Shown piece after piece: positions 1 through 64,000 of a stretch of 64,000 bases of DNA. The DNA is from an uncultured Roseobacter sp. (GTDB taxonomy: Bacteria; Pseudomonadota; Alphaproteobacteria; Rhodobacterales; Rhodobacteraceae), in NCBI RefSeq assembly GCF_947492555.1, contig NZ_CANLNE010000001.1:248001-312000 (forward strand), given 5' to 3'. Every line of letters begins with the position of its first letter. Positions within the stretch are counted from its first letter, which is position 1. Below the pieces are notes generated by a model that did no database searches, was not told the DNA's origin, and saw nothing but the letters and a program-made list of their open reading frames with translations. Made by a program: the position numbers and the translations under genes.

Positions 1-1
1 T

Positions 2-523
2 CCCCTTCTCGGACGTCTGACCGACACGCTCATGGTGATGATCATCGTCCTGATCCTCATGCTCTGGGGGCTGCGGCAGTCTCCAGGGCTACACGGTCCC
101 CGCGAAGCGGTGCATCAGGCGACCACGGCACCGCATCCGAAATACGAACGCAGCGCCCTGGCGGACACGCATGCGGATCGGATCGAGCGGAAGCTGCGGC
201 GCGCGATGGAGCAGGACCACCTCTACCGCGATCCGAACCTGTCGCTCTGGACGCTGTCGCAACACATCGGCGCCTCCACCAATTACGTCTCACAAACCCT
301 GAACGAACGGGTCGGGCAGTCGTTTTTCGACTATGTGAACGGCTGGCGGATCGAAGAGGCGAAACCCCTGATCCGGCGGGGCGAACAGACGGTTCTGGCG
401 ATTGCCTACGAGGTTGGCTTCAATTCCCGGTCTTCCTTCTATGCGGCGTTCAGGAAGCAAACGGGCGTCACGCCCTCCACGTACAAATCGACACCCGGTG
501 CACCGCAGGCCATGCTCGGATAG
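2..523 (+). CDS. AraC-family regulator, C-terminal part (gene starts outside window)
   Basis: The reading frame is open to the window edge, so the N-terminus is missing. The visible part begins with the end of a hydrophobic membrane segment, followed by a charged linker and a C-terminal AraC-type double helix-turn-helix of about 100 residues. The second helix-turn-helix has the usual signature AIAYEVGFNSRSSFYAAFRK. A membrane segment joined to an AraC DNA-binding domain is typical of AraC regulators with a multi-TM N-terminal sensor. It is convergent with the next gene, with only 6 bases between the stops. The target is unknown. Confidence 0.8.
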   Translation, partial: PLLGRLTDTLMVMIIVLILMLWGLRQSPGLHGPREAVHQATTAPHPKYERSALADTHADRIERKLRRAMEQDHLYRDPNLSLWTLSQHIGASTNYVSQTLNERVGQSFFDYVNGWRIEEAKPLIRRGEQTVLAIAYEVGFNSRSSFYAAFRKQTGVTPSTYKSTPGAPQAMLG

Positions 524-529
524 TACGTT

Positions 530-1114
530 TCAGATCAGCTCTTCCATCGGGCGCCATCCTGATCCCGGGCGGCGCGTGTCCGCATCGAAGGCATAATAAT
601 TGCCACCACCGCCCGGACCCTGATCATGTGTCCGGCTGATCGGCACCCCTGCAAGCGTACAATAAAGCAAAGTGCCAACGGCACCGTGCCCCACGAACAG
701 CAGGTCACCGCCGGTGTGGCCGTCAAGGCATGCCTCAACCTCGGCGCAAATCCGGGCCTGTGCCGCGCGCGCGGTTTCCCACCCTGCCGCGCTTTGATCC
801 GGCTCGGCAAAAAACCGGTCGGCCATTTGCTCAAAGGCATCGGGCGGCAAAAAGCCGGTAGCACTCCGGTCATTCTCGTGCATGTCTACCCGCGTTTCCA
901 GCGGGCAGTTCAGCGCATCCGCAAGGGGTTGCGCGGTCTCGAGCGCCTTGGTCTCCGCACTGCTGATGATCCGCGTGGTGTCCGCCAATCTCCCGGATGC
1001 CGCAAGTCGGGCGACACGGGCATGACCTGTCTCGTTCAACGACCACCGGGTGACATCCTTGGCAGGATCGATAAGAACCTGAGGGTGGCTGAGATACCTG
1101 ACTTTGAACGTCAT
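530..1114 (-). CDS. Histidine phosphatase superfamily protein (phosphoglycerate mutase-like)
   Basis: A 194-residue protein starting MTFKVRYLSHPQ. Longer in-frame starts upstream would add a non-conserved Cys/Arg-rich extension, so ATG at 1114 is preferred. The fold signature is present: an N-terminal beta strand ending in a histidine, SSAETKALETAQPLA (the second arginine-type region has Ala-Glu instead of Arg) and the distal catalytic histidine in FVGHGAVG. The classical RHG tripeptide is altered to SHP, so phosphoryl transfer chemistry may be changed or lost. The substrate is unknown and no operon partner is visible. Confidence 0.75.
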   Translation of the reverse strand: MTFKVRYLSHPQVLIDPAKDVTRWSLNETGHARVARLAASGRLADTTRIISSAETKALETAQPLADALNCPLETRVDMHENDRSATGFLPPDAFEQMADRFFAEPDQSAAGWETARAAQARICAEVEACLDGHTGGDLLFVGHGAVGTLLYCTLAGVPISRTHDQGPGGGGNYYAFDADTRRPGSGWRPMEELI

Positions 1115-1295
1115 GAACGGGCCTTTCACAAAATATCGGGGCAAAAACGGGCAACACGCAAAGGTTCTTTGCCGGGATTCGCCCGCCATGTCACCGGCAA
1201 TCCGGGTATTCATTTCGACCCGGCAAACCCGCGGGCGACATCAGGCGAAAACACGCCCGATGTCGCCTTGTGGGGCTGCATGGTGATACAGTGGA

Positions 1296-3125
1296 TCAGA
1301 ACAGGAAATCGCTTTCCTGCAATTCACAGTGCCGGTCAAGAAGTTCGATACTGTCCCCGGCGCCATACTCGACAGTCACCCGGCCCCACCAGCTCCGGCT
1401 GATCTGCAGGTCCTCGAAACTCAGGCCGGTCTGGCTGAGGTCGATCACGTCTTCGCCAAAGCCGAAATCGCGGATTGCATCACGTTCGTCACCCGCCTCG
1501 AAAACGAAGCTGTCGGCACCGCGCCCGCCAAACAGCCGATCATTGCCTGCACCACCTTGCAAAACGTCTTCACCCGTGCCGCCAATCAGGATATCGCGCC
1601 CGTCTCCACCGTCGAGCGTATCATCCCCCGCAGCCCCGATGATCCGGTCGCACCCGGCGCCACCCGCCAAAAGGTCATCCCCGGCCCGGCCATTCATACG
1701 GTCGTGGCCCGCACCTCCGCCCATCTTGTCATCGCCAAACCCACCTGCGAGCCGGTCATTGCCGCCGCCTCCGATAAGCTGGTTGTCCGCATATGCGGCA
1801 TCCCGCGCAGACCGCAACACATCGAAGCGGTCGCGGCCCCCGTCCCCGATCCAAAGCACGGAACCGTCAGAAAAGGTGAATGCATCTGTGTCCAGCTGAT
1901 CAGGCGTGCCCTCAAAGGTAAGGGTCGCATCGTCCAGGCTGAACGTGGTCTGGGTTTGACCTTCCACATCCAGCGTCTCGGCAACGTCGATGTCCGCAGC
2001 AGTGCCCGCAATCGAGAAGCTGCCTGCGTCCGGGTCAAAGCTGGCCCAGTTCTCGTCGTTGTAAATGGCTGCAAACGCATCAAAAAGAAGGCTTGCGGGG
2101 TCTGCTGTGCTGCTGCTCGTGGCCACGCTCAGGATCGTCCCGCTTTCCACATGCAGATAGGTTGATGAATTGGTACCCAGGGTCCCTCCGTCAAAACCGA
2201 TAAAGGTCTGCCCATAGAGCTGCGCCGACGTCAGACCGAGACCGAAACTGACGATGCTCGTCCCGTCTGGGCTGGTAAAATAAGCCTCGAAATCTGTCAT
2301 CTCAGTCAGCATGTCGGGCGATAGCAGTGACTTTGAGACCAACAGTGCATCGAGAAAGCGCACCATATCCGATGTCGTTGAGACGGCGCCGCCTGTTGCG
2401 CCCAGGTCCAGGGGAATGTCGGTCACATCGGTCAGGTCACCCGTGCCGATATCCGCGTAGCTACGCAGCCGGTCGTCACCCGCAGCTGTGGCCTTGAACC
2501 CGGTGTCCTCCATCCCCGATGGGGTGAAAATCCGCGTGATCATCTCATCTGCCAGCGAAGAGCCCGTAACGCTCTCGACAAGACGCTCCAGCAGCAGAAA
2601 ATTGGTGTTTGAATACTGATAAGCGGTGCCCGGTGCGAAATCCGCCGGTACGTCCTGCACGATCTGCAGTAGTGCCTCCGGCCCGATGGGTGCTGTCGGA
2701 TCGCTGATCAGCTGCTCGATATAGATCGGACGGCCACTATCGCCCAGCACACTGTCAAAATCCGGGATGCCTGACTTGTTTTGTAACATCTGCCGCACCG
2801 TGGCGATCCCCGCGTTGGCAATGCCATCAACGACCGCCGGAGGCAGGTAATCCGCTAGTGGTTTGTCCAGATCGATCAGCCCCTCCTCTGCCAGTTGCAG
2901 CACGACCACAGAGGTCATCATCTTGGTCTGGGAGCCAATTTCATAGGTGTTGCCGGTTTGTGCGGGCGTCCCCGATCCCCGCGCCTGTTCGCCTGCGGCA
3001 CTGCGCACACTCAGCCCGTCGCGCCAAACCTCGATCAAGGCCGCAGGGGCCTGGTTTGCCGTCATGAATGCGTCAAGCGCTTGCTTTTGAGGGGTTTGTA
3101 AATCTGATGGGTTGAAATCAGCCAT
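1296..3125 (-). CDS. Secreted serine hydrolase (beta-lactamase/DD-peptidase fold) fused to RTX repeats
   Basis: A 609-residue protein. Residues about 15-360 form a class C beta-lactamase/D-Ala-D-Ala carboxypeptidase-like domain with the catalytic SxxK (SQTK, residues 65-68) and the second-motif YSN (residues 171-173). After a short linker come about ten glycine/aspartate-rich RTX nonapeptides (GGxGxDxLx type) and a C-terminal tail ending in hydrophobic residues. There is no N-terminal signal peptide, so export by a type I secretion system through the C-terminal signal is inferred. RTX repeats bind calcium outside the cell. The ATG at 3125 (MADFNP) is preferred over one 11 codons upstream. The substrate could be a peptide, ester or lactam. 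No secretion genes lie nearby. Confidence 0.85.
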   Translation of the reverse strand: MADFNPSDLQTPQKQALDAFMTANQAPAALIEVWRDGLSVRSAAGEQARGSGTPAQTGNTYEIGSQTKMMTSVVVLQLAEEGLIDLDKPLADYLPPAVVDGIANAGIATVRQMLQNKSGIPDFDSVLGDSGRPIYIEQLISDPTAPIGPEALLQIVQDVPADFAPGTAYQYSNTNFLLLERLVESVTGSSLADEMITRIFTPSGMEDTGFKATAAGDDRLRSYADIGTGDLTDVTDIPLDLGATGGAVSTTSDMVRFLDALLVSKSLLSPDMLTEMTDFEAYFTSPDGTSIVSFGLGLTSAQLYGQTFIGFDGGTLGTNSSTYLHVESGTILSVATSSSTADPASLLFDAFAAIYNDENWASFDPDAGSFSIAGTAADIDVAETLDVEGQTQTTFSLDDATLTFEGTPDQLDTDAFTFSDGSVLWIGDGGRDRFDVLRSARDAAYADNQLIGGGGNDRLAGGFGDDKMGGGAGHDRMNGRAGDDLLAGGAGCDRIIGAAGDDTLDGGDGRDILIGGTGEDVLQGGAGNDRLFGGRGADSFVFEAGDERDAIRDFGFGEDVIDLSQTGLSFEDLQISRSWWGRVTVEYGAGDSIELLDRHCELQESDFLF

Positions 3126-3435
3126 CCTGGTTTTCCTTGTCTGATAAACGGTGACCAAATCGGTCAGGGCGCCGGTTATCGGAGAAGACAGGGACAGGCG
3201 TCTTTCGAGGTCGGGGAGGACAGGTTTATCGTCTGGACGCGCAGGGTCAGACAGCCTCGCGGGGTGCTACTTTGATTGCGATACAGGCGGACAGGAGCGG
3301 CCAAAGGCAGTACCCTTCAGAAATCGGAAAGCAGCCGTCTAAAAGTTGACTGCTTACGACGGATATCCGGAGGCGCATACTCTGCGCCTCCGACGGTCCG
3401 GCCTGGCATTCCACCGTCACGCCAAGGCTGCAGGA
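3126..3435. other. Intergenic region without a convincing gene
   Basis: About 310 bases lie between the start of the RTX serine hydrolase and the end of the molybdenum hydroxylase large-subunit gene. Short open frames here do not look coding. The only clear structure is the perfect stem-loop at 3368-3392. The promoter of the serine hydrolase should lie at the left end. Confidence 0.5.
3368..3392 (-). terminator. Perfect 10-bp stem-loop after the molybdenum hydroxylase operon
   Basis: CGGAGGCGCA and TGCGCCTCCG are exact reverse complements around a 5-base loop, 44 bases past the stop of the large-subunit gene. No U-run follows on the minus strand, so it may be a 3'-end stabiliser or a Rho-assisted terminator rather than a classical intrinsic one. 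Confidence 0.5.
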
Positions 3436-5613
3436 TCAGGCGAACGACACGCCGTTTTCAGCCATCGGCAGGCTGCTCACCCGCAAATCGCTGCTGGCAG
3501 CAATCGCATTGGCCAGCGCCGGGGCGGCAGGTGGCGTGCCGGGTTCCCCAACACCGGTTGGGGCCTCCGCCGAAGGGACGATATGAACATTGATCTGGGC
3601 AATATCGCCGATCCGCAAGGGCTCGTAGTCAGGGAAGTTGTATTGATCCACCGCCCCATCCGTCAGGGTGATCTGGTCGCGCATGACATGGCCGATGCCA
3701 TAGCCGATACCGCCCTCCATCTGCGCTTTGATGACATCAGGATTGACAGCGATACCGCAATCTACCGCGCAGGTCACCTTTTCGATCCGGACACCCTCTT
3801 CAGCCGTGCCGGAGATCTCGACCACCTCCGCGACGTAGCTGCCAAAGGATTTATGCACAGCCACGCCCTGGCTGCGCCCGGCGGGTGCATTGCCCCACCC
3901 GGCCTGATCGGTGGCCAGCTTCAGAACACCGGCCATGCGCTGTTGATCGAGATCTCCCTCCAGATACTTCAACCGGTAGGCCACCGGGTCCTGCCCCGCA
4001 GCACTGGCTGCCATATCCATCATGACCTCCATCACATAGGCCGTGTGGGTATGGCCCACCGCGCGCCACCAGAGCGTGCTTGTGGCCTTTTCCGTATCGG
4101 TCAGCCCGAAATGCGCCGCCGGAATGCGGTAAGGCGTGTCCGCTGCCCCCTCGACAGAGGTGTGATCCACCCCGTCGCGCACGCTGAAGCTCTCGAACGA
4201 CGTGCCCTTCATGATCGGCTGACCCGCGATGCGGTGATCCCAGCCGATAATCTCGCCATCCGCATCCAGCCCGACCCGCACCTTGTGACCAAAGGCCGGG
4301 CGATAATACCCGCTGCGCAGATCATCCTCGCGCGACCAGACAAGTTTGACCGGACGCGTCCGGTCGGTCATCACAAAGGCCAGCGCCGCCTCGACCTGAT
4401 AGTCCGCCGTAGGCGTGGCGCGCCGCCCGAAGGAGCCGCCCGCCAGCATGGTCTTGATCTGGATCTTCTCCATTGGCAGCTGGAAGATTTCTGCCATCGC
4501 CATATGCGGGCCAGTCGGGAATTGGCAGCCGTCATGCAGCAGAATACCGCCATCTTCGGTGGCCTCGATGGTACAGTTCAACGGCTCCATCGGAGCGTGG
4601 GCCAGCAGCGGGAAGTAAAACGTCTGCTCCACCACCTGCGCCGCCCCGTCGAGCGCGGCTTGCGTGACGGCGGCATCGGTCTTGTTCACGTTGTAGGTCG
4701 GTTCCGCGTCCAGCGCGGAACGAATTTCGGCCTCAATGGCATCGGAACTGCGGGTCTCCGCCGCAGACATGTCCCACTCGACCTCAATCGCATCGCGCGC
4801 CTGCATCGCGGCCCAGGTGTTTTCGGCATAGACCGCGACACCCGCCTGATTGGGCAGAATGGCCGCGCGGATATAGCCTTTGACCTCCTGCGCGCCGCTG
4901 TCATCCAGCCCCGTCGCCAGCGCGCCGCGCTGCTCGGGACGTTTGATCATCGCCACCATCTGGTTCGGCAGGAAGACGTCAATGGCATATTGTGCACTGC
5001 CGTCACCCTTGATGGCGCTGTCGAGCCGGCGCACGTCCGGATTGCCGATCAACCGGAATTCCGAAGGGTCCTTGAGCCTCGGCTCTGCGGGCGCCTCCAG
5101 CGTTGCGGCGGTTTCAACGAAATCACCCAAGGGTGCCGTGTTGCCAGCGCCTGAAATCACGCCCTCCTCGATCTTGAGCGCGGATGCCTCCACGCCCCAT
5201 GTCTGCGCTGCCGCCTCGATCAGCATCTCGCGGGCGGCGGCCCCGGCCTGGCGGTATTGCAGATAGGAATTGGCCATGGCGGTCGACCCGCCGGTGCCCT
5301 GAACGGGGCCGAAGAGCGTGTTGTTGTAGACCTCAGGATTGGACGGCGCGAACTCATAGTCGATCTGGTCCATGCGCAGGCCAAGCTCTTCGGCAATCAG
5401 GGTGGACAGGCCCGTGGCCGGTCCCTGCCCCTTCTCGAAATGCTTGACGATGGCCGTGACCGACCCGTCGGTGCCGATCTTCACGAAGGGGTTCAGCATG
5501 GCCGGGCTGTCTGCGGCGGCCAGCGCGCCATCGGGGCGTATGCCCAGCACCAGCACGGTACCGGAGGCGGCAGCAGCTTTCAGAAATCCGCGGCGGGATG
5601 TGGAAATGGTCAT
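3436..5613 (-). CDS. Molybdopterin-binding subunit of a periplasmic aldehyde/N-heterocycle hydroxylase (IorB-like)
   Basis: A 725-residue large subunit of the xanthine dehydrogenase superfamily, closest in size and architecture to the isoquinoline 1-oxidoreductase beta/aldehyde dehydrogenase type. It starts with a twin-arginine signal (SRRGFLKAAAASG), implying folded export with its cofactor. ATG at 5613 is chosen because it places the Tat motif at the N-terminus. Characteristic molybdopterin stretches include GGSFGRR and GVGEPGTPPAAPALANAI near the C-terminus. It is one base downstream of the iron-sulfur subunit gene, so the two are co-transcribed. The substrate cannot be read from sequence; aldehydes or N-heteroaromatics are likely. 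Confidence 0.88.
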   Translation of the reverse strand: MTISTSRRGFLKAAAASGTVLVLGIRPDGALAAADSPAMLNPFVKIGTDGSVTAIVKHFEKGQGPATGLSTLIAEELGLRMDQIDYEFAPSNPEVYNNTLFGPVQGTGGSTAMANSYLQYRQAGAAAREMLIEAAAQTWGVEASALKIEEGVISGAGNTAPLGDFVETAATLEAPAEPRLKDPSEFRLIGNPDVRRLDSAIKGDGSAQYAIDVFLPNQMVAMIKRPEQRGALATGLDDSGAQEVKGYIRAAILPNQAGVAVYAENTWAAMQARDAIEVEWDMSAAETRSSDAIEAEIRSALDAEPTYNVNKTDAAVTQAALDGAAQVVEQTFYFPLLAHAPMEPLNCTIEATEDGGILLHDGCQFPTGPHMAMAEIFQLPMEKIQIKTMLAGGSFGRRATPTADYQVEAALAFVMTDRTRPVKLVWSREDDLRSGYYRPAFGHKVRVGLDADGEIIGWDHRIAGQPIMKGTSFESFSVRDGVDHTSVEGAADTPYRIPAAHFGLTDTEKATSTLWWRAVGHTHTAYVMEVMMDMAASAAGQDPVAYRLKYLEGDLDQQRMAGVLKLATDQAGWGNAPAGRSQGVAVHKSFGSYVAEVVEISGTAEEGVRIEKVTCAVDCGIAVNPDVIKAQMEGGIGYGIGHVMRDQITLTDGAVDQYNFPDYEPLRIGDIAQINVHIVPSAEAPTGVGEPGTPPAAPALANAIAASSDLRVSSLPMAENGVSFA

Positions 5614-5614
5614 A

Positions 5615-6079
5615 TCAAGCCTCCAGAATTTCAGACGCGCGCTGGATACCGGCGCGGATGCGTTGATAGGTGGCGCAGCGGCAGGCGTTGCCATACATGT
5701 AGCTGTCGATTTCCTCGACGGTCGGCTTGGGGTTTTCAGTCAAGAGCCCCACTGCGGACATGACCTGCCCCGACTGGCAGTAACCGCATTGCACCACGTC
5801 CAGTTCGATCCAGGCCTGCTGGACCGCAGCACCGATCTCGTTGTCGGCGATGGCCTCGATGGTCGTGATCTCGGCATCACCCACGTCTTCGACATAGGTC
5901 TGGCAGGACCGCACGGGCGTGCCGTCTATGTGCACGGTGCAGGCCCCGCAGGAGGCCACGCCGCAGCCGAATTTGGTGCCGGTCATCTGCAGCTCGTCCC
6001 GGATCACCCACAACAGGGGTGTGCCGGCCTCGGCATCGACCTCATGTGTCTTACCGTTCAGTTTCAGTGAAATTGCCAT
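5615..6079 (-). CDS. (2Fe-2S) small subunit of the molybdenum hydroxylase (IorA-like)
   Basis: A 154-residue ferredoxin-type subunit with an N-terminal plant-type [2Fe-2S] domain (GCGVASCGACTVHIDG plus a downstream Cys) and a C-terminal helical [2Fe-2S] domain (CGYCQSGQ and NACRCATY). This double-cluster layout is diagnostic for the small subunits of two- or three-component xanthine dehydrogenase-family enzymes. It has no signal of its own, so it is presumably co-exported with the Tat-tagged large subunit encoded next. It is the first gene of the operon and is divergent from the TetR gene. No FAD subunit is encoded nearby, which suggests electron transfer to a cytochrome, as in the isoquinoline/aldehyde type. 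Confidence 0.92.
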   Translation of the reverse strand: MAISLKLNGKTHEVDAEAGTPLLWVIRDELQMTGTKFGCGVASCGACTVHIDGTPVRSCQTYVEDVGDAEITTIEAIADNEIGAAVQQAWIELDVVQCGYCQSGQVMSAVGLLTENPKPTVEEIDSYMYGNACRCATYQRIRAGIQRASEILEA

Positions 6080-6144
6080 TCAGGGTTCCTCTCGCTCATA
6101 CGCATGGGTGCCGCTCGCTTCATGCGTGTAGATTAAATGAGACA

Positions 6145-6180
6145 CGCCTGAGTGTAAACTGGCGAGTTTACACTCAGGCG
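6145..6180. promoter_or_regulatory. Perfect 16-bp-arm palindrome, probable TetR operator
   Basis: CGCCTGAGTGTAAACT and its exact reverse complement are separated by 4 bases. The palindrome lies between the divergent molybdenum hydroxylase operon and the TetR gene, 39 bases before the TetR start. Size and position fit autoregulation plus control of the hydroxylase by this TetR protein. Confidence 0.75.
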
Positions 6181-6218
6181 ATTTGACCTGCCGGGCGGGA
6201 TGCTTAAAAGCTGGGCAC

Positions 6219-6824
6219 ATGGAACTGACAGACACGACCCCCTGCTCCAAGCGCGGCCAGATCATCGAGGCGGCGGTGCAGGAATTTCAGGACAAGGGCT
6301 TTGCGGCGGCCAGCATGGACACGATCTCGGCCCGCGCCGGTGTCTCCAAACGCACGCTCTACAAGTATTTTGAAAGCAAGCACAATCTCTTTCAGTCCAT
6401 CGTGGCCACCCTGTCGGAGCGGATCACCGACACGCTGGATATACGCTATGATCCGGGCCGGGACATCCGCGCCCAATTGACGGATCTTGCCTGGGCCGAA
6501 GGGCGGCTGCTGTCCTCGCCTGCCGTCATGGCGATGTCGCGCATGATCATCAGCGAAACTTTGCGCAGTCCCGTGCTGGCGGCGGAGGTGCAGGGCAAGA
6601 TCGACAAGAAATCGGCCTTCGTGGCGATGCTGCGCGCCGCGCACGAAGACGGAGCGCTGGATGTCGCAGACGCTGACACCGCCGCGGATGAGTTCATCGC
6701 GCTGATCAAGGCCAAGGCCTTCTGGCCCGTGGTTCTGGGCGAAGAGATGCTCACCAACGCCCAGATGGAAGCGGTCGTGGAAAGCAGTGTGGACATGATG
6801 ATCGCCAGATACACCCGGGCCTGA
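6219..6824 (+). CDS. TetR/AcrR-family transcriptional regulator
   Basis: A 201-residue regulator. The N-terminal TetR helix-turn-helix is clear (residues about 10-57, with GVSKRTLYKYFESKHNLF), followed by a TetR C-terminal domain of the AefR-like type. ATG at 6219 is used because the longer frame would run through the palindromic operator. It is divergent from the iorAB-like genes, which are its probable target, and convergent with the phosphodiesterase gene that follows. The ligand is probably the hydroxylase substrate; this is inferred. Confidence 0.88.
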   Translation: MELTDTTPCSKRGQIIEAAVQEFQDKGFAAASMDTISARAGVSKRTLYKYFESKHNLFQSIVATLSERITDTLDIRYDPGRDIRAQLTDLAWAEGRLLSSPAVMAMSRMIISETLRSPVLAAEVQGKIDKKSAFVAMLRAAHEDGALDVADADTAADEFIALIKAKAFWPVVLGEEMLTNAQMEAVVESSVDMMIARYTRA

Positions 6825-6839
6825 CGCCTGCCTGTGACG

Positions 6840-7841
6840 TCAGAGCGTCACCCGGCACAGCATGCAATCATGATCCGACAAGGGGCGCCCGCTCGCATGT
6901 ACGGAGGGCAGCACCGGCAGAGCTTCACCCGTCACACCACGGCTGGCGAACCAGTCGAGCTTCATCTTGCGCGTCGGATGCGGTGTGATCAGGCTGGCAC
7001 GGGTGGTTATACCCTCCGCTGTCAAATCCCAGCTATACCCTTGCTCTTTGGCCAGGCCAAAGAGGGTCTCCTTGCGCCAGTCAAAATCGGGCGGCATGTG
7101 ATTGCCGGTGTTCAGATCGCCCCCGATCAACACCGGGAGCCCCGGGGCAAAATCATCCACCGCCGCCAGCAGGCGACCGAATTCCGCGTGCCGATACGGG
7201 GCCTGTGCGTTGCTTTCCAGATGGGTCGAGACAAAGCAAAGCGGCCCCGCCTCGCTGGGCACAATCGCTGCCACGGCCATACGACCACCCAGCCGCGGCT
7301 GTCCGGTGTCTCCCACGCCCTGCGGTCCGGTGCAGAACCAATGGCCCTTCTGATCCAATCTGATCAGCACCAGTTTCTCAAACGGCACCGATGAGAGGAT
7401 CGCATTGCCATGCCATCCGGCAACGTTGAAGTCATCGGTGCAGAAATCCCGCTCGGTCTCTCCGCCCAAACCCATTTCGTAGAACTCGACCCCATATGCA
7501 TAGGTCATGCCCAGGGCCGCGGCCATCTCGGCGCTGGTATTCTTTTGCGCCGTGCGCGCCATGCCGCTGTCCATCTCGGACAAGAGCACAATCGCAGGGC
7601 TGTGCTGCGCCAGATGATCCGCGCTCTCCGCCGGGAAGAGGCAACGCTCCACATTCCACGCGGCCACGGTAAATGCGCGGGGCAGCACGTCCCGCGCGGG
7701 CGTCCCGCCCTGCTCCAGCACGGTCATCGCCGGGATGGAGGACATCAACTCCGCATTTGCCTCCGGCGTGCGCGGGGCGGACAGGATACGCGCACGCTCC
7801 GCCGCCGTGACGCGCGGCAGCGCCCCAACGATCTGCGTCAT
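6840..7841 (-). CDS. Endonuclease/exonuclease/phosphatase (EEP) family phosphodiesterase at the end of the ugp operon
   Basis: A 333-residue EEP-fold metallohydrolase. The family's catalytic landmarks appear in order: AAWNVER (metal-site Asn), LSEMDSG (metal Glu), STHLES (His), GGDLNT (Asp/Asn pair), a DWFASR segment and the terminal LSDHD histidine. No signal peptide is seen, so it acts in the cytoplasm. Its start overlaps the stop of the ATPase gene by 4 bases, so translation is coupled. In other bacteria ugp operons end with the GDPD-fold glycerophosphodiesterase UgpQ. This EEP protein sits in that position and may hydrolyse the imported phosphodiester. That role is inference. Confidence 0.85.
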
Positions 7842-8887
7842 ACGCGGCGTTGGGTTTGCGGGTCAAAGATGTGCAGGGCGTCCGGCTTGAGGCCAATTGT
7901 CGACGGCCCTGCCTGGGCCTGTTCGTCCTTGCCAATGCTGACGGAAAACGGCGCGCCGCCCAACTGGCCGTGCAGCAAGCGCAGGGCGCCCAGCTCTTCG
8001 ATGATGTCGATGGTAAAGGGGATATCACCCGCGCCGATCAGGACATCTTCCGGACGCACGCCCACCAGAACGGACCCCGGCGCGCCCTCGGGTGCACGTC
8101 CGGCCAGCACCGTGCCGTCGGACAGGGTGATTGCCTGATCCGCTCCCACCGTCGCGGGCATCAGGTTCATCGGCGGCGCGCCGATGAAGCTCGCCACAAA
8201 GGTGGATTCGGGGTGGTTATAGACATCCGACGGCGTGCCGATCTGCTCGATCCGTCCCTCGTTCAGCACGATGATACGGTCGGCCATTGTCATCGCCTCG
8301 ACCTGATCATGGGTCACATAGACCGCCGTGGTGCCCAGCCTGCGCTGCAGCGCCTTGATCTCGATCCGCATCTGGTTGCGCAGCTTGGCGTCGAGGTTCG
8401 ACAGCGGTTCGTCAAACAGGAAGAGCTCCGGCTGGCGCACAATGGCGCGGCCCATGGCCACCCGCTGACGCTGCCCGCCCGAGAGCTGGCTGGGCCGTCG
8501 GTCCAGATACTCTGTCAGGTTCAGCATGGTGGCCGCTTCGCGCACCTTGGCGTCGATCTCAGCCTTTGGGATGCCACGGTTGCGCAGCCCGTAGCCCATG
8601 TTCCGCTCCACCGTCATATGCGGATAAAGCGCATAGTTCTGGAACACCATTGCAATGTTGCGATCTGCCGGATCGACATCGTTGACCACCGCATCGCCGA
8701 TATAAAGCGACCCATCGGAGATTTCCTCCAGCCCGGCGATCATCCGCAGCAGGGTGGATTTCCCACAGCCCGACGGCCCCACCAGCACGACAAATTCGCC
8801 ATCGGGGATTTCAAAGCTGCAGGTCTGCACGGCCTCATTGCCGTTGGGATAGACCTTGCGGAGCTGTTCAAGCGTGACTTGCGCCAT
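7838..8887 (-). CDS. ugpC: ABC transporter ATP-binding protein, UgpC/MalK type
   Basis: A 349-residue ATPase of the carbohydrate-uptake class. Walker A is GPSGCGKST, the signature is LSGGQRQR, and Walker B is [11 protein letters not shown] with a following H-loop ([10 protein letters not shown]). The C-terminal 110 residues form the OB-fold/TOBE regulatory domain typical of MalK/UgpC. It lies 12 bases after ugpE and overlaps the phosphodiesterase gene. It energises the UgpAE permease for sn-glycerol-3-phosphate or glycerophosphodiesters. The ligand is judged from UgpB. Confidence 0.9.
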
Positions 8888-8899
8888 GTATCGCGTTCC

Positions 8900-9769
8900 T
8901 TACTTGTCGGATTCTGTGAGGCCCTTGACGAACCAATTCTGAAAGAAGACCACGATCAGCACCGGCGGCAGCATCGCTATGATGGCCAGCGCCAGGGCTT
9001 GTCCGTGTTCGGGGATCTGGGCGTCCGTGTAGCTGAGCACGATCTGCTTGATCCCGCGCACCAGCGTGAAGAAGCTTTCATCGGTGGTGATCAGCGTGGG
9101 CCAGAGGTACTGGTTCCAGCCAAAGACGAACATGATGATGAAAATCGCGGCGATCATCGTGCGGCTCAGCGGCACCAGGATGTCGATGAAGAATTTAACC
9201 GGGCCCGCGCCATCAATCCGCGCCGCCTCGGCCAGTTCTTCGGGCACCGACATGAAAAACTGCCGGAAGAAGAAGGTGCCGGTGGCCGAGGCAATCAGCG
9301 GTACGATCAGGCCGGTGTAGGTATTGGCCAGCCCCAGCCTCTGGATCGCCTCGTAAGAGGGCAGAATGCGCACCTCCAGCGGCAACAGCAGCGTGGTGAA
9401 GATCATCCAGAAGGCCAGCGTGGCAAACCGCAGGCGGAAATAGACAATCGCATAGGCCGCCATCATCGAGATGATGATCTTGCCGAGCGCAAAGCCAACG
9501 CCAAGGATCAGGGAGTTGATCAGCATCAGCGTACCATCAACCGTTTGGGTAAAGCCGCCTTTTTCAAACATGGCTTTCTGAAAATTAGTGCCCAGTTGAT
9601 CGCCAAACCCCAACTGAATCCCCTGGCGGTGGATGGTCACCGCGTCATGCGATGCGGTGATAAAAGCCAGGAGCGGTGGGGCCATCATGAGAATGGCGCC
9701 GAGGGTCAGGATCGTATGGTCCGACACGGTGGACCAACGGATGCGGCGGCGGGGAGATGTCTGTGTCAT
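8900..9769 (-). CDS. ugpE: ABC transporter permease, UgpE type
   Basis: A 289-residue inner-membrane permease with six predicted hydrophobic segments and the EAA loop of the carbohydrate class (EELAEAARIDGAGPVKFFIDI). It is 10 bases downstream of ugpA. With UgpA it forms the heterodimeric channel served by UgpB and UgpC. Confidence 0.88.
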   Translation of the reverse strand: MTQTSPRRRIRWSTVSDHTILTLGAILMMAPPLLAFITASHDAVTIHRQGIQLGFGDQLGTNFQKAMFEKGGFTQTVDGTLMLINSLILGVGFALGKIIISMMAAYAIVYFRLRFATLAFWMIFTTLLLPLEVRILPSYEAIQRLGLANTYTGLIVPLIASATGTFFFRQFFMSVPEELAEAARIDGAGPVKFFIDILVPLSRTMIAAIFIIMFVFGWNQYLWPTLITTDESFFTLVRGIKQIVLSYTDAQIPEHGQALALAIIAMLPPVLIVVFFQNWFVKGLTESDK

Positions 9770-9779
9770 GTCGCGCCCC

Positions 9780-10661
9780 TCAGGTATAGTGAATCCGGCG
9801 TTCGATCAGCCGGAATTGGAAGACGGTCAGCAAGAGAACAAGCACCATGAGGATCACCGACTGCGCGGAAGAGCCGCCCAGATCGTTGCCCCGGAACCCG
9901 TCGAGGTACACTTTGTAGACCAGTGTCATCGGGTTGTTGCCCGGCTCTCCCTTCATCAGCGTGTCGAGGATCCCGAAGGTGTCAAAGAGCGAATAGGTGA
10001 TGTTGATGATCAGCAGGAAGAAAGCGGTTGGCGCCAGCAGCGGAAAGGTCACCTGCCAGAACCGTCCGGTGGCGGAGCGGTTGTCGATCATCGCCGCCTC
10101 GCGCACCGCGCGGGGGATCGATTGCAGACCGGAGAGGAAGAAGATGAAGTTGACGGGGATTTGCTTCCAGACGGCGACCATGACCATGGCGGTGGCCGTC
10201 GAGTTGTAGTTCACGCCCAGTTTGAAATCCCACCCAAAGGTCTGGAAAAACACGGTGAGCGGCCCGTTACGCTGGTCAAAGAAGAGGATGCCCAGAAAGC
10301 CCGCCACCGGGGGCGCGATCGCATAGACCCACATCAGCAGGGTGCGATAGCTCTTTGCGCCGCGGATCACATTGTCGGCCTTGACGGCCAGCAGCAACGC
10401 GATGGCAAGCGAGAAGAAGGTGACAAGCGCGGAGTAGACGACGGTGAACCATGCGATCCGCATGTACTCGCCGTTGTTGGCCAGATCGGTGTAATTTTCC
10501 ACGCCCACGAAGGTCGACCCGAAGCCAAACGGGTCTTGAAGGTAGAAAGAGGATTGCAAAGCCCAGCCCGCAGGCCAGTAGAAAAAGATCGCGATGATCA
10601 TCAACTGCGGCAGCAGCAAAGCCACTGGCAGCCAAACGGTCGTAAAGCCTGCGCGTTTCAT
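9780..10661 (-). CDS. ugpA: ABC transporter permease, UgpA type
   Basis: A 293-residue inner-membrane permease of the MalF/UgpA class with about six hydrophobic segments. The EAA motif region reads PRAVREAAMIDNRSATGRFW, although the family glycine is replaced. It is separated from ugpB by about 70 bases holding a strong hairpin, and is followed closely by ugpE. Confidence 0.88.
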   Translation of the reverse strand: MKRAGFTTVWLPVALLLPQLMIIAIFFYWPAGWALQSSFYLQDPFGFGSTFVGVENYTDLANNGEYMRIAWFTVVYSALVTFFSLAIALLLAVKADNVIRGAKSYRTLLMWVYAIAPPVAGFLGILFFDQRNGPLTVFFQTFGWDFKLGVNYNSTATAMVMVAVWKQIPVNFIFFLSGLQSIPRAVREAAMIDNRSATGRFWQVTFPLLAPTAFFLLIINITYSLFDTFGILDTLMKGEPGNNPMTLVYKVYLDGFRGNDLGGSSAQSVILMVLVLLLTVFQFRLIERRIHYT

Positions 10662-10681
10662 GAACTGTCCCTGTCATGTGC

Positions 10682-10708
10682 AGAGTGGCCGCATGAGGCG
10701 GCCACTCT
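10682..10708 (-). promoter_or_regulatory. Perfect 11-bp hairpin between ugpB and ugpA
   Basis: AGAGTGGCCGC and GCGGCCACTCT pair exactly around a 5-base loop, just after the ugpB stop and before the ugpA start. There is no U-run. Such hairpins typically stabilise the upstream binding-protein message or partly terminate, giving more UgpB than permease. Confidence 0.65.
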
Positions 10709-10729
10709 TATTGGTTCAAAAGCTGTACG

Positions 10730-12034
10730 TCAGCCTTGTGTTTTTGCAAAACGGGCCAACAGGGCGTTGGCTTCTGTCTCGATAGCTTTGAAGGCCGCGT
10801 CGACGTCTGTTTCACCTGTCAGGATACGGCCATATTCGCGGTTCATGATGTCGCGGATCTGCACGTAGAACCCCATACGGTATCCCTTGGTGTGGTCACC
10901 CGCTGGCAGGGTCAGCTGCTTGATGCCCACTTCGGCGGCAGGGAAACGCTCGTAGTGGCCGTCAGCAGCCGCCGCTTCATAGGCGGCTGTGGTGATCGGC
11001 ACGTAACCGGTTTCCTTGTGCCAGAAATACTGTGTCCCGGGTGCGGTCAGGAACTTGAAGAACTCGGCCGTGGCCTTGTTTTCCTCGGCAGATTTACCCG
11101 ACATCGCAAAGAGCGCCGCCCCCCCGATGAAGGTCTGTGTGGGCTCTGTTGTTACAGCTTCCCAATAGGGCAGCATGGTCGCGGAAAACTCAAAGCCGAG
11201 GTCTTTCTGAATCAGACCGCCGAAGGAGCCCGAAGAGCCCAGCCACATGGCAACCTGGCCTTCTTCGAATGGCTTGGCGTTGTCGCCCCAGCCGGTGCCG
11301 TACCATTCAAACAGGCCCTGATCTTTCCAGTCCGAAAGCGCTGTGAAATGCGCCTTGATCGCCGGATTGTCGATCAGGATCTTGGTGTCCGTGCTGTCAT
11401 AGCCGTTGTTATTGGAGGCGAACTGCAGGTTGTGCCGCGAGAAGAAGTTCTCGGTGAAAATCCACGGCAGGTGCGATTGTGACAGCGGGATGTAGCCCGC
11501 TTCCTTCAGCGCAGGCGCCGTGACGGAGGCAAACTCTTCCCACGTCTTCGGTGGCGTGACACCCGCTTTTTCCAAAGCGTCGATGTTATAATACATGATC
11601 GGCGTCGAGGAGTTGAACGGCATGCCGATCATCTTGTCGTCGCTGTCCGCGTAGAAATAGCGCACGCCGGTGATATAGTCGTTGATGTCAAAATCGACGC
11701 CATTGTCGGCCAGCAGATCGGCAACGGGAATGGTCGCGCCCTTGGCCCCGATCACGGTGGCGGCACCGGCGTCAAAAACCTGAATGATGTTCGGATGCTC
11801 GCCCGCGCGGAAAGAGGCGATACCGGCGGTCAGCGTTTCTTCGTAGCTGCCTTTGTAAACAGGGGTGATCTTGTAGTCGTCCTGGCTGGCATTGAAATCT
11901 TCGGCCATCTGATTGACGGTTTCGCCCAGCTGCCCCCCCATTGCGTGCCAAAAGGTAATATTGGTTTCAGCAAAGGTTGCCGTGGTCGTCAGACCAAAGG
12001 CAGCCGTTGTTGCTGCAATCTGCAGAAATTTCAT
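10730..12034 (-). CDS. ugpB: sn-Glycerol-3-phosphate-type periplasmic binding protein
   Basis: A 434-residue solute-binding protein (SBP family 1). A Sec signal peptide precedes AETNITFWHAMGG. The mature protein resembles E. coli UgpB from recalled sequence: the FWHAMGG start, the YKGSYEETLTAGIASFRAGE region and PFNSSTPIMYYN are shared features. This supports G3P or glycerophosphodiester as ligand rather than a sugar. ATG at 12034 is chosen over one 7 codons upstream because it begins the signal peptide. It is the first gene of ugpB-A-E-C-phosphodiesterase and is divergent from a LacI-type regulator. Confidence 0.88.
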   Translation of the reverse strand: MKFLQIAATTAAFGLTTTATFAETNITFWHAMGGQLGETVNQMAEDFNASQDDYKITPVYKGSYEETLTAGIASFRAGEHPNIIQVFDAGAATVIGAKGATIPVADLLADNGVDFDINDYITGVRYFYADSDDKMIGMPFNSSTPIMYYNIDALEKAGVTPPKTWEEFASVTAPALKEAGYIPLSQSHLPWIFTENFFSRHNLQFASNNNGYDSTDTKILIDNPAIKAHFTALSDWKDQGLFEWYGTGWGDNAKPFEEGQVAMWLGSSGSFGGLIQKDLGFEFSATMLPYWEAVTTEPTQTFIGGAALFAMSGKSAEENKATAEFFKFLTAPGTQYFWHKETGYVPITTAAYEAAAADGHYERFPAAEVGIKQLTLPAGDHTKGYRMGFYVQIRDIMNREYGRILTGETDVDAAFKAIETEANALLARFAKTQG

Positions 12035-12197
12035 GTCAGGCTCCGATGTTGTCACCGCATGAGTGCGGCGAATGATACATTGTTATGGTGGCGCAGCGCC
12101 ACATTGGCTTCCCTGTGCAAAGTCGACTGTCGACATACGCAAGCGTCGCGATTTTACCATGGATTGCTCCGTGGAGATTCGAAATATGCACGCGTGT

Positions 12198-12229
12198 TCA
12201 CATAACTGTCAAATTTTACAGGTATGTGA
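12198..12229. promoter_or_regulatory. Near-perfect inverted repeat in the ugpB/LacI divergent region
   Basis: TCACATAACTGT and ACAGGTATGTGA match at 11 of 12 positions as an inverted repeat with an 8-base AT-rich spacer. It lies about 40 bases before the LacI start and about 165 bases before ugpB. A second short dyad, GTCGACTGTCGAC, is at 12122-12134. Either could be the LacI-type operator. CTGTCA within the larger one resembles half a Pho box, but the second half does not fit. Confidence 0.5.
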
Positions 12230-12269
12230 CGGTTCGGAAGGTTTTTGGAAAAAGTTGAGGACCGTCACG

Positions 12270-13301
12270 ATGGCCCACGATCGACCCCTTGCAGACCGCG
12301 CTGCACAGCCCCGCCGCCGGCCCCGTGTCACCGCTGCTGACGTGGCCAAGACGGCTGGCGTGTCGCGGTCTGCCGTGTCGCGCGCCTTCACCCCAGGCGC
12401 ATACCTGGATGAGGATAAACGCCAGCGCGTGCTGAAAACGGCGATGGATCTGGGGTATCGTCCGAACGCGCTCGCCGCCAGTCTGCAGGGTGCGGCGACC
12501 GATCTGGTTGGCGTTGTGGTCGGCGGGTTGAGCAATCCATACGACAGCGAATGGTTGGCTGCACTTGTGTCTGCGCTGAATGCCTCGGGCAAGTGGCCTA
12601 TCGTCCTCGGCGGACAGGCGGAGGGGCTGGACGAAAGCGTCACATCGATTCTCTCCTATCCGCTGGACGCACTGATCGTGCGCGGCGGCAGCCTTGGCGA
12701 AGCGCTGATCGACAACTGCACGAAACTCAACATCCCGGTGATCTTTTCGGGCCGCGTGATATCGCATCCGGCCATCGATTGTGTCGCCTGTCGCAACCAC
12801 ATGGGCATGGTGCAGGCGGTGACCCTGCTGTTGGAAAGTGGGCGGCGACGCATTGGATACATCGGCGGGCCGCCCACCCTGTCGTCAGAGAAAGAACGAC
12901 TGGCGGGCGTGGTCGAGCGGTTGGCAGAGGCCGGACTGATGCCTGCCGCGCAGGTAACGTCCGACTACAGCTTTGACGGCGGAAAATCGGCCATGCGCGC
13001 GCTCTTGCGGGACACATCGCCTGACGCGGTTGTCTGCGCCAATGATGCCATGGCGCTTGGGGCCCTCTCCTTTGCCCGCAACACCTGCAACCTGACGGTG
13101 CCGGACGATCTGGCAATCATCGGCTTTGACGACATCGCGATGGCGGACTGGGCGGAATTCGATCTGACAACCGTCCGAAACCCCTTGGAAGAAACCGTCA
13201 ACGAAGTACTGCGCCTGCTGGAAGATCGCCTTGCGAACCCGCAGAAACCGGGTGAGGTCGTTATGGTCGAGCCGGTGCTGGTAAAACGTGGCACACATTG
13301 A
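12270..13301 (+). CDS. LacI-family transcriptional regulator
   Basis: A 343-residue regulator with an N-terminal LacI helix-turn-helix (VTAADVAKTAGVSRSAVSRA, then the hinge region with YRPNALAASLQ). A periplasmic-binding-protein-like sensor domain follows, ending in the usual DDIAMADW segment. ATG at 12270 puts the DNA-binding domain near the N-terminus; the open frame extends upstream through the intergenic region but looks non-coding there. It is divergent from ugpBAEC, whose local regulator it presumably is. LacI control of a ugp operon is notable because PhoB control is the textbook case. Confidence 0.88.
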   Translation: MAHDRPLADRAAQPRRRPRVTAADVAKTAGVSRSAVSRAFTPGAYLDEDKRQRVLKTAMDLGYRPNALAASLQGAATDLVGVVVGGLSNPYDSEWLAALVSALNASGKWPIVLGGQAEGLDESVTSILSYPLDALIVRGGSLGEALIDNCTKLNIPVIFSGRVISHPAIDCVACRNHMGMVQAVTLLLESGRRRIGYIGGPPTLSSEKERLAGVVERLAEAGLMPAAQVTSDYSFDGGKSAMRALLRDTSPDAVVCANDAMALGALSFARNTCNLTVPDDLAIIGFDDIAMADWAEFDLTTVRNPLEETVNEVLRLLEDRLANPQKPGEVVMVEPVLVKRGTH

Positions 13302-13377
13302 CCCCGATGCATCCTAAAGCCTGATTTTGGAGCCTACTTTGACAGGCGCCATGGTCTGGACCCGGAGTGGTCATCAG

Positions 13378-13791
13378 TTATCGTGGTAACCCTCTGGAGT
13401 GTTGCGGAAGACCGTCATCGATAGGGCAATCTGCCACTCTGCTGCTGACCCACATGTGACAAACAGGTTGGGCCACAAACGGGGGCTCGATCACCGCGGC
13501 AATGACGCCGATGAGCTCCGGAAAGCCTTCTGAGGTGTCGAACATGACGGTTTGGCATTGGCTACAGGCCACGCGCTCTGTCCGGGCTCCCGACGCGGCG
13601 ACAAAGTGCATCGCTGTCTGAGGTCCGTGTATCGCGCTCAGCCCTTTGTGAAAAAACGCCGTGAGGCAAGATGGCCTGCCGGTCGCGGCACGGCAGTCTG
13701 TACAATGACAGATCATCTGCGTAACCGGTGCCGTAGATGCCTCGAACTGCAACGCGCCGCAGGTGCACTTGGCGGAAACCAGTGGTGTCAT
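13378..13791 (-). CDS. GFA (CENP-V/GFA) domain zinc protein
   Basis: A 137-residue single-domain GFA protein. The zinc-binding cysteine pattern is complete: CTCGALQF, CHCTDCRAATG and CSQC. The family is named after glutathione-dependent formaldehyde-activating enzyme, but most members have no proven reaction. It is a cytoplasmic protein. It lies downstream of a LysR gene on the same strand with 86 bases between; co-transcription is possible but not shown. Confidence 0.88.
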   Translation of the reverse strand: MTPLVSAKCTCGALQFEASTAPVTQMICHCTDCRAATGRPSCLTAFFHKGLSAIHGPQTAMHFVAASGARTERVACSQCQTVMFDTSEGFPELIGVIAAVIEPPFVAQPVCHMWVSSRVADCPIDDGLPQHSRGLPR

Positions 13792-13877
13792 CTTGCAGAC
13801 CCTTTCCTGATGTGTGAGGTGCGCGTACGCCCAGCGCCTTGCCTTGCCCGCGTGGGCTCACAAGTCCCCAAGCCTTT

Positions 13878-14789
13878 TCAGGCGCACGCACGCTGTTTGA
13901 AGGTCGCCACGCTATCCTGTTGCGTCGCTTGTGCCGGATCGCCGAAAACGCTCTGTGCCCTCTCCCGCAGCCAGCGAATGGCCGTCTGTACCCGCAGCGT
14001 CTGCACTGTATCAGGATGCGCATGCAAATGCAGAACACGGGTGATTTCATATTCAGGGTGGTCAATCCGCTGCAGCGCCGGATCGTTGTCCCCAAGACAG
14101 ACCGGCAGCAACCCCTTGCCCAGCCCGCCAGCAACCGCGGTACGCACCAGCCGTGCATCATTCGCCGTCAGCTGCAACACCTCTTCAGGTTTGCGCATCT
14201 TCTCAAGAAACTTGGCGGGCGCGCGGCGGCTTGCGCTTTCATCCATCATCGATGCCCAGGGTAAATTGTCATGATTGACCCCGCGCGGGCCGTAAACAGC
14301 AAAAGGCACCTCCACCAGCTTGATGGCAAATTCCCCCATTTGCGGTGGCTCTTCGAACCACAGGGAAATGGTTGCAGCCGTCCAAAGCGACGCCGTCGGT
14401 TGACCGGAGGCGAGCCGCAGGGACATCTGCGGATGAGCTTTTACGAAGGGAGGTAAAAACAGGTTTGCCAGCTGCTCGAGAACCCAATGGTCGCCCATGA
14501 TCTGCAGCTGTCCCACGGGGCCCTCTTCCGGGGCGGCCGCGACCTCGGCGATGGTGTCAGCACGCCGCTCGATCTCCATGGCGTGTACGATCAGTTTCTC
14601 GCCGATCTCGGTCGGAATGATGCCGGTTTTCGATCTCAAAAAGAGGGTTGTGCCAAGCGCCGCTTCAAGAGCCGAAAGCCTGCGCCCGGCCGTCGACTGG
14701 TCGATGCCCAACATGACAGAGGCCCGCGTCAGCGAGCCGGAACGGACAATGGCCAGCAGAATCCGCAGATCATCCCAATTCAAGTTCAC
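13878..14789 (-). CDS. LysR-family transcriptional regulator
   Basis: A 303-residue LysR-type regulator. The N-terminal winged helix-turn-helix is clear (SLTRASVMLGIDQSTAGRRL, then LEAALGTTLFLR), followed by a substrate-binding-like effector domain with an atypical weakly conserved core. The usual LysR position, divergent from its target, is not seen. The only close neighbour is the GFA gene downstream on the same strand. The effector is unknown. Confidence 0.88.
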   Translation of the reverse strand: MNLNWDDLRILLAIVRSGSLTRASVMLGIDQSTAGRRLSALEAALGTTLFLRSKTGIIPTEIGEKLIVHAMEIERRADTIAEVAAAPEEGPVGQLQIMGDHWVLEQLANLFLPPFVKAHPQMSLRLASGQPTASLWTAATISLWFEEPPQMGEFAIKLVEVPFAVYGPRGVNHDNLPWASMMDESASRRAPAKFLEKMRKPEEVLQLTANDARLVRTAVAGGLGKGLLPVCLGDNDPALQRIDHPEYEITRVLHLHAHPDTVQTLRVQTAIRWLRERAQSVFGDPAQATQQDSVATFKQRACA

Positions 14790-15016
14790 AACCTAAACCC
14801 CTCGTACGTCTCTGCCGCGCAACCCCAGAGCGGGAATGATAAACTGCCGACCTCGCTCGCTGTCTTTTGGTCCCAACAAACAACCCGCATGCGGCAATTT
14901 CTTGGCTCAGAAGACGGCGATGATTTTGCATTACGCGGCATCGACCGATGGTCTCAGAAGACAGGGAATGAATCCTGACGAAGTCTTGACCAAATCCTGA
15001 CCCTACGACAGTTCGT

Positions 15017-18000
15017 TCAGGAGCCGGTATCAGCGAGGTCCAGGAACCTCGGAGTCATACCGAATGCACGAATTAAGTCAGACGCCTTTTGGCTGTGTTC
15101 AGAAGCCCGGCTTTCCGCGCCCAACATCCTGTGCAAACGCGCCGCCGTTGCGTGGATGCGCGGCGTGAAAAAAACGTCTTCCGCCTTTTGCGCGCAGGTC
15201 AGCGCGTGCTGTGCCGCTTCCAAACCCGCTTCAGGCTGATCTGCTGCCAAGAACGTTTCCGCTTGCAACCCGTACCAGTTTGCCAACTGCACCCCGGCAC
15301 CAGCGGCTTCAAAGACCGCAATCCCCTCGTCCATCGCTTCAAACGCTGGCTCAAAATCCTGCAATTGCCCCAATGCCCAGCCGCGCATGACCAAGCCGGT
15401 GCTAAGCCAGAAATCGAAGTTGTGTTCCCGGCTGACGACAACGGCGCGATCCGCCAGCGCAAGGCAGCCTGCGGCATCCCCCATGAACATGTATGGCTCT
15501 GAACAGAGTGCGAAGTGAATGGCCTGTGCAAATGGGTTTTCGTGCACCTCGCTCAACTCCGCAGAGCGCTCAATATATGCTTTGGCCCTTTCGACGTCCC
15601 CCGACAAGCTGGTGGTCCAGGCGGCATAGGCGGCGCAGGCCACAGCCGAGTTTTGTGCGGGCAGTGTCGCGGGCGGCGCACCGCCGGTGCTGCGCAACCC
15701 CGACATCAAATGGCCCAATGCCTTTTGTGTTTCTCCGCGGTGCAAGAGCACCTGCCCCATGCTGGCCTCGGCTTGCAGATCAAGCGCGGGTTCCCTGACT
15801 GAGGCCGCGATGTCCAGAAGCTTTCCCGCGTGGCCCAGTGATTCCGTCAAACGCCCGCTGACCCATGTGTGAATCCACAACCCCACCAGCACCCGGATTT
15901 CCGACTTGGTGCTGCCCACGCCGCGGTTCAGCACACGGGCCCGGTAATAGGCCTCTCCCACGTCCACCGCGCCGTATCCGCGCAGCGCCGCCAAGGCGGG
16001 TGCCAGGCAAAGCTGCAGATCAAGTTCCTCCTTTGCAGCGTCCGGCATATCTGCATCAATCAGGGCCAACCCGTCACGGGCAAAAGCGATTGCCTCGCGA
16101 CGCGCCGAACGGTGGAGCGCATCACGGCTGGCAGCGATCCAATAGGAAATGGCTTTCCGGCGCGCGCCAGCTTCCTGATGGTGCCAGGCCAGTCTTTCCG
16201 GCCTCGGGGTCCAGTCAAACACTTCTTCTTCCAGCAAGGCAGCAATGTCGGCGTGCAGGCGCTTTCGATCCCTGGGCGCCACCATTGAACAGGCCGTGTC
16301 ATGGATCAACATATGGCGAAACGTGTACCCATCTGGCTCCGCCTGAATAAACCCCATGCGGATGAGCGGTTCGACCGCGTGCTCGACCTCTTCCACCCGC
16401 TTCCCAAGCAAAAGCATCATCAGCTCGATCCGTGCAGGCGTCCCAATGACGGCGATCACGTAGAGCAAGGTACGCAGCCCGGCGTCCAGCGCACCGATCC
16501 GGACGGCGATGACCGCCTGAACCGTGTCTGGTAAATCGGTGGAGGGATCAGCCCCGACCTGACACGCCAAAGCCAATTCCTCGATAAAGAACGGATTGCC
16601 AGCGGCGCGGCGCACCAACTGCTCGCTGGTGGTCTCATCGAACCCCTTGTTGTCTGCGTTCTGCTGAAGCAAGCTCACACTGTCCGCACGCCCAAGAGGT
16701 GCAAGGTGCAGGACCCCTTCGGTCAGGGACGCTGTGTCGGTGGGGCGCGTGGTCATCACGATCATAAGCCGCTTGCGCCCAATATCACGGAGCATCGCCT
16801 CCAGGTACTCCTGCGAGGTGGCATCAATCCAATGCGTATCTTCAATGACAAGTACCATCGGCTGGCTCTCACACGAGGCCGCCAGCATTCTGTCGATCAG
16901 GACGAGGCTGCGTTGGCGCCGCTGATGATCTGACAGTGCGGCCAGTGCCGTCTTGGAGACATTGGGCTCTTCATAGAGGTCCTGCAACAGCGCGGTATCG
17001 ACATCATCAAGAAGCGTACCCTCCGGAGGCGGCGAAAAGAGCGACAGGCACATATCCCGGATAGGCGCGCGGGGTGAGTTTATCAGACTGGGAAGGCACT
17101 GCAGCTTGATGTGCCTGACACCTGCCTCATCCAACGTTTTCAGAAATTCGGACACCAATCGCGTTTTGCCAATGCCGGCCGGGCCGGACAAGACAACCCC
17201 CTGCCCGTCTCCTGTCTGCACAAGCTCAAGGTTCTTAAGCAAAAAAGCCATTTCCGCGCGACGACCGACAAAGGCAGCAGGCTTTTTTCGGGGCCGCGCC
17301 GGGACACCGGATTGCATCTGAGGGATCGAGATCAGGCGAAATCCGGCGGGGCACTGCACGCTCTCAATCTCATCCCGCAGCTGATCATGGGTTGCGGCGC
17401 TGAGGATGATTTCGCCGCGCGCGGCAGCCTTGGAGAGGGCGTTGGCCTTGCGTTCAATCCCGCCGGGAGGCGCCCATTTTTCCATGTCCTCCCCCGCAAC
17501 GACGTCGCTGGTCCCGGTGTCGATCCCAATGGACACCACCGCACCCGGGCCCAGCATGTCCGCACAGTCCAACAGTGCCAGGGCACAATGCGCGGCCCGT
17601 CGGGCGCCGTCCTCGTAGATGCCACCCAAGCCGAAAGAGACGGTGAAACCTTCCAGCACCATCCGCAACAGGTGCCCCTGATACTGATCGACAATTTCCC
17701 GAGCGCGGCCGAGAAACTCGTCGGAGAGCGGCGGCGGGTCGTCAGCGCCCACCTGCCCACCTGAGTGTCCGATCCGAAGGCTCAGAACCGCGGCCAATCG
17801 CTGTTCGCGGACCACAATCGCCTCGGCGTCATTACCCACAAGGGCGGGGCTTGGCGTTTGCGGTCTCTCCTGCGCGGCAGCTACGAAGCGGAAGCCAAGG
17901 CCGTGGTAGGTTTTCAGAACCTCCTGGCTGTTGTCCGCCACGGTCGTTGCCTTGCGGATCAGGCTGATGGTTTTCTGCAGGGCCGCCTCTGAAACCTGTG

Positions 18001-18169
18001 CCGACCAGAAAGCATCCAACAGCTCGGATTTCGGCACCACACGATCCTGATGTTCGATCAGATAGCACAAGACATCAAATGCCTTGGGTGACAGGGGTAC
18101 CAGGCCCATGTCATCCCGCAATTCACGCCGTTCCGTGTCGAGCGTAAATGTCAGAAATCGAAAAATCAT
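15017..18169 (-). CDS. Multidomain regulator: winged helix, class III cyclase-like domain, AAA/NACHT ATPase, TPR
   Basis: A 1050-residue protein. Residues 1-100 are an OmpR/CadC-type winged-helix DNA-binding domain (LSPKAFDVLCYLIEHQ, then TYHGLGFRFV). Residues about 120-285 resemble a class III nucleotide cyclase domain (REQRLAAVLSLRIGH start, VSIGIDTG) but look degenerate, since the metal-binding Asp pair is not clear. Residues about 300-600 are a STAND-type ATPase with Walker A GPAGIGKT (329-336) and a Walker B-like LVIEDTHW. The remainder is helical and TPR-like. ATG at 18169 begins the winged helix; ATG at 18214 is an alternative. It probably senses a ligand through the TPR end and acts on DNA. 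The nearest candidate target is the RTX gene upstream on the same strand. Confidence 0.85.
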   Translation of the reverse strand: MIFRFLTFTLDTERRELRDDMGLVPLSPKAFDVLCYLIEHQDRVVPKSELLDAFWSAQVSEAALQKTISLIRKATTVADNSQEVLKTYHGLGFRFVAAAQERPQTPSPALVGNDAEAIVVREQRLAAVLSLRIGHSGGQVGADDPPPLSDEFLGRAREIVDQYQGHLLRMVLEGFTVSFGLGGIYEDGARRAAHCALALLDCADMLGPGAVVSIGIDTGTSDVVAGEDMEKWAPPGGIERKANALSKAAARGEIILSAATHDQLRDEIESVQCPAGFRLISIPQMQSGVPARPRKKPAAFVGRRAEMAFLLKNLELVQTGDGQGVVLSGPAGIGKTRLVSEFLKTLDEAGVRHIKLQCLPSLINSPRAPIRDMCLSLFSPPPEGTLLDDVDTALLQDLYEEPNVSKTALAALSDHQRRQRSLVLIDRMLAASCESQPMVLVIEDTHWIDATSQEYLEAMLRDIGRKRLMIVMTTRPTDTASLTEGVLHLAPLGRADSVSLLQQNADNKGFDETTSEQLVRRAAGNPFFIEELALACQVGADPSTDLPDTVQAVIAVRIGALDAGLRTLLYVIAVIGTPARIELMMLLLGKRVEEVEHAVEPLIRMGFIQAEPDGYTFRHMLIHDTACSMVAPRDRKRLHADIAALLEEEVFDWTPRPERLAWHHQEAGARRKAISYWIAASRDALHRSARREAIAFARDGLALIDADMPDAAKEELDLQLCLAPALAALRGYGAVDVGEAYYRARVLNRGVGSTKSEIRVLVGLWIHTWVSGRLTESLGHAGKLLDIAASVREPALDLQAEASMGQVLLHRGETQKALGHLMSGLRSTGGAPPATLPAQNSAVACAAYAAWTTSLSGDVERAKAYIERSAELSEVHENPFAQAIHFALCSEPYMFMGDAAGCLALADRAVVVSREHNFDFWLSTGLVMRGWALGQLQDFEPAFEAMDEGIAVFEAAGAGVQLANWYGLQAETFLAADQPEAGLEAAQHALTCAQKAEDVFFTPRIHATAARLHRMLGAESRASEHSQKASDLIRAFGMTPRFLDLADTGS

Positions 18170-18431
18170 CGGAAAACTACGGGCATTGGAAAAAGTGAGG
18201 TCTGTGTGGCGCATCCTATCAATGAATCCGCAAAGGCAACAGCCCGGGTGGCGCAGCGGGTTCCGGTTGCTCCCGCGCCTGAGTTCCGCGGGCATTCCCT
18301 CCACGGGTCACTGCGGCTAACGTGACGGGTGTCGGCGCGAGAAAGATGTCACGTTACACCCTATCAACGGCTGGTTTGGGCCGACGTGGCGAGGTCACGC
18401 CCCCGGCAGATCTGATCCGCAGTATGACGGC

Positions 18432-19400
18432 CTACCCCATCCATGGGATGTCCAGCGTTTCCAGAACCGGAGGATCAAATGGTATTTCCGGCTGGGGACC
18501 AATGAACAATGGCTCATGTCCCCACGTTGATCCCTCCAGAATACTGTCATCCGCAATTTTTTCAGCAACCAGAGCGGCCTCCACGTCACGCAACCGGGCA
18601 ATCCACTGCCAGCCATCATGGGCCGTGTTAGCGCAAATGTAGGTGTCGACCCCGACGTTGATCGCGAATAGCACGTCCCCATCACCCGGGTCCTGGGCAA
18701 AAAAGCCGTCGTCAAACCGAAACCGGTCGTCGGAAAGGCTGAAATCCATCACTTCCACAAAGCCGAATTCACCGGAAGCCCATGAACTGCTGGGGTGCCA
18801 CCCGATCGTGTCTCCACCTGCGCCTGTGTCTATCTCGTTCAGCCCCGCACCGCCCAACAGAAAATCATTTCCGGACCCACCATTCAGCGTGTCGTCGCCC
18901 TCGCCGCCGCCAAGAACATCAGCACCTTCGCCGCCCCGGATCAAATCGTTGTCCGCGCCGCCCCGAAGGGTATCGTTGTCATCGCCTCCCTGGAGAGTGT
19001 CATTGCCGGACCCGCCCTGCAGTGAGTCCCGACCACCTCCCCCAATCAGCGTATCGTTTCCTCCGAGACCAAGGATCGTGTCATTCCCCGCGCGCCCATC
19101 AATGTAATCCGCCAAGGCGGTGCCCGTCAGAAAATCGTGACCGTCCAAATCGCCCCCGACGTCCCAATCCAGCACAGACCGGCCTGCTCTGGCATGCAGC
19201 CCGTTCAGCAGGCCCCCGCCCTGTGTTCCAAACCAGAATGAGTTGGAGACGACAGCGGAAGATAAACCTGGTGGAAGAGAAATACTCCCAAGGGGCAACG
19301 GCACGTCGGCCGGGTCCTTCTGAAGCAAGCTCCGCCCCTCATGATCGAACAACAAGCCTGTATCGACCGCAAAGGTTTTCAATCCCTGCCTTTTTGTCAC
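18432..19400 (-). CDS. RTX calcium-binding repeat protein, probably type I secreted
   Basis: A 322-residue protein. Residues about 105-205 hold roughly ten tandem RTX nonapeptides (GGxGNDTLxG type). The N-terminal 90 residues have no recognised enzyme domain. The C-terminal 110 residues are acidic and carry no visible catalytic motif. No Sec signal is visible, so type I secretion is inferred from the repeats. It lies 262 bases upstream of the large ATPase/TPR regulator on the same strand. Its role could be as an adhesin, matrix or surface protein. Confidence 0.85.
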   Translation of the reverse strand: MTKRQGLKTFAVDTGLLFDHEGRSLLQKDPADVPLPLGSISLPPGLSSAVVSNSFWFGTQGGGLLNGLHARAGRSVLDWDVGGDLDGHDFLTGTALADYIDGRAGNDTILGLGGNDTLIGGGGRDSLQGGSGNDTLQGGDDNDTLRGGADNDLIRGGEGADVLGGGEGDDTLNGGSGNDFLLGGAGLNEIDTGAGGDTIGWHPSSSWASGEFGFVEVMDFSLSDDRFRFDDGFFAQDPGDGDVLFAINVGVDTYICANTAHDGWQWIARLRDVEAALVAEKIADDSILEGSTWGHEPLFIGPQPEIPFDPPVLETLDIPWMG

Positions 19401-19896
19401 ATCAGGCGTCCCTTCCTCTTACTACCAACACAAATTTCCGGCTCATCATAACCGCTTGAGACCCGGCAGTTCGGCGCTTGAATCCGATCCTAATCCGCGC
19501 ACACCGCGCCCGGAACCTGCACCGGCGCATAAGGCTCCAGCACGTGCGCAATGAAAGCGGTCGACGGGATTGCGACGCCCTTGAAGGACTTCAGGATGCG
19601 CCCATCCGAATGATAAGACCCTTCTCTGGCAACCGCGGTTTGACCATGAGCCGCACTCTCATGAATCTTTCTATCGCGCCAGCAATGCAGAACGGCGCCA
19701 CGAGCCATAGAAACTTTGCATTCTGCGATAAATCAACCTGATGAGCCCTCTGTGAAAAGAGACAAAAATCAGCTTAATCAATTGTTACCAAAATATTTTC
19801 TGAAATTTTCAAGATCCGGTCAATCTCTGACCCTCGCGATTGACCTGAAGGGGGCTTGAGGCTCTAGCATGGCGCGAAAGTCAAATGGAGGAAGCT
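19401..19896. other. Intergenic region between divergent RTX and epimerase genes
   Basis: About 500 bases, turning AT-rich from about 19740 to 19830. A 72-codon minus-strand frame (19490-19708) and an overlapping 87-codon plus-strand frame have no recognisable domain or good ribosome-binding site, and I do not call them genes. An 8-bp inverted repeat, GGTCAATC/GATTGACC, is at 19818-19845 and runs into the MerR-type promoter at 19840-19870. Confidence 0.5.
19840..19870 (+). promoter_or_regulatory. MerR-family-type promoter of the epimerase/flavin reductase pair
   Basis: A -35 box TTGACC and a -10 box TAGCAT are separated by 19 bases, the over-long spacing characteristic of MerR-controlled promoters. 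The spacer holds a dyad CCTGAAG-N4-CTTGAGG (6 of 7 pairs), resembling SoxR/NmlR-class sites. The transcription start would fall about 20 bases before the translation start. No MerR gene is present in the window. Confidence 0.65.
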
Positions 19897-20784
19897 GTGC
19901 GTGTCTTTATCACCGGGGCCACCGGCACGATTGGAACTGCGATCCTGCGCAAGCTCGTTGAAGACGGGCATGACGTCACCGCGTTGACGCGTTCTCAGCG
20001 CGCGCGGCAGAGCGTTATGGCGGCAGGGGCGACACCCTATGCGGGCGACTTACGCGTGCCCGAGGACTGGGCCCGTCATGCGGTCACCCATGAAGCTATT
20101 ATCCACACCGCAACAACGTTCGACAAAGACATGGCGGAAGTTGACGGCAGGCTTGTCGCTGCCCTTCTGGAGAAAGTCAAAAAAGTGCGGCATCGTCCAC
20201 GTCTGCTCTACACTGGTGGCTGTTGGCTCTATGGTGACACCGGGGAGACCAGCGCGGACGAAGATCATCCCTTCAACCCTGTGCCCGCATTTGCCTGGAT
20301 GGTTCAGCACGCCAGACAATTGTTGGCATCGCCCGATTTTTCAACGGCTGTCATCCATCCCGCATTGGTTTATCACGGGGCGGGCGGCGCGTTGGAAAGC
20401 TTCATGTCGGCAGCAACATGCGGTCAGCCGATCGAGATTTGGGGCACCTTGGACGCGCGATGGCCGCTCATTCATCGACAAGACCTGGCCGATGTTTACG
20501 GTGCGCTGCTCGTGCGGTGCGATCTCATCGGCCATTTCAATGCGGTTGCCGAAGAGGGTGTTCCCGTGCAGCAGATCGCGGATTTCATTGCACATTACAG
20601 CGGTTCGGAACATCCTCATTTTGTCGTGCCTATGGATACATTGATTACACGACACGGTGCGGCGGCGCTTGGGCCAACTCTGAAGCAAGGGATGACCGCA
20701 CAGAAACTACAAAGGCTGTTGGGCTGGACGCCAAAGCAACTGGATTACCGCGCATCCGATCTTTTCATCCCCAGAAAAAATTGA
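19897..20784 (+). CDS. NAD(P)-dependent epimerase/dehydratase-like reductase (extended SDR)
   Basis: A 295-residue Rossmann protein. The nucleotide-binding motif is GATGTIG right at the N-terminus. The GTG at 19897 is chosen because GGAGG (19887-19891) sits 5 bases before it, whereas the ATG at 19885 overlaps that site. The catalytic Tyr/Lys pair of classical SDRs is not obvious, as in many atypical members. It is followed by an Old Yellow Enzyme gene and preceded by a MerR-type promoter, suggesting a role in reduction or detoxification of reactive carbonyls or other electrophiles. That role is inferred. Confidence 0.8.
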   Translation: MRVFITGATGTIGTAILRKLVEDGHDVTALTRSQRARQSVMAAGATPYAGDLRVPEDWARHAVTHEAIIHTATTFDKDMAEVDGRLVAALLEKVKKVRHRPRLLYTGGCWLYGDTGETSADEDHPFNPVPAFAWMVQHARQLLASPDFSTAVIHPALVYHGAGGALESFMSAATCGQPIEIWGTLDARWPLIHRQDLADVYGALLVRCDLIGHFNAVAEEGVPVQQIADFIAHYSGSEHPHFVVPMDTLITRHGAAALGPTLKQGMTAQKLQRLLGWTPKQLDYRASDLFIPRKN

Positions 20785-20912
20785 TTGAAATCTGCCTATT
20801 GCAAAAATGACCCGACCTAAACTGCTCATGCGCGGCTGCAATGGCACTGCAAACACACTCTTTCCAACAGGACAGTTCTGATGAAATACTCTACCGCCAG
20901 CAGGGTCCCGAA

Positions 20913-22121
20913 ATGACATCAAAGACCCATGACAACCTCCTGTTTCAACCGGTTCATCTCCCCTGTGGCGCGGTCCTGAAGAACCGGCTTGTCAAGGCAG
21001 CCATGTCAGACGCGCTGGGGGATGGGTGTGGCAGGCCGACCCCGGCACAGAACAAGGTATATGCGCGGTGGGCAAATGGTGGCATCGCCGCATCAATCAT
21101 TGGCGAAGTGCAAGGTACGTCACGGTTTCCGGAAAATCCCGGTAATCTTGTACTCCAGCCCGAAACCTCGACACCCTTCGAAGAGCTAGCCAGCGCAGGA
21201 CAGGCCAATGACGCGGGGCTATGGGTGCAACTTGGTCACGCCGGGGCCCTCGCCCATGCAAAGATCAGCCAGCCCGCCGGACCAAGCGCCATCGACCTGC
21301 CCGGTTTGACCTGCGCTGCGATGACCCTGAAAGAAATACGGAAACTGCCTGACGAATTTGCCCAAACTGCGGGGGCTGCCAAGACCATGGGTTTTGGTGG
21401 AGTTGAGATTCACGCCGCCCACGGATTTCTGCTCAGCCAATTTCTCTCCCCCTTGTTCAACACACGCAACGACGTCTATGGCGGCTCTCCGGAAGCGCGG
21501 CGACGTCTCGTTCTGGATGTGATTTCAGCCGTGCGCGATGCCGTTGGCGAGACCTTTCCCGTTGCCATCAAGATCAACGCCTCCGATATGCTCGAAGGGG
21601 GACTGACAGAGAGAGATGCGCTGGCTCTGGTCGACGAGTTGGAAGCCTGCCCCATCGATCTGATCGACATCAGCGGAGGGACCTATTTCCCGGGCGCGGC
21701 CTCTTCCTCCGATGGTGCGGGCAAAGGCCCCTATTTCGCAGAATTCGCCAGGCAGGCGCGCAAACGGACGGCAAAACCCCTGATGCTCACCGGCGGTGTC
21801 AAGACCTTCGCGCAGGCTGATGAACTGATACGTGCAGGCCACGCGGACGTTATTGGTCTGGCGCGCGCATTGGTGCTGGAGCCCGATCTACCGCATCAGT
21901 GGCAACGCGGCGAAAATCTGAACCCGGCCTTTCCAAGGCTGACGTCAACCGAGACAGGCGCTGTGACGGCCTGGTACACGATGCGTATTGCTGCTCTGGC
22001 AGAGCGCCAAGAGGTCGAGGTCGCCATGGAGGCATCCGAGGCGCTTTCCCGGATCAAGGCGCAAGACGCAGCAAAAGTGGCGCGCTGGACAGATCATTTT
22101 GCAGGGTTATGCGGCCCGTGA
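20913..22121 (+). CDS. NADH:flavin oxidoreductase, Old Yellow Enzyme family
   Basis: A 402-residue FMN-dependent TIM-barrel ene-reductase. Family landmarks: LKNRLVKAAMSD near the N-terminus, QLGHAG, GFGGVEIHAAHGFLLSQFLSP (substrate-site His-Ala-Ala-His region), NDVYGGS and the phosphate-binding GGVKTFAQADELI, ADVIGLARALV. ATG at 20913 fits the family N-terminus; the frame is open 24 codons further upstream. It lies downstream of the epimerase gene, with about 130 bases between. It would reduce activated alkenes or act on oxidised small molecules. The substrate is unknown. Confidence 0.88.
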   Translation: MTSKTHDNLLFQPVHLPCGAVLKNRLVKAAMSDALGDGCGRPTPAQNKVYARWANGGIAASIIGEVQGTSRFPENPGNLVLQPETSTPFEELASAGQANDAGLWVQLGHAGALAHAKISQPAGPSAIDLPGLTCAAMTLKEIRKLPDEFAQTAGAAKTMGFGGVEIHAAHGFLLSQFLSPLFNTRNDVYGGSPEARRRLVLDVISAVRDAVGETFPVAIKINASDMLEGGLTERDALALVDELEACPIDLIDISGGTYFPGAASSSDGAGKGPYFAEFARQARKRTAKPLMLTGGVKTFAQADELIRAGHADVIGLARALVLEPDLPHQWQRGENLNPAFPRLTSTETGAVTAWYTMRIAALAERQEVEVAMEASEALSRIKAQDAAKVARWTDHFAGLCGP

Positions 22122-22271
22122 CGCCTGCGTCCGGGGTTGATTGAGAGCCCCCAAAATTGCCTGCATGATAAACTTCAACTACGCACCGTAACAATATGAA
22201 TTAAATTTATATTTCACGTAAAAAACTCTAACGCATGGCCTCCGGTGATCACCTGACCCTGGCGGTACAGG

Positions 22272-22835
22272 TCAACTCCCAATGCGCATCCGCGAGGAAA
22301 CCGCCGCGACAAATGCAAAGCTCTGGGCAGCCCCCCGCTCGATCCGCTCTGCCGCAGGCGCATCACACCCGCGACTTTCCATCAGCGCGACCAGCGATTG
22401 CCACGTTTGCTTGCCCAGACGAGCGCTGATGAAAGCCTGCGGCGCATCAGGCAAAACCTGTGCAATATTGGCGCGAAAACTGGACCTGCCAAAGGACGCG
22501 CCATGTGCCACGTAGAGTCCTCCGAGCAGTGCTTCCTCAGTTTCATAGACCAGCTGGGTTTCTACTTCCTGTGGTGGCCCCACATCCGCCTGGAGTTGGG
22601 CACATACCATCTGCAGAGACAGATCAGGCCATATACCCGCCTGCTGATGTGCCCTTTCCACCACCTCATAGAAACGCTGCAAGACCTGCAAGGCGGTACG
22701 ATAACACCTGGGCGTGATATCGGGGGCGGTCAAACGGCCCAGCACTGGATCATGATGCAATGTTTCATGCAGATCGCGTGTCGACAGGGCGACATGTGCT
22801 CGGACGCCCCTTCTTATCGGGGCCAGTTCTGTCAT
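22272..22835 (-). CDS. bphO: Biliverdin-producing heme oxygenase (BphO type)
   Basis: A 187-residue heme oxygenase that would open heme to biliverdin, the bacteriophytochrome chromophore. The N-terminal segment with a proximal-type histidine (LHETLHHDPVLGRL) and the distal glycine-rich helix region (EEALLGGLYVAHGASFG) match the family layout. Its start overlaps the stop of bphP by 4 bases, so chromophore synthesis is translationally coupled to the photoreceptor. It is cytoplasmic and ferredoxin-type reductants would be needed; none is encoded here. Confidence 0.88.
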   Translation of the reverse strand: MTELAPIRRGVRAHVALSTRDLHETLHHDPVLGRLTAPDITPRCYRTALQVLQRFYEVVERAHQQAGIWPDLSLQMVCAQLQADVGPPQEVETQLVYETEEALLGGLYVAHGASFGRSSFRANIAQVLPDAPQAFISARLGKQTWQSLVALMESRGCDAPAAERIERGAAQSFAFVAAVSSRMRIGS

Positions 22836-25375
22836 GTATCAATCTCCGCCAACACAGAGCGCAATTCATCCTCCCGAACTGGCTTTTTCACCACGGGAGA
22901 GGAGGCAAACATCCCGCCAAGTTTCATCGTATCGCCGTAACCTGTCACGAAGATAAAGGGAATGCCCCGCTCCGCCAAGGCCTCTGCCACGGGCTCTGAC
23001 GTCAGACCGGCGGTCAAATTGATGTCGAGAATGGCAATTCCGGGGTTCAGACGATCCAGCTTTGCCAGCGCATCCTGCACATTGAGCGCGGTCTCCACCG
23101 TCTCAAAGCCAACGGCTTCGAGAACCCGCGCCGTGTCCAGGGACACCACATAGTTATCCTCCAGCAGCAGGCATCTGGCCTTCGTGATTTCAAGCGGATC
23201 GTTTGCGAGGGGGTGGGGGAAAAGAGAGGGTGAAACACTCTCCAGCGTTTTGAGGGGGAGCTTGTCCACCAACACGGAGTCCGGCAGTTTCAGCACAACC
23301 CGCACCCCACCCTTGTGATAGTCCAGTTCAACCTCGCCATCTAACTCAAAGGGCACCGAGGTTTCGATCAGCGTGGTTCCAAAGCCCTTGATCTCCGGCG
23401 GATGGATTTCCGGCCCACCATCTTCCCGCCAGTTGACGTGCAACCCGTCGTCATGCCGTTTCAGATCAATCGACACGTGACCCTCGGGCTGCGACAGCGC
23501 GCCGTATTTCACGGCATTGGTCATTAACTCGTGCACGACCAGCGCAAACATCGGCACCAAATCCGACCGGATGCCAACGTCGTCGCCCCGCACGCTGACG
23601 CGCCTGTCTTCCTGATTGTAGGGCGCCGCTTCCAGCGCAAAGATCTGCATCGCGGTAGCGCTGACGTTTGTCTTTTCAGCCCCAAGATCATGGGCGGACG
23701 CGACCGCGGAAATACGGGCCTCCAGTGCGGCGACATAGCTTTGGATAGATCCGTTATGGGTCAAGGATTGCTGCGACAACGACCGGATCAGGGCGAGAAT
23801 ATTGCGCACACGGTGGTTCAACTCGTCAATCAGCAACGATTGTTGACGGTTGGTCCTTTCGATGAGTGCCTTGCGCTCGGCACTCACCAGCATCGACCAG
23901 ATTTCTTCGGCAATCGACTTTTGATCCAGGGTCCAGGGCTCCGATGTGCCGCGGACCTCGGCCTTGTACTGCGCAAAGGAGCTGCGTGGATTCAACCGAG
24001 CCACGCCGTCCAGCTTGATGATCGTCTTTTCGGGTACACCGGCCCAGGACACAGCGCTTTGTCGATCCTTGCGAAAGAAGATGACTGCGCTGTCTTCCGG
24101 CAGTTTGGCTACAAGTATTCCAGAAATGTCCGGGCCGCATTGCGCTGAGAGTGTCGGATACTCCTCGCCGAGGTGCGAGGAAGAGGTAACACCGGGTTCG
24201 AAGGAACTATTCTCAAAGAGCTCCGCCAATCCCTCTCTGGGCGGCGTGATGCCGGTCGTGAACACGGCATCCTTGAATAGCATGGCCGCCCCGTCAGCCT
24301 GCATGGCCTTTGCCAGATCTTCAACCACGGCGGCCTCGAACACCTCGGCGCTCATTTCTTCGCGGCGCCCGTTCGTGACTCTTCGACGCAATTCTTCGGC
24401 CTGCACGAGACGCTCCATCTGGGCCACTTGCTGGATGCTTTCCAGCTGTAGTTTGAAGAATTCTGCAAAATTGCGGCACAGTTGCCGCATCCGCTGGTTG
24501 GGGTGCCGCGGCTTGGTATGATGGAATGAGATGATCCCCCAGAGCGTGTCCTTGATCACAATGTTCAGCGTGAAGGTCGCCCCTGTCCCCATGTTGCGCA
24601 GGTACTGCATGTGCACACTCGAAACGCCGCGAAGATGGCTAGCCGTCATGTCCAGTGGCTGCAGCGTAGGTGTTGCGGACAGAACCGGAACAGGAGTGCC
24701 ATTCACGTCCGCGATGTAGCGCATTGGGGTTTGGAGCATGATCCTGCGCGCTTGTGCGGGGATGTCCCATGCGGGAAAACTCAGCCCGAGATACGTGTCA
24801 ATCCCGGCAACGGTGGCTTCGGCCTGCACCCGACCATGCCCTTCGGCCTCAAATTGATAAATCATGACCCGATCGTATCCGGTGAGTATCTGCAGAAGTT
24901 GTACCGTCTTATCGAAGAGCGTCTGCGCCGTGTTCACAGAGCGTAGTTGCGATGTCAGAAACTCAAGATCCCGCAGGTTGTCCGGAACGGCCGTCTCCCG
25001 CAAGGTTGCCGGTTCAAACTCAAAAAGGGTGCATCCAGGCGCTGCCGACGCGGTGACAATGACTTCGCTTCCGAAAATCTTCAGCAGCCCCAACTCATTC
25101 ACCTTCTGATCGGTCTCCTGATGGATCATTCCGTTGAGCAATGCATGCCTTTCTTCCCGGCTGCACAGATCGTTGAGCGTTTGCGCAAGCAAGTCTGTTA
25201 CCGGGCGACCGATAATGTCCGCCGTGTTGACGCTTGCGTAGAGCACCTGCAAGCTCGTGTTGCACACCGCAATCATCGCGCCATGCGACTGGATCGTGCC
25301 GGGTATGTGCACCGGTTCCGCGGCGCAGTTTTCCAGCGCTTCGGCCAGGTCGTTGTCTGAATTCCTAGCGTGCAT
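22832..25375 (-). CDS. bphP: Bacteriophytochrome hybrid histidine kinase (PAS-GAF-PHY-HWE kinase-receiver)
   Basis: An 847-residue red/far-red photoreceptor. Cys17 in ENCAAEPVHIPG is the biliverdin attachment site, followed by the GAF domain, where the usual PASDIP motif reads PAWDIP (201-206). The PHY tongue is PRSSFAQYKAEVRGTSEPW. An HWE/HisKA_2 kinase follows, with phospho-acceptor His in ELNHRVRN and the WRE motif. The C-terminal about 115 residues are a receiver domain with phospho-acceptor Asp in AILDINL and switch Lys in VVKKPV. It is cotranscribed with bphO. The separate receiver gene at 25611-25997 is a plausible partner. Confidence 0.92.
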   Translation of the reverse strand: MHARNSDNDLAEALENCAAEPVHIPGTIQSHGAMIAVCNTSLQVLYASVNTADIIGRPVTDLLAQTLNDLCSREERHALLNGMIHQETDQKVNELGLLKIFGSEVIVTASAAPGCTLFEFEPATLRETAVPDNLRDLEFLTSQLRSVNTAQTLFDKTVQLLQILTGYDRVMIYQFEAEGHGRVQAEATVAGIDTYLGLSFPAWDIPAQARRIMLQTPMRYIADVNGTPVPVLSATPTLQPLDMTASHLRGVSSVHMQYLRNMGTGATFTLNIVIKDTLWGIISFHHTKPRHPNQRMRQLCRNFAEFFKLQLESIQQVAQMERLVQAEELRRRVTNGRREEMSAEVFEAAVVEDLAKAMQADGAAMLFKDAVFTTGITPPREGLAELFENSSFEPGVTSSSHLGEEYPTLSAQCGPDISGILVAKLPEDSAVIFFRKDRQSAVSWAGVPEKTIIKLDGVARLNPRSSFAQYKAEVRGTSEPWTLDQKSIAEEIWSMLVSAERKALIERTNRQQSLLIDELNHRVRNILALIRSLSQQSLTHNGSIQSYVAALEARISAVASAHDLGAEKTNVSATAMQIFALEAAPYNQEDRRVSVRGDDVGIRSDLVPMFALVVHELMTNAVKYGALSQPEGHVSIDLKRHDDGLHVNWREDGGPEIHPPEIKGFGTTLIETSVPFELDGEVELDYHKGGVRVVLKLPDSVLVDKLPLKTLESVSPSLFPHPLANDPLEITKARCLLLEDNYVVSLDTARVLEAVGFETVETALNVQDALAKLDRLNPGIAILDINLTAGLTSEPVAEALAERGIPFIFVTGYGDTMKLGGMFASSPVVKKPVREDELRSVLAEIDT

Positions 25376-25610
25376 CTTTCTCCTCCGGATACTCCGCGTG
25401 ATCAGGCGCGTTTTCTCTCAAATCCGTCGCAAAAATGTGGCCTGAGCGTGCCTGCAATTAATAGAGATTTCATCATGCTAAAATTTGGTTAGCGGCACAT
25501 GAGTACTTGTTGCCCAATGCGCCGCACGCACGTCCCCAACAGCACAAACACCGGGCGCAACGTGCCTTTTACGAAACAAGTCGCGGCATGATGCCAGTCG
25601 GTGGGGCGAC

Positions 25611-25997
25611 TCACGTGGCGGGCGATGCCTTGGACAGCTTACCCCGGTCAATCAGGTAAAATGCGATGTCCGAAACTTCCGAGGGCGAGACCGGTTTCCG
25701 GATCAGGTAATCCGCGCTCATCGCCTCGTTGTGATCGCCGTTGGCAAAGATACTGGACCCGGTGATCGACAGAATCGGTGTGTCAGGCATGCGCATGCGC
25801 AGGAAATTGGAGAAAGAGACTGTCGCCCCGTCGATTACAAACAGATCCAGAATGACCAAGTCATACTGCGCCCGCAGTGCACGCGACATGGCGTCCGCCA
25901 CCGAGCGTACGGCGTCCACGGCTGCCCCGCCCAGTTCAAGCGCGGATTTCAGCGAACTCGCAAGGGTCAAGTCATCTTCGACAATCAGAATATGCAT
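25611..25997 (-). CDS. Single-domain response regulator (receiver only)
   Basis: A 128-residue CheY-like receiver with no output domain. Visible motifs: acidic pocket VEDD, phospho-acceptor Asp in LVILDLF, Ser/Thr switch in SITGSS and Lys in IRKPVS. It lies 235 bases upstream of bphP on the same strand, so it may take phosphate from the phytochrome kinase. That pairing is inferred. The 235 bases between them hold no recognisable gene. Confidence 0.88.
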   Translation of the reverse strand: MHILIVEDDLTLASSLKSALELGGAAVDAVRSVADAMSRALRAQYDLVILDLFVIDGATVSFSNFLRMRMPDTPILSITGSSIFANGDHNEAMSADYLIRKPVSPSEVSDIAFYLIDRGKLSKASPAT

Positions 25998-26130
25998 GCA
26001 CCACCTCTTCTTGAAATTGACAAGAATATTTCCGGCAGGTTTAAAAAGTCATAATCGGGGGGCCGCGCAGCATGGGATTGCCGGTGGTCGCGCTTGGTTT
26101 CAGACGGGGACCGCGGGCCTATCGCAGCAT

Positions 26131-27534
26131 TCAGCTGCCGTAGCGTGTGGCCCCTCGGCGCCGTTCGTCCACCGGGTCGGACCGCACCACCGCATGATGC
26201 GCCCGCTGATCGCAATTGACTCGCGGGCAAATCCGGCAATTGATCCCGATGGGGGTCATCGTGGTATCGGACAGCGCGTGCCCTTCGGCATATCCGATGG
26301 CCGAAATATGCTCGGTGCTGCAGCCCATCGCAACCGCCAGCCGCACGTCCTGGGCAAAGCGGGTGAAGCTCGGGCGATCCACCGTGCGCGCAAAAACAAA
26401 AAACCGGCTGGCGTCCGGCATTTCCACGAATTGCGATACGATGCGCCCCGGCGTGCGGAAGGACGTATGCACATCCAGCCGCGGACAGGCTCCGCCATAT
26501 TCCGCAAGCTGGAAATCCGTGGCGTTGAACCGCTTGGACACATTGCCTGCCTTGTCGATGCGCAGAAAGAAAAACGGCACCCCACGCGCACCACTGCGTT
26601 GCAGCGTTGTGGCGCGATGGCATGCCTGTTCAAAACTCACGCCAAACCGCGTGGCCACATGGTCGAAATTATATTTGCTGCTGAGGATTTCATCCAGATA
26701 GGCCCCGTAGGGCATCAACACCGCCGCTGCAAAGTAGTTGGCCAGCTCCACCCGGCAGCGCGCGCGCCCCTGCGGGTCGGTCAGGCCCGATTTCAACATC
26801 AGGTCATCCAGAACATCCTTATGCTCGATCAGGCCGAGGACATGCACCAGCTGAAACACCCTGTTGGGATGGTCCAGCGCCTCGGAGAGGATCACCTCCC
26901 GGCGGTCCTCGCTGTATTCCCGCAGCGTGCCCGGCATGTCGGCAACCGGCACCAGACGGACATGCAGGCCAAACTTCTTGCGCAGCCGCTCTTTCAGGGC
27001 CGCATAGATATCATCGGTTGCCACACGCTTGCCGCCCCAGAATGTTTCTGCCGCGCGTTCAAGCTCGTGAAAGTAGTTATGATGTTTGCGAAAGAAATTA
27101 TGCACCGTCGCTTCCGGTGCCTTCGGCAGGGCCGCCTGCGCGCCCTCGCCCGCACTGGCCATGCTCATCAGCTGGTCGGTTGCCGCGAGATAAGCCTGAT
27201 GCAGTTTTTGAAAACAAGCGGCCAGATCGGGACTATGCGTCAAGGCGCCCCGCAGCTGGGTCAGATCCGGGCGTCCGGCTTCGAAGAGCGGATCCTGCAG
27301 GACCCCGCGCAGATCCGCCAGCTTGGCGGTGTCGTCATCCTCGACCAGATCGCGCCAGTCGACACCATAGACCTCCAACAGCCTCAGCAGCACCGGCACC
27401 GACACGCTGCGTTCGTTCTTTTCAAGCAGGTTTACATAGGATGTGCTGATGCCAAGCGCCTTGGCCATCTGCGCCTGGGTCTGAGCGCTATCTCCGCGCA
27501 GGCGACGCAGTTTTGGGCCGATAAACGTCTTCAT
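26131..27534 (-). CDS. ScfR/PccR-type short-chain fatty acyl-CoA regulator (XRE + DUF2083)
   Basis: A 467-residue regulator. Residues about 6-62 are an XRE helix-turn-helix (AQMAKALGISTSYVNLLEKN). The middle is an IrrE/ImmA-like domain without a clear HExxH, so probably not a peptidase. The C-terminal part is a DUF2083-type domain ending in a cysteine cluster (CRICPRVNC). Family members such as PccR and RamB sense acyl-CoAs and control glyoxylate, propionyl-CoA or acetate metabolism. It is divergent from sgaA-mcl-mtkAB, its likely target. A second paralog occurs at 49281-50570. Confidence 0.88.
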   Translation of the reverse strand: MKTFIGPKLRRLRGDSAQTQAQMAKALGISTSYVNLLEKNERSVSVPVLLRLLEVYGVDWRDLVEDDDTAKLADLRGVLQDPLFEAGRPDLTQLRGALTHSPDLAACFQKLHQAYLAATDQLMSMASAGEGAQAALPKAPEATVHNFFRKHHNYFHELERAAETFWGGKRVATDDIYAALKERLRKKFGLHVRLVPVADMPGTLREYSEDRREVILSEALDHPNRVFQLVHVLGLIEHKDVLDDLMLKSGLTDPQGRARCRVELANYFAAAVLMPYGAYLDEILSSKYNFDHVATRFGVSFEQACHRATTLQRSGARGVPFFFLRIDKAGNVSKRFNATDFQLAEYGGACPRLDVHTSFRTPGRIVSQFVEMPDASRFFVFARTVDRPSFTRFAQDVRLAVAMGCSTEHISAIGYAEGHALSDTTMTPIGINCRICPRVNCDQRAHHAVVRSDPVDERRRGATRYGS

Positions 27535-27554
27535 ACAACATTCGATACCGAAAA

Positions 27555-27588
27555 TTTTACAAATTTACAACATTTCCATCTTGTAAAT
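27555..27588. promoter_or_regulatory. ATTTACAA repeats in the ScfR/sgaA divergent region
   Basis: TTTACAA occurs at 27556 and 27564 as direct repeats, and ATTTACAA (27563-27570) pairs exactly with TTGTAAAT (27581-27588) across a 10-base spacer. The site lies 21-54 bases before the regulator start and about 85-118 bases before sgaA. It is a candidate binding site for the ScfR-type protein. The 9-mer ATTTACAAC recurs in front of the second paralog. Confidence 0.6.
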
Positions 27589-27672
27589 ATTCGCATCCAC
27601 AGCAGGACGCGGTTCCCTTAGGTCACAACCGGAACTTGCGTCATGGTCCTCCCATCGACAAGGAGGACTCAG

Positions 27673-28875
27673 ATGCGCACCGGACAGACCCACCTCTTCA
27701 TTCCCGGCCCGACCAATGTGCCGGAAGTTGTACGCCAGGCCATGAACGTGCCCATGCAGGACATGCGCGCCCCGGATTTCGGGGATGTCACCCTCAGCCT
27801 TTTCCAAGACCTCAAATCAGTCTTCCGCACCAAGACCGGCACCGTCTTGATCTTTCCCGGATCGGGCACCGCAGCCTGGGAAGCGGGCATCACCAATACG
27901 CTGAACCCCGGCGACAAGGTGCTGATGGCCCGGCACGGGCAATTCTCGACCCTCTGGGCGGAAATGGCTGAACGGCTAGGTCTGGATGTGCATCTGGTGG
28001 ACGTCCCATGGGGCGCGGGTGTGCCGGTGCGCGAATTCGAACGGCAACTGGCCGCGGACACGAAGGACGAAATCAAGGCGGTGTTCGTCACCCACAATGA
28101 AACCGCTACCGGGGTGACATCCGATGTTGCCGCCGTGCGCCGCGCGCTGGACGAAAACTTCCACGACGCGCTGCTCTTTGTCGACGGTGTCTCCTCCATC
28201 GGATCGCTGGATTTCCGCATGGACGACTGGCGTGTCGATCTGGCCATCACCGGCAGCCAGAAGGGGCTGATGCTGCCCGCCGGTCTGGGTATTCTCGCGG
28301 TCAGCGAAAAGGCCATGGCGCTGGCCGAAACCTCGACCTCGCGCCGCGCCTATTTCGAATTCAGCGACATGGTGAAGCTGAACGCCGATGGCTATTTTCC
28401 CTACACCCCGCCTACGCAGCTGCTGCACGGGTTGCGCAAATCACTGGACCGCATCTTTGCCGAAGGGCTCGACAACACCATTGCCCGCCACACCCGCCTT
28501 GCCGAAGGGGTGCGCCGGGGGGTGGCTGCCTGGGGTCTCGATCTGGTGGCGGAACACCCGTCGCTCCATTCCAACACCGTCTCGGCCATTCGCACACCGC
28601 AGGACGTGGATGCGCGCGAAGTGATCCGCATCGCCTATGAGGACTACAACACCTCACTGGGCAGCGGTCTGGCGCGGCTGGCAGGCAAGGTCTTTCGCAT
28701 CGGCCACATCGGTGACCTGAATGAGGGCATGTGCCTCACCGCGCTTTCCGTGGCAGAGATGGCGCTGCACCGGGCAGGCGCAGACATCGAATTCGGCTCT
28801 GGCGTTGCTGCCGCACAGCGCTGGTTTGCCGATGAAACCCCCATGCAACAGCCGCTGGCCGTTGCCGCAGAATAA
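27673..28875 (+). CDS. sgaA: Serine-glyoxylate aminotransferase
   Basis: A 400-residue class V aminotransferase that converts serine plus glyoxylate to hydroxypyruvate plus glycine, a serine-cycle step. ATG at 27673 follows a perfect AGGAGG (27661-27666) by 6 bases. The N-terminal LFIPGPTNVPE and the PLP-lysine segment ITGSQKGLMLP are the family signatures, as are HNETATGV and SSIGSLDF. It is the first gene of the sgaA-mcl-mtkA-mtkB operon, divergent from the ScfR-type regulator. Confidence 0.93.
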   Translation: MRTGQTHLFIPGPTNVPEVVRQAMNVPMQDMRAPDFGDVTLSLFQDLKSVFRTKTGTVLIFPGSGTAAWEAGITNTLNPGDKVLMARHGQFSTLWAEMAERLGLDVHLVDVPWGAGVPVREFERQLAADTKDEIKAVFVTHNETATGVTSDVAAVRRALDENFHDALLFVDGVSSIGSLDFRMDDWRVDLAITGSQKGLMLPAGLGILAVSEKAMALAETSTSRRAYFEFSDMVKLNADGYFPYTPPTQLLHGLRKSLDRIFAEGLDNTIARHTRLAEGVRRGVAAWGLDLVAEHPSLHSNTVSAIRTPQDVDAREVIRIAYEDYNTSLGSGLARLAGKVFRIGHIGDLNEGMCLTALSVAEMALHRAGADIEFGSGVAAAQRWFADETPMQQPLAVAAE

Positions 28876-28900
28876 CACAGTCTCAAAGGAAAATACCCTC

Positions 28901-29842
28901 GTGTCACACACCCTCTACCCTCTGAATAAACAACGTCTGCAACGGTCTGAACTGGCCGTGCCCGCATCGAACCCGACAATGATCGACAAGGCCGCCGAGG
29001 GCACCGCCGACTACGTGTTTCTCGATCTGGAGGACGCGGTTGCGCCCCCCGAAAAGGAACAGGCACGCTGCAACGCCATTCAGGCCCTCAATGACATCGA
29101 CTGGGCGGCCCGGGGCAAGACGGTTTCTGTTCGGATCAACGGCCTCGACACCCACTACATGTACCGCGACGTGGTCGATGTGATGGAGCAGGCCGGGGAC
29201 CGGGTGCACACCCTGCTGGTGCCAAAGGTTGGCGTCCCCGCCGACCTCTACATGGTCGATGCGATGGTGAACCAGATCGAACAGGGGCGCGGCCTGCACA
29301 GCCGTGTCGGGCTTGAGGCCCTGATCGAAACGGCACTTGGCATGGCCAACGTCGAGGCAATTGCGCAATTCGGTGGCCGCCTTGAAGCGCTGCATTTCGG
29401 GGTTGCGGATTATGCGGCTTCCATGCGGGCGCGTACGGTGAACATCGGCGGGCTGAACCCGCTCTACCCCGGCGATCAATGGCACGCGTCGATCACCCGG
29501 ATGGTGATTGCCTGCCGCGCCTACGGGTTGCGCGCCATAGACGGGCCCTTTGGCGATTTCTCTGATCCCGAGGGCTACAAGGACGGCGCACGCCGGGCCG
29601 CTGCCTTGGGCTGCGAAGGCAAATGGGCCATCCACCCCAGCCAGGTTGCCCTGGCCAACGAGGTCTTCAGCCCTCCGGAAACCGAGGTTTCCAAGGCCGA
29701 GCGCATTATCGAAGAGTTGAAGAAAGCCGAGGACGAAGGGCGCGGTGCGGCCTCGCTCGACGGCAAGATGATCGATGCCGCCTCGGAGAAAATGGCGCGC
29801 AACGTGATCGATGTGGCGCGCGCCATCGCTGAAAAAGTCTGA
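28901..29842 (+). CDS. mcl1: Malyl-CoA lyase (L-malyl-CoA/beta-methylmalyl-CoA lyase family)
   Basis: A 313-residue CitE-like enzyme that cleaves malyl-CoA to glyoxylate and acetyl-CoA. The GTG at 28901 is used, with AAAGGA about 10 bases upstream and the conserved N-terminus SHTLYPLNKQRLQRSELAVP following. Family motifs are YVFLDLEDAV, the Arg in SVRINGLDTHYMYRD, GLEALIETALG with its catalytic-site Glu, and LHFGVADYAASMRAR. It lies between sgaA and the malate-CoA ligase genes, consistent with serine-cycle carbon flow. A (3S)-malyl-CoA thioesterase is an alternative within the superfamily but less likely here. Confidence 0.92.
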   Translation: MSHTLYPLNKQRLQRSELAVPASNPTMIDKAAEGTADYVFLDLEDAVAPPEKEQARCNAIQALNDIDWAARGKTVSVRINGLDTHYMYRDVVDVMEQAGDRVHTLLVPKVGVPADLYMVDAMVNQIEQGRGLHSRVGLEALIETALGMANVEAIAQFGGRLEALHFGVADYAASMRARTVNIGGLNPLYPGDQWHASITRMVIACRAYGLRAIDGPFGDFSDPEGYKDGARRAAALGCEGKWAIHPSQVALANEVFSPPETEVSKAERIIEELKKAEDEGRGAASLDGKMIDAASEKMARNVIDVARAIAEKV

Positions 29843-29863
29843 ACGCACAAAAGGGGGAATACC

Positions 29864-31039
29864 ATGGACATCCACGAACATCAGGCCAAGGAAATTCTTG
29901 CTGGTTTCGGGGTGCCCGTGCCCCGCGGCGGGGTCGCGTATTCCCCCGAACAGGCAGGCTACCGCGCGCGCGAATTGGGAGGCGAGGCCTGGGTCGTCAA
30001 GGCACAGATCCACTCCGGCGGGCGCGGTGAAGCCGGTGGCGTAAAGCTCTGCAAGACCGAAGACGAGGTGCGCGACTATGCCGCCACGCTCTTTGGCAAG
30101 CAGTTGGTCACCAAGCAGACGGGGGCGGCGGGCAAAGGCGTCTACCGCCTCTGGGTGGAAGAAGCCTCGGACATCCAGCAGGAGCTCTATCTGGGTTTTG
30201 TGCTGGATCGCAAATCCGAACGGATCATGATCGTCGCCTCTTCGCATGGCGGTATGGAAATCGAAGACCTCGCGGAAAAGGACCCGGACTCCCTGCGCCG
30301 CATGATCATTGACCCGGCGGTCGGGCTGGCGGGCTATCAGGCGCGCGAACTGGCCTTTGCGCTGGGGCTCTCGGGCGGACAGATCGCGCAGATGGTCAAT
30401 GTGTTGAACGCATGCTACCGCGCCTATCGGGACCTCGACGCCTTCATGGTCGAGATCAACCCGCTGGTGATCCGCGCCTCCGGCGATCTGGTGGCACTGG
30501 ATGCCAAGATGAGTTTCGACACCAACGCGCTGTACCGGCGGCCGGATGTGGCGGCCCTGCGCGACCCCAGCCAGGAAGACCCGCGCGAGGCGATGGCGGC
30601 CGATCACGGGCTGGCCTATGTGGGTCTGGACGGCGACATCGGCTGCATCATCAATGGTGCCGGTCTGGCGATGGCCACGATGGATATGATCAAGCTGGCG
30701 GGCGGCGAGCCGGCCAATTTCCTCGACATCGGCGGCGGGGCCAGCCCGGAGCGTGTCTGCACCGCCTTTCGCACCGTGTTGTCGGACCCCAATGTGGGCG
30801 TGATCCTCGTCAATATTTTTGCGGGCATCAACCGTTGTGACTGGATCGCGAATGGGGTCATTCAGGCCTACCGCGACATCGGGTTGGACCTGCCGGTCAT
30901 TGTGCGGCTCGCCGGAACCAATGTGCAGGAGGGCAAGGCGCTGCTTGAGACATCCGGCCTGCCGATCATCGCGACCGATACGCTCGCCGAGGCGGCAGAT
31001 GCCGCCGTTTCCCTGCGCAGACAAAACGCCGCTGCCTAA
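29864..31039 (+). CDS. mtkA: Malate-CoA ligase (malate thiokinase) beta subunit
   Basis: A 391-residue ATP-grasp subunit of the succinyl-CoA synthetase beta family, starting [12 protein letters not shown] after GGGGGA. Glycine-rich nucleotide loop [11 protein letters not shown], active-site [10 protein letters not shown] and GGGASPERV regions are present. Succinyl-CoA synthetase itself would have a similar sequence. Assignment as malate thiokinase rests on the neighbouring malyl-CoA lyase and serine-glyoxylate aminotransferase. It makes malyl-CoA from malate, CoA and ATP with the alpha subunit encoded next. Confidence 0.9.
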
Positions 31040-31062
31040 CCCAAAACGGATCGGAGGACCCC

Positions 31063-31959
31063 ATGGCCATTCTCATTGATGAAACCACGCCTGTCCTGGT
31101 GCAGGGCATTTCCGGCCGCATCGGCCAGTTCCACGCGGCGGAAATGATTGAGCACAACACCAATGTGGTTGCGGGTGTCACGCCGGGCAAAGGCGGCAGC
31201 CGCATTCTGGATCGCCCGGTGTTCAACACAGTGCGCGAGGCCGTTGAGGCCACCGGCGCGCAGGCCAGCGTCATGTTTGTCCCGCCCCCCTTTGCCGCCG
31301 ATGCGATGATGGAAGCCGCCGATGCGGGCATCCAGACCGCGGTCTGCGTGGCTGACGGTATCCCGGCGCAGGACATGATGCGGGTGAAACGGTTTCTGCG
31401 CCGGTACCCGCGGCATCGGAAAATACGCCTGATCGGGCCGAATTGCGCTGGTGTCATCTCGCCCGGGCGGGGGTTCATGGGGATCATGCCACCGCATATC
31501 TACACGCCGGGCCGTGTCGGGATTGTCGGGCGTTCCGGCACCCTTGGCTATGAGGCGGCAAGCCAGATGAAGGCTCTGGGCATCGGGGTATCGACCTCCG
31601 TGGGCATCGGGGGCGATCCGATCAACGGGGCCTCTTTCCGGGACATCCTGGAACTCTTCGAAGCCGATCCGGACACCGATGCAGTGATGATGATCGGCGA
31701 GATCGGCGGCCCGCAGGAGGCTGAGGCTGCGGCTTTTGTCCGTGACCACATGAGCAAGCCCGTGGTCGCCTATGTGGCGGGTTTGTCTGCGCCGAAAGGT
31801 CGGCAAATGGGTCACGCAGGCGCGATCATCTCCGCCTTCGGGGAGAGTGCGCAGGAAAAGGTGGAGATGCTCAACGCTGTCGGCATCACCGTCGCCCCGA
31901 ACCCTTCTGTCATGGGATCCACGGTGGCCGAAGTGCTGCAGGGTCGGCACGCCGCGTGA
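31063..31959 (+). CDS. mtkB: Malate-CoA ligase alpha subunit
   Basis: A 298-residue CoA-binding subunit of the succinyl-CoA synthetase alpha family. The N-terminal Rossmann domain reads VLVQGISGRIGQFHA, the CoA-site region VAGVTPGKGG, and the phosphohistidine loop MGHAGAI is intact. It starts 23 bases after mtkA with GGAGG in front. With MtkA it feeds malyl-CoA to the lyase of the same operon. hprA, ppc and glyA, which complete a serine cycle, are not in the window. Confidence 0.9.
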   Translation: MAILIDETTPVLVQGISGRIGQFHAAEMIEHNTNVVAGVTPGKGGSRILDRPVFNTVREAVEATGAQASVMFVPPPFAADAMMEAADAGIQTAVCVADGIPAQDMMRVKRFLRRYPRHRKIRLIGPNCAGVISPGRGFMGIMPPHIYTPGRVGIVGRSGTLGYEAASQMKALGIGVSTSVGIGGDPINGASFRDILELFEADPDTDAVMMIGEIGGPQEAEAAAFVRDHMSKPVVAYVAGLSAPKGRQMGHAGAIISAFGESAQEKVEMLNAVGITVAPNPSVMGSTVAEVLQGRHAA

Positions 31960-32008
31960 TCCCCGGGCGCTCTTCTGGAAGCCTTCGCAAAAAGACGGTC
32001 CCGCCCGC

Positions 32009-33094
32009 TCACGACAGGCCAAGATGCCGATGCGTGGTGCCCCATTCCGCGTCGTCCTGACTGAACGCCGGAGCCGCGAGGCGCACGTAGTCACGCTGCG
32101 CCTCGATCTCCTTTGGCACCAGCGCAGGCGTCAGCAGCATCCGGGCAAAACCCGCCATCGCACTCAGGCGACGGGGAAAACTGCGCCGCAGATCAGGTCG
32201 CGCCGCCACCCTCCTCTTGACGATGGATACGAAGGGCTCGGGCACCCGCCCACCAATCCGCAACACGTGATCCGTCGGCGCGCTGATCGCAAAGGTGCCC
32301 CGCCTGTACTCCTCCGTGTAAAGCGCCAGTTGCGAGGCGGCGGCCTGTGAAAAATTCGCAGGCGGCATCGCTCTCAACGCCTTCATCATCATCTTCTCCG
32401 ATATATTCCGGTACCGTACCCGGCACCCTAGTGCCTGCCCCATGGCCTCGGCAATCTCGTCAGGCGACAGGAGTGCAGGCCCGGTGGGGCGGTAGGTCTT
32501 ACCCGCATGGGCCTCTGGGTCGCTGAGGGCGGCCACGGCAACGCTGGCAATATCCTCATTGGACGGCGGCGCGTTCCCAGACACATCCCCTGCCCCCAAC
32601 GGCATCGCAAAGAGCCCCAGATGAGCGGCCATATCCAGCACCATCAGGTAGTTGTCGGCAAACCAGCCCGGAATGATAGAGGTCACGGTCATGTCGCCCG
32701 GCATGCGGATCAGGATGTCACCAAGATAGGTTTCCCGCGTGAAGAGCGACGGGTGATCAGCCGTGGACAGCCATTGACCAAGGGTAACCACATGCTCAAG
32801 CCGCGCCTCGAAGGCGGCAGCCGTGAAGACGGCATTGTAGTGCAACCCATTGGGCGCGGTCGGCGCGCATTGATAGGCACGCTGGACGTCTTTCATTGCC
32901 GCGCGCATGTCGGTCAGCGCATATTGATCGCCAACAAAGATCTCTGCACCGGCCTCCTTGAGCTGCTGGGCACGGTGATCCTGCCGCCGCACAAAGGCGC
33001 GCACCGAGAACCCCTTTTCAAGCAGTTGAAGGGTGACCGGCAGGCCGGTTTTTCCGGCCGCGCTGGTGACAAGAATTCTGGTATGCGTTGACAT
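32009..33094 (-). CDS. NmrA/SDR-type NAD(P)-binding protein
   Basis: A 361-residue atypical SDR with an N-terminal dinucleotide motif (ILVTSAAGKTGLPV) and an NmrA-like central part containing a proline-glycine-rich segment (TSIIPGWFADNYL). The C-terminal 90 residues are basic and unusually long. No catalytic YxxxK is evident, so it could be a quinone-type reductase or a redox sensor. It is divergent from the HxlR regulator across an 81-base gap with an inverted repeat, and is probably its target. Confidence 0.82.
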   Translation of the reverse strand: MSTHTRILVTSAAGKTGLPVTLQLLEKGFSVRAFVRRQDHRAQQLKEAGAEIFVGDQYALTDMRAAMKDVQRAYQCAPTAPNGLHYNAVFTAAAFEARLEHVVTLGQWLSTADHPSLFTRETYLGDILIRMPGDMTVTSIIPGWFADNYLMVLDMAAHLGLFAMPLGAGDVSGNAPPSNEDIASVAVAALSDPEAHAGKTYRPTGPALLSPDEIAEAMGQALGCRVRYRNISEKMMMKALRAMPPANFSQAAASQLALYTEEYRRGTFAISAPTDHVLRIGGRVPEPFVSIVKRRVAARPDLRRSFPRRLSAMAGFARMLLTPALVPKEIEAQRDYVRLAAPAFSQDDAEWGTTHRHLGLS

Positions 33095-33137
33095 TTCAAT
33101 GCCTCCCTTTCACAGATTACTGGATGAACTAAAGTGA

Positions 33138-33158
33138 TTACTTTATTTTTTAAAGTAA
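33138..33158. promoter_or_regulatory. Inverted repeat between NmrA-like and HxlR genes
   Basis: TTACTTTA and TAAAGTAA are exact inverted copies around a 5-T spacer, and both sides lie within further AAAGT/ACTTT repeats. It ends 17 bases before the HxlR start and sits in the only space between the divergent genes. This fits an HxlR operator controlling both. Confidence 0.65.
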
Positions 33159-33175
33159 CTTTTCCGTGAGATGCT

Positions 33176-33838
33176 ATGGCCAAAACGCGTTCCTACAAGC
33201 TGCTCTGCCCGATCGCGCGGGCGCTGGATGTGATCGGCGACCGCTGGACCCTGCTGATCCTGCGCGATCTGCTCGCGGGGCCCGCGCGCTTCACCGATCT
33301 GCAAACCGGGCTCTCCGGTATTGCGGCCAACCTGCTGACCGACCGGCTGGCGAAACTGATGTCGGACGGGCTGATCACCAAATCGGACGGCCAGCACGGT
33401 GCCGCCCTCTATGCGCTCACCGACAGCGGCAAACGCACCCGCAACATCCTTTTCGAGCTGGCGCTATTTGGCGGCGGCATGCCCCCCCCCGAAGCGCAGG
33501 TGAAACCCGGCAATCTGAGAACCGTTGCCACTACGCTCGGGGCAGCCGCCGCGCGCGTTACCCTGTTGACCGACGATTTCGTCGCCGAGTTGCGGGTGGA
33601 TGGCGAGCAGATCACGATGCGGGTTGAGGATGGCGCCCCGACGGTCCTCTATGCGGCAGCACGTGACCCTGATGTGGTTTTTGAGACCAGCTATGAGGCC
33701 TTGCTGCAAGTTTCGGAAGGCGAAATTTCATTGCAGGACTTTACCGCCAATCACAGCAGATTACAGACCTACACGCTTGAAAAAGATCAGAGTTTCATGG
33801 CGGTCATGCAGCAGATCATGAGCCAGTTTACCGCCTAG
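33176..33838 (+). CDS. HxlR-family transcriptional regulator
   Basis: A 220-residue regulator. The winged-helix HxlR domain occupies residues about 5-100 (CPIARALDVIGDRWTLLILRDL, quoted in part as DVIGDRWTLLILRDL, then NLLTDRLAKL). An extra C-terminal domain of about 110 residues resembles a sterol-carrier/SCP2-like ligand pocket by pattern only. It is divergent from the NmrA-like reductase. Its stop overlaps the stop of the FAD oxidoreductase gene by 4 bases (convergent). HxlR proteins often sense aldehydes or redox-active small molecules. Confidence 0.87.
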   Translation: MAKTRSYKLLCPIARALDVIGDRWTLLILRDLLAGPARFTDLQTGLSGIAANLLTDRLAKLMSDGLITKSDGQHGAALYALTDSGKRTRNILFELALFGGGMPPPEAQVKPGNLRTVATTLGAAAARVTLLTDDFVAELRVDGEQITMRVEDGAPTVLYAAARDPDVVFETSYEALLQVSEGEISLQDFTANHSRLQTYTLEKDQSFMAVMQQIMSQFTA

Positions 33839-35166
33839 AGCTCGCGCCCTGCCCGAACCTCCCCCCAGCGCAAACGCACCGCGGCGCCCAGTTTTGTGAT
33901 GGCCCTGGGGGGCAGCCGTTTGGGCGTCTCAGCTGCCCGCGCCCGGTCCAGCGCATCGGTCTCAATGCCGTTTGCCGCTTCCGCCGCAAGCAGACCTGCC
34001 AGCGTGCCCTTTGCCGTTCCCAGCCCGTTCTGACAGCAGGCCGACCACAGCCCCGGCTCAAGCTCGCCGATGACCTGCACGTTGTTCAGGCTGAGGCAAA
34101 GCCGCCCGCCCCACCGGTACGCCATCCGGACATCGCCCAGCATCGGAAACCGGGCCGCAAAGGCACGATCATGATCCTGCCCCACATACGCGATACGCCG
34201 GTCATCCACTTCCATTTCCGGATCGAAGGTGAACCGGTTTCGGATTAATATCCGGTCTCCTCCTGTCCCGGAAATCCTGCGGACCGTCGTACCCAGGGGA
34301 TCAGCGGGTGTGAGACCCCAAACCGGTGCACCACCCAGTGCAGCGGCTTGTGCCGCGGTCATCGGCTCGGTCATTGAGGCATATGTAAAGACATGCATCA
34401 GTCGACTGGCCATATGTCCAAAGCTTTCCAGGTGACCGTTGACCGCCAGAATGACCCGTGGCGCCGTCACCCGGCCTTTGGGTGTCTCCGCCACCCAATT
34501 CCCCTGTCGCCTCAGGGAAATCACCGGGCTTTCCTCGTGGATGGACAAGCGATTTGACAGCAAGGACTCGGCAACGCTGCGAACGAACAGCGCAGGCTGA
34601 ATCATCGCGGCACCAGGGGTTACAAGACCGCTTTGGTAATAATCTGTTCCGGTCAAATCCCGCATCTGGCCGGCATCCAGCATCTCATGCGCCTCACCCA
34701 TGGCTGTCAGGTGGCGCGCATAATCGAGGTTGTGCTGATGTCCCTTGGGGGTGGCCGCCCCGTTGATCTTGCCAGATGGGCTGAACGCCTCTTCGCTCAG
34801 CCCGAAATCCGCGGCCATCTCGGCGGCAAAGGCAATGCCGCGCCGGTTATCTGCCGTCTGGGCGCGATCCGCCACCAACGCGCCGCCGTAGTTGTCAGAC
34901 GCCAGGTCGTGGGGCAGATCGATCATGAACCCGGAGTTGCGCCCGGCAGGCCCCGCGCCCACGCGGCTTGCTTCCAGCACGACGATCCGGTCGCCCGAAC
35001 AAAGCTGTGACAAACGCCGTGCTGCGGCAAGCCCCGCAAACCCGGCCCCGATGATCAGCCAGTCAGCGCTGACATGCCCTTCCAGAGGCGTTGGTGCATT
35101 GGGCCGTGGCAGCAGACAATTCCAACCTGCCGGACCCGGATCACGCGGCAATCGGGACACTTTCAT
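33835..35166 (-). CDS. FAD-dependent amine oxidase/dehydrogenase of the DAO family (PuuB-like)
   Basis: A 443-residue flavoprotein starting MKVSRLPRD at 35166, 7 bases after the MttB-family gene stop. The FAD motif is LIIGAGFAGLAAARRL (around residue 37). The C-terminal segment YRWGGRLCLSLNN...QNGLGTAKGTLAGLLAAE is that of the DAO/PuuB group. These oxidise secondary or primary amines to imines or aldehydes. It is the last gene of the GntR-DapA-ALDH-MttB operon. A natural flow is methyltransferase or oxidase releasing an amine or aldehyde, then the dehydrogenase. The true substrate is unknown. Confidence 0.87.
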   Translation of the reverse strand: MKVSRLPRDPGPAGWNCLLPRPNAPTPLEGHVSADWLIIGAGFAGLAAARRLSQLCSGDRIVVLEASRVGAGPAGRNSGFMIDLPHDLASDNYGGALVADRAQTADNRRGIAFAAEMAADFGLSEEAFSPSGKINGAATPKGHQHNLDYARHLTAMGEAHEMLDAGQMRDLTGTDYYQSGLVTPGAAMIQPALFVRSVAESLLSNRLSIHEESPVISLRRQGNWVAETPKGRVTAPRVILAVNGHLESFGHMASRLMHVFTYASMTEPMTAAQAAALGGAPVWGLTPADPLGTTVRRISGTGGDRILIRNRFTFDPEMEVDDRRIAYVGQDHDRAFAARFPMLGDVRMAYRWGGRLCLSLNNVQVIGELEPGLWSACCQNGLGTAKGTLAGLLAAEAANGIETDALDRARAAETPKRLPPRAITKLGAAVRLRWGEVRAGREL

Positions 35167-35173
35167 TGCACCC

Positions 35174-36724
35174 TCAATGCGTCTGGTTGAGGGCGTCCGC
35201 CGCCGGGATTTCACGCTCGCGGCGGGCGATATAATCACGCAGGGCCTCATCCTTGGCGGCATCGAGCGTCGGCTCTTCGTAAGTGTTGAGCAGATCACGC
35301 GCCCGGATCAGCGCCCGTTCCGTGATTTCGACAGCGCCCTCGGCCTGCCATTGCTCGATGGAGTTATTGTCGAACATCTCCGGCATAAAAAATGCCCTTT
35401 GGAAGTTCTCCAGCGTGTGCGGGTGGCCCAGGTAATGCCCGCCGGGCCCGATATCACCCACGGCCTTGATGGCCTCGTCGAAATCGTCCCAATTGACCCC
35501 TTCCGCCATGCGGTAACCCATCGCGCACATCTCGGCATCCACCACGAACTTGGCCATGGAGCAGTGCATCCCCGCCTCATTCCAGCCCGCCGAATGCCAG
35601 ATGTAGTTGGCCCCTGCCATCAGCACCGCGTTCAGCGTCATCGCACTTTCATACCCGGCCTGCGCGTCGAAGGTCTTGGCCCCACCCAGCGTGTTCGATG
35701 TGCGCCAGGGCACGCCATAGTGCCGTGCCATCTGCCCGATCATGAAGTTCATCAGGCTGATCTCCGGCGTCCCCGCCATCGGCGCGCCGGATTTCATGCT
35801 GACCGTGCTGAGGTAGTGCCCGTAGATCGCGGGACACCCTTTGCGGATCACCTGCGTGTAGGCCAGCGCGCTCAGCGCCTCGGCATTCAGCTGCGCCACC
35901 GTAGGCGCGACAGACGCGGGCGTATTGGCTCCGCCCAGCACGAAGGGCGAGCAAAGCACCGGCTGATTGCGGCGGCAAAACGCGCGCATCGCGCCCAGCA
36001 TCGTCTCGTCCCAGACCAGCGGCGAGTTGCCGTTGCAATTGCCTGTCACCACCGGGTGGCTGTCGATGAACGCCTCGCCAAAGAGGATCGCGCACATCTC
36101 GATCACATCCTCGGCGTTCTTCGGGCTGGTGGTCATGCCCATGAAGGTCTTGTCCGAATGCTTCATTGAGGAATAGGTGATCCGCAGGTGCCGCTGGCTG
36201 ATCGGATGATCGTAAGGCTCCACGATATGATGCGCCGAGGAATGGATGCTGGGTAACATGTGGCTCAGCTTGTGGAAATTCGCCAGATCCTCCAGCGTCG
36301 GGTTGCGCCGCACATCGTCGAGATCGCGCAGATAAGGCGCGCCGGTCATCGGCACAAAGATCGCATGATCCTTCCCAAACGGAAGGTTATTCGCCGGGTT
36401 GCGCGCGTGATAGGTGAAACTCTCGGGGATGGTCGAGATCAATTCACGGACCAGCCCGCGGTCCAGATGCACCCGCTCGCCCCGCACCTCCGCGCCCGCG
36501 CGTTTCCAATCGGCGAGCGCAATCTCATCCCGGAATACAACGCCGACGGTCTCCAGAATGTCCATCGATGCTGCATCGACACGCGCGACCTGCCCCTCAT
36601 CCATCACCTCCGTCAGCGGCAGCCGCCGCTTCAGCGCAGGCAACATGGTCACATCGCGCGTCTGCCGCAGCGCCTTGCGCGCGCCCCGGCCGCGCCGGGC
36701 AGTTCCCACAGCCTCGACACTCAT
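35174..36724 (-). CDS. MttB-family (COG5598) methyltransferase without pyrrolysine
   Basis: A 516-residue member of the trimethylamine methyltransferase superfamily with a full-length frame and no in-frame amber codon. It thus belongs to the non-pyrrolysine branch, whose studied members demethylate quaternary amines such as glycine betaine, proline betaine or carnitine onto a corrinoid protein. Recognisable family stretches include AGANYIWHSAGW and DDFDEAIKAVGDIGPGGHYLGH. The basic N-terminal about 25 residues look like an extension. It overlaps the aldehyde dehydrogenase by 4 bases. No corrinoid protein or tetrahydrofolate methyltransferase is encoded next to it, which is odd for this mechanism. 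Confidence 0.88.
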   Translation of the reverse strand: MSVEAVGTARRGRGARKALRQTRDVTMLPALKRRLPLTEVMDEGQVARVDAASMDILETVGVVFRDEIALADWKRAGAEVRGERVHLDRGLVRELISTIPESFTYHARNPANNLPFGKDHAIFVPMTGAPYLRDLDDVRRNPTLEDLANFHKLSHMLPSIHSSAHHIVEPYDHPISQRHLRITYSSMKHSDKTFMGMTTSPKNAEDVIEMCAILFGEAFIDSHPVVTGNCNGNSPLVWDETMLGAMRAFCRRNQPVLCSPFVLGGANTPASVAPTVAQLNAEALSALAYTQVIRKGCPAIYGHYLSTVSMKSGAPMAGTPEISLMNFMIGQMARHYGVPWRTSNTLGGAKTFDAQAGYESAMTLNAVLMAGANYIWHSAGWNEAGMHCSMAKFVVDAEMCAMGYRMAEGVNWDDFDEAIKAVGDIGPGGHYLGHPHTLENFQRAFFMPEMFDNNSIEQWQAEGAVEITERALIRARDLLNTYEEPTLDAAKDEALRDYIARREREIPAADALNQTH

Positions 36725-38211
36725 CCGATGTTATCTCCGTCTGCGGGGTCGCTCAGATCGACCCAGATGGTCTTCAGCTCGGTGTATTGGTCATGCGCGT
36801 GCATCCCATTGTCGCGCCCGCCAAAGCCCGACTGCTTGTACCCGCCAAAGGGCGTCGCGATATCGCCCTCGCCATAGCAATTCACGGTGACCGTACCCGC
36901 CCGGATGTCTCGTGCCGCGCGGATCGCCGTGCGCGTATTGGCGGTAAAGACGCTGGCCGCAAGCCCGTAGGCCGTGTCATTGGCCAACGCGATTGCCTCA
37001 TCGGTCGAGGCCACCTCGATCACACTGAGAATGGGCCCGAAAATCTCCTCCCGCGCCTTTACATCATCCTTGGCCACCTCATAGATCGCAGGTGGCACAA
37101 ACGGCCCGTCCGAGGTGCCACCTGCCAGCGCGGGACCGGTCAGGTAGCCGTTGACCTTGGCCAGATGATCGGCGTCGATCAGCGCGCCAAGATGGTTTGC
37201 AGGGTCCAGCGGATCACCCGTCTTCCAGTCCCGCAACCGCGCCATGATACGCTCCAGCAGCGGTGCTTTGACATCTTTGTGCACAATCAACCGCGACGCA
37301 GCGGAGCAATTCTCGCCCATGTTCCAGAAGGCCGCGTTGACCACATGTTCCGCCACATGATCGAGGTTCTCGGCATCGGCCAGCACCACCGCCGGGTTCT
37401 TGCCGCCGCACTCCAGCACGACCTTCTTCAGGTTGCTGTCCGCAGCATAGCGCAGGAAGTGGCGCCCCGTCTCCGTCGAGCCGGTGAAGCTCACCATGTC
37501 CACATCCATATGCCGTCCCAGCGGTTCCCCAACCGATGGCCCATCGCCCGGCAGCACCTGCAACACGCCGCGCGGCACCCCCGCCATATGCGCCAGCTCC
37601 GCCACCCGCAGCGCGGTCATCGAGGTCTGCTCCGCCGGTTTCACGATGACCGAACAGCCCGCCGCGAGCGCCGGGCCGATCTTCCAGGCCAGCATCAACA
37701 GCGGGAAATTCCACGGCAGAATTGCCGCCACAACGCCCACCGGCTCCCGCACGATGACCGACAGCGCATCATCTCCCGCGGGGGAGGTCTGGTCATAGAT
37801 CTTATCGGCGGCCTCTGCGTGCCATTTGATGCAGTGAATTGCCTCGGGAATGTCCACCCGTTCGCAATCGCGGATCGGCTTGCCGGACTCCAGGCTCTCC
37901 AGCACCGCCAGCTCCCGCCTGCGCCGCGTGATGTATTTGCACAGTTTGATCAGCACGTCCTTGCGACCCGACGGGTGCATGCGCGCCCAATGCCCCTGGT
38001 CAAAGGCTTCGCGCGCCTTGCTGACAGCGAGATCAACATCCGCCGGACCCGCGGTCGAGATCTGCGTGATCTCCTCCCCCGTTGCGGGGTTCAGTGTGGG
38101 CATCATCGCCCCCGCCCCTTTGCGAAACTTGCCGTCGATGAACGGCGCTGCGGGGAAATCCAGATCAGCGGCAATGGCGGCATACTCCGCCCGGGTCAGA
38201 AGATCGGTCAT
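36721..38211 (-). CDS. NAD(P)+-dependent aldehyde dehydrogenase (PuuC/BetB-like)
   Basis: A 496-residue aldehyde dehydrogenase. The catalytic Glu is in LECGGKNP, the catalytic Cys in NMGENCSAASR, and the cofactor motif is FTGSTETGRH. The end, PFGGYKQSGFGGRDNG, resembles the gamma-glutamyl-gamma-aminobutyraldehyde or betaine aldehyde dehydrogenase groups. ATG at 38211 shares its A with the TGA of the upstream DapA-like gene (TGATG), which indicates coupling. It would oxidise the aldehyde produced by the FAD oxidase or the lyase in the operon. Confidence 0.9.
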   Translation of the reverse strand: MTDLLTRAEYAAIAADLDFPAAPFIDGKFRKGAGAMMPTLNPATGEEITQISTAGPADVDLAVSKAREAFDQGHWARMHPSGRKDVLIKLCKYITRRRRELAVLESLESGKPIRDCERVDIPEAIHCIKWHAEAADKIYDQTSPAGDDALSVIVREPVGVVAAILPWNFPLLMLAWKIGPALAAGCSVIVKPAEQTSMTALRVAELAHMAGVPRGVLQVLPGDGPSVGEPLGRHMDVDMVSFTGSTETGRHFLRYAADSNLKKVVLECGGKNPAVVLADAENLDHVAEHVVNAAFWNMGENCSAASRLIVHKDVKAPLLERIMARLRDWKTGDPLDPANHLGALIDADHLAKVNGYLTGPALAGGTSDGPFVPPAIYEVAKDDVKAREEIFGPILSVIEVASTDEAIALANDTAYGLAASVFTANTRTAIRAARDIRAGTVTVNCYGEGDIATPFGGYKQSGFGGRDNGMHAHDQYTELKTIWVDLSDPADGDNIG

Positions 38212-39116
38212 CACAGGGCTCCCGGAATGGCGGCAATGGTGGCGGTCATCGTACGGATCACCTCGTCCAAAGCGCGCTTGTCGTCTTTGTTGAGCGGTTG
38301 CAACGGCTTGCGCGGCGGCCCCGCGTCGATGCCCCGCAGCGTCACCCCGTGCTTGATGCACTGAATGAACTTGCCGCCCTGCTCCAGCACCCGCATCAGC
38401 GGCAGCATTGCCGACATGATCGCACGGCCACGCGCGAAATCCCCATCGACCGCACAGGCGCGGTACAGCGCCAAATGCGCTTCGGGCGCGAAATTCGACC
38501 CTGCGCAGACCCAGCTGCGCGCGCCCCAGGCAAAGAACTCCAGCGCCTGATCATCCATCCCGCAGCTCAGCGCGATATGCGGATAGTCGCGCGCCAGCAT
38601 GTGCAACCGGTTGATATCGCCCGAACTTTCCTTGATGGCACAGAAGTTCGGGCTGCGGCCCAGACGGTCGAGACACTCTTCGTCCATATCGACGCTCATC
38701 CGGCCCGGGTAGTTATAGAGCATCGCGGGCAGGTTCGCGGCTCGGTCCACGGCCAGCGCGTGCAAGGCAATTTCGCGACCTGTTGGATAGGCGTAAGGCG
38801 GCGTGGCGATCAGGATCGCATCCGCCCCCACCTCCCTGGCGGCCTCCGCATAGGCAACGCTGTCCTCCGTGCGGATCGCGCCTGTGCCGACGATCATCGG
38901 CACGCGCCCGGCAATCAACGCCTTGCAGCGGCGCATCATGTCCACCCGCTCCTCCATCGATTGGGCGTAATATTCCCCCGTGGTCCCCGCCACGATGAGC
39001 CCATGCACGCCCGCAGCAATCAGGTGCTCCACCGTCTCGCCCAATGCGGCCTCGTTCAGCGAGAAATCCGCGTGATAGGGCGTGATCAGCGGTGTGTAGA
39101 TTCCTTCAAACTGCAT
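38211..39116 (-). CDS. DapA-family class I lyase/aldolase (DHDPS/NAL superfamily)
   Basis: A 301-residue TIM-barrel enzyme forming a Schiff base. The carboxylate-binding GTTGEYY, the catalytic Tyr in LYNYPGR and the Schiff-base Lys in AIKESSGD are all present. It is unlikely to be the lysine-biosynthetic DapA, because it sits in a catabolic operon with a GntR regulator. Pyruvate-releasing aldolase, or deaminase of the type used in hydroxyproline breakdown, is a better guess. It overlaps the GntR gene by 11 bases and the ALDH gene by 1. Confidence 0.88.
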   Translation of the reverse strand: MQFEGIYTPLITPYHADFSLNEAALGETVEHLIAAGVHGLIVAGTTGEYYAQSMEERVDMMRRCKALIAGRVPMIVGTGAIRTEDSVAYAEAAREVGADAILIATPPYAYPTGREIALHALAVDRAANLPAMLYNYPGRMSVDMDEECLDRLGRSPNFCAIKESSGDINRLHMLARDYPHIALSCGMDDQALEFFAWGARSWVCAGSNFAPEAHLALYRACAVDGDFARGRAIMSAMLPLMRVLEQGGKFIQCIKHGVTLRGIDAGPPRKPLQPLNKDDKRALDEVIRTMTATIAAIPGAL

Positions 39117-39828
39117 TGCGCCGGTCCTTCAGTGACACAACATCCACCGGCAGCGGATCAGGCCGCACATAGCGTTCCATCCGGTCCCGCGACAAATCCC
39201 AGTGCTGCAGCGACAGATCGATCGCCAACGCGCTTTCATGCGCCTCGATTGCCGTGATCAGCGCGTCATGCTGATCGCTTGCCTTCACGATCAACATCTT
39301 TTCATCCGCATTGGCGGGCCGGTAAAACCGCTGGCTCAACCGCGTATGGTCGATCAGCAACCGATCCAGCGACGCGACCAGGTAAGGGTTGTGCGCCATC
39401 TCGCCGATCACGGCATGAAACCGATGATTGGCCAGTGCCGTTGCCTGTGCATCCTGCGCTGCGGTCGCCTTGGTGAAAGCATGCTGCGCGTCCTTGAGCG
39501 CCTCCAGCTGAGGACCTGTTCGCGCCTCTGCCGCAAGGCTGGCAATATTGGCGTAAATCATCGGGGCGGTCTGAAAGAACGTCCGCATCGTGCCGATGTC
39601 CATCGATGCCACCTTGGCACCGCGGTTCTCCGACGTCGTGATAAAGCCCGCCCCGGCCAGCCGGTGCAACACTTCACGCATGGGCGTACGCGACATCCCG
39701 TAGTGTTCTGCAAGCGTCGTCTCATCCAGATCGCTGCCGGGCGCAAGCGCCGTAGACAGGATGCGCAGCTTCAGATCACTCAGGCACTGGTCCTTGGACA
39801 AACGAGGCATCGGCAACTCCAGGCTCAC
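39106..39828 (-). CDS. GntR-family (FadR/FCD type) transcriptional regulator
   Basis: A 240-residue regulator with an N-terminal winged helix (DLKLRILSTALAPGSDLDE, TTLAEHYGMSRTPMREVLHRL) and a C-terminal FCD all-helical ligand domain with metal-type histidines (FHAVIGEMAHNPY, HDALITAIEAHES). ATG at 39828 is used; an ATG 6 codons inside is also possible. It is the first gene of the operon it presumably controls, with a TGTATAC dyad directly in front. It is divergent from the cysteine desulfhydrase-family gene. Confidence 0.9.
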   Translation of the reverse strand: MSLELPMPRLSKDQCLSDLKLRILSTALAPGSDLDETTLAEHYGMSRTPMREVLHRLAGAGFITTSENRGAKVASMDIGTMRTFFQTAPMIYANIASLAAEARTGPQLEALKDAQHAFTKATAAQDAQATALANHRFHAVIGEMAHNPYLVASLDRLLIDHTRLSQRFYRPANADEKMLIVKASDQHDALITAIEAHESALAIDLSLQHWDLSRDRMERYVRPDPLPVDVVSLKDRRNAV

Positions 39829-39830
39829 TT

Positions 39831-39849
39831 TGTATACTGATTGTATACA
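39831..39849. promoter_or_regulatory. TGTATAC-N5-GTATACA dyad, probable GntR operator
   Basis: Exact 7-bp inverted repeats with a 5-base spacer sit 3 bases before the GntR start and about 118 bases before the divergent desulfhydrase-like gene. The GTATAC core is typical of FCD-type GntR sites. Repression of its own operon by covering the start region is likely. Confidence 0.75.
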
Positions 39850-39966
39850 TTTCCAACCCCGTCAAGACAATTTTCGACCAACCCCTCTCAAGTGTCTGAC
39901 TTGGCCGATATTCGCTTTCATGGCACGATGCGGAGCACATTCACTTACAGAACCAAGGGACAACCC

Positions 39967-40971
39967 ATGGATTTTCCCCGCGCCTCACTTGTCAGCGCCG
40001 TGACCCCGATAGAACACCTGCCGCGGTTGTCGGATGAACTTGGCATCTCGCTGCATATCAAACGTGATGATCTGGCCGGAACCACGATGGGCGGCAACAA
40101 ATCGCGGCAGCTGGAGTATTATCTTGGCGCGGCGCAACAGGCGCAGGCACAAACCATCCTGATCACCGGTGCGGTACAATCCAACTTCGTGCGGACCGCG
40201 GCGGCGTCGGCGGCGAAACTGGGCATGAAAACCATCGTCCAATTGGAAGACCGCGTGCCCCTGACCGATGCGCTCTACGGCACGAATGGAAATGTGTTGC
40301 TGTCCCGTCTTCTGGGGGCGGAAGTCATGCGGTACCCGGTGGGCGAGGATGAAGCAGGCGCAGATGCCGCGCTGCGCGCACGCGCGGCGGAAGAGGAAGA
40401 GGCCGGCCGCACCCCTTATGTCATCCCGCTGGCGCTGGGAAACGCGCCGCTCGGGGCCCTGGGATATATGCGCGCGGCCGAGGAAATCCTGTCGCAGGAT
40501 GACGGGTTCGATGTGGTGATCGTGGCCTCAGGCAGCGGTCTGACGCACGCCGGTCTGCTGCACGGCCTGCGGCAGGCGGGTCACCGCGCCAGGGTCATCG
40601 GCAGCTGCGTGCGCCGGGACGCGAAACAACAGCAGGACCGGATGCGCCGGGTGCTCGACGCCCTCGCAAAGATGACCGGGACTACCGCCGCCCAAGACAC
40701 GGACATCGTCATCTGGGACGGCGCCCTGTCGCCCGGCTATGGGCAACTCGGCCCGGCGGCGGCACAGGCCACGGCGATGATGGCGCAGACCGAAGGCATC
40801 ATGCTCGACCCGGTCTACACGGCCAAGGTTTTTGCCGCCATCCCCGCGCTGGTAGCGCGCGGCGACATCAATCCCGGGGAACGTGTGCTCTTTGTGCACA
40901 CCGGCGGGCTGGCGTCCCTATTCGCTTATCAATCCGCCTTGGAAAACGCCTTCCCCCACCCCGAGGCCTAG
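39967..40971 (+). CDS. PLP-dependent D-cysteine desulfhydrase/L-cysteate sulfo-lyase/ACC deaminase family enzyme
   Basis: A 334-residue fold-type II PLP enzyme. The PLP lysine lies in MGGNKSRQLEYYL and the family stretch TGAVQSNFVRTAAASAAKLG follows. The phosphate loop region is IVASGSGLTHAG and the end VLFVHTGGLASLFAY. The group includes D-cysteine desulfhydrase, ACC deaminase and CuyA, the L-cysteate sulfo-lyase of roseobacters; sequence alone does not separate them here. ATG at 39967 gives the family N-terminus MDFPRASL. It is divergent from the GntR operon, whose regulator may control it too. It overlaps the next convergent stop by 4 bases. Confidence 0.85.
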   Translation: MDFPRASLVSAVTPIEHLPRLSDELGISLHIKRDDLAGTTMGGNKSRQLEYYLGAAQQAQAQTILITGAVQSNFVRTAAASAAKLGMKTIVQLEDRVPLTDALYGTNGNVLLSRLLGAEVMRYPVGEDEAGADAALRARAAEEEEAGRTPYVIPLALGNAPLGALGYMRAAEEILSQDDGFDVVIVASGSGLTHAGLLHGLRQAGHRARVIGSCVRRDAKQQQDRMRRVLDALAKMTGTTAAQDTDIVIWDGALSPGYGQLGPAAAQATAMMAQTEGIMLDPVYTAKVFAAIPALVARGDINPGERVLFVHTGGLASLFAYQSALENAFPHPEA

Positions 40972-41597
40972 TTCGAAACACCTACCGCACGTTGCGCATA
41001 GGCAAGATCGGTCAGCTGCCGGGTCAGGAATCCCGCCAGATCCGCGCGTGCGATCTTGAGGGTAAGGTTGCGTTCCTGCCGTCCAAAGCCTTCCTTGAAG
41101 CTGTCCGTGGCTGGTCCGTCGGTGAAGGCGCTGGGGCGTACGATTGTCCAGTCCAACCCGCTGGCGCGCACAAGGTTTTCCTGCAATTCATGATCCTTGA
41201 AGACGGGGCGCAGCACCGCGCCGAACATGATGCGTTTCCAGAAGAAGTTCAGGTTGTTCCAGCTTTCATGCGCCCCCAGAGTGGACTGGCAGATGAGGCG
41301 CTTTACCCCGTGGGTCTGCATGCCCCGGATGACGTTCATCGTGCCTTGTGATCGAATGGACCCCTTACGCGATTTGCCCGCGCCCAGGGTGACAACAACA
41401 GCATCATGACCCTGGATCGCCCCGGCAACGGCGGCCCCGTCCATCGCATCCCCGGCCACGCGTGTCAGGGCCGGGTTCTGAATATCCAGCCGCTCGGGGT
41501 GACGCGCGAATGCGGTGACCTCATGCCCCTCCGACACCATCTTTGCCACGGTCAGGCATCCAACACTGCCGGTGGCTCCAAAAACGACAACCTTCAT
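40968..41597 (-). CDS. NAD(P)H-binding SDR-like protein (NmrA/YwnB type)
   Basis: A 209-residue Rossmann protein beginning MKVVVFGATGSVGCLTVAKM, a typical atypical-SDR N-terminus, with a central SSTLGAHESW-like active-site neighbourhood (ICQSTLGAHES) and TIVRPSAFTDGP. Members often act as flavin or quinone reductases or as redox-responsive proteins. It is monocistronic. Its start is 22 bases from a perfect 31-bp palindrome, so strong repression is expected. Confidence 0.85.
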   Translation of the reverse strand: MKVVVFGATGSVGCLTVAKMVSEGHEVTAFARHPERLDIQNPALTRVAGDAMDGAAVAGAIQGHDAVVVTLGAGKSRKGSIRSQGTMNVIRGMQTHGVKRLICQSTLGAHESWNNLNFFWKRIMFGAVLRPVFKDHELQENLVRASGLDWTIVRPSAFTDGPATDSFKEGFGRQERNLTLKIARADLAGFLTRQLTDLAYAQRAVGVSN

Positions 41598-41619
41598 GAT
41601 GTGCTCTCCAATTCAGGAT

Positions 41620-41650
41620 TTTACATTGTGTAAACTTTACACAATGTAAA
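41620..41650. promoter_or_regulatory. Perfect 31-bp palindrome upstream of the SDR-like gene
   Basis: TTTACATTGTGTAAA and its exact reverse complement flank a single central base. A related half site, TTTACATTGCGTCAA, follows at 41660-41674. Size and position are those of a TetR-type operator, yet no such regulator gene adjoins it. The TGTAAAC core also occurs in the TetR palindrome at 6145-6180. Confidence 0.7.
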
Positions 41651-41803
41651 TATTCGATTCTTTACATTGCGTCAACACCTGATCATCGCGCTTCGGCGCC
41701 GCCCCTTGTGGAAGATCCCGAACAGATTTTAGATGCCTTACATATGCGGCACCCGGCATCCTCACGCATGCCCTTCACACTCTGATATTGAAAGCACGCG
41801 CCC

Positions 41804-42199
41804 ATGACTCAAAATACCGCAGAGGACTCGGCCTTGATGGCGGAGTTACGCCGATGCGAAACCGCCATATGGGAGGCGCTGGTCTCCGGCAACATGGCGC
41901 AGGATGCCGCCGCTTTGCATGCCAGCTTTCTGGGCGTGTATCCTGATGGTCTTGCAGGCAAAGATGACCACGCCCGACAGTTGGCGTCGGGGCCAACAGT
42001 CGGGCGGTACAAAATGGATCAGGAAAGGGTGATGGAACTGGGACCGGATTACGCCCTGCTCAGCTATCGCGCGACGTACAGCCGACCCGCCCGCACCAAG
42101 GAGGATGTCATGTATGTCAGCTCGATCTGGAAACGGAACGGAACAGGCTGGATCAACGTCTTCAGTCAGGACACGCCCGCAGGGGGCCCGGACGGATAG
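41804..42199 (+). CDS. SnoaL/DUF4440-like NTF2-fold protein
   Basis: A 131-residue protein with the pattern of DUF4440 proteins: an N-terminal helix (CETAIWEALVSGN), a segment with LHASFLGVYPDG, and beta strands ending in VSSIWKRNGTGWINVFSQDTP. The fold is a cone-shaped pocket found in isomerases and many uncharacterised stress proteins. No partner is evident. It is divergent from the SDR-like gene across the region holding the 31-bp palindrome, so shared control is possible. Confidence 0.78.
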   Translation: MTQNTAEDSALMAELRRCETAIWEALVSGNMAQDAAALHASFLGVYPDGLAGKDDHARQLASGPTVGRYKMDQERVMELGPDYALLSYRATYSRPARTKEDVMYVSSIWKRNGTGWINVFSQDTPAGGPDG

Positions 42200-42241
42200 T
42201 CATGTCTCAAGGTCAGGGCGGATCGTACCCGCCCCACCCGA

Positions 42242-42526
42242 CTACATCCCCAGCGCTTCCTTGTACATCTCAAGCACCGCTTCTTCTTCGGCGATGTCAT
42301 CCGCGTCCCGCTTGCGCAATGCGATAACCTTGCGCATCACCTTGGTGTCATAGCCGCGCGCCTTTGCCTCGGCCATGACCTCTTTTTGCTGCTCGGCCAG
42401 ATCCTTCTTCTCCGCATCCAGCCGCTCGATCCGCTCCACGAACTGGCGCAATTCATTGGCGGTCACGCGGTAGGTCGCGTCGCCCTGCACATCCTGTTCC
42501 GGCAGATCGGTGGCGCTGTCACTCAT
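42242..42526 (-). CDS. gapR: GapR-like DUF2312 (UPF0335) DNA-binding domain protein
   Basis: A 94-residue, mostly helical, charged protein of the DUF2312 family: VTANELRQFVERIERLDAEK followed by a coiled-coil, then DTKVMRKVIALRKRD. In Caulobacter the family member GapR is a nucleoid-associated protein that encircles overtwisted DNA ahead of replication and transcription. Length and sequence are standard, and the symbol is given by family. It is monocistronic and convergent with the SnoaL-like gene. Confidence 0.9.
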   Translation of the reverse strand: MSDSATDLPEQDVQGDATYRVTANELRQFVERIERLDAEKKDLAEQQKEVMAEAKARGYDTKVMRKVIALRKRDADDIAEEEAVLEMYKEALGM

Positions 42527-42692
42527 GAGAATATCCTTGTCGTTTGCGGGAAATCGGTCGGCCCTTGCCTAGCCTTCCGGCGCTGGCGCTGCAAGCCGCT
42601 TTGCGCTTGTGACAAAACGACGCCTGTTGGGCCGGGGCCCCGGCACGGCGGCGTGACTTGCACTCGCAGCGGGAATTGGATAGCGCTGCGGC

Positions 42693-42932
42693 ATGGAAAC
42701 ACACGAAACATCCATCTTCGATCTGCTGATCTGGGGCGGCGCGTCGCTGTCCTTCATCGGGCTTATCGGCCTTGTATGGTGCATTATTTACGTGGCCCGC
42801 GCCCGCCGCGCCCATCTTCCGGACGCAGAAATGCGGGCAAAGCTGAAAACCGCCTTGCCGATGAACCTCGGCGCACTCTTTTTATCTGTCATCGGGCTGA
42901 TGCTGGTCATTCTGGGCATCTTCCTCGCGTGA
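42693..42932 (+). CDS. Small two-TM membrane protein, unknown function
   Basis: A 79-residue protein with two hydrophobic segments (about residues 11-35 and 56-78) separated by a basic/acidic loop (ARARRAHLPDAEMRAKLKTA). The loop composition suggests an inner-membrane hairpin with a cytoplasmic loop. No domain is recognised. A weak inverted repeat (ACCGC/GCGGT, 42937-42954) after the stop could be a terminator. It lies just upstream of the MBL-fold gene but probably forms a separate unit. Confidence 0.7.
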   Translation: METHETSIFDLLIWGGASLSFIGLIGLVWCIIYVARARRAHLPDAEMRAKLKTALPMNLGALFLSVIGLMLVILGIFLA

Positions 42933-42960
42933 TCCCACCGCTTGCAAGCGCGGTAGTGAC

Positions 42961-42978
42961 CACCATATAATTGTGGTG
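42961..42978. promoter_or_regulatory. CACCA-N8-TGGTG dyad upstream of the MBL-fold gene
   Basis: A short inverted repeat with an AT-rich centre (ATATAATT) lies 18 bases before the MBL-fold start. Persulfide dioxygenase genes are often repressed by BigR/SqrR-type ArsR regulators binding AT-rich dyads. The match here is weak and no such regulator gene is in the window. Confidence 0.3.
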
Positions 42979-42996
42979 TCTAACGGAGCCTTGCCC

Positions 42997-43860
42997 ATGT
43001 CACCCAGTGTCAAAGCCTTCTTCGATACCGCAACCAACACCGTCAGCTATGTCGTACGGGATCCGCAGGGTGCCGCCTGCGCGATTGTCGATTCGGTGCT
43101 GGATTTCGATCACGCCTCGGGGCGCACTGACACCGCCTCGGCGGATGCGGTGATTGCCCATGTGCAGGCCGAAAACCTGACGGTGCAATGGATTCTCGAA
43201 ACCCACGTGCATGCCGATCACCTCTCCGCCGCGCCCTACCTGCAGGAGCAGCTGGGCGGTCAGATCGGGATCGGCAATCAGATCACGACGGTACAGGATA
43301 CCTTCGGCAAGGTTTTCAACGAAGGCACGGAGTTTCAGCGCGACGGCAGCCAGTTTGACCGCCTTTTCGGCGACGGCGACAGTTTTCACATCGGCCAGCT
43401 TCGTGCCGATGTGATGCACACGCCGGGCCATACGCCCGCCTGTATGACATATGTGATCGGTGATGCGGCTTTCGTGGGCGATACGCTCTTCATGCCCGAT
43501 TTCGGGACCGCCCGCTGCGACTTTCCCGGCGGCTCCGCCCGCGATCTCTTCCAGTCGATCCAGCGCATTCTCAGCCTGCCGGATGACACACGGATTTTTG
43601 TCGGGCACGATTACAAGGCACCCGGCCGCGAAGAATTTGCCTGGGAAACCACGGTGGGCGCCCAGAAGGCGCGCAATATCCACGTGGGCGCGGATCGGGA
43701 TGAGAAAAGCTTCGTTGAGATGCGCCGGGCGCGTGACGCGACGCTGGGCATGCCAAAGCTGATTTTGCCCTCGCTGCAGGTCAACATGCGCGCGGGTCAT
43801 ATGCCCGAGCCGGATGAACAGGGCGACGTTATGCTGAAATTGCCGGTCAACAAGCTCTGA
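42997..43860 (+). CDS. MBL-fold hydrolase, persulfide dioxygenase (ETHE1/Blh-type)
   Basis: A 287-residue metallo-beta-lactamase-fold protein. The metal ligands appear in THVHADHLSAA, in MHTPGHTPACMTY and in FVGDTLFMPDFGTARCDFPGG, the ETHE1/Blh-type arrangement with the DFGTARCDFPGG signature. These enzymes oxidise glutathione persulfide to sulfite. ATG at 42997 has GGAG 8 bases upstream; the track-length frame begins 8 codons earlier without a better site. It is followed by a DUF442 gene, and together they make up the two halves of Xylella/Agrobacterium Blh. Confidence 0.88.
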   Translation: MSPSVKAFFDTATNTVSYVVRDPQGAACAIVDSVLDFDHASGRTDTASADAVIAHVQAENLTVQWILETHVHADHLSAAPYLQEQLGGQIGIGNQITTVQDTFGKVFNEGTEFQRDGSQFDRLFGDGDSFHIGQLRADVMHTPGHTPACMTYVIGDAAFVGDTLFMPDFGTARCDFPGGSARDLFQSIQRILSLPDDTRIFVGHDYKAPGREEFAWETTVGAQKARNIHVGADRDEKSFVEMRRARDATLGMPKLILPSLQVNMRAGHMPEPDEQGDVMLKLPVNKL

Positions 43861-44016
43861 CCGCGTGTCGCACCGTCAATGCCATCACCCGACAGGGCGT
43901 AACATTGCCTGAGAAACGCGCAGAAACCATGGCCTGTTTTGAATTTAACCCGCGCTCTGCGGCTTTCCGCTGCGCCTGTCTGGACAGTTCCCGGCACCTT
44001 GCATAGGTCTATGCCC

Positions 44017-44448
44017 ATGGATATGCGCCAAATCACACCTCACTTTTATGCAGCGCCACAGATTGCGCCTGAAGACATGGCCGACATCGTTGCGGCGGGT
44101 ATCAAACTGGTTCTCTGCAACCGACCGGACGGGGAAGTGCCGCCCAGCCATCAATGTGCCGCGATACAGGCGGCCGCCGAGGCTGCGGGGCTTGAATTTG
44201 CGGTGCAACCGCTGACCCATCAGACCATGACGGCAGAGGTCATCGCCACCAACCGGGCGTTGATGGACCGATGCGATGGTCCGGTGTTGGCCTATTGCGC
44301 CTCGGGGACGCGCTCCACCATCGCGTGGGCACTGGCAGCGGCGCGAGATATGCCCGCAGATGACATTATCGAGGCGGCACGCGGCGGCGGCTACGATCTG
44401 ACACATCTTGGCCCAACCCTCGTGGCCGTCGCGCAGATGAAGCGCTGA
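44017..44448 (+). CDS. DUF442/TIGR01244 sulfurtransferase-phosphatase-like protein (Blh N-terminal domain)
   Basis: A 143-residue single-domain protein of the DUF442 family with the dual-specificity-phosphatase-like loop CASGTRST (Cys-x5-Arg type) after LAYC. Such domains form the rhodanese-like half of Blh and act on sulfane sulfur. ATG at 44017 (MDMRQITPHFY) is chosen over 44011 because AGG lies 9 bases before it. It follows the persulfide dioxygenase gene by 156 bases on the same strand, so the two probably act together in sulfide removal. Confidence 0.83.
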   Translation: MDMRQITPHFYAAPQIAPEDMADIVAAGIKLVLCNRPDGEVPPSHQCAAIQAAAEAAGLEFAVQPLTHQTMTAEVIATNRALMDRCDGPVLAYCASGTRSTIAWALAAARDMPADDIIEAARGGGYDLTHLGPTLVAVAQMKR

Positions 44449-44456
44449 CTCCGCAA

Positions 44457-45644
44457 TCAGGCGGACTTCAGATCAGACAACCCCTCTATCGACGGCAATT
44501 CCTCTGCTCCGTCGAGATCCGGCAAATCTGGCAGGTCGGGCAGATCAGGAAGCGCGGCGCCAGCGTCGACCTCGGGCAAATCCGGCAATGCTGCCTCTTC
44601 CTCGAAGGCTGGTAACTCCGGCAAATCGGGCAAGTCATCGGCGAGGGCCGGCGTGATCTCCTGCGTCAGGTCCGGTAAAGCAGCTGGGGTATCTGCCTCT
44701 GCCCCATAATCCGTCATCTTCACCTGTGGCAAGTCTAGATCGTCACGATCACTCACCCGGCGCTTCGGGCTGTCACCCGTAGTTGCGACATTTTCCAGTT
44801 GAATGGCGCGCTGTCCGTCCAACTGCCCCATAGCCCCACGACTGATCACGCGCCCATCTAGGGTTCTGATTTCGACAGACTCAAACGCATCCGGACGCAA
44901 GGCCAGCTCATCTCCCGCAGCGAGTTTCTCCAACTGCGCCAGAGGCAGTCGTACGCGCCCCAAGATGGCCGTCAGATCAGCCTTCATTGTCATCACGGTC
45001 TTTTCCAGGGTGACCGGGCCTGTCTTAGTTTCAGCATTTTCTTCATCGGAGGCGACAGGTTCGAAACGTTTTTCCACGACGGGTAGTAGCAGGGTCAGGC
45101 CCGACTGGAACGCCCCGCCGGCAATATCCACCGTGAGCTTGAAAAGCGTGTATTCCGTTGCATCCAGCGCCAATCCGAAGAGGCGTGCGTTCTCCACCCG
45201 CGCCCCGAACTTAAAGGGGGGAAACATATCGCGATCGACATCCGTCTCCAGAAGCCTATGGGCCCGCTCAAAAAGTGAATCCAACAGCGGTGCAGATAAG
45301 GACGCGTCCGTGGCCGTCAGCGGGCGTTGCGCAGGAGAGGTCGTTGCGATCTTTCCGGTGGTTTGCTGCTGGATCATCGCACCAACCAGCTCCGGCCCCA
45401 ACATCGCGCCACCCGAGGCACCGCTAGGGCCATCCAGCAGCATCAACAGGGAATCGTCATCAAGCTTTTCGGAAATCGTGTCGCCGTCACAGCGTTCCTG
45501 CGTGATCCCGATCACCACAAGGGCCATGCCGAAGACTTCATCAGCGATTTTGGCGACACTGACGCGCAGCGCTTTGGGCACGGTCATTGCCCGTGCCTGA
45601 TGCTCCTGCTTTCCTGCCTGCGCCTTGCGCTGCAAAACTGACAT
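44457..45644 (-). CDS. Orphan FliM/FliN-like flagellar motor switch protein
   Basis: A 395-residue protein. Residues about 20-200 are FliM-middle-domain-like, and residues about 215-290 hold a SpoA (FliM/FliN C-terminal) domain (MTMKADLTAILGRVRLPLAQLEKLAAGDEL). The last about 70 residues are acidic and built of PDLPDLPDLP-type repeats, likely disordered. No other flagellar genes are near. It may be an alternative switch component or a regulator of motor switching. It lies downstream of the SSS-kinase gene on the same strand, with 125 bases between. Confidence 0.8.
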   Translation of the reverse strand: MSVLQRKAQAGKQEHQARAMTVPKALRVSVAKIADEVFGMALVVIGITQERCDGDTISEKLDDDSLLMLLDGPSGASGGAMLGPELVGAMIQQQTTGKIATTSPAQRPLTATDASLSAPLLDSLFERAHRLLETDVDRDMFPPFKFGARVENARLFGLALDATEYTLFKLTVDIAGGAFQSGLTLLLPVVEKRFEPVASDEENAETKTGPVTLEKTVMTMKADLTAILGRVRLPLAQLEKLAAGDELALRPDAFESVEIRTLDGRVISRGAMGQLDGQRAIQLENVATTGDSPKRRVSDRDDLDLPQVKMTDYGAEADTPAALPDLTQEITPALADDLPDLPELPAFEEEAALPDLPEVDAGAALPDLPDLPDLPDLDGAEELPSIEGLSDLKSA

Positions 45645-45769
45645 CTGCGGCCCTTGTCAAGATAACCGGCGCCTCGCCCATCGCGCGCGGTCCTGTAGGG
45701 CCGGGATAAGGGACAATGGTTACTATTGCCTTTATGTCCGCAGAAACATGCGGTTTTTCAGCGAAAAAC

Positions 45770-48466
45770 CTACTGCGCGGCCAGTGCCTGGGAGTGCGGG
45801 AGAGTGACCCGGAAAGCAGTGCCACCGGTGCCGTCCAGATAGCTCACATCGCCGCCAAGCCGCGCCATGATTTCACGACAGATGGCAAGACCCAGGCCCG
45901 CGCCATTGCCATCCTGCGCGCCGATCCGGCTGAATTTCTCGAACATCACGTCACGCGATGCGGCGGGAATACCCCACCCGTTATCGATAAAATCAATCAC
46001 CACGCGTTCCCCTGACTGGGCGACATCGATCCGCAGTTCCGGATCCTGCGCAAGGCAGTATTTCTGCGCGTTGGTGATCAGGTTGATAAAAACCTGGCTC
46101 AGCCGGTCCAGATCCGTGTGCAGGGTGACCGTTTCATCAAGGCGTCTGCGTTTAAAGGTGATGGGCCGCGCCTCGCTGGCCTGCGCGGTGGCAATGGCGT
46201 GGTCCAGCAGATCCACAAGGCTGCCCGATTGCCGGTTCAGCGTCACCTGCCCGTTTTCCAGTACGGAAAGATCCAGCAGATCATCCAGCAATCGGGTCAG
46301 GCGGATCGCCTCCACATGAATGATGTTGGCGTATTTGGTTTTCTCCAGTGGACCGAGCCCATCGGTGTCACGCAAGATCTCCGAAAACGCCCGGATCGAG
46401 GTCATGGGAGTGCGCAACTCGTGGCTGATCTGGCTTAGAAAGGCGTCCTTCTGGTCGCTGAGCTGCATCAGCTTGGCATTGGCGTCGCGCAACTGGGCCG
46501 CGGTCTGGCTCAATTCCCGTGACTTGGCCTCAAGCTGGCTGGAGTACTCCAGCATCTGGGCGGATTCGTCGGCCACCGCGAGCAGATCCTGGACAGAAAC
46601 CGCCGTGCCCCCCACGATCTGGCTGATCATCGCATGTGCGGTCGCGCCGCCCACCGACCCGGCCAGTTCCAGTTCCAACCGCTGCAGAAAATCGGCGGTG
46701 GGCTTGGGCAGATACCCCCCGTTCCCCTGCCTGTCTGCCTCTGCCTGAAAAAGGCGCTGCGCCTCCTTCGCCCCGAGGATACGCTGCGCCATGATCATCA
46801 GATCTTCGCTTTCGGCCACGGGGGCCTGCCAGCCGCGGGTCTGGCCGGAGTGATCGAAGACATTGACGAATTGCGCGCCCTGCAGCCGCTCCAACGGATC
46901 CGGGAACGTCATCAGAGAGACCAGTGCGAAACTGACCGCGTTCAGCAGCAGGCTCCAGAAAATCGCATGCACCGTCGGATCAAGCCCCGGAATCCCGAAG
47001 AGCGCCTGCGGGCGGAGCCCGTTGATGCCAAAAAGCCCCTTATCAAACACCGCAGCACTTAGGATCGCATCCGGCCCGAAACTCGGCAGCAGCATGGTGA
47101 AAACCCAGACGGAAAAGCCTACCCCGAGACCCACCAGCGCCCCGGCCCGTGTCGCCCCGCGCCAGAAGATACCGCCCAGCAGGGCGGGCAGAAATTGCGC
47201 CACCCCGGCAAAGGAGATCAGGCCGATGGCGGCCAGGGCGCCGGAGCCACCCGACAGGCGGTAATAGATGTAGCCGAACCCGATGATGGCGAGGATGGAG
47301 AGGCGCCGCGACAGGATGACCACATTGCGCACGTCCCCGGATTGGGTGGCCCCCCCCTGATGCAGGTAGAGAAAGACGGGCATCACCACGTGGTTCGACA
47401 CCATCGTGCTGAGCGCCAGCGTGGCCACGATCACCATGGAGGTCGCGGAGGAGAACCCGCCCAGGAAGCTCAGCGTGGCAAGGCCCTCGCGCCCCTGGCT
47501 GAGCGGCAGGCTGAGCACGAAGAAATCCGGGTTCGATCCCGCCGGCAGCAGATCGAGACCAATCACCGCAATCGGCACCACGAAAAGGCTCATCAGCATC
47601 AGATATAGCGGAAAGGCCCAGCTTGCGATCTGCAGATGCCGCTCGTCATCATTTTCCACCACCATGACCTGAAACATGCGCGGCAGGCAGAGGAAGGCGG
47701 CAGCGGACACGAAAGTCAGCCCGGCCCAGCGGCTGCCATCCATCTCCCACGTGCCGAGGTCCGAGGCATCGATCCGAGCCAGCGTTTCCGACACACCGCC
47801 CGCGATCCCCCAGACGACAAAGACACCGACCGCCAGCAGGGCAATCAGCTTGACCACCGCCTCCACCGCGACGGCGATCACCACCCCGTGCTGACGCTCG
47901 TTCACGTTGAGGTTGCGGGTACCGAAGAGCACGGTGAAAAGCGCAAGGCCCACGGCAATCCAGAACCCGGCGGCGCGGGCCTCATCCGCGTCCGTGAGGC
48001 TGCCCTGCTCGGCGGCGGCAAAGAGAGACAGGGAAGCCGTAACCGATTGAAGTTGCAGGGCGATGTAAGGGGTCACGCCAATCACCGCCATTATCGTGAC
48101 CACGATGGCAAGGCCGTTTGACTTACCATAACGCGAAGAGATCAGATCGGCGATGGAGGTGACCTTGTGGCTGCGCCCGATCCGCACCAACCGCCGCGCG
48201 ATCCACCACCAGCCGATCATCACAAGGCTGGGGCCCAGGTAGATGGTCACATATTCCAGCCCGGACCGGGCGGCATAGCCAACCGCGCCATAGAACGTCC
48301 AGGCGGTGCAGTAGATCGACAGTGACAGTGTGTAGACCAGCGGCGAGCGCAACAGCCACCGGGCCCGCCCCCGCACCCCTGCCCGTTCCGCGGCAAAGGC
48401 CACGCAGAACAGGAAAAACACATAGGCCAGACAGACCGCGACCAGTGCATTGAGCGAGGCCATCAT
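45770..48466 (-). CDS. Transporter-type sensor histidine kinase (SSS-STAC-HisKA-HATPase)
   Basis: An 898-residue protein. Residues about 1-550 form a sodium/solute symporter-like domain with about 13 membrane segments. A STAC-type linker (about 565-650) and a coiled-coil follow. The kinase core has the H box FLSQISHELRTPMTS, the N box NLITNAQKYC, G1 DNGWGIP and G2 GAGLGLAI. It resembles the CbrA/CrbS class that couples solute uptake to signalling of amino acids, acetate or similar. It overlaps the small membrane protein gene by 4 bases. A stand-alone receiver two genes upstream is the likely partner. Confidence 0.9.
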   Translation of the reverse strand: MMASLNALVAVCLAYVFFLFCVAFAAERAGVRGRARWLLRSPLVYTLSLSIYCTAWTFYGAVGYAARSGLEYVTIYLGPSLVMIGWWWIARRLVRIGRSHKVTSIADLISSRYGKSNGLAIVVTIMAVIGVTPYIALQLQSVTASLSLFAAAEQGSLTDADEARAAGFWIAVGLALFTVLFGTRNLNVNERQHGVVIAVAVEAVVKLIALLAVGVFVVWGIAGGVSETLARIDASDLGTWEMDGSRWAGLTFVSAAAFLCLPRMFQVMVVENDDERHLQIASWAFPLYLMLMSLFVVPIAVIGLDLLPAGSNPDFFVLSLPLSQGREGLATLSFLGGFSSATSMVIVATLALSTMVSNHVVMPVFLYLHQGGATQSGDVRNVVILSRRLSILAIIGFGYIYYRLSGGSGALAAIGLISFAGVAQFLPALLGGIFWRGATRAGALVGLGVGFSVWVFTMLLPSFGPDAILSAAVFDKGLFGINGLRPQALFGIPGLDPTVHAIFWSLLLNAVSFALVSLMTFPDPLERLQGAQFVNVFDHSGQTRGWQAPVAESEDLMIMAQRILGAKEAQRLFQAEADRQGNGGYLPKPTADFLQRLELELAGSVGGATAHAMISQIVGGTAVSVQDLLAVADESAQMLEYSSQLEAKSRELSQTAAQLRDANAKLMQLSDQKDAFLSQISHELRTPMTSIRAFSEILRDTDGLGPLEKTKYANIIHVEAIRLTRLLDDLLDLSVLENGQVTLNRQSGSLVDLLDHAIATAQASEARPITFKRRRLDETVTLHTDLDRLSQVFINLITNAQKYCLAQDPELRIDVAQSGERVVIDFIDNGWGIPAASRDVMFEKFSRIGAQDGNGAGLGLAICREIMARLGGDVSYLDGTGGTAFRVTLPHSQALAAQ

Positions 48467-48738
48467 GGCGCCTCAGCGTCCTCCGGCGTCTTCGGCAGCC
48501 AGCGCATGCGATAGGCCAGATAAACCGACGCCACGATCAGCAGCGCCCAGACGCCAAAGACATAGAGCAGCGCGCGCGACATCGGCACGGCCTCCTCCGC
48601 CGCCCCTGCGGTGGGCCACAAAAGCGGGATCATCCACAGGCCAACGCCGAGAAACACGACCAGCCGTGCTGCATCCATGACGCGGCGCTGGCGGTAACTG
48701 CCGCGTTCCAGAAACAGCGGTGAGCCGCGCGGCGCCAT
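48463..48738 (-). CDS. Small one- or two-TM protein in the SSS-kinase operon
   Basis: A 91-residue protein with hydrophobic segments at about residues 22-43 and 56-76 and a basic N-terminus (RGSYRQRRVMDAAR). It lies between a receiver gene (3 bases upstream) and the kinase gene (4-base overlap), so the three form one translational unit. No known domain is recognised. Small membrane partners of SSS-kinases are plausible as accessory subunits; this is inferred. Confidence 0.75.
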   Translation of the reverse strand: MAPRGSPLFLERGSYRQRRVMDAARLVVFLGVGLWMIPLLWPTAGAAEEAVPMSRALLYVFGVWALLIVASVYLAYRMRWLPKTPEDAEAP

Positions 48739-48741
48739 CGC

Positions 48742-49125
48742 TCAGGTCCGCTGCCCGTGCACGTAGAGCAGATCGCGCACCGCTGTCAGAACCTCGGTAT
48801 TGGAAAAGGGTTTGGTCATGAAGCGGCTCACACCGGCTTTCTCCGCCATTTCACGGTCGCGGCTCTGCCCTCGCGCGGTCAGCATCAGCACCGGCAGATC
48901 CGCCGTGGCGGCATCGCCGCGCAACTCCTCCAGGATGTCGAAACCGCTTTTGCCCGGCAGCATCACGTCCAGCACAACAAGATCCGGCTTGCTGCTGCGG
49001 ATCACGTCCGTGGCATCGGCTCCGTCAGAATGTGTGTCCACCTGCCAACCCTCCCGGCTCAGCAAAAATCGAATGGCTTCGATGATGTTCAGCTCATCTT
49101 CGACCAAAAGCACATGCTTTCCCAT
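48742..49125 (-). CDS. Single-domain response regulator, partner of the SSS-kinase
   Basis: A 127-residue CheY-type receiver: VEDELN acidic pocket, phospho-acceptor Asp in LVVLDVMLPGKSG, Thr in LMLTARG and Lys in MTKPFS. It has no output domain, unlike the LuxR-type CrbR or NtrC-type CbrB partners of similar kinases. The signal must therefore pass to a protein or a phosphorelay elsewhere. It is the first gene of the operon receiver-small TM protein-kinase. Confidence 0.9.
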   Translation of the reverse strand: MGKHVLLVEDELNIIEAIRFLLSREGWQVDTHSDGADATDVIRSSKPDLVVLDVMLPGKSGFDILEELRGDAATADLPVLMLTARGQSRDREMAEKAGVSRFMTKPFSNTEVLTAVRDLLYVHGQRT

Positions 49126-49280
49126 CGCGACCTCCTCCCAAAAGGCGCTGCCCCGTCAGACATGTTGCCTGCCTCCCCGGGGGCGAGATTAAACTATCGT
49201 CGGTTTTATGCTGCCTGTCAAAGCTTTGAAGGGCGACATCGACGCGTCCCTGACGTCAAAAACCGGTACGATAACTGCGT

Positions 49281-50570
49281 TTACAACCCATTGCTGAGGA
49301 TCGAGGGCTCGCGCCGCCCGGCGCAACCGTCACGCGGGCAAACGCTGCAGGAGGCACCGACCTCTGCGGGCTGGGCGGCGTCGGCGGCGCTGTTGGGCAG
49401 CACCAGCATGCTCGCCTGCACCAGAGGTGTCTGATTGTAGCTGGGCGCGCCCACGACCTCAGCCACCGCAAAACAGTCAAAGGCCGCGCGCCCGCGCCCC
49501 AATTGCACCAACGGCGTGCGGATCACCTGCCCGGGCTGTCCCAACACGGAAAAAAGCGGCCAGAGCGCGCAGGCCGGGCCAAACCGTGGAATGACAAAGC
49601 CGGTGGTCGGCTTGCGAAAGAGCAGACTGCCCGCGCGGTCGCAAACCACCAAGCCGGCCTCCAGGGCGGGCAGGCTCGCCATGCGCCGCAGGACCATCGC
49701 CACGGGCACGGTGAGGTGTCGCGCCAAAGCCACCGGATCGGGGCCGGTCTCGTTCAGCGCGCTTTGCAGCCTGGGCAATGGGACCTGCCGCGCATCCTCG
49801 ACCACCCGTTCGAGAATCCCACGCGCCATGTGACGCGCAGCATTGGATCTGAGGCTGGATGCGGCGGCGATCATGCCCTCCGGCGTATCCTTGCCCTGCT
49901 CCAGCGCAGCGAAAGTATAGTCGTGCTCGCTCAGAAAGGCTTCCAACTCGTCCTGCGGGCTGGCACCTGCATCTTCCACCCCTTGCCCGGCATCGAGATA
50001 CTGGACCAGCGCCTTGGAACTGTCGGCGAGCCGCCTGCTTTCCTGATTGATGTTGGCATGAAACCGGTCGCGCCATTCATCCGTCAGCTCCGCATCATCG
50101 GCCAGAATGGCCGCCGTGGACCGGATCGCCGCTGCCGTCGACAAAAGCTCGTGCACCGAGGCCGCCAGATGCGGGTCATGGGTCAGCCTGTCCGACAGGG
50201 TTTCCACCGTGCGTTCCAGACTGGCAATGCGCCGGTGACCGGTCGCCAGGACCTCTGCCCACCCCGGGAAACGGCCGGCGAATTCATCGGCGCGTGCCGC
50301 CTCTGTCTCGGTCAGATTGGCCGCCGTCGCCGCTTCGCGCAGCGTGGCGATCAGCGCCGCCTCGGCCCCTTCGGTGAGCATCGACGGCTCAACATCCAGA
50401 ACGCGCGCAATGTTGAGCAGCAGCTTACCGCCGATTCTGCGCCGGTTGTGTTCAATCAGATTGAGATAGGAGGCTGAAATGCCTAAAGATCGAGCAAGAT
50501 CGGCCTGCCGCAGACCCGCAACTGACCGTCGCTCTCTGATCCGACTGCCGGTCAAACCTTCGCGTGCCAT
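49281..50570 (-). CDS. Second ScfR-type regulator (XRE + IrrE-like/DUF2083)
   Basis: A 429-residue paralog of the regulator at 26131-27534, with an XRE domain at residues about 8-62 (QADLARSLGISASYLNLIEHN) and a C-terminal DUF2083-like part with the same cysteine cluster form (CSVCPRDGC). The middle region lacks a recognisable peptidase motif. ATG at 50570 is chosen; a longer frame would start in the promoter region. It is divergent from the livJHMGF transporter, which it may control. The acyl-CoA sensor role is by analogy. Confidence 0.86.
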   Translation of the reverse strand: MAREGLTGSRIRERRSVAGLRQADLARSLGISASYLNLIEHNRRRIGGKLLLNIARVLDVEPSMLTEGAEAALIATLREAATAANLTETEAARADEFAGRFPGWAEVLATGHRRIASLERTVETLSDRLTHDPHLAASVHELLSTAAAIRSTAAILADDAELTDEWRDRFHANINQESRRLADSSKALVQYLDAGQGVEDAGASPQDELEAFLSEHDYTFAALEQGKDTPEGMIAAASSLRSNAARHMARGILERVVEDARQVPLPRLQSALNETGPDPVALARHLTVPVAMVLRRMASLPALEAGLVVCDRAGSLLFRKPTTGFVIPRFGPACALWPLFSVLGQPGQVIRTPLVQLGRGRAAFDCFAVAEVVGAPSYNQTPLVQASMLVLPNSAADAAQPAEVGASCSVCPRDGCAGRREPSILSNGL

Positions 50571-50630
50571 TTCAACCTCTTCCGCAATATCATGCCTTTT
50601 CAACGGCTTTCTGCGCCGCAACATTACACA

Positions 50631-50670
50631 ATTTACAACTCACCCTGCCAATCTGTCGATTTATTTACAA
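50631..50670. promoter_or_regulatory. ATTTACAA motifs before the second ScfR-type gene
   Basis: ATTTACAAC at 50631-50639 is identical to a 9-mer in front of the other paralog (27563-27571). A second ATTTACAAA is at 50663-50671. Both lie 60-100 bases upstream of the regulator start and about 140-175 bases before livJ. They are candidate sites for these regulators. Confidence 0.5.
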
Positions 50671-50807
50671 AATAAATGAGCATTTCAAGGCACTTGTTGC
50701 GCAATTTTCATTTACTGGGCGATAACTAAGTTTGCACCTTTGTGCATCGCGCGCCCGATTTTGGAGGAAAACATCGGGTGTTCGTTTTACCAACTGGGAG
50801 GATTTTC

Positions 50808-52157
50808 ATGTCCAATTCGAAACTTACGCGTCGCGGTCTGATCAAGACCGGTGCCGTGGCCGGTGCCGCTGGTCTGACACTGCCGACGTATCTGCGTGCT
50901 GATGCGCATGCAGGCTATCTGAACGCCCCGCAGGGCGACACCGTGACACTCGGCTTCAACGTGCCCCAGTCCGGTCCCTACGCGGATGAAGGCGCGGACG
51001 AGCTGCGCGCCTATGAGCTCGCGGTCGAGCACCTGAACGGTGGCGGCGACGGCGGCATGATGAACACATTCACGTCCAAAGCCCTGCAGGGTAACGGCAT
51101 CCTCGGCAAGAAGGTCGAATATGTCACGGGCGACACACAGACGAAATCGGATGCCGCACGCGCCTCTGCCAAGTCGATGATCGAAAAAGACGGCGCGGTG
51201 ATGATCACCGGTGGCTCCTCCTCCGGGGTGGCCGTGGCCGTGCAGGCGCTCTGCCAGGAGGCAGGCGTGATCTTCATGGCGGGCCTCACGCACTCCAATG
51301 ACACCACCGGCAAAGACCGCCGCGCCAATGGCTTCCGCCACTTCTTCAACTCCTACATGTCGGGTGCCGCCTTGGCACCAGTGCTGAAAAACGCCTATGG
51401 CTCGGACCGCAAGGCCTATCACCTGACCGCCGACTACAACTGGGGCTACACCACTGAAGAAGCGGTGAAATCCTCGACCGAGGCGATGGGCTGGGAAACC
51501 GTTGCAGCCGTGAAAACACCGCTGACACAGACCGATTTCTCTTCTTATATCGCACCGGTGCTGCAGTCGGGTGCCGACACGCTGGTGCTGAACCACTACG
51601 GCGGCAACATGGTCAACTCGCTGACCAATGCCGTGCAGTTCGGCCTGCGCGACAAGCAAGTCAACGGCAAGGACTTCCAGATCATCGTGCCGCTCTACTC
51701 CCGCCTGATGGCCAAGGGTGCGGGCGCCAACGTGAAGGGCATCTTTGGCTCGACAAACTGGCACTGGTCGCTCACCGACGAAGGCTCCAAAGCATTCGTG
51801 CAGTCCTTCGGCACCAAATACGGCTTCCCGCCGTCTCAGGCCGCGCACACCTGCTATGTGCAGGCGCTGCTCTACGCGGATGCCTGTGAGCGTGCGGGCA
51901 CGTTCAACCCGTGCGGCGTGGTCGAGGCCCTCGAAGGCTTCGAATTCGACGGCATGGGCAACGGCAAGACGCTCTATCGTGCCGACGACCACCAGTGCTT
52001 CAAGGATGTGCTGGTCGTGAAAGGGAAAGAGAACCCGACATCCGAGTTCGACCTTCTTGAAATCGTTGAGGTGACACCTGTTGAGCAGGTGACATATGCG
52101 CCGGATCACCCGCAGTTCGCGGGCGGTAGCTTGGGCACCTGTAACCCGGGCGCCTGA
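50808..52157 (+). CDS. livJ: Branched-chain amino acid/amide-type ABC substrate-binding protein
   Basis: A 449-residue periplasmic binding protein of the Leu/Ile/Val-AmiC group (periplasmic-binding family 6). It has a twin-arginine signal (TRRGLIKTGAVAGAAG), unusual for this class but seen in roseobacters. ATG at 50808 has GGGAGG in front. Binding-domain markers such as TGGSSSGVAVAVQALCQEAG and ADYNWGYT are present. Two C-terminal cysteines near CNPGA could form a disulfide. The ligand is unknown; amino acids, urea or short amides are possible. It heads the livJ-H-M-G-F operon. The gene symbol reflects family only. Confidence 0.87.
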   Translation: MSNSKLTRRGLIKTGAVAGAAGLTLPTYLRADAHAGYLNAPQGDTVTLGFNVPQSGPYADEGADELRAYELAVEHLNGGGDGGMMNTFTSKALQGNGILGKKVEYVTGDTQTKSDAARASAKSMIEKDGAVMITGGSSSGVAVAVQALCQEAGVIFMAGLTHSNDTTGKDRRANGFRHFFNSYMSGAALAPVLKNAYGSDRKAYHLTADYNWGYTTEEAVKSSTEAMGWETVAAVKTPLTQTDFSSYIAPVLQSGADTLVLNHYGGNMVNSLTNAVQFGLRDKQVNGKDFQIIVPLYSRLMAKGAGANVKGIFGSTNWHWSLTDEGSKAFVQSFGTKYGFPPSQAAHTCYVQALLYADACERAGTFNPCGVVEALEGFEFDGMGNGKTLYRADDHQCFKDVLVVKGKENPTSEFDLLEIVEVTPVEQVTYAPDHPQFAGGSLGTCNPGA

Positions 52158-52163
52158 CCTCTT

Positions 52164-52210
52164 ACAGGGCGGAGCCGGTCTCCGCCCTGTCCTCCCCGGG
52201 ACCTCCGGGG
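52164..52210 (+). promoter_or_regulatory. Tandem hairpins between livJ and livH
   Basis: The first stem is a perfect 11-bp pair (ACAGGGCGGAG with CTCCGCCCTGT, 5-base loop, 52164-52190). The second is a 6-bp stem (CCCCGG/CCGGGG, 52194-52210). There is no U-run. Position after the binding-protein gene matches the hairpin between ugpB and ugpA, suggesting message stabilisation or partial termination to favour the binding protein. Confidence 0.65.
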
Positions 52211-52237
52211 CCACGACCGTTTCATGAAGGTGGGACC

Positions 52238-53269
52238 ATGGACGCAATCATCCTGCAAATTCTCAATGGCCTCGACAAAGGCTCCGCCTATGCGCTGATT
52301 GCGCTGGGTCTGACACTGATTTTCGGCACCCTCGGCGTGGTGAATTTCGCGCATGGGGCGCTCTTCATGATCGGCGCATTCTGCGCGGTCACCCTGAGCC
52401 GGATTCTGACCCTCAGCCACACGGTGATCGACGAGACGCAAAAGGACTTTCTGGGCAATCCGCTGAAGGTGGATGTGCCCTATATCTACGACATCTTCGG
52501 ACAGGCCACGGGCGATGCGATCATCGACTGGGCGGTCCCGATCTCGATCCTCTTTGCGATCCCCGTCATGGTCGGCATCGGCTTTGCCATGGAACGCGGG
52601 CTGATCAAGCATTTCTACAAGCGTCCCCACGCCGATCAGATTCTCGTGACCTTCGGTCTGGCGATCGTCCTGCAAGAGATCATCAAGTATTTCTACGGCG
52701 CCAACCCGATCCCCACCCCCGCGCCTGACGCCTTCCGCGGCTCTTTCGATTTCGGTGCCATGCTCGGGTTTGATCCCAATACGATCATCTACCCCTATTG
52801 GCGTCTGGTCTACTTCGCCTTTGCCGCCGTGATCATCGGTGCGGTCTTTGCCTTTCTGCAATTCACCACCTTCGGCATGGTGGTGCGCGCCGGTATGGCC
52901 GACCGCGAAACCGTGGGGCTCTTGGGCATCAACATCGACAAGCGTTTCACCATCATGTTCGGGATCGCCGCCGCCGTGGCGGGCCTTGCAGGGGTGATGT
53001 ACACGCCGATCAACTCGCCCAACTACCACATGGGCATGGACTTTCTCGTGCTCAGCTTCGTGGTGGTCGTTGTCGGCGGCATGGGCTCACTCTCGGGCGC
53101 CGTGTTGGCCGGGTTCCTCTTGGGCATCCTTGAAAGCTTTGCCTCCATGGCAATCGTGCTTGAGACCCTGCCCGGCATCAACCAGATCATCATCTACCTG
53201 GTCGCCATCATCATCTTGCTCACCCGTCCACGAGGCCTGATGGGCCGCAAAGGCGTGATGGAGGAATAA
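52238..53269 (+). CDS. livH: Branched-chain-type ABC permease LivH
   Basis: A 343-residue inner-membrane permease with 8 or more hydrophobic segments and the LivH N-terminus ([20 protein letters not shown]). The EAA-like cytoplasmic loop and the [21 protein letters not shown] stretch mark the family. The TTG/ATG starts give one clear choice at 52238, after GAAGG. It lies 2 bases before livM. It forms a heterodimeric channel with LivM. Confidence 0.9.
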
Positions 53270-53271
53270 TC

Positions 53272-54468
53272 ATGGGCCTGAACAAAAAAGACTTCACCCT
53301 CCTGATCATCGTCGCAATTCTCTGTGTCTTTGCGCCGTTTATCCTGAACCCCTTCCCTGAAGGATCAGCCATGGCGCAGTTCAACGCCGGCTATCCGGAT
53401 CTGATGCAACGGCTGGTGATTTTCGGCATCTTTGCCATTGGGTTCAACATCCTCTTTGGCCTCACCGGCTATCTCAGCTTCGGCCACGCGGCCTTCCTCG
53501 GGGTTGGCTCTTACGCCGCGATCTGGATGATGAAGCTGCTCACCATGAACGTGATCCCTGCGATCATCATCTCGGTGCTGGTGGCGGGCCTCTTCTCGCT
53601 GCTGGTGGGCTGGATTTCCCTGCGCCGCTCGGGCATCTACTTCTCGATCCTGACACTGGCCTTTGCGCAGATGTCCTATTCGCTGGCCTATTCGGTGCTG
53701 ACGCCGATCACCGGCGGTGAAACCGGCTTGCAGCCAAAAGTGAACGATCCGCGCATCCTCGACGGTGCCCTGGCCGCAGGTGAGACCCCGCGTGCCAACC
53801 TCTTTGGCCTGCAAATGAACCAAAGCTATGAGATGGCGGTGGGCAACTGGGTCTTCACCTTCAACGCCGGCTACTATCTGGCGGCCATCGTGATGCTGAT
53901 CGCCTTCTACATCTCGATCCGTATCTTCCGCTCTCCTTTTGGCATGATGCTGCGCGCGGTGAAATCGAACCAGCAGCGGCTGAACTACACCGGGCTGAAC
54001 GCCAAGCCCTACACGTTGGCGGCCTTCGTGATCTCGGGCATGTATGCCGGGCTCGCTGGCGGTCTGCTGGTCGCCATGGACACGCAGGTGGGCGCCGAAC
54101 GGATGTTCTGGACCGCCTCCGGGGAAGTCGTTCTGATGACCATCCTTGGCGGCGCGGGCACGCTGATCGGGCCAGTGCTGGGCGCGGGTTTCATCAAGTA
54201 CATGGAAAACATCGTCTCCAAGATCAACAAGAGCATTCTGGAACAGTGGTTCGCCTTCATGCCCGACGGGATCGAGGACCTGCTGATCACGCTGGTCTAC
54301 CCCTTCATCGGCAAGGGCTGGCACCTCACGCTCGGCATCCTCTTCATGCTGGTGGTGATCTTCTTGCCGGGTGGCCTCGTCGAAGGCGGCCAGCGTGTGG
54401 GGCGGCTCTTCAAGCGCAAGAAGCCAGCGGACGACAAGCCCGATGGCAAAACCACCCCGGCCGAATAA
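53272..54468 (+). CDS. livM: Branched-chain-type ABC permease LivM
   Basis: A 398-residue permease with about 9 hydrophobic segments, the LivM motif [18 protein letters not shown] and the C-terminal family element [16 protein letters not shown]. The basic C-terminal tail ([18 protein letters not shown]) is cytoplasmic. It follows livH by 2 bases and precedes livG by 11. Confidence 0.9.
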
Positions 54469-54479
54469 GGAGAGAAGAC

Positions 54480-55244
54480 ATGGGAATTCTCGAAGTTAAG
54501 AACGTCGGCAAACGCTTTGGGGGCCTGCAGGCGCTTGGAGATGTGAACCTGAGCATCGCCGAAAACTCGGTGCATGCGATCATCGGGCCCAATGGCGCGG
54601 GGAAATCCACGCTGCTGAACTGCCTTGTGGGCAAGCTGATCCCGGATACCGGATCAGTGATGTTCGACGGGCAATCGGTGCTCGGACGCAAGCCCTATGA
54701 GATTAACCAGATGGGGATCTCCCGTGTGTTCCAGACGCCCGAGATTTTCGCAGATCTGAGCGTGATGGAAAACATGATGATCCCCTGTTTTGCCAAGCGC
54801 GACGGGGCGTTTCAGCTGAACGCACTGTCCAGCATCCCCTCGCAACGCGACATGATCGAACGGGCGGAACACATGCTGGAAGACATGAACATGGCCGACA
54901 AGCGTGCGATGCACGCGGGCTCTCTGTCGCGCGGCGATAAGCGGCGGCTCGAGATCGGGATGTGTCTGTCACAAGAACCACGCCTGTTGCTGCTGGATGA
55001 GCCCACGGCGGGCATGGCCCGGGCCGACACCAACAACACCATCGACCTGCTGAAACAGATCAGCGAAGATCGCGACATCACCATCGCGATCATCGAGCAT
55101 GACATGCATGTGGTCTTCAGCCTCGCCGAACGCATTACCGTGCTGGCCCAGGGCACGCCGCTGGTCGAGGACACACCGGACAACATCAAGGGCAATCCGA
55201 AGGTGCGTGAAGCTTATCTGGGCGAAACCCAGGACGCGGCGTGA
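54480..55244 (+). CDS. livG: ABC transporter ATPase LivG
   Basis: A 254-residue ATPase with Walker A GPNGAGKST, Walker B LLLLDEPTAGM and H-loop IIEHDMHVV. The signature reads LSRGDKRRLE rather than LSGGQ, a variant common in this subfamily. ATG at 54480 follows GGAGAG. It lies 125 bases before livF, an unusually long gap for this operon. That gap holds the REP-like pair. Confidence 0.9.
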   Translation: MGILEVKNVGKRFGGLQALGDVNLSIAENSVHAIIGPNGAGKSTLLNCLVGKLIPDTGSVMFDGQSVLGRKPYEINQMGISRVFQTPEIFADLSVMENMMIPCFAKRDGAFQLNALSSIPSQRDMIERAEHMLEDMNMADKRAMHAGSLSRGDKRRLEIGMCLSQEPRLLLLDEPTAGMARADTNNTIDLLKQISEDRDITIAIIEHDMHVVFSLAERITVLAQGTPLVEDTPDNIKGNPKVREAYLGETQDAA

Positions 55245-55256
55245 GCCTTGTGCAAG

Positions 55257-55339
55257 GGTGGCCTGAAGCCCACCCTACCTGCCACATGACAGGTGCCACG
55301 ACATTCAAAACAGACAGGTAAGGTGGACTTTAGTCCACC
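55257..55339. repeat. REP/BIME-like inverted pair of hairpins between livG and livF
   Basis: Two 25-base units (55257-55281 and 55315-55339) match in inverted orientation at 21 of 25 positions, each containing its own stem-loop (GGTGGCCTGAAGCCCACC and GGTGGACTTTAGTCCACC). The arrangement, two hairpin units facing each other over a 33-base middle, is that of a bacterial interspersed mosaic element. Confidence 0.7.
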
Positions 55340-55369
55340 GCTTACCCGGCAAACCGAAGGACGATACCG

Positions 55370-56125
<756 letters not shown>

Positions 56126-56151
56126 CCCCACAATTCTACGCTTAAACGACG

Positions 56152-56184
56152 AAAACCCGGTGCATCCGCTGCGCCGGGTTTTTT
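56152..56184 (+). terminator. Intrinsic terminator of the liv operon
   Basis: AAAACCCGG pairs with CCGGGTTTT (stem extended by TGC/GCG inner pairs) and is followed by a T-run, 26 bases past the livF stop. It has the classical stem plus U-tract form. Confidence 0.85.
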
Positions 56185-56252
56185 GCTGCAATTTGACCGA
56201 TCCGCCGATGAGGCGCACACTTGCCCCCTATTCAACACTTGGGAGCAAGACG

Positions 56253-57056
56253 ATGTTTATTCCTAGTCGATTGATTTTAGTGATCTCTTTTCTGTTCACT
56301 GCAACACTCTCTGCCTGCGTTCTTTTCACGCAGGATCCCTTCACAACAACGAATTGCGTCGGATTTGACGGGGAGGAATTCGGCGATGCCCCGGATCAGA
56401 CCCCGACGGGCTATACGGCACCGGGCGCCGACATCGGCGCCTTCCCCTCGCGGCGCATCAACGATGGCCCCCGCGCCCAGGTGCGCTGCCGGTACTGGAT
56501 CGGGGAATACGTCACAGTCGAGGCGGATTACACCGACCCAAACGATCCCGATCCGATCAACCCCCAGGGCCGGCCACCGGGGACAAATGTGCCGAACATC
56601 ACCACCGACTATGATGACGGGGTGACCTATGATTGGCTGGTTGCGGCACCTTCAACGCCCGACAGGCTCCCGGCGAAACTCAATTTCCGCATCCAGATCA
56701 ACAGCATCGGGCAGCATGAGGTGTTCTTCAATGTGCTGGTCGATGCCAACCGGGACGGCGACTGGAAGGACGATTCACCCATTCTCGGGCCGGGCGAATG
56801 GGCTGTGCGCAACCATCGCGTCTCTGTGCGCGACGGGTTTGTGACCTACGATATGCCCGAGATTGATTTCCCGATCGGCGCCAGCGGCATGCCGGAGTGC
56901 ATGTGGGCGCGTGTCACGGTCTCCGATCAGCCGTTGGGCCTGGGTCAGGACATCCCCTGGAGCGGCACTGGCGCCATCGGTCAGGGCGAGATCGAGGACG
57001 TCCTTGTCATCGGCGCGAATGGCACGACCTGCACCGTGCTGCAGCCTGAAAACTGA
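56253..57056 (+). CDS. Lipoprotein with a GEVED-like domain
   Basis: A 267-residue protein with an N-terminal lipoprotein signal (hydrophobic stretch then LSAC, Cys at residue 22). ATG at 56253 follows GGGAGC by 7 bases. The body carries the order of motifs seen in GEVED domains: GDAPD, DDGVTYD, DANRDGDWKDDS and GEIEDVLVIG. These domains occur in surface and secreted proteins of Bacteroidetes and some Proteobacteria. Anchoring in the outer membrane or periplasm is likely; the function is unknown. No operon partner. Confidence 0.78.
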   Translation: MFIPSRLILVISFLFTATLSACVLFTQDPFTTTNCVGFDGEEFGDAPDQTPTGYTAPGADIGAFPSRRINDGPRAQVRCRYWIGEYVTVEADYTDPNDPDPINPQGRPPGTNVPNITTDYDDGVTYDWLVAAPSTPDRLPAKLNFRIQINSIGQHEVFFNVLVDANRDGDWKDDSPILGPGEWAVRNHRVSVRDGFVTYDMPEIDFPIGASGMPECMWARVTVSDQPLGLGQDIPWSGTGAIGQGEIEDVLVIGANGTTCTVLQPEN

Positions 57057-57077
57057 CCCGACCCGCAGGGCGGCGCG

Positions 57078-58592
57078 CTACGTGCCGCCCTGCGATTTCA
57101 GACGGGCGCGCAATTCGGTCTTGAGCACCTTGCCGTAGTTGTTCTTGGGCAAGGCCTCGATGGGGATATAGGCCTTTGGGCGTTTGAACCGCGCAATGTT
57201 CCCCAGACAGAGCGCGTCCAGCCGCGCGGCCTCAAAATCGCCGACGACGAAGGCGACGACCTCTTCGCCCCACTCCGGATGTTCCCGCCCCACAACCGAG
57301 ACTTCGGAAACCCCGGGATCGCGCAGCAAAACCTCCTCGACCTCACGCGGATAGACGTTTGAGCCACCGGTGATGATCATGTCCTTGGAGCGGTCCTGCA
57401 TCGTGACATAGCCACCCGCATCCATGAACCCCATGTCGCCCGTCATCAGCCAGCCATTGACGAGCGTCTTGGCCGTGGCTTGCGGGTTTTGCCAGTATCC
57501 GGGCATGACGGTATCGCCGCGCACCATGATTTCGCCATGGATTCCGGGGGCCACAGGAACGCCTCTTTCATCGCCAATCTGCACCTCGACGGCGGATTGC
57601 GCCCGCCCCACGGACTGGAGCCGATCCGCCCAGCCCGAAGAGCTGCGATCCGCGACATCTGCCCGGCTGAGCGCGGTGATGCCCATGGGACATTCCCCCT
57701 GCCTGTATATTTGCACGAAAATCGGGCCGAAATGGTCCACGGCTTCGATAATGTCCGCGTTGTACATGGGCCCGCCCGCATAGACGACCGTGCGCAGGCC
57801 GGCCCCATCGCGGCCCGTGGCCTTGGCCACATGGGTCATCCGCTGCACCATCGTCGGGGCGGCAAAGATCTGGACGGACCCGAAATGCGCGGCAAGATCG
57901 AAGATTTCACCGGGATCGAACCCACCTGATGCCGGACAGACATGCCGCGCCCCCGCCCGGACATGCATCATGTTGTAGATGCCCGCGCCATGGCTCATCG
58001 GTGCGGCATAGAGCGTTGTATCCTCCGGGTGCACCGGGTCGGCGTCCTGCGTGTAGCACAGGCTCATGGTTGTGAGCATGCGGAAGGTGATCATCACCCC
58101 CTTGGGCTTGCCCGTGGTACCCGAGGTATAAAAGAGCCAGGCAAGGTCTTCTGCGGACCGGGGCGCGATGGTCTGGATCGGCGCATGGCGCACGACGACG
58201 TCAAAGGCCGAACTCGGCGCCTCGGTCATCCGCACGGTAACGCCCGCGTCGCTCAGGCTCTCGCGCAAATCGGGCGAGACAAAGACATGCGCGGCGCCTG
58301 CGTCATCAAGAATATAGGCCGCCTCGCGCCCGTGCAGCTTGGCGTTGATCGGCACGACCACGGCGCCCAGCGACCAGATCCCGTAGAAGACCACCAGATA
58401 GTCGGGCACGTTCTTCATGAAAATCGCGACACGGTCCCCCGGCCCCACACCCTGCGCCTGCAGCCACCCCGCCACCGCGCGGGCCTGCGCAAAAAGCACG
58501 CCATAGGTCGCGACCTGCTGCCTGCCCAGGAACAACGCCGGACGGTCCGGCATCGCCGTTGCGCTGCGTTCAAGCCAATGTGCCAGATTCAT
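57078..58592 (-). CDS. AMP-forming acyl-CoA synthetase
   Basis: A 504-residue adenylate-forming ligase. The P-loop-like motif is WLFYTSGTTGKPKG, the adenylate motif YRQGECPMG and the hinge MQDRSKDMIITGG. The catalytic Lys lies in LPKNNYGKVLKTEL. ATG at 58592 is used because the sequence GGAGGGG immediately upstream overlaps the earlier ATG at 58604. It could be a fatty, malonyl or aromatic acyl-CoA ligase. It is divergent from accB with about 150 bases between. Substrate undetermined. Confidence 0.9.
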   Translation of the reverse strand: MNLAHWLERSATAMPDRPALFLGRQQVATYGVLFAQARAVAGWLQAQGVGPGDRVAIFMKNVPDYLVVFYGIWSLGAVVVPINAKLHGREAAYILDDAGAAHVFVSPDLRESLSDAGVTVRMTEAPSSAFDVVVRHAPIQTIAPRSAEDLAWLFYTSGTTGKPKGVMITFRMLTTMSLCYTQDADPVHPEDTTLYAAPMSHGAGIYNMMHVRAGARHVCPASGGFDPGEIFDLAAHFGSVQIFAAPTMVQRMTHVAKATGRDGAGLRTVVYAGGPMYNADIIEAVDHFGPIFVQIYRQGECPMGITALSRADVADRSSSGWADRLQSVGRAQSAVEVQIGDERGVPVAPGIHGEIMVRGDTVMPGYWQNPQATAKTLVNGWLMTGDMGFMDAGGYVTMQDRSKDMIITGGSNVYPREVEEVLLRDPGVSEVSVVGREHPEWGEEVVAFVVGDFEAARLDALCLGNIARFKRPKAYIPIEALPKNNYGKVLKTELRARLKSQGGT

Positions 58593-58739
58593 CAAATGCC
58601 CCTCCATCGTAGCCCAATCTACGCGCCCCGGACACCGCTGCAAGAGGCGGGTTTTCATGGCTCTGACCTTCCCCTATAACGGGGATGCAGGAACAAGGGC
58701 CGCGCAAAACAAGGCTCCCCCGAATGGTCGAGGACTTAC

Positions 58740-59240
58740 ATGACAAAAAAGAACCATGACGCCGATGTGGCCTTTATTCAGGCCCTGGCCGAATTGCTGC
58801 GGGAAAACGATCTGACAGAGCTGCAGGTCAAACGGGACTACGGCGCCGACGACAGCCTGAATGTGCGCGTCAGCCGCCATCTGCAACAGGCACAACCCGT
58901 GGTAAGCCAGATTGCGGCACCGGCCCCGGCGGCGACCGCCCCGGAGGCATCCGCACCGGCCGCAAGCGCGCCCGCCGCCGAAGGCGGGGAAGACCCAGCC
59001 AACCATCCCGGCGCGGTCACCTCGCCCATGGTCGGCACGGTCTACATGCAGGCGGAACCCGGTGCGCCAGCCTTCATCTCGGTCGGGGCCAGCGTGGACG
59101 AAGGCGACACCCTGCTGATCGTCGAGGCGATGAAAACCATGAACCACATTCCCGCCCCCCGGGCCGGGACCGTCAAGCGTATCATCGTCGAGGATGGTGC
59201 GGCGGTGGAATTCGGCACGCCGCTTGTGATCCTTGAATAA
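58740..59240 (+). CDS. accB: Biotin carboxyl carrier protein of acetyl-CoA carboxylase
   Basis: A 166-residue BCCP. The N-terminal helical region is followed by an Ala/Pro-rich linker (residues about 55-85). The biotinyl domain carries the biotinylation site [11 protein letters not shown] with the target Lys. The alphaproteobacterial AMKTM variant replaces the enteric AMKMM. It is cotranscribed with accC, 12 bases apart. Both are essential for malonyl-CoA synthesis. Confidence 0.95.
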
Positions 59241-59252
59241 GGTGCGCGGGAC

Positions 59253-60605
59253 ATGTTCGAAAAAATCCTGATAGCCAACCGCGGCGAGATCGCGCTGCGC
59301 GTCGTACGTGCCGCCCGCGAGATGGGCATTGCCACGGTCGCCGTGCATTCCACCGCTGACAGCGACGCGATGCATGTGCGCATGGCAGATGAAAGCGTCT
59401 GCATCGGCCCGCCCTCGGGCGCGCAAAGCTACCTCTCGGTACCTGCCATCATCGCAGCCTGCGAGGTCACCGGGGCCGAAGCCATTCACCCCGGCTACGG
59501 CTTCCTGTCCGAAAACGCGGGCTTCGTGCAGGTGGTCGAGGATCATGACCTGACCTTCATCGGCCCCACGGCGGAACATATCCGCATCATGGGCGACAAG
59601 ATCACCGCCAAGGACACCATGAAGAAGCTCGGCGTTCCTTGCGTGCCCGGATCGGACGGCGGCGTAGCCACGCTGGAAGAAGCCAAACGCCTCGGCGAAG
59701 AGATGGGATACCCGGTCATCATCAAGGCCACGGCTGGCGGCGGTGGGCGTGGCATGAAGGTCGCGCAGAACGCGGGCGAGATGGAAAAAGCCTTTCTGAC
59801 CGCCCGGGCCGAGGGTAAATCCAACTTTGGCAATGATGAAGTCTATATCGAGAAATACCTGACCACGCCGCGCCACATCGAAATTCAGGTCTTTGGCGAC
59901 GGCAAGGGCCGCGCCGTGCATCTGGGCGAGCGCGATTGCTCCCTGCAACGGCGCCACCAGAAGGTGTTTGAAGAGGCCCCCGGCCCCGCTATTTCCGCCG
60001 AAGAACGTGCCGCCATCGGTAAAACCTGTGCCGATGCCGTGGCGCGGATCAACTACACCGGCGCGGGCACCATCGAGTTTCTCTATGAGAACGGCGAGTT
60101 CTATTTCATCGAGATGAACACCCGCCTGCAGGTGGAACATCCCGTGACCGAAGCCATCTTTGGCGTCGATCTGGTCCGTGAACAAATCCGCGTGGCCTCT
60201 GGCATGGAGATGTCGTTCCAGCAGGAAGACCTGACCATCAACGGCCATTCCATCGAAGTGCGGATCAACGCCGAAAAACTGCCGAATTTCGCGCCCTGCC
60301 CGGGCCGGATCACGCAGTATCACGCGCCCGGCGGTCTGGGCGTTCGGATGGATTCGGCGCTCTATGACGGCTATTCGATCCCGCCCTATTACGACAGCCT
60401 GATCGGCAAGCTGATCGTGCACGGGCGCGACCGGCCCGAGGCACTGGCCCGTCTGAACCGCGCTCTGGGCGAGTTGATCGTCGATGGCGTGGACACCACG
60501 GTGCCGCTCTTTCACGCGCTGTTGCAGGAAGAGGACGTGCTCACGGGCAACTACAACATCCACTGGCTGGAGCATTGGCTGGAAACCAATCTCGGCGACG
60601 GCTGA
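59253..60605 (+). CDS. accC: Biotin carboxylase of acetyl-CoA carboxylase
   Basis: A 450-residue ATP-grasp enzyme with the usual N-terminus MFEKILIANRGEIALR, the ATP-binding glycine loop ATAGGGGRGMK, the active-site stretch YFIEMNTRLQVEHPVTE and the carboxylation-site residues of the family. Length is standard. It follows accB and is followed by aat by 9 bases. Confidence 0.95.
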   Translation: MFEKILIANRGEIALRVVRAAREMGIATVAVHSTADSDAMHVRMADESVCIGPPSGAQSYLSVPAIIAACEVTGAEAIHPGYGFLSENAGFVQVVEDHDLTFIGPTAEHIRIMGDKITAKDTMKKLGVPCVPGSDGGVATLEEAKRLGEEMGYPVIIKATAGGGGRGMKVAQNAGEMEKAFLTARAEGKSNFGNDEVYIEKYLTTPRHIEIQVFGDGKGRAVHLGERDCSLQRRHQKVFEEAPGPAISAEERAAIGKTCADAVARINYTGAGTIEFLYENGEFYFIEMNTRLQVEHPVTEAIFGVDLVREQIRVASGMEMSFQQEDLTINGHSIEVRINAEKLPNFAPCPGRITQYHAPGGLGVRMDSALYDGYSIPPYYDSLIGKLIVHGRDRPEALARLNRALGELIVDGVDTTVPLFHALLQEEDVLTGNYNIHWLEHWLETNLGDG

Positions 60606-60614
60606 CGCTGAGCG

Positions 60615-61247
60615 GTGCGCCTGACCCCGGATGTCTTGATGCAGGCCTATGCCTCGGGGATTTTCCCCATGGCCGAACATCGCGACGATCCGGAGATTTT
60701 CTGGGTGGACCCGCAGCGTCGGGGCGTGATGCCGCTGGATGGCTTTCACGCCTCGCGGTCGCTGCGCCGCGCCATGCGCAACACGCGCTTCGAGATCAGC
60801 ATCAACCAGGATTTCGCGGGCGTCGTGGACGGCTGCGCGGATCGCGCGGACACCTGGATCAGCGCCGAAATCCGGCGCCTTTACATGGCCTTGCACGAAA
60901 AGGGTCAAGCGCATTCGTTTGAGGTCTGGGAGGGCGGAACCCTCGTAGGCGGGGTCTACGGCGTGACGCTGGGCGCCGCATTCTTCGGTGAAAGCATGTT
61001 CTCGCGCCGCACCAACGCGTCAAAAATTGCATTGGCCTGCCTGGTGGATCGGCTGAACGAGGGCGGGTTCAAACTCTTTGACACGCAGTTCCTGACAGAG
61101 CACCTCGCGTCCATGGGCGGGCTGGAAGTGTCACGGGCGACCTACCATCGCGCGCTGGCCGTAGCGCAGGATTTGCCCGCCAGTTTTACCGCGCCACCGC
61201 TGCGCAGCCCTCAGGAGGTGGTACAGCGCATCACCCAAAGATCATAG
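60615..61247 (+). CDS. aat: Leucyl/phenylalanyl-tRNA-protein transferase
   Basis: A 210-residue N-end-rule enzyme. Signature stretches: YASGIFPMAEHRDDPEIFWVDP and ASRSLRRAMRNTRFEI, then GGVYGVTLGAAFFGESMFS. The GTG at 60615 is the start. It transfers Leu or Phe to N-terminal Arg/Lys of proteins for ClpS-ClpAP recognition. Its last 37 bases overlap the convergent DUF2155 gene. Confidence 0.93.
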   Translation: MRLTPDVLMQAYASGIFPMAEHRDDPEIFWVDPQRRGVMPLDGFHASRSLRRAMRNTRFEISINQDFAGVVDGCADRADTWISAEIRRLYMALHEKGQAHSFEVWEGGTLVGGVYGVTLGAAFFGESMFSRRTNASKIALACLVDRLNEGGFKLFDTQFLTEHLASMGGLEVSRATYHRALAVAQDLPASFTAPPLRSPQEVVQRITQRS

Positions 61248-61567
61248 CGCGCGTGATCCATCGCCGACAGCGCCGGTGCCGATGCGATCATCCATCCTGA
61301 AAAGACCGCGGTGCCCTGTACCCTGTCGGCGATTTCCAGCGCAGCAAAGGCGTCTCCAGACGGGTTGCCAACCGGGAAACGGCAGGAATTCAACGTGATC
61401 CTGAGTTGTTCAAAGACTGCCGTCTGACCGGCTTTCATCTCGATGTCGTAGACCTGTCCACTGATCTTATCGAGACCACGCAGGATGGCCCCTTCGGCTT
61501 CGGTCACCTGCTGGGCGCCCGCCGCGTTCGCCATCACCCCGATCAGCAGCGCGGCCCGCCAGATCAT
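61211..61567 (-). CDS. DUF2155 periplasmic protein
   Basis: A 118-residue protein with a Sec signal peptide (AALLIGVMANAAGAQQ) and the DUF2155 body (TAVFEQLRITLNSCRFPVGNPSGDAFAALEI and GWMIASAPALSAMDHARYDLWVMRC). Function unknown. Its start overlaps the mlaD stop by 4 bases. Genomic linkage to mlaD and NDUFA12 is conserved in alphaproteobacteria. Its 3' end overlaps aat on the other strand. Confidence 0.88.
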   Translation of the reverse strand: MIWRAALLIGVMANAAGAQQVTEAEGAILRGLDKISGQVYDIEMKAGQTAVFEQLRITLNSCRFPVGNPSGDAFAALEIADRVQGTAVFSGWMIASAPALSAMDHARYDLWVMRCTTS

Positions 61568-62010
61568 TCAGACGAACCACTCACGAATTTCAAAAGCAAC
61601 GACACCAGGCTCACGGCACCCTGCGTGTCCGTGATCGTGTCGCCGGCCTCAAAGTAGAACGGCGACCCGCCCGGCACGATTTCCACGAAGTTCCCGCCCA
61701 GCAGCCCTTCGGACGAAATCACGATCGCGCTGTCGTCCGGGATTTCAATGCCCTGCTGTACGGAGACCGTGGTATCGGCGCGGTAGGTCTCGGGGTTGAG
61801 ATCAACCGCCGCGACGGTGCCCACGCGCACGCCCGCGAGGCGGACATCCGTACCCACGCTGACCCCTTCGAGGCTGCGGAAACTGGCCTCCAGCGGATAG
61901 GTGGTTGCCGTGCCGGTAAACCCCGACACCTGGCTTGCATAAATGACAAAGCCGATAGCGGCGGCCAGAACCCCAGCGCCAACGATGACTTCGGTAGTGT
62001 TTTCAGACAT
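61564..62010 (-). CDS. mlaD: MlaD: MCE-domain lipid transport protein
   Basis: A 148-residue single-span periplasmic protein with an N-terminal anchor (AGVLAAAIGFVIYASQV), then an MCE domain (FRSLEGVSVGTDVRLAGVRVG) and a C-terminal amphipathic segment. It is the hexameric ring component of the Mla phospholipid shuttle. The rest of mla is not in the window. It lies 8 bases downstream of the NDUFA12 gene. Confidence 0.9.
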   Translation of the reverse strand: MSENTTEVIVGAGVLAAAIGFVIYASQVSGFTGTATTYPLEASFRSLEGVSVGTDVRLAGVRVGTVAAVDLNPETYRADTTVSVQQGIEIPDDSAIVISSEGLLGGNFVEIVPGGSPFYFEAGDTITDTQGAVSLVSLLLKFVSGSSE

Positions 62011-62018
62011 CTAACTCA

Positions 62019-62402
62019 TTACTCCGGCGACCAGGCCTCATAATCGCTGCGCGGCGCGGGATCCGACCGGCGGATGGATCCCTTCGGCGCGTATGCGAGT
62101 GCGGTACCCGTCAGGTTTTCCTGATGCGGCTTTTCCCATGATTTGCGCGGCAAGGGCGCCTCCGTCGGCGCCGCCTCCCACGTGCGGTGCAACCAGCCGT
62201 GCCACTCGGGATCGATGCGGCTGGCCTCGGCCTCGCCATTGTAAATCACCCAGCGACGGCTTTTATCCTTGTTTTCATAGAAAATATTGCCCTGACTGTC
62301 TTCGCCGACCTTGATGCCTTTGCGCCAGGTCCAAAGCTGCGTGTTCAGCGTCTGGCCATTCCACCAGGTCACTGCGCGCAGGATAGAAGTCAGAAGTCCC
62401 AT
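62019..62402 (-). CDS. NDUFA12-family NADH:ubiquinone oxidoreductase accessory protein
   Basis: A 127-residue protein homologous to the mitochondrial complex I subunit NDUFA12 (B17.2). The pattern [24 protein letters not shown], then [13 protein letters not shown] segment ([18 protein letters not shown]) is characteristic. ATG at 62402 starts [16 protein letters not shown]; the longer frame is not conserved. It is the first gene of the operon with mlaD and DUF2155. It is a typical alphaproteobacterial feature. Confidence 0.93.
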
Positions 62403-62495
62403 GAAATGCCTCCGGTCGCACTGTCGTTTCCACATATGGCCGATTGCGTGCGAAACGTCCAGATGGATGCGTCGCGTCAAGCGGCTTTCGCCCGC

Positions 62496-62858
62496 CTATT
62501 CCGGCAGGAGCGCCGTCACTTCGATCTCGATGCGATACTTCGGGTCGATCAGGCCGCATTCGATCATGGTCGCAGCCGGGGGATTTGCGCCAAAGGCTTC
62601 TGAAAGCATTGGCCAGCATGGCGCAAACTCAGCGGCATCGGGCAGCATATAGGTGACGCGCACCACATTTGCAAAACTAGCGCCGGCAGTTTGCAAAGCT
62701 TTCTCAATGATTTGCAAAGCCGATTTGCATTGTTGCAAAACCGTGTCGCCTTCTCCGGTTGTTCCGGCGACATGCACCCACCCGCCCGCGACAACCGCGC
62801 GGCAATAGCCAATTGTATCCTCATAAACGCCACCCGATTTGATGCGTTGAATCGCCAT
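62496..62858 (-). CDS. RidA-family protein with an unusual codon patch
   Basis: A 120-residue RidA/YjgF-type enamine/imine deaminase. The family core is AVVAGGWVHVAGTTG near the N-terminus and RIEIEVTALLP at the end, with the Arg and the acidic residues of the active site. ATG at 62858 begins MAIQRIKSGG. Its middle part uses TTG CAA and TTT GCA codons instead of the CTG CAG preferred elsewhere, giving a cluster of TTTGCAAA-like octamers (62668-62740). Confidence 0.9.
   Translation of the reverse strand: MAIQRIKSGGVYEDTIGYCRAVVAGGWVHVAGTTGEGDTVLQQCKSALQIIEKALQTAGASFANVVRVTYMLPDAAEFAPCWPMLSEAFGANPPAATMIECGLIDPKYRIEIEVTALLPE
62668..62740. repeat. Cluster of TTTGCAAA-like sites inside the RidA gene
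   Basis: Exact TTTGCAAA occurs at 62668-62675, 62690-62697 and 62711-62718. TTTGCATT (62724-62731) and GTTGCAAA (62732-62739) follow. The spacing of the exact copies is 22 and 21 bases, close to two helical turns. TTTGCAAA is the palindromic consensus recalled for the PccR/ScfR class; whether it binds here is unknown. Confidence 0.6.
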
Positions 62859-62984
62859 GAGCATGCTCCCTTTGTATGTCGCTTGAACCTTTGCCCGGCG
62901 CCCGCTGCCTGACTGCCCGACTGGATGCCCCAATACGAGGCGCGGGCATGTTTTACGCAGATATGAACGCGCCACACAGAAAAA

Positions 62985-63008
62985 AGCAGGCCCGAAAAGA
63001 CCTGCCTT
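62985..63008 (-). terminator. Intrinsic terminator after clpX
   Basis: On the minus strand GCAGG pairs with CCTGC over a 10-base loop, followed by a run of T residues. It lies 20 bases past the clpX stop and separates it from the RidA gene. Confidence 0.8.
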
Positions 63009-63027
63009 GATGAAATTTCGACAGAGA

Positions 63028-64000
63028 TCAGCCCGCGCTGGCTGGCTCCTTCTCTGCGTCCGCGTGGATCATCAGCGGCGCCGCTTCAGAGACCACCGCC
63101 TCCTCGTTCACCACCACCTCCGTGACGCTTTCCAGTCCCGGCAGATCAAACATCGTGTCGAGCAGGATGTCCTCGAGGATGGAGCGCAGGCCCCGTGCGC
63201 CGGTTTTGCGTTCGATGGCGCGTTTGGCGATGGCCGAAAGCGCGTCTTCGGTAAAGGTCAGTGTCGTATCTTCGAGCTCAAAGAGCCGCTGGTACTGTTT
63301 GACCAACGCGTTCTTGGGCTGCGTCAGAATGGTCACGAGCGCATCTTCATCCAGATCTTCCAGCGTTGCCAGAACAGGCAGACGACCGACAAACTCCGGG
63401 ATGAGGCCGAATTTCAGCAAATCCTCTGGCTCAAGATCGGTGAAAATCTCGCCTACCCCGCGTTCGTCATTGTCCCGCACGTCAGCGCCAAAGCCCATGG
63501 CCGACCCCTTGCCGCGCGCCGCGATGATCTTGTCGAGGCCCGCAAAGGCGCCACCGCAGATAAAGAGGATGTTCGTGGTGTCCACCTGCAGGAATTCCTG
63601 CTGCGGATGTTTGCGCCCGCCCTGAGGCGGCACCGAAGCCACGGTGCCTTCCATCAGCTTGAGCAAGGCCTGCTGTACACCCTCGCCCGAGACATCACGG
63701 GTGATCGAGGGGTTTTCAGACTTGCGGGTGATCTTGTCGACCTCATCAATGTAGACGATGCCGCGCTGCGCGCGCTCCACGTTATACTCAGAGGACTGCA
63801 GCAGTTTCAGAATGATGTTCTCGACATCTTCCCCGACATAGCCCGCTTCGGTCAGCGTGGTGGCATCGGCCATGGTGAAGGGCACATCGAGAATGCGCGC
63901 TAGTGTCTGCGCCAGCAACGTCTTACCGCACCCCGTGGGGCCGATCAGCAGAATGTTGGATTTAGCGAGCTCAATGTCGCCGCCCTTCTGAGCGTGGTTC
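63028..64000 (-). CDS. clpX: ATP-dependent Clp protease ATP-binding subunit ClpX (C-terminal part; start outside window)
   Basis: The last 323 residues of ClpX, a hexameric AAA+ unfoldase delivering proteins to ClpP. The visible part begins just before Walker A (GPTGCGKT). It includes the pore loop region ([11 protein letters not shown]), Walker B ([11 protein letters not shown]), the sensor Asn region ([10 protein letters not shown]), the ClpP-binding IGF-type loop (reduced to SAMGFGADV here) and sensor 2 ([10 protein letters not shown]). The N-terminal zinc domain is outside the window. Confidence 0.95.

Follow-up and report, generated by a model that had tools for sequence, protein, structure and literature searches.

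The window (the whole stretch of 64,000 nucleotides that was analysed) carries five minus-strand genes for a GntR-family regulator, a DapA-family lyase, an aldehyde dehydrogenase (ALDH), an MttB-superfamily methyltransferase and a FAD amine oxidase (Table 1), which form a true conserved unit across many marine bacteria. They probably constitute an aerobic, cobalamin-dependent and inducible operon for degrading hydroxyproline betaine or some other 4-hydroxyproline that is methylated at nitrogen. On the best reading the parts of this operon are known and their combination is a new variation.

Table 1. Features of the operon and its surroundings (positions in the window).
Feature	Position	Strand	Family or remark
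GntR/FCD-family regulator, first gene of the operon	39106..39810	-	PF00392 + PF07729
DapA/DHDPS-family lyase	38211..39116	-	PF00701
Aldehyde dehydrogenase (ALDH), PuuC / aminoaldehyde / betaine-aldehyde type by score	36721..38211	-	PF00171
MttB-superfamily (non-pyrrolysine) corrinoid methyltransferase, proposed quaternary-amine demethylase	35174..36724	-	PF06253
DAO-family FAD amine oxidase, start MKVSRLP at 35166, stop 33835	33835..35166	-	PF01266
Putative operator, two GTATAC palindromes 11 bp apart	39830..39849	.	between GntR and the divergent gene
Divergent PLP enzyme, D-cysteine desulfhydrase / CuyA family	39967..40971	+	lineage-specific neighbour
Glyoxylate/serine-cycle genes (aminotransferase, CitE/malyl-CoA lyase-like, MtkA, MtkB)	27643..31959	+	neighbours of the cassette

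The coupling of the five genes proposed in the sequence-only reading was confirmed by the ORF table and the family profiles, with overlaps of 11, 1 and 4 bases followed by a 7-base gap; the start of the ALDH was placed at 38211 by its relatives, the long ORF reaching 38361 beginning too early. No transporter directly adjoins the operon among the ORFs and families of the window, which counts against the best reading. The concern that the genes might keep unrelated partners in most genomes clearly does not hold: all five occur together in 62 of the 80 named loci (L113-L192), and in 48 of the 52 that are at least 17 kb long, although these loci are the best 80 of at least 587 candidates and so favour close relatives. 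In a survey of 198 genomes, one per genus, with Fisher tests that ignore relatedness, a DapA ortholog was present in 50 of the 53 genera possessing this MttB and in 4 of the 145 without it. A second set, the family loci (L036-L090), was used for neighbour counts; the 56-locus tables retain outgroups of 44-48% identity (L088-L090), and their counts are lower bounds because ORF calling missed some genes, e.g., MttB in L074, L079 and L088. Counts from the two sets are not independent, since they share assemblies and some genomes yield two named loci. The GntR ortholog accompanies 68 of the 80 named loci, the cassette occurs in two different layouts (co-directional and convergent), and MttB orthologs were found in Planktomarina, Roseovarius, Octadecabacter and many other marine genomes. 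The MttB locus of Roseovarius nubinhibens ISM (L159), however, is devoid of DapA, ALDH and DAO genes, which counts against the best reading; this strain is listed as growing on hydroxyproline in Table 3 of PMC4113996.

The regulator had been credited with its own dyad operator, and a tandem of GTATAC copies (39832-39837 and 39843-39848) is indeed present. Of the 67 named loci with a GntR gene and enough flank, 59 have the hexamer between -120 and +30 relative to the start of GntR, against a background of 93 in 7,830 tiles of 150 bp from the same loci, operator tiles included, while in the family-locus set it precedes GntR in 21 of 39 cases and other genes in 10 of 521. With its HTH and FCD domains and this conserved palindrome near its start, the GntR protein is the predicted ligand of the operator. 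A wider GTATAC regulon was rejected, the motif preceding none of 56 MttB, 6 HpbD and 7 OYE genes in the family loci, which also counts against the best reading of the operon. The divergent gene of the cysteine-desulfhydrase family, which had been read together with the operon, is present and its family was rightly named (best model CuyA, 296 bits, cut-off 450; likely start 39967 and not the TTG at 39841), but it is not a member of the unit, being conserved with the operon in 2 of the 80 named loci.

The methyltransferase matches PF06253 over its full length (residues 10-507; 716 bits, cut-off 25), and its relatives among solved structures are 4yyc, 2qne and 9yce, of which 9yce is titled glycine betaine methyltransferase and 2qne is presumably MtgB of Desulfitobacterium hafniense. 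By sequence it belongs to the non-pyrrolysine, MtgB-like MttB superfamily; a pyrrolysine enzyme was rejected, as no in-frame stop occurs in the window gene and none was reported for the 53 close matches (own included), the TAG flagged in a 48% identical relative (G033) being a terminal stop only. The protein is part of a discrete clade: 53 of the 198 genera (own included) have a member of 77-90% identity, and the next best match falls to 48%. It shares 25-42% identity with the four other MttBs of its own genome, which has five (best 42% over 478 residues). Thirty-nine positions, including A164-H165-H166, H303, W376, N382 and H387, are invariant in the clade (in at least 98% of 129 non-independent sequences) and differ in each of the 8 outgroup MttBs, though for the last two of these positions there are few or no outgroup letters. 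Members of this family are known for proline betaine, glycine betaine, butyrobetaine and carnitine; their genes are often multiple, up to seven per genome, diverse methylated substrates have been suggested, and the extra pfam06253 paralogs are expected to have further substrates, according to PMC12478193.

A corrinoid protein gene is missing from the operon, and neither the window nor any of 165 related loci yielded a homolog of the genome's corrinoid protein (E 1e-5). The genome nonetheless encodes one stand-alone corrinoid protein (B12-binding_2, 232-235 aa; best model MtgC_2 with 191 bits, below the cut-off of 370) and two pterin-binding proteins, with a betaine-homocysteine-methyltransferase-type gene nearby, and no MetH was found in it. 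The gap in the operon may thus be explained by an MtgBCD scheme, in which the corrinoid protein and its pterin-binding partner are encoded elsewhere. In Ruegeria pomeroyi mutants, according to PMC12478193, MtgC and MtgD proved necessary for glycine betaine use and MtgB is encoded apart; that system likewise joins a non-pyrrolysine pfam06253 methyltransferase to corrinoid and pterin-binding proteins, whose genes are common to a split methionine synthase, and the present genome similarly does without MetH. It differs in that the window MttB falls in a separate clade and is linked to the oxidase, DapA and ALDH set, and in that DMGDH-like genes adjoin MttBs of the window type in some loci only. 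MtpB of Eubacterium limosum, compared by its description (PMC12478193, in part), is also an MttB-family enzyme for an imino-acid betaine, but that of an anaerobe. The earlier suggestion that the missing neighbour means either a corrinoid supplied in trans or a new MttB chemistry hence stands in its first half, which appears to fit the evidence best and is supported by the stand-alone corrinoid protein, the pterin-binding proteins and the missing MetH. That the MttB works without a corrinoid protein or by new chemistry, as its corrinoid-free loci and clade-specific positions might suggest, is highly improbable given the Ruegeria-like gene set elsewhere in the genome (PMC12478193, in part), the 42% identity to another MttB of the same genome and the full-length PF06253 match.

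The genes found around the cassette point to the breakdown of an imino-acid betaine, for example hydroxyproline betaine, as the sequence-only reading had supposed. An HpbD-type epimerase gene, identified by its matches to 4e8g (565 bits) and 2pmq/4h2h (498 bits), chains that we take to be (hydroxy)proline-betaine epimerases, lies in the MttB locus in at least 6 of the 56 family loci and in 7 of the 80 named loci, and HpbD occurs in 11 of the 53 MttB genera vs. 1 of 145 others, although 42 of the 53 are without it. Against this reading, the genome itself has no HpbD ortholog (best match 28%); neither does it match the proline-racemase family (PF05544), so that the usual D-hydroxyproline route would lack its epimerase here. 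At one locus (L082) an MttB-HpbD-SDR cluster has as neighbours a Cys/Cys epimerase of the proline-racemase family, an oxidase of the D-amino-acid-dehydrogenase type and a DHDPS whose GSMGD motif is of the HypD type, but the usual DapA cassette lies elsewhere in that genome, not adjacent, which counts against the link; at L208-L210, cassette-type DapA (50-51%) and ALDH (60-61%) stand beside D-amino-acid-dehydrogenase-type oxidases and a Cys/Cys epimerase. As to co-conserved transporters, a list of which had been called for, 11 annotated plasmid regions were inspected (five picked by MttB matches and six by DapA matches, a twelfth, pSymB, being unannotated): in 8 of them the stretch displayed around the cassette includes annotated betaine/proline ABC genes, and in one more a BCCT transporter. 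OYE-type demethylase genes occur in at least 7 of the 56 family loci, and a roseobacter OYE shares 67% identity over 349 residues with one that in Rhizobium WSM4643 stands beside an MttB-less cassette and adjoins ETF and formaldehyde-oxidation genes. Only the two nearest named relatives (2/80) and family locus L046 have the glyoxylate/serine-cycle genes next to the cassette.

An operon for free hydroxyproline proper was not adopted. The known epimerases are absent from the genome, and in three rhizobial/Paracoccus cassettes the second catalytic Cys of the '4-hydroxyproline epimerase' is replaced by Gly, which makes this enzyme poor evidence for that substrate. Hydroxyproline-epimerase-type genes are associated neither with MttB (2/53 vs. 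17/145 genera) nor with DapA (3/54 vs. 16/144 genera), which counts against the best reading. Homarine was also dropped as a substrate, the literature search having found no link. Hydroxyproline betaine itself was detected in two radiolarian holobionts and not in their free-living algae, according to PMC11965087.

The hyp-cluster genes of Sinorhizobium meliloti, in the unannotated pSymB record, are those that we presume from gene content, in the order GntR, DHDPS, ALDH and epimerase. The window DapA shares 27% identity with the HypD-type enzyme of this region and carries GTTGE and YNYPGR in place of GSMGD and YNSPYY, so that it is not of the HypD type, and the ALDH shares 25% identity with its counterpart, distances that speak against the textbook route, as does the lack of both known epimerases; the oxidase is unmatched in the S. 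meliloti region and our genome has no epimerase. The likeness lies in the GntR regulator and in the three downstream superfamilies (PF01266, PF00701, PF00171), which occur together in the operon and, in PMC4113996, are those of c4Hyp oxidase (DAAO), Pyr4H2C deaminase (DHDPS) and alpha-KGSA dehydrogenase (ALDH). The DapA keeps the Lys of IKES, the Tyr of YN and the DHDPS-like Arg of YNYPGR. Its likely substrate is the product of ring oxidation, on which it would act as dehydratase-deaminase or aldolase. The ALDH scored 487 bits with PuuC (cut-off 850), 413 with aminobutyraldehyde dehydrogenase, 411 with BADH and 311 with the alpha-KGSA model GucD (cut-off 770), none of the 25 models listed reaching its own cut-off; it thus scores nearest to aminoaldehyde enzymes and not to alpha-KGSA dehydrogenase, which would speak against the best reading. 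Its closest solved chain is 7uyy (670 bits), presumably the product of PA4189, on which the literature search found no paper. The FAD oxidase has the glycine oxidase / sarcosine oxidase / L-proline dehydrogenase fold according to a fold search, while comparison with solved structures gave nothing by sequence (limit 1e-8) or profile (limit 1e-12), and its best NCBIfam model was L-pipecolate oxidase AmaA (112 bits, cut-off 600).

From these data we infer the substrate, the regulation, the order of the steps and each reaction as follows. The GntR protein would sit on the tandem GTATAC operator until the substrate or an intermediate causes it to dissociate. MttB would take one N-methyl group off the quaternary betaine and load it onto the MtgC-like corrinoid protein made elsewhere in the genome, from which the pterin-binding partner would pass it to tetrahydrofolate. 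The resulting tertiary amine, N-methyl-hydroxyproline, may undergo a second demethylation, catalysed either by the FAD oxidase or by an OYE-type enzyme whose gene lies elsewhere in the genome. The FAD oxidase would then oxidise the ring at C2-N; DapA would open and process the 4-hydroxy imine or keto acid, and the ALDH would oxidise the aldehyde formed. In the comparable hydroxyproline-betaine / proline-betaine (hpb) pathway the first methyl group is removed by a Rieske oxygenase, which the corrinoid methyltransferase would here replace; that pathway was reportedly described by Zhao in 2013 and Kumar in 2014, both cited in PMC4113996. The two share the oxidase, DHDPS and ALDH superfamilies, with the HpbD-type epimerase in a minority of clusters and betaine transporters in many of the regions read, but differ also in that the present genome is without HpbD.

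A version of the hydroxyproline-betaine route that we consider unlikely would cut the ring before demethylation is complete. N-methyl-hydroxyproline formed by MttB would be oxidised by the FAD oxidase at C2-N, DapA would split the ring-opened 4-hydroxy-5-(methylamino)-2-oxovalerate into pyruvate and methylaminoacetaldehyde, and the ALDH would convert the latter to sarcosine for the sarcosine/THF pathway, without the alpha-ketoglutarate route. Exactly four enzymes would be enough, no second demethylase, epimerase or deaminase being needed, in keeping with the DHDPS-type residues of DapA (unlike HypD), the aminoaldehyde/BADH-like scores of the ALDH, the sarcosine/glycine oxidase fold of the oxidase and a genome without a known epimerase; DMGDH/sarcosine-dehydrogenase-like genes in L042, L046, L057, L063 and L199 (from a search seeded with three of them) and purU-folD-soxG in L213 fit as well. 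We know of no precedent for such a route, however; residues alone cannot tell an aldolase from a dehydratase-deaminase, and the OYE-type genes of the family loci suggest that complete demethylation precedes ring oxidation. In an animal-type L-hydroxyproline route the ring would be oxidised at C5, the ALDH would act on 4-hydroxyglutamate semialdehyde and, after transamination, DapA would serve as a 4-hydroxy-2-oxoglutarate aldolase that yields pyruvate and also glyoxylate for the neighbouring glyoxylate genes. Such a route would require no epimerase and would agree with AmaA as the best model of the oxidase, with the MtkAB/malyl-CoA-lyase-like genes adjoining the window's cassette and with the GO term 'glyoxylate catabolic process' (IEA) on 7 of the 11 plasmid-region DapA orthologs. 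Taken as a whole it is quite improbable: the glyoxylate genes are adjacent in those two named loci only, no aminotransferase cluster is among the recurrent neighbours in the 56 family loci, and the pairing of DapA and ALDH with D-amino-acid dehydrogenases and Cys/Cys epimerases implies C2 oxidation.

HpbD-type enzymes also act on proline betaine, and the substrate might be another quaternary amine, such as proline betaine, pipecolate betaine or a hydroxylated linear betaine, e.g., carnitine, with DapA and ALDH acting on a different hydroxy-keto acid. This is doubtful, even with the range of MttB-family substrates (PMC12478193, in part): proline betaine would require proline catabolism only, and not DapA, and a hydroxylated proline is indicated by the DAAO/DHDPS/ALDH trio and, in L082, by the hydroxyproline-type genes next to MttB.

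The hydroxyproline-betaine reading gives a concrete substrate hypothesis for one unassigned MttB paralog of marine roseobacters, and the cassette supplies marker genes along with a reaction order that can be tested. If it is true, the operon would add a B12-dependent sink for an osmolyte-like betaine.

The five minus-strand genes run from GntR to the FAD oxidase (DAO) with overlaps of 11, 1 and 4 bases followed by a 7-base gap, and the ORF table and family assignments confirm the coupled five-gene operon described in the sequence-only reading. Upstream of GntR, a pair of GTATAC palindromes lies 11 bp apart (39832-39848); in 59 of 67 named loci the motif is found close to where GntR starts, vs. 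93 of 7,830 control tiles. Among family loci the count is 21 of 39.

Genes of the cassette and its divergent neighbor (window coordinates)
Gene	Position	Strand	Pfam
GntR	39810-39106	minus	PF00392/PF07729
DapA family	39116-38211	minus	PF00701
ALDH	38211-36721	minus	PF00171
MttB	36724-35174	minus	PF06253
FAD oxidase	35166-33835	minus	PF01266
PLP gene, divergent from operon	39967-40971	plus	

MttB of the window's clade was present in 53 of 198 family genomes (one per genus, the window's own included), its other members being 77-90% identical to the window protein and the next best match in these genomes 48%. A DapA ortholog (E <= 1e-70) accompanied it in 50 of the 53 genera vs. 4 of the 145 others (Fisher 2.7e-38, uncorrected for kinship). 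The suggested search for the same five genes found them together in 62 of the 80 named loci (the best 80 of at least 587 candidates) and in 48 of the 52 among these that span 17 kb or more, with Roseovarius, Planktomarina, Octadecabacter, Cognatishimia, Thalassobacter and Loktanella among the carriers. In the 56 family loci, which take in the window and three distant outgroups, gene clusters took in MttB at no fewer than 53 loci, ALDH at 43, DAO at 42, DapA at 42 and GntR at 40, all lower bounds, the genes being either fully co-directional or with GntR-DapA-ALDH-DAO opposite a convergent MttB. The five genes are a real conserved unit.

Accessory genes hint at the substrate. Recurrent neighbors in the 56 family loci were SDR genes (21 loci, at least two in 16), P5C-reductase-like genes (9), OYE-type flavoenzymes (7) and a mandelate-racemase-superfamily gene (6). 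The latter scored 565 bits against 4e8g and 498 bits against 2pmq/4h2h, which we take to be (hydroxy)proline-betaine epimerases, and its best NCBIfam model, cis-3-hydroxy-L-proline dehydratase, stayed below cut-off; this HpbD-type gene occurred in 11 of 53 MttB genera vs. 1 of 145 others. Plasmid pB of Cereibacter sphaeroides 2.4.1 carries MttB-HpbD-SDR-SDR opposite DAO-ALDH-DapA-GntR, then ProVWX, and the proposed listing of co-conserved transporters gave betaine/proline ABC genes around the cassette in 8 of 11 annotated plasmid regions and a BCCT transporter in one more. The SDR enzymes of the MttB loci (e.g., L063:7489-8963) are of two types, each in 33 of 80 named loci, and have no obvious role in hydroxyproline-betaine breakdown.

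At one family locus (L082) the MttB-HpbD-SDR cluster adjoins a DHDPS whose motif is of the HypD type, an oxidase of the D-amino-acid-dehydrogenase type and a member of the proline-racemase family that keeps both catalytic Cys, the usual DapA cassette lying elsewhere in that genome. A class-wide sample of 385 genomes held 19 DapA places besides the window's (two, L198 and L201, from its own family and 17 from others), with ALDH following in 18 and window-clade MttB near in 7; three (L208-L210) combine a cassette-type DapA (50-51% identity) and ALDH (60-61%) with a Cys/Cys epimerase and oxidases of the D-amino-acid-dehydrogenase type. N-methyl chemistry is tied also to the MttB-less cassette of Rhizobium WSM4643, ordered OYE (sharing 67% identity with the roseobacter enzyme across 349 residues), ETF, glutathione-dependent formaldehyde oxidation genes, GntR-DapA-ALDH-DAO and betaine transporter. 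At three loci, proteins annotated as 4-hydroxyproline epimerase beside the cassette (L092:15609-16604, L213:2754-3743, L214:15605-16600; the one tested exceeds the NCBIfam cut-off) have Gly for the second catalytic Cys (RSPGGTG vs. RSPCGTG); plain two-base epimerization looks doubtful. On pSymA of S. meliloti AK57 (L093) GntR, DapA and betaine transporter are annotated; the ALDH, DAO and MttB copies look broken, because their region (5970-10481) is unannotated and matches in several pieces. Together, the HpbD-type, transporter, OYE and hydroxyproline-type neighbors support an imino-acid betaine as the probable substrate class, as first suggested.

Homologs of the genome's corrinoid protein were found neither in the window nor in 165 related loci. 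For the lack of a neighboring corrinoid protein, either a corrinoid supplied in trans or a new MttB chemistry had been proposed. The window's genome (99.99% complete) has five MTTB genes, and the window MttB shares 25-42% identity with its four paralogs. Also encoded are two pterin-binding proteins, of which one is presumably FolP of folate metabolism, and a single B12-binding_2 protein (235-aa frame, L223:9553-10248), for which MtgC models score highest, yet under their cut-offs. A BHMT-type gene lies 5 kb from the corrinoid gene, and a 212-aa gene (L223:8846-9481) directly adjoins the latter; MetH, expected as a further B12-binding_2 match, was not found in this genome. Mutants of R. pomeroyi show that this bacterium requires MtgC and MtgD for glycine betaine use as well as for methionine synthesis; its MtgB genes are located elsewhere in the genome, and other MttB paralogs likely take further substrates (PMC12478193). 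Set against this published description of MtgBCD, the stand-alone corrinoid protein of the window's genome is a candidate partner of the window MttB. Given these proteins and this precedent, new MttB chemistry is not required to account for the lack of a corrinoid gene in the operon, and supply in trans is the supported alternative.

The divergent PLP enzyme, CuyA/D-cysteine-desulfhydrase-like, stands beside the cassette in only 2 of 80 named loci. An operator region common to it and GntR is confined to the window's lineage. Glyoxylate genes adjoin the cassette in 2 of 80 named loci and one further family locus (L046); in the window (27643-31959) they encode a glyoxylate aminotransferase, a CitE/malyl-CoA-lyase-like protein and malate-CoA ligase, possibly used for C1 or glyoxylate products.

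Among the matches listed from open-license literature (titles and abstract starts), no paper linked MttB to hydroxyproline betaine. Hydroxyproline betaine is the putative substrate, and the reaction steps are likewise putative. The cassette joins enzyme families that are already known, in a combination conserved across many genomes, and may allow an imino-acid betaine to be used aerobically in a B12-dependent manner.
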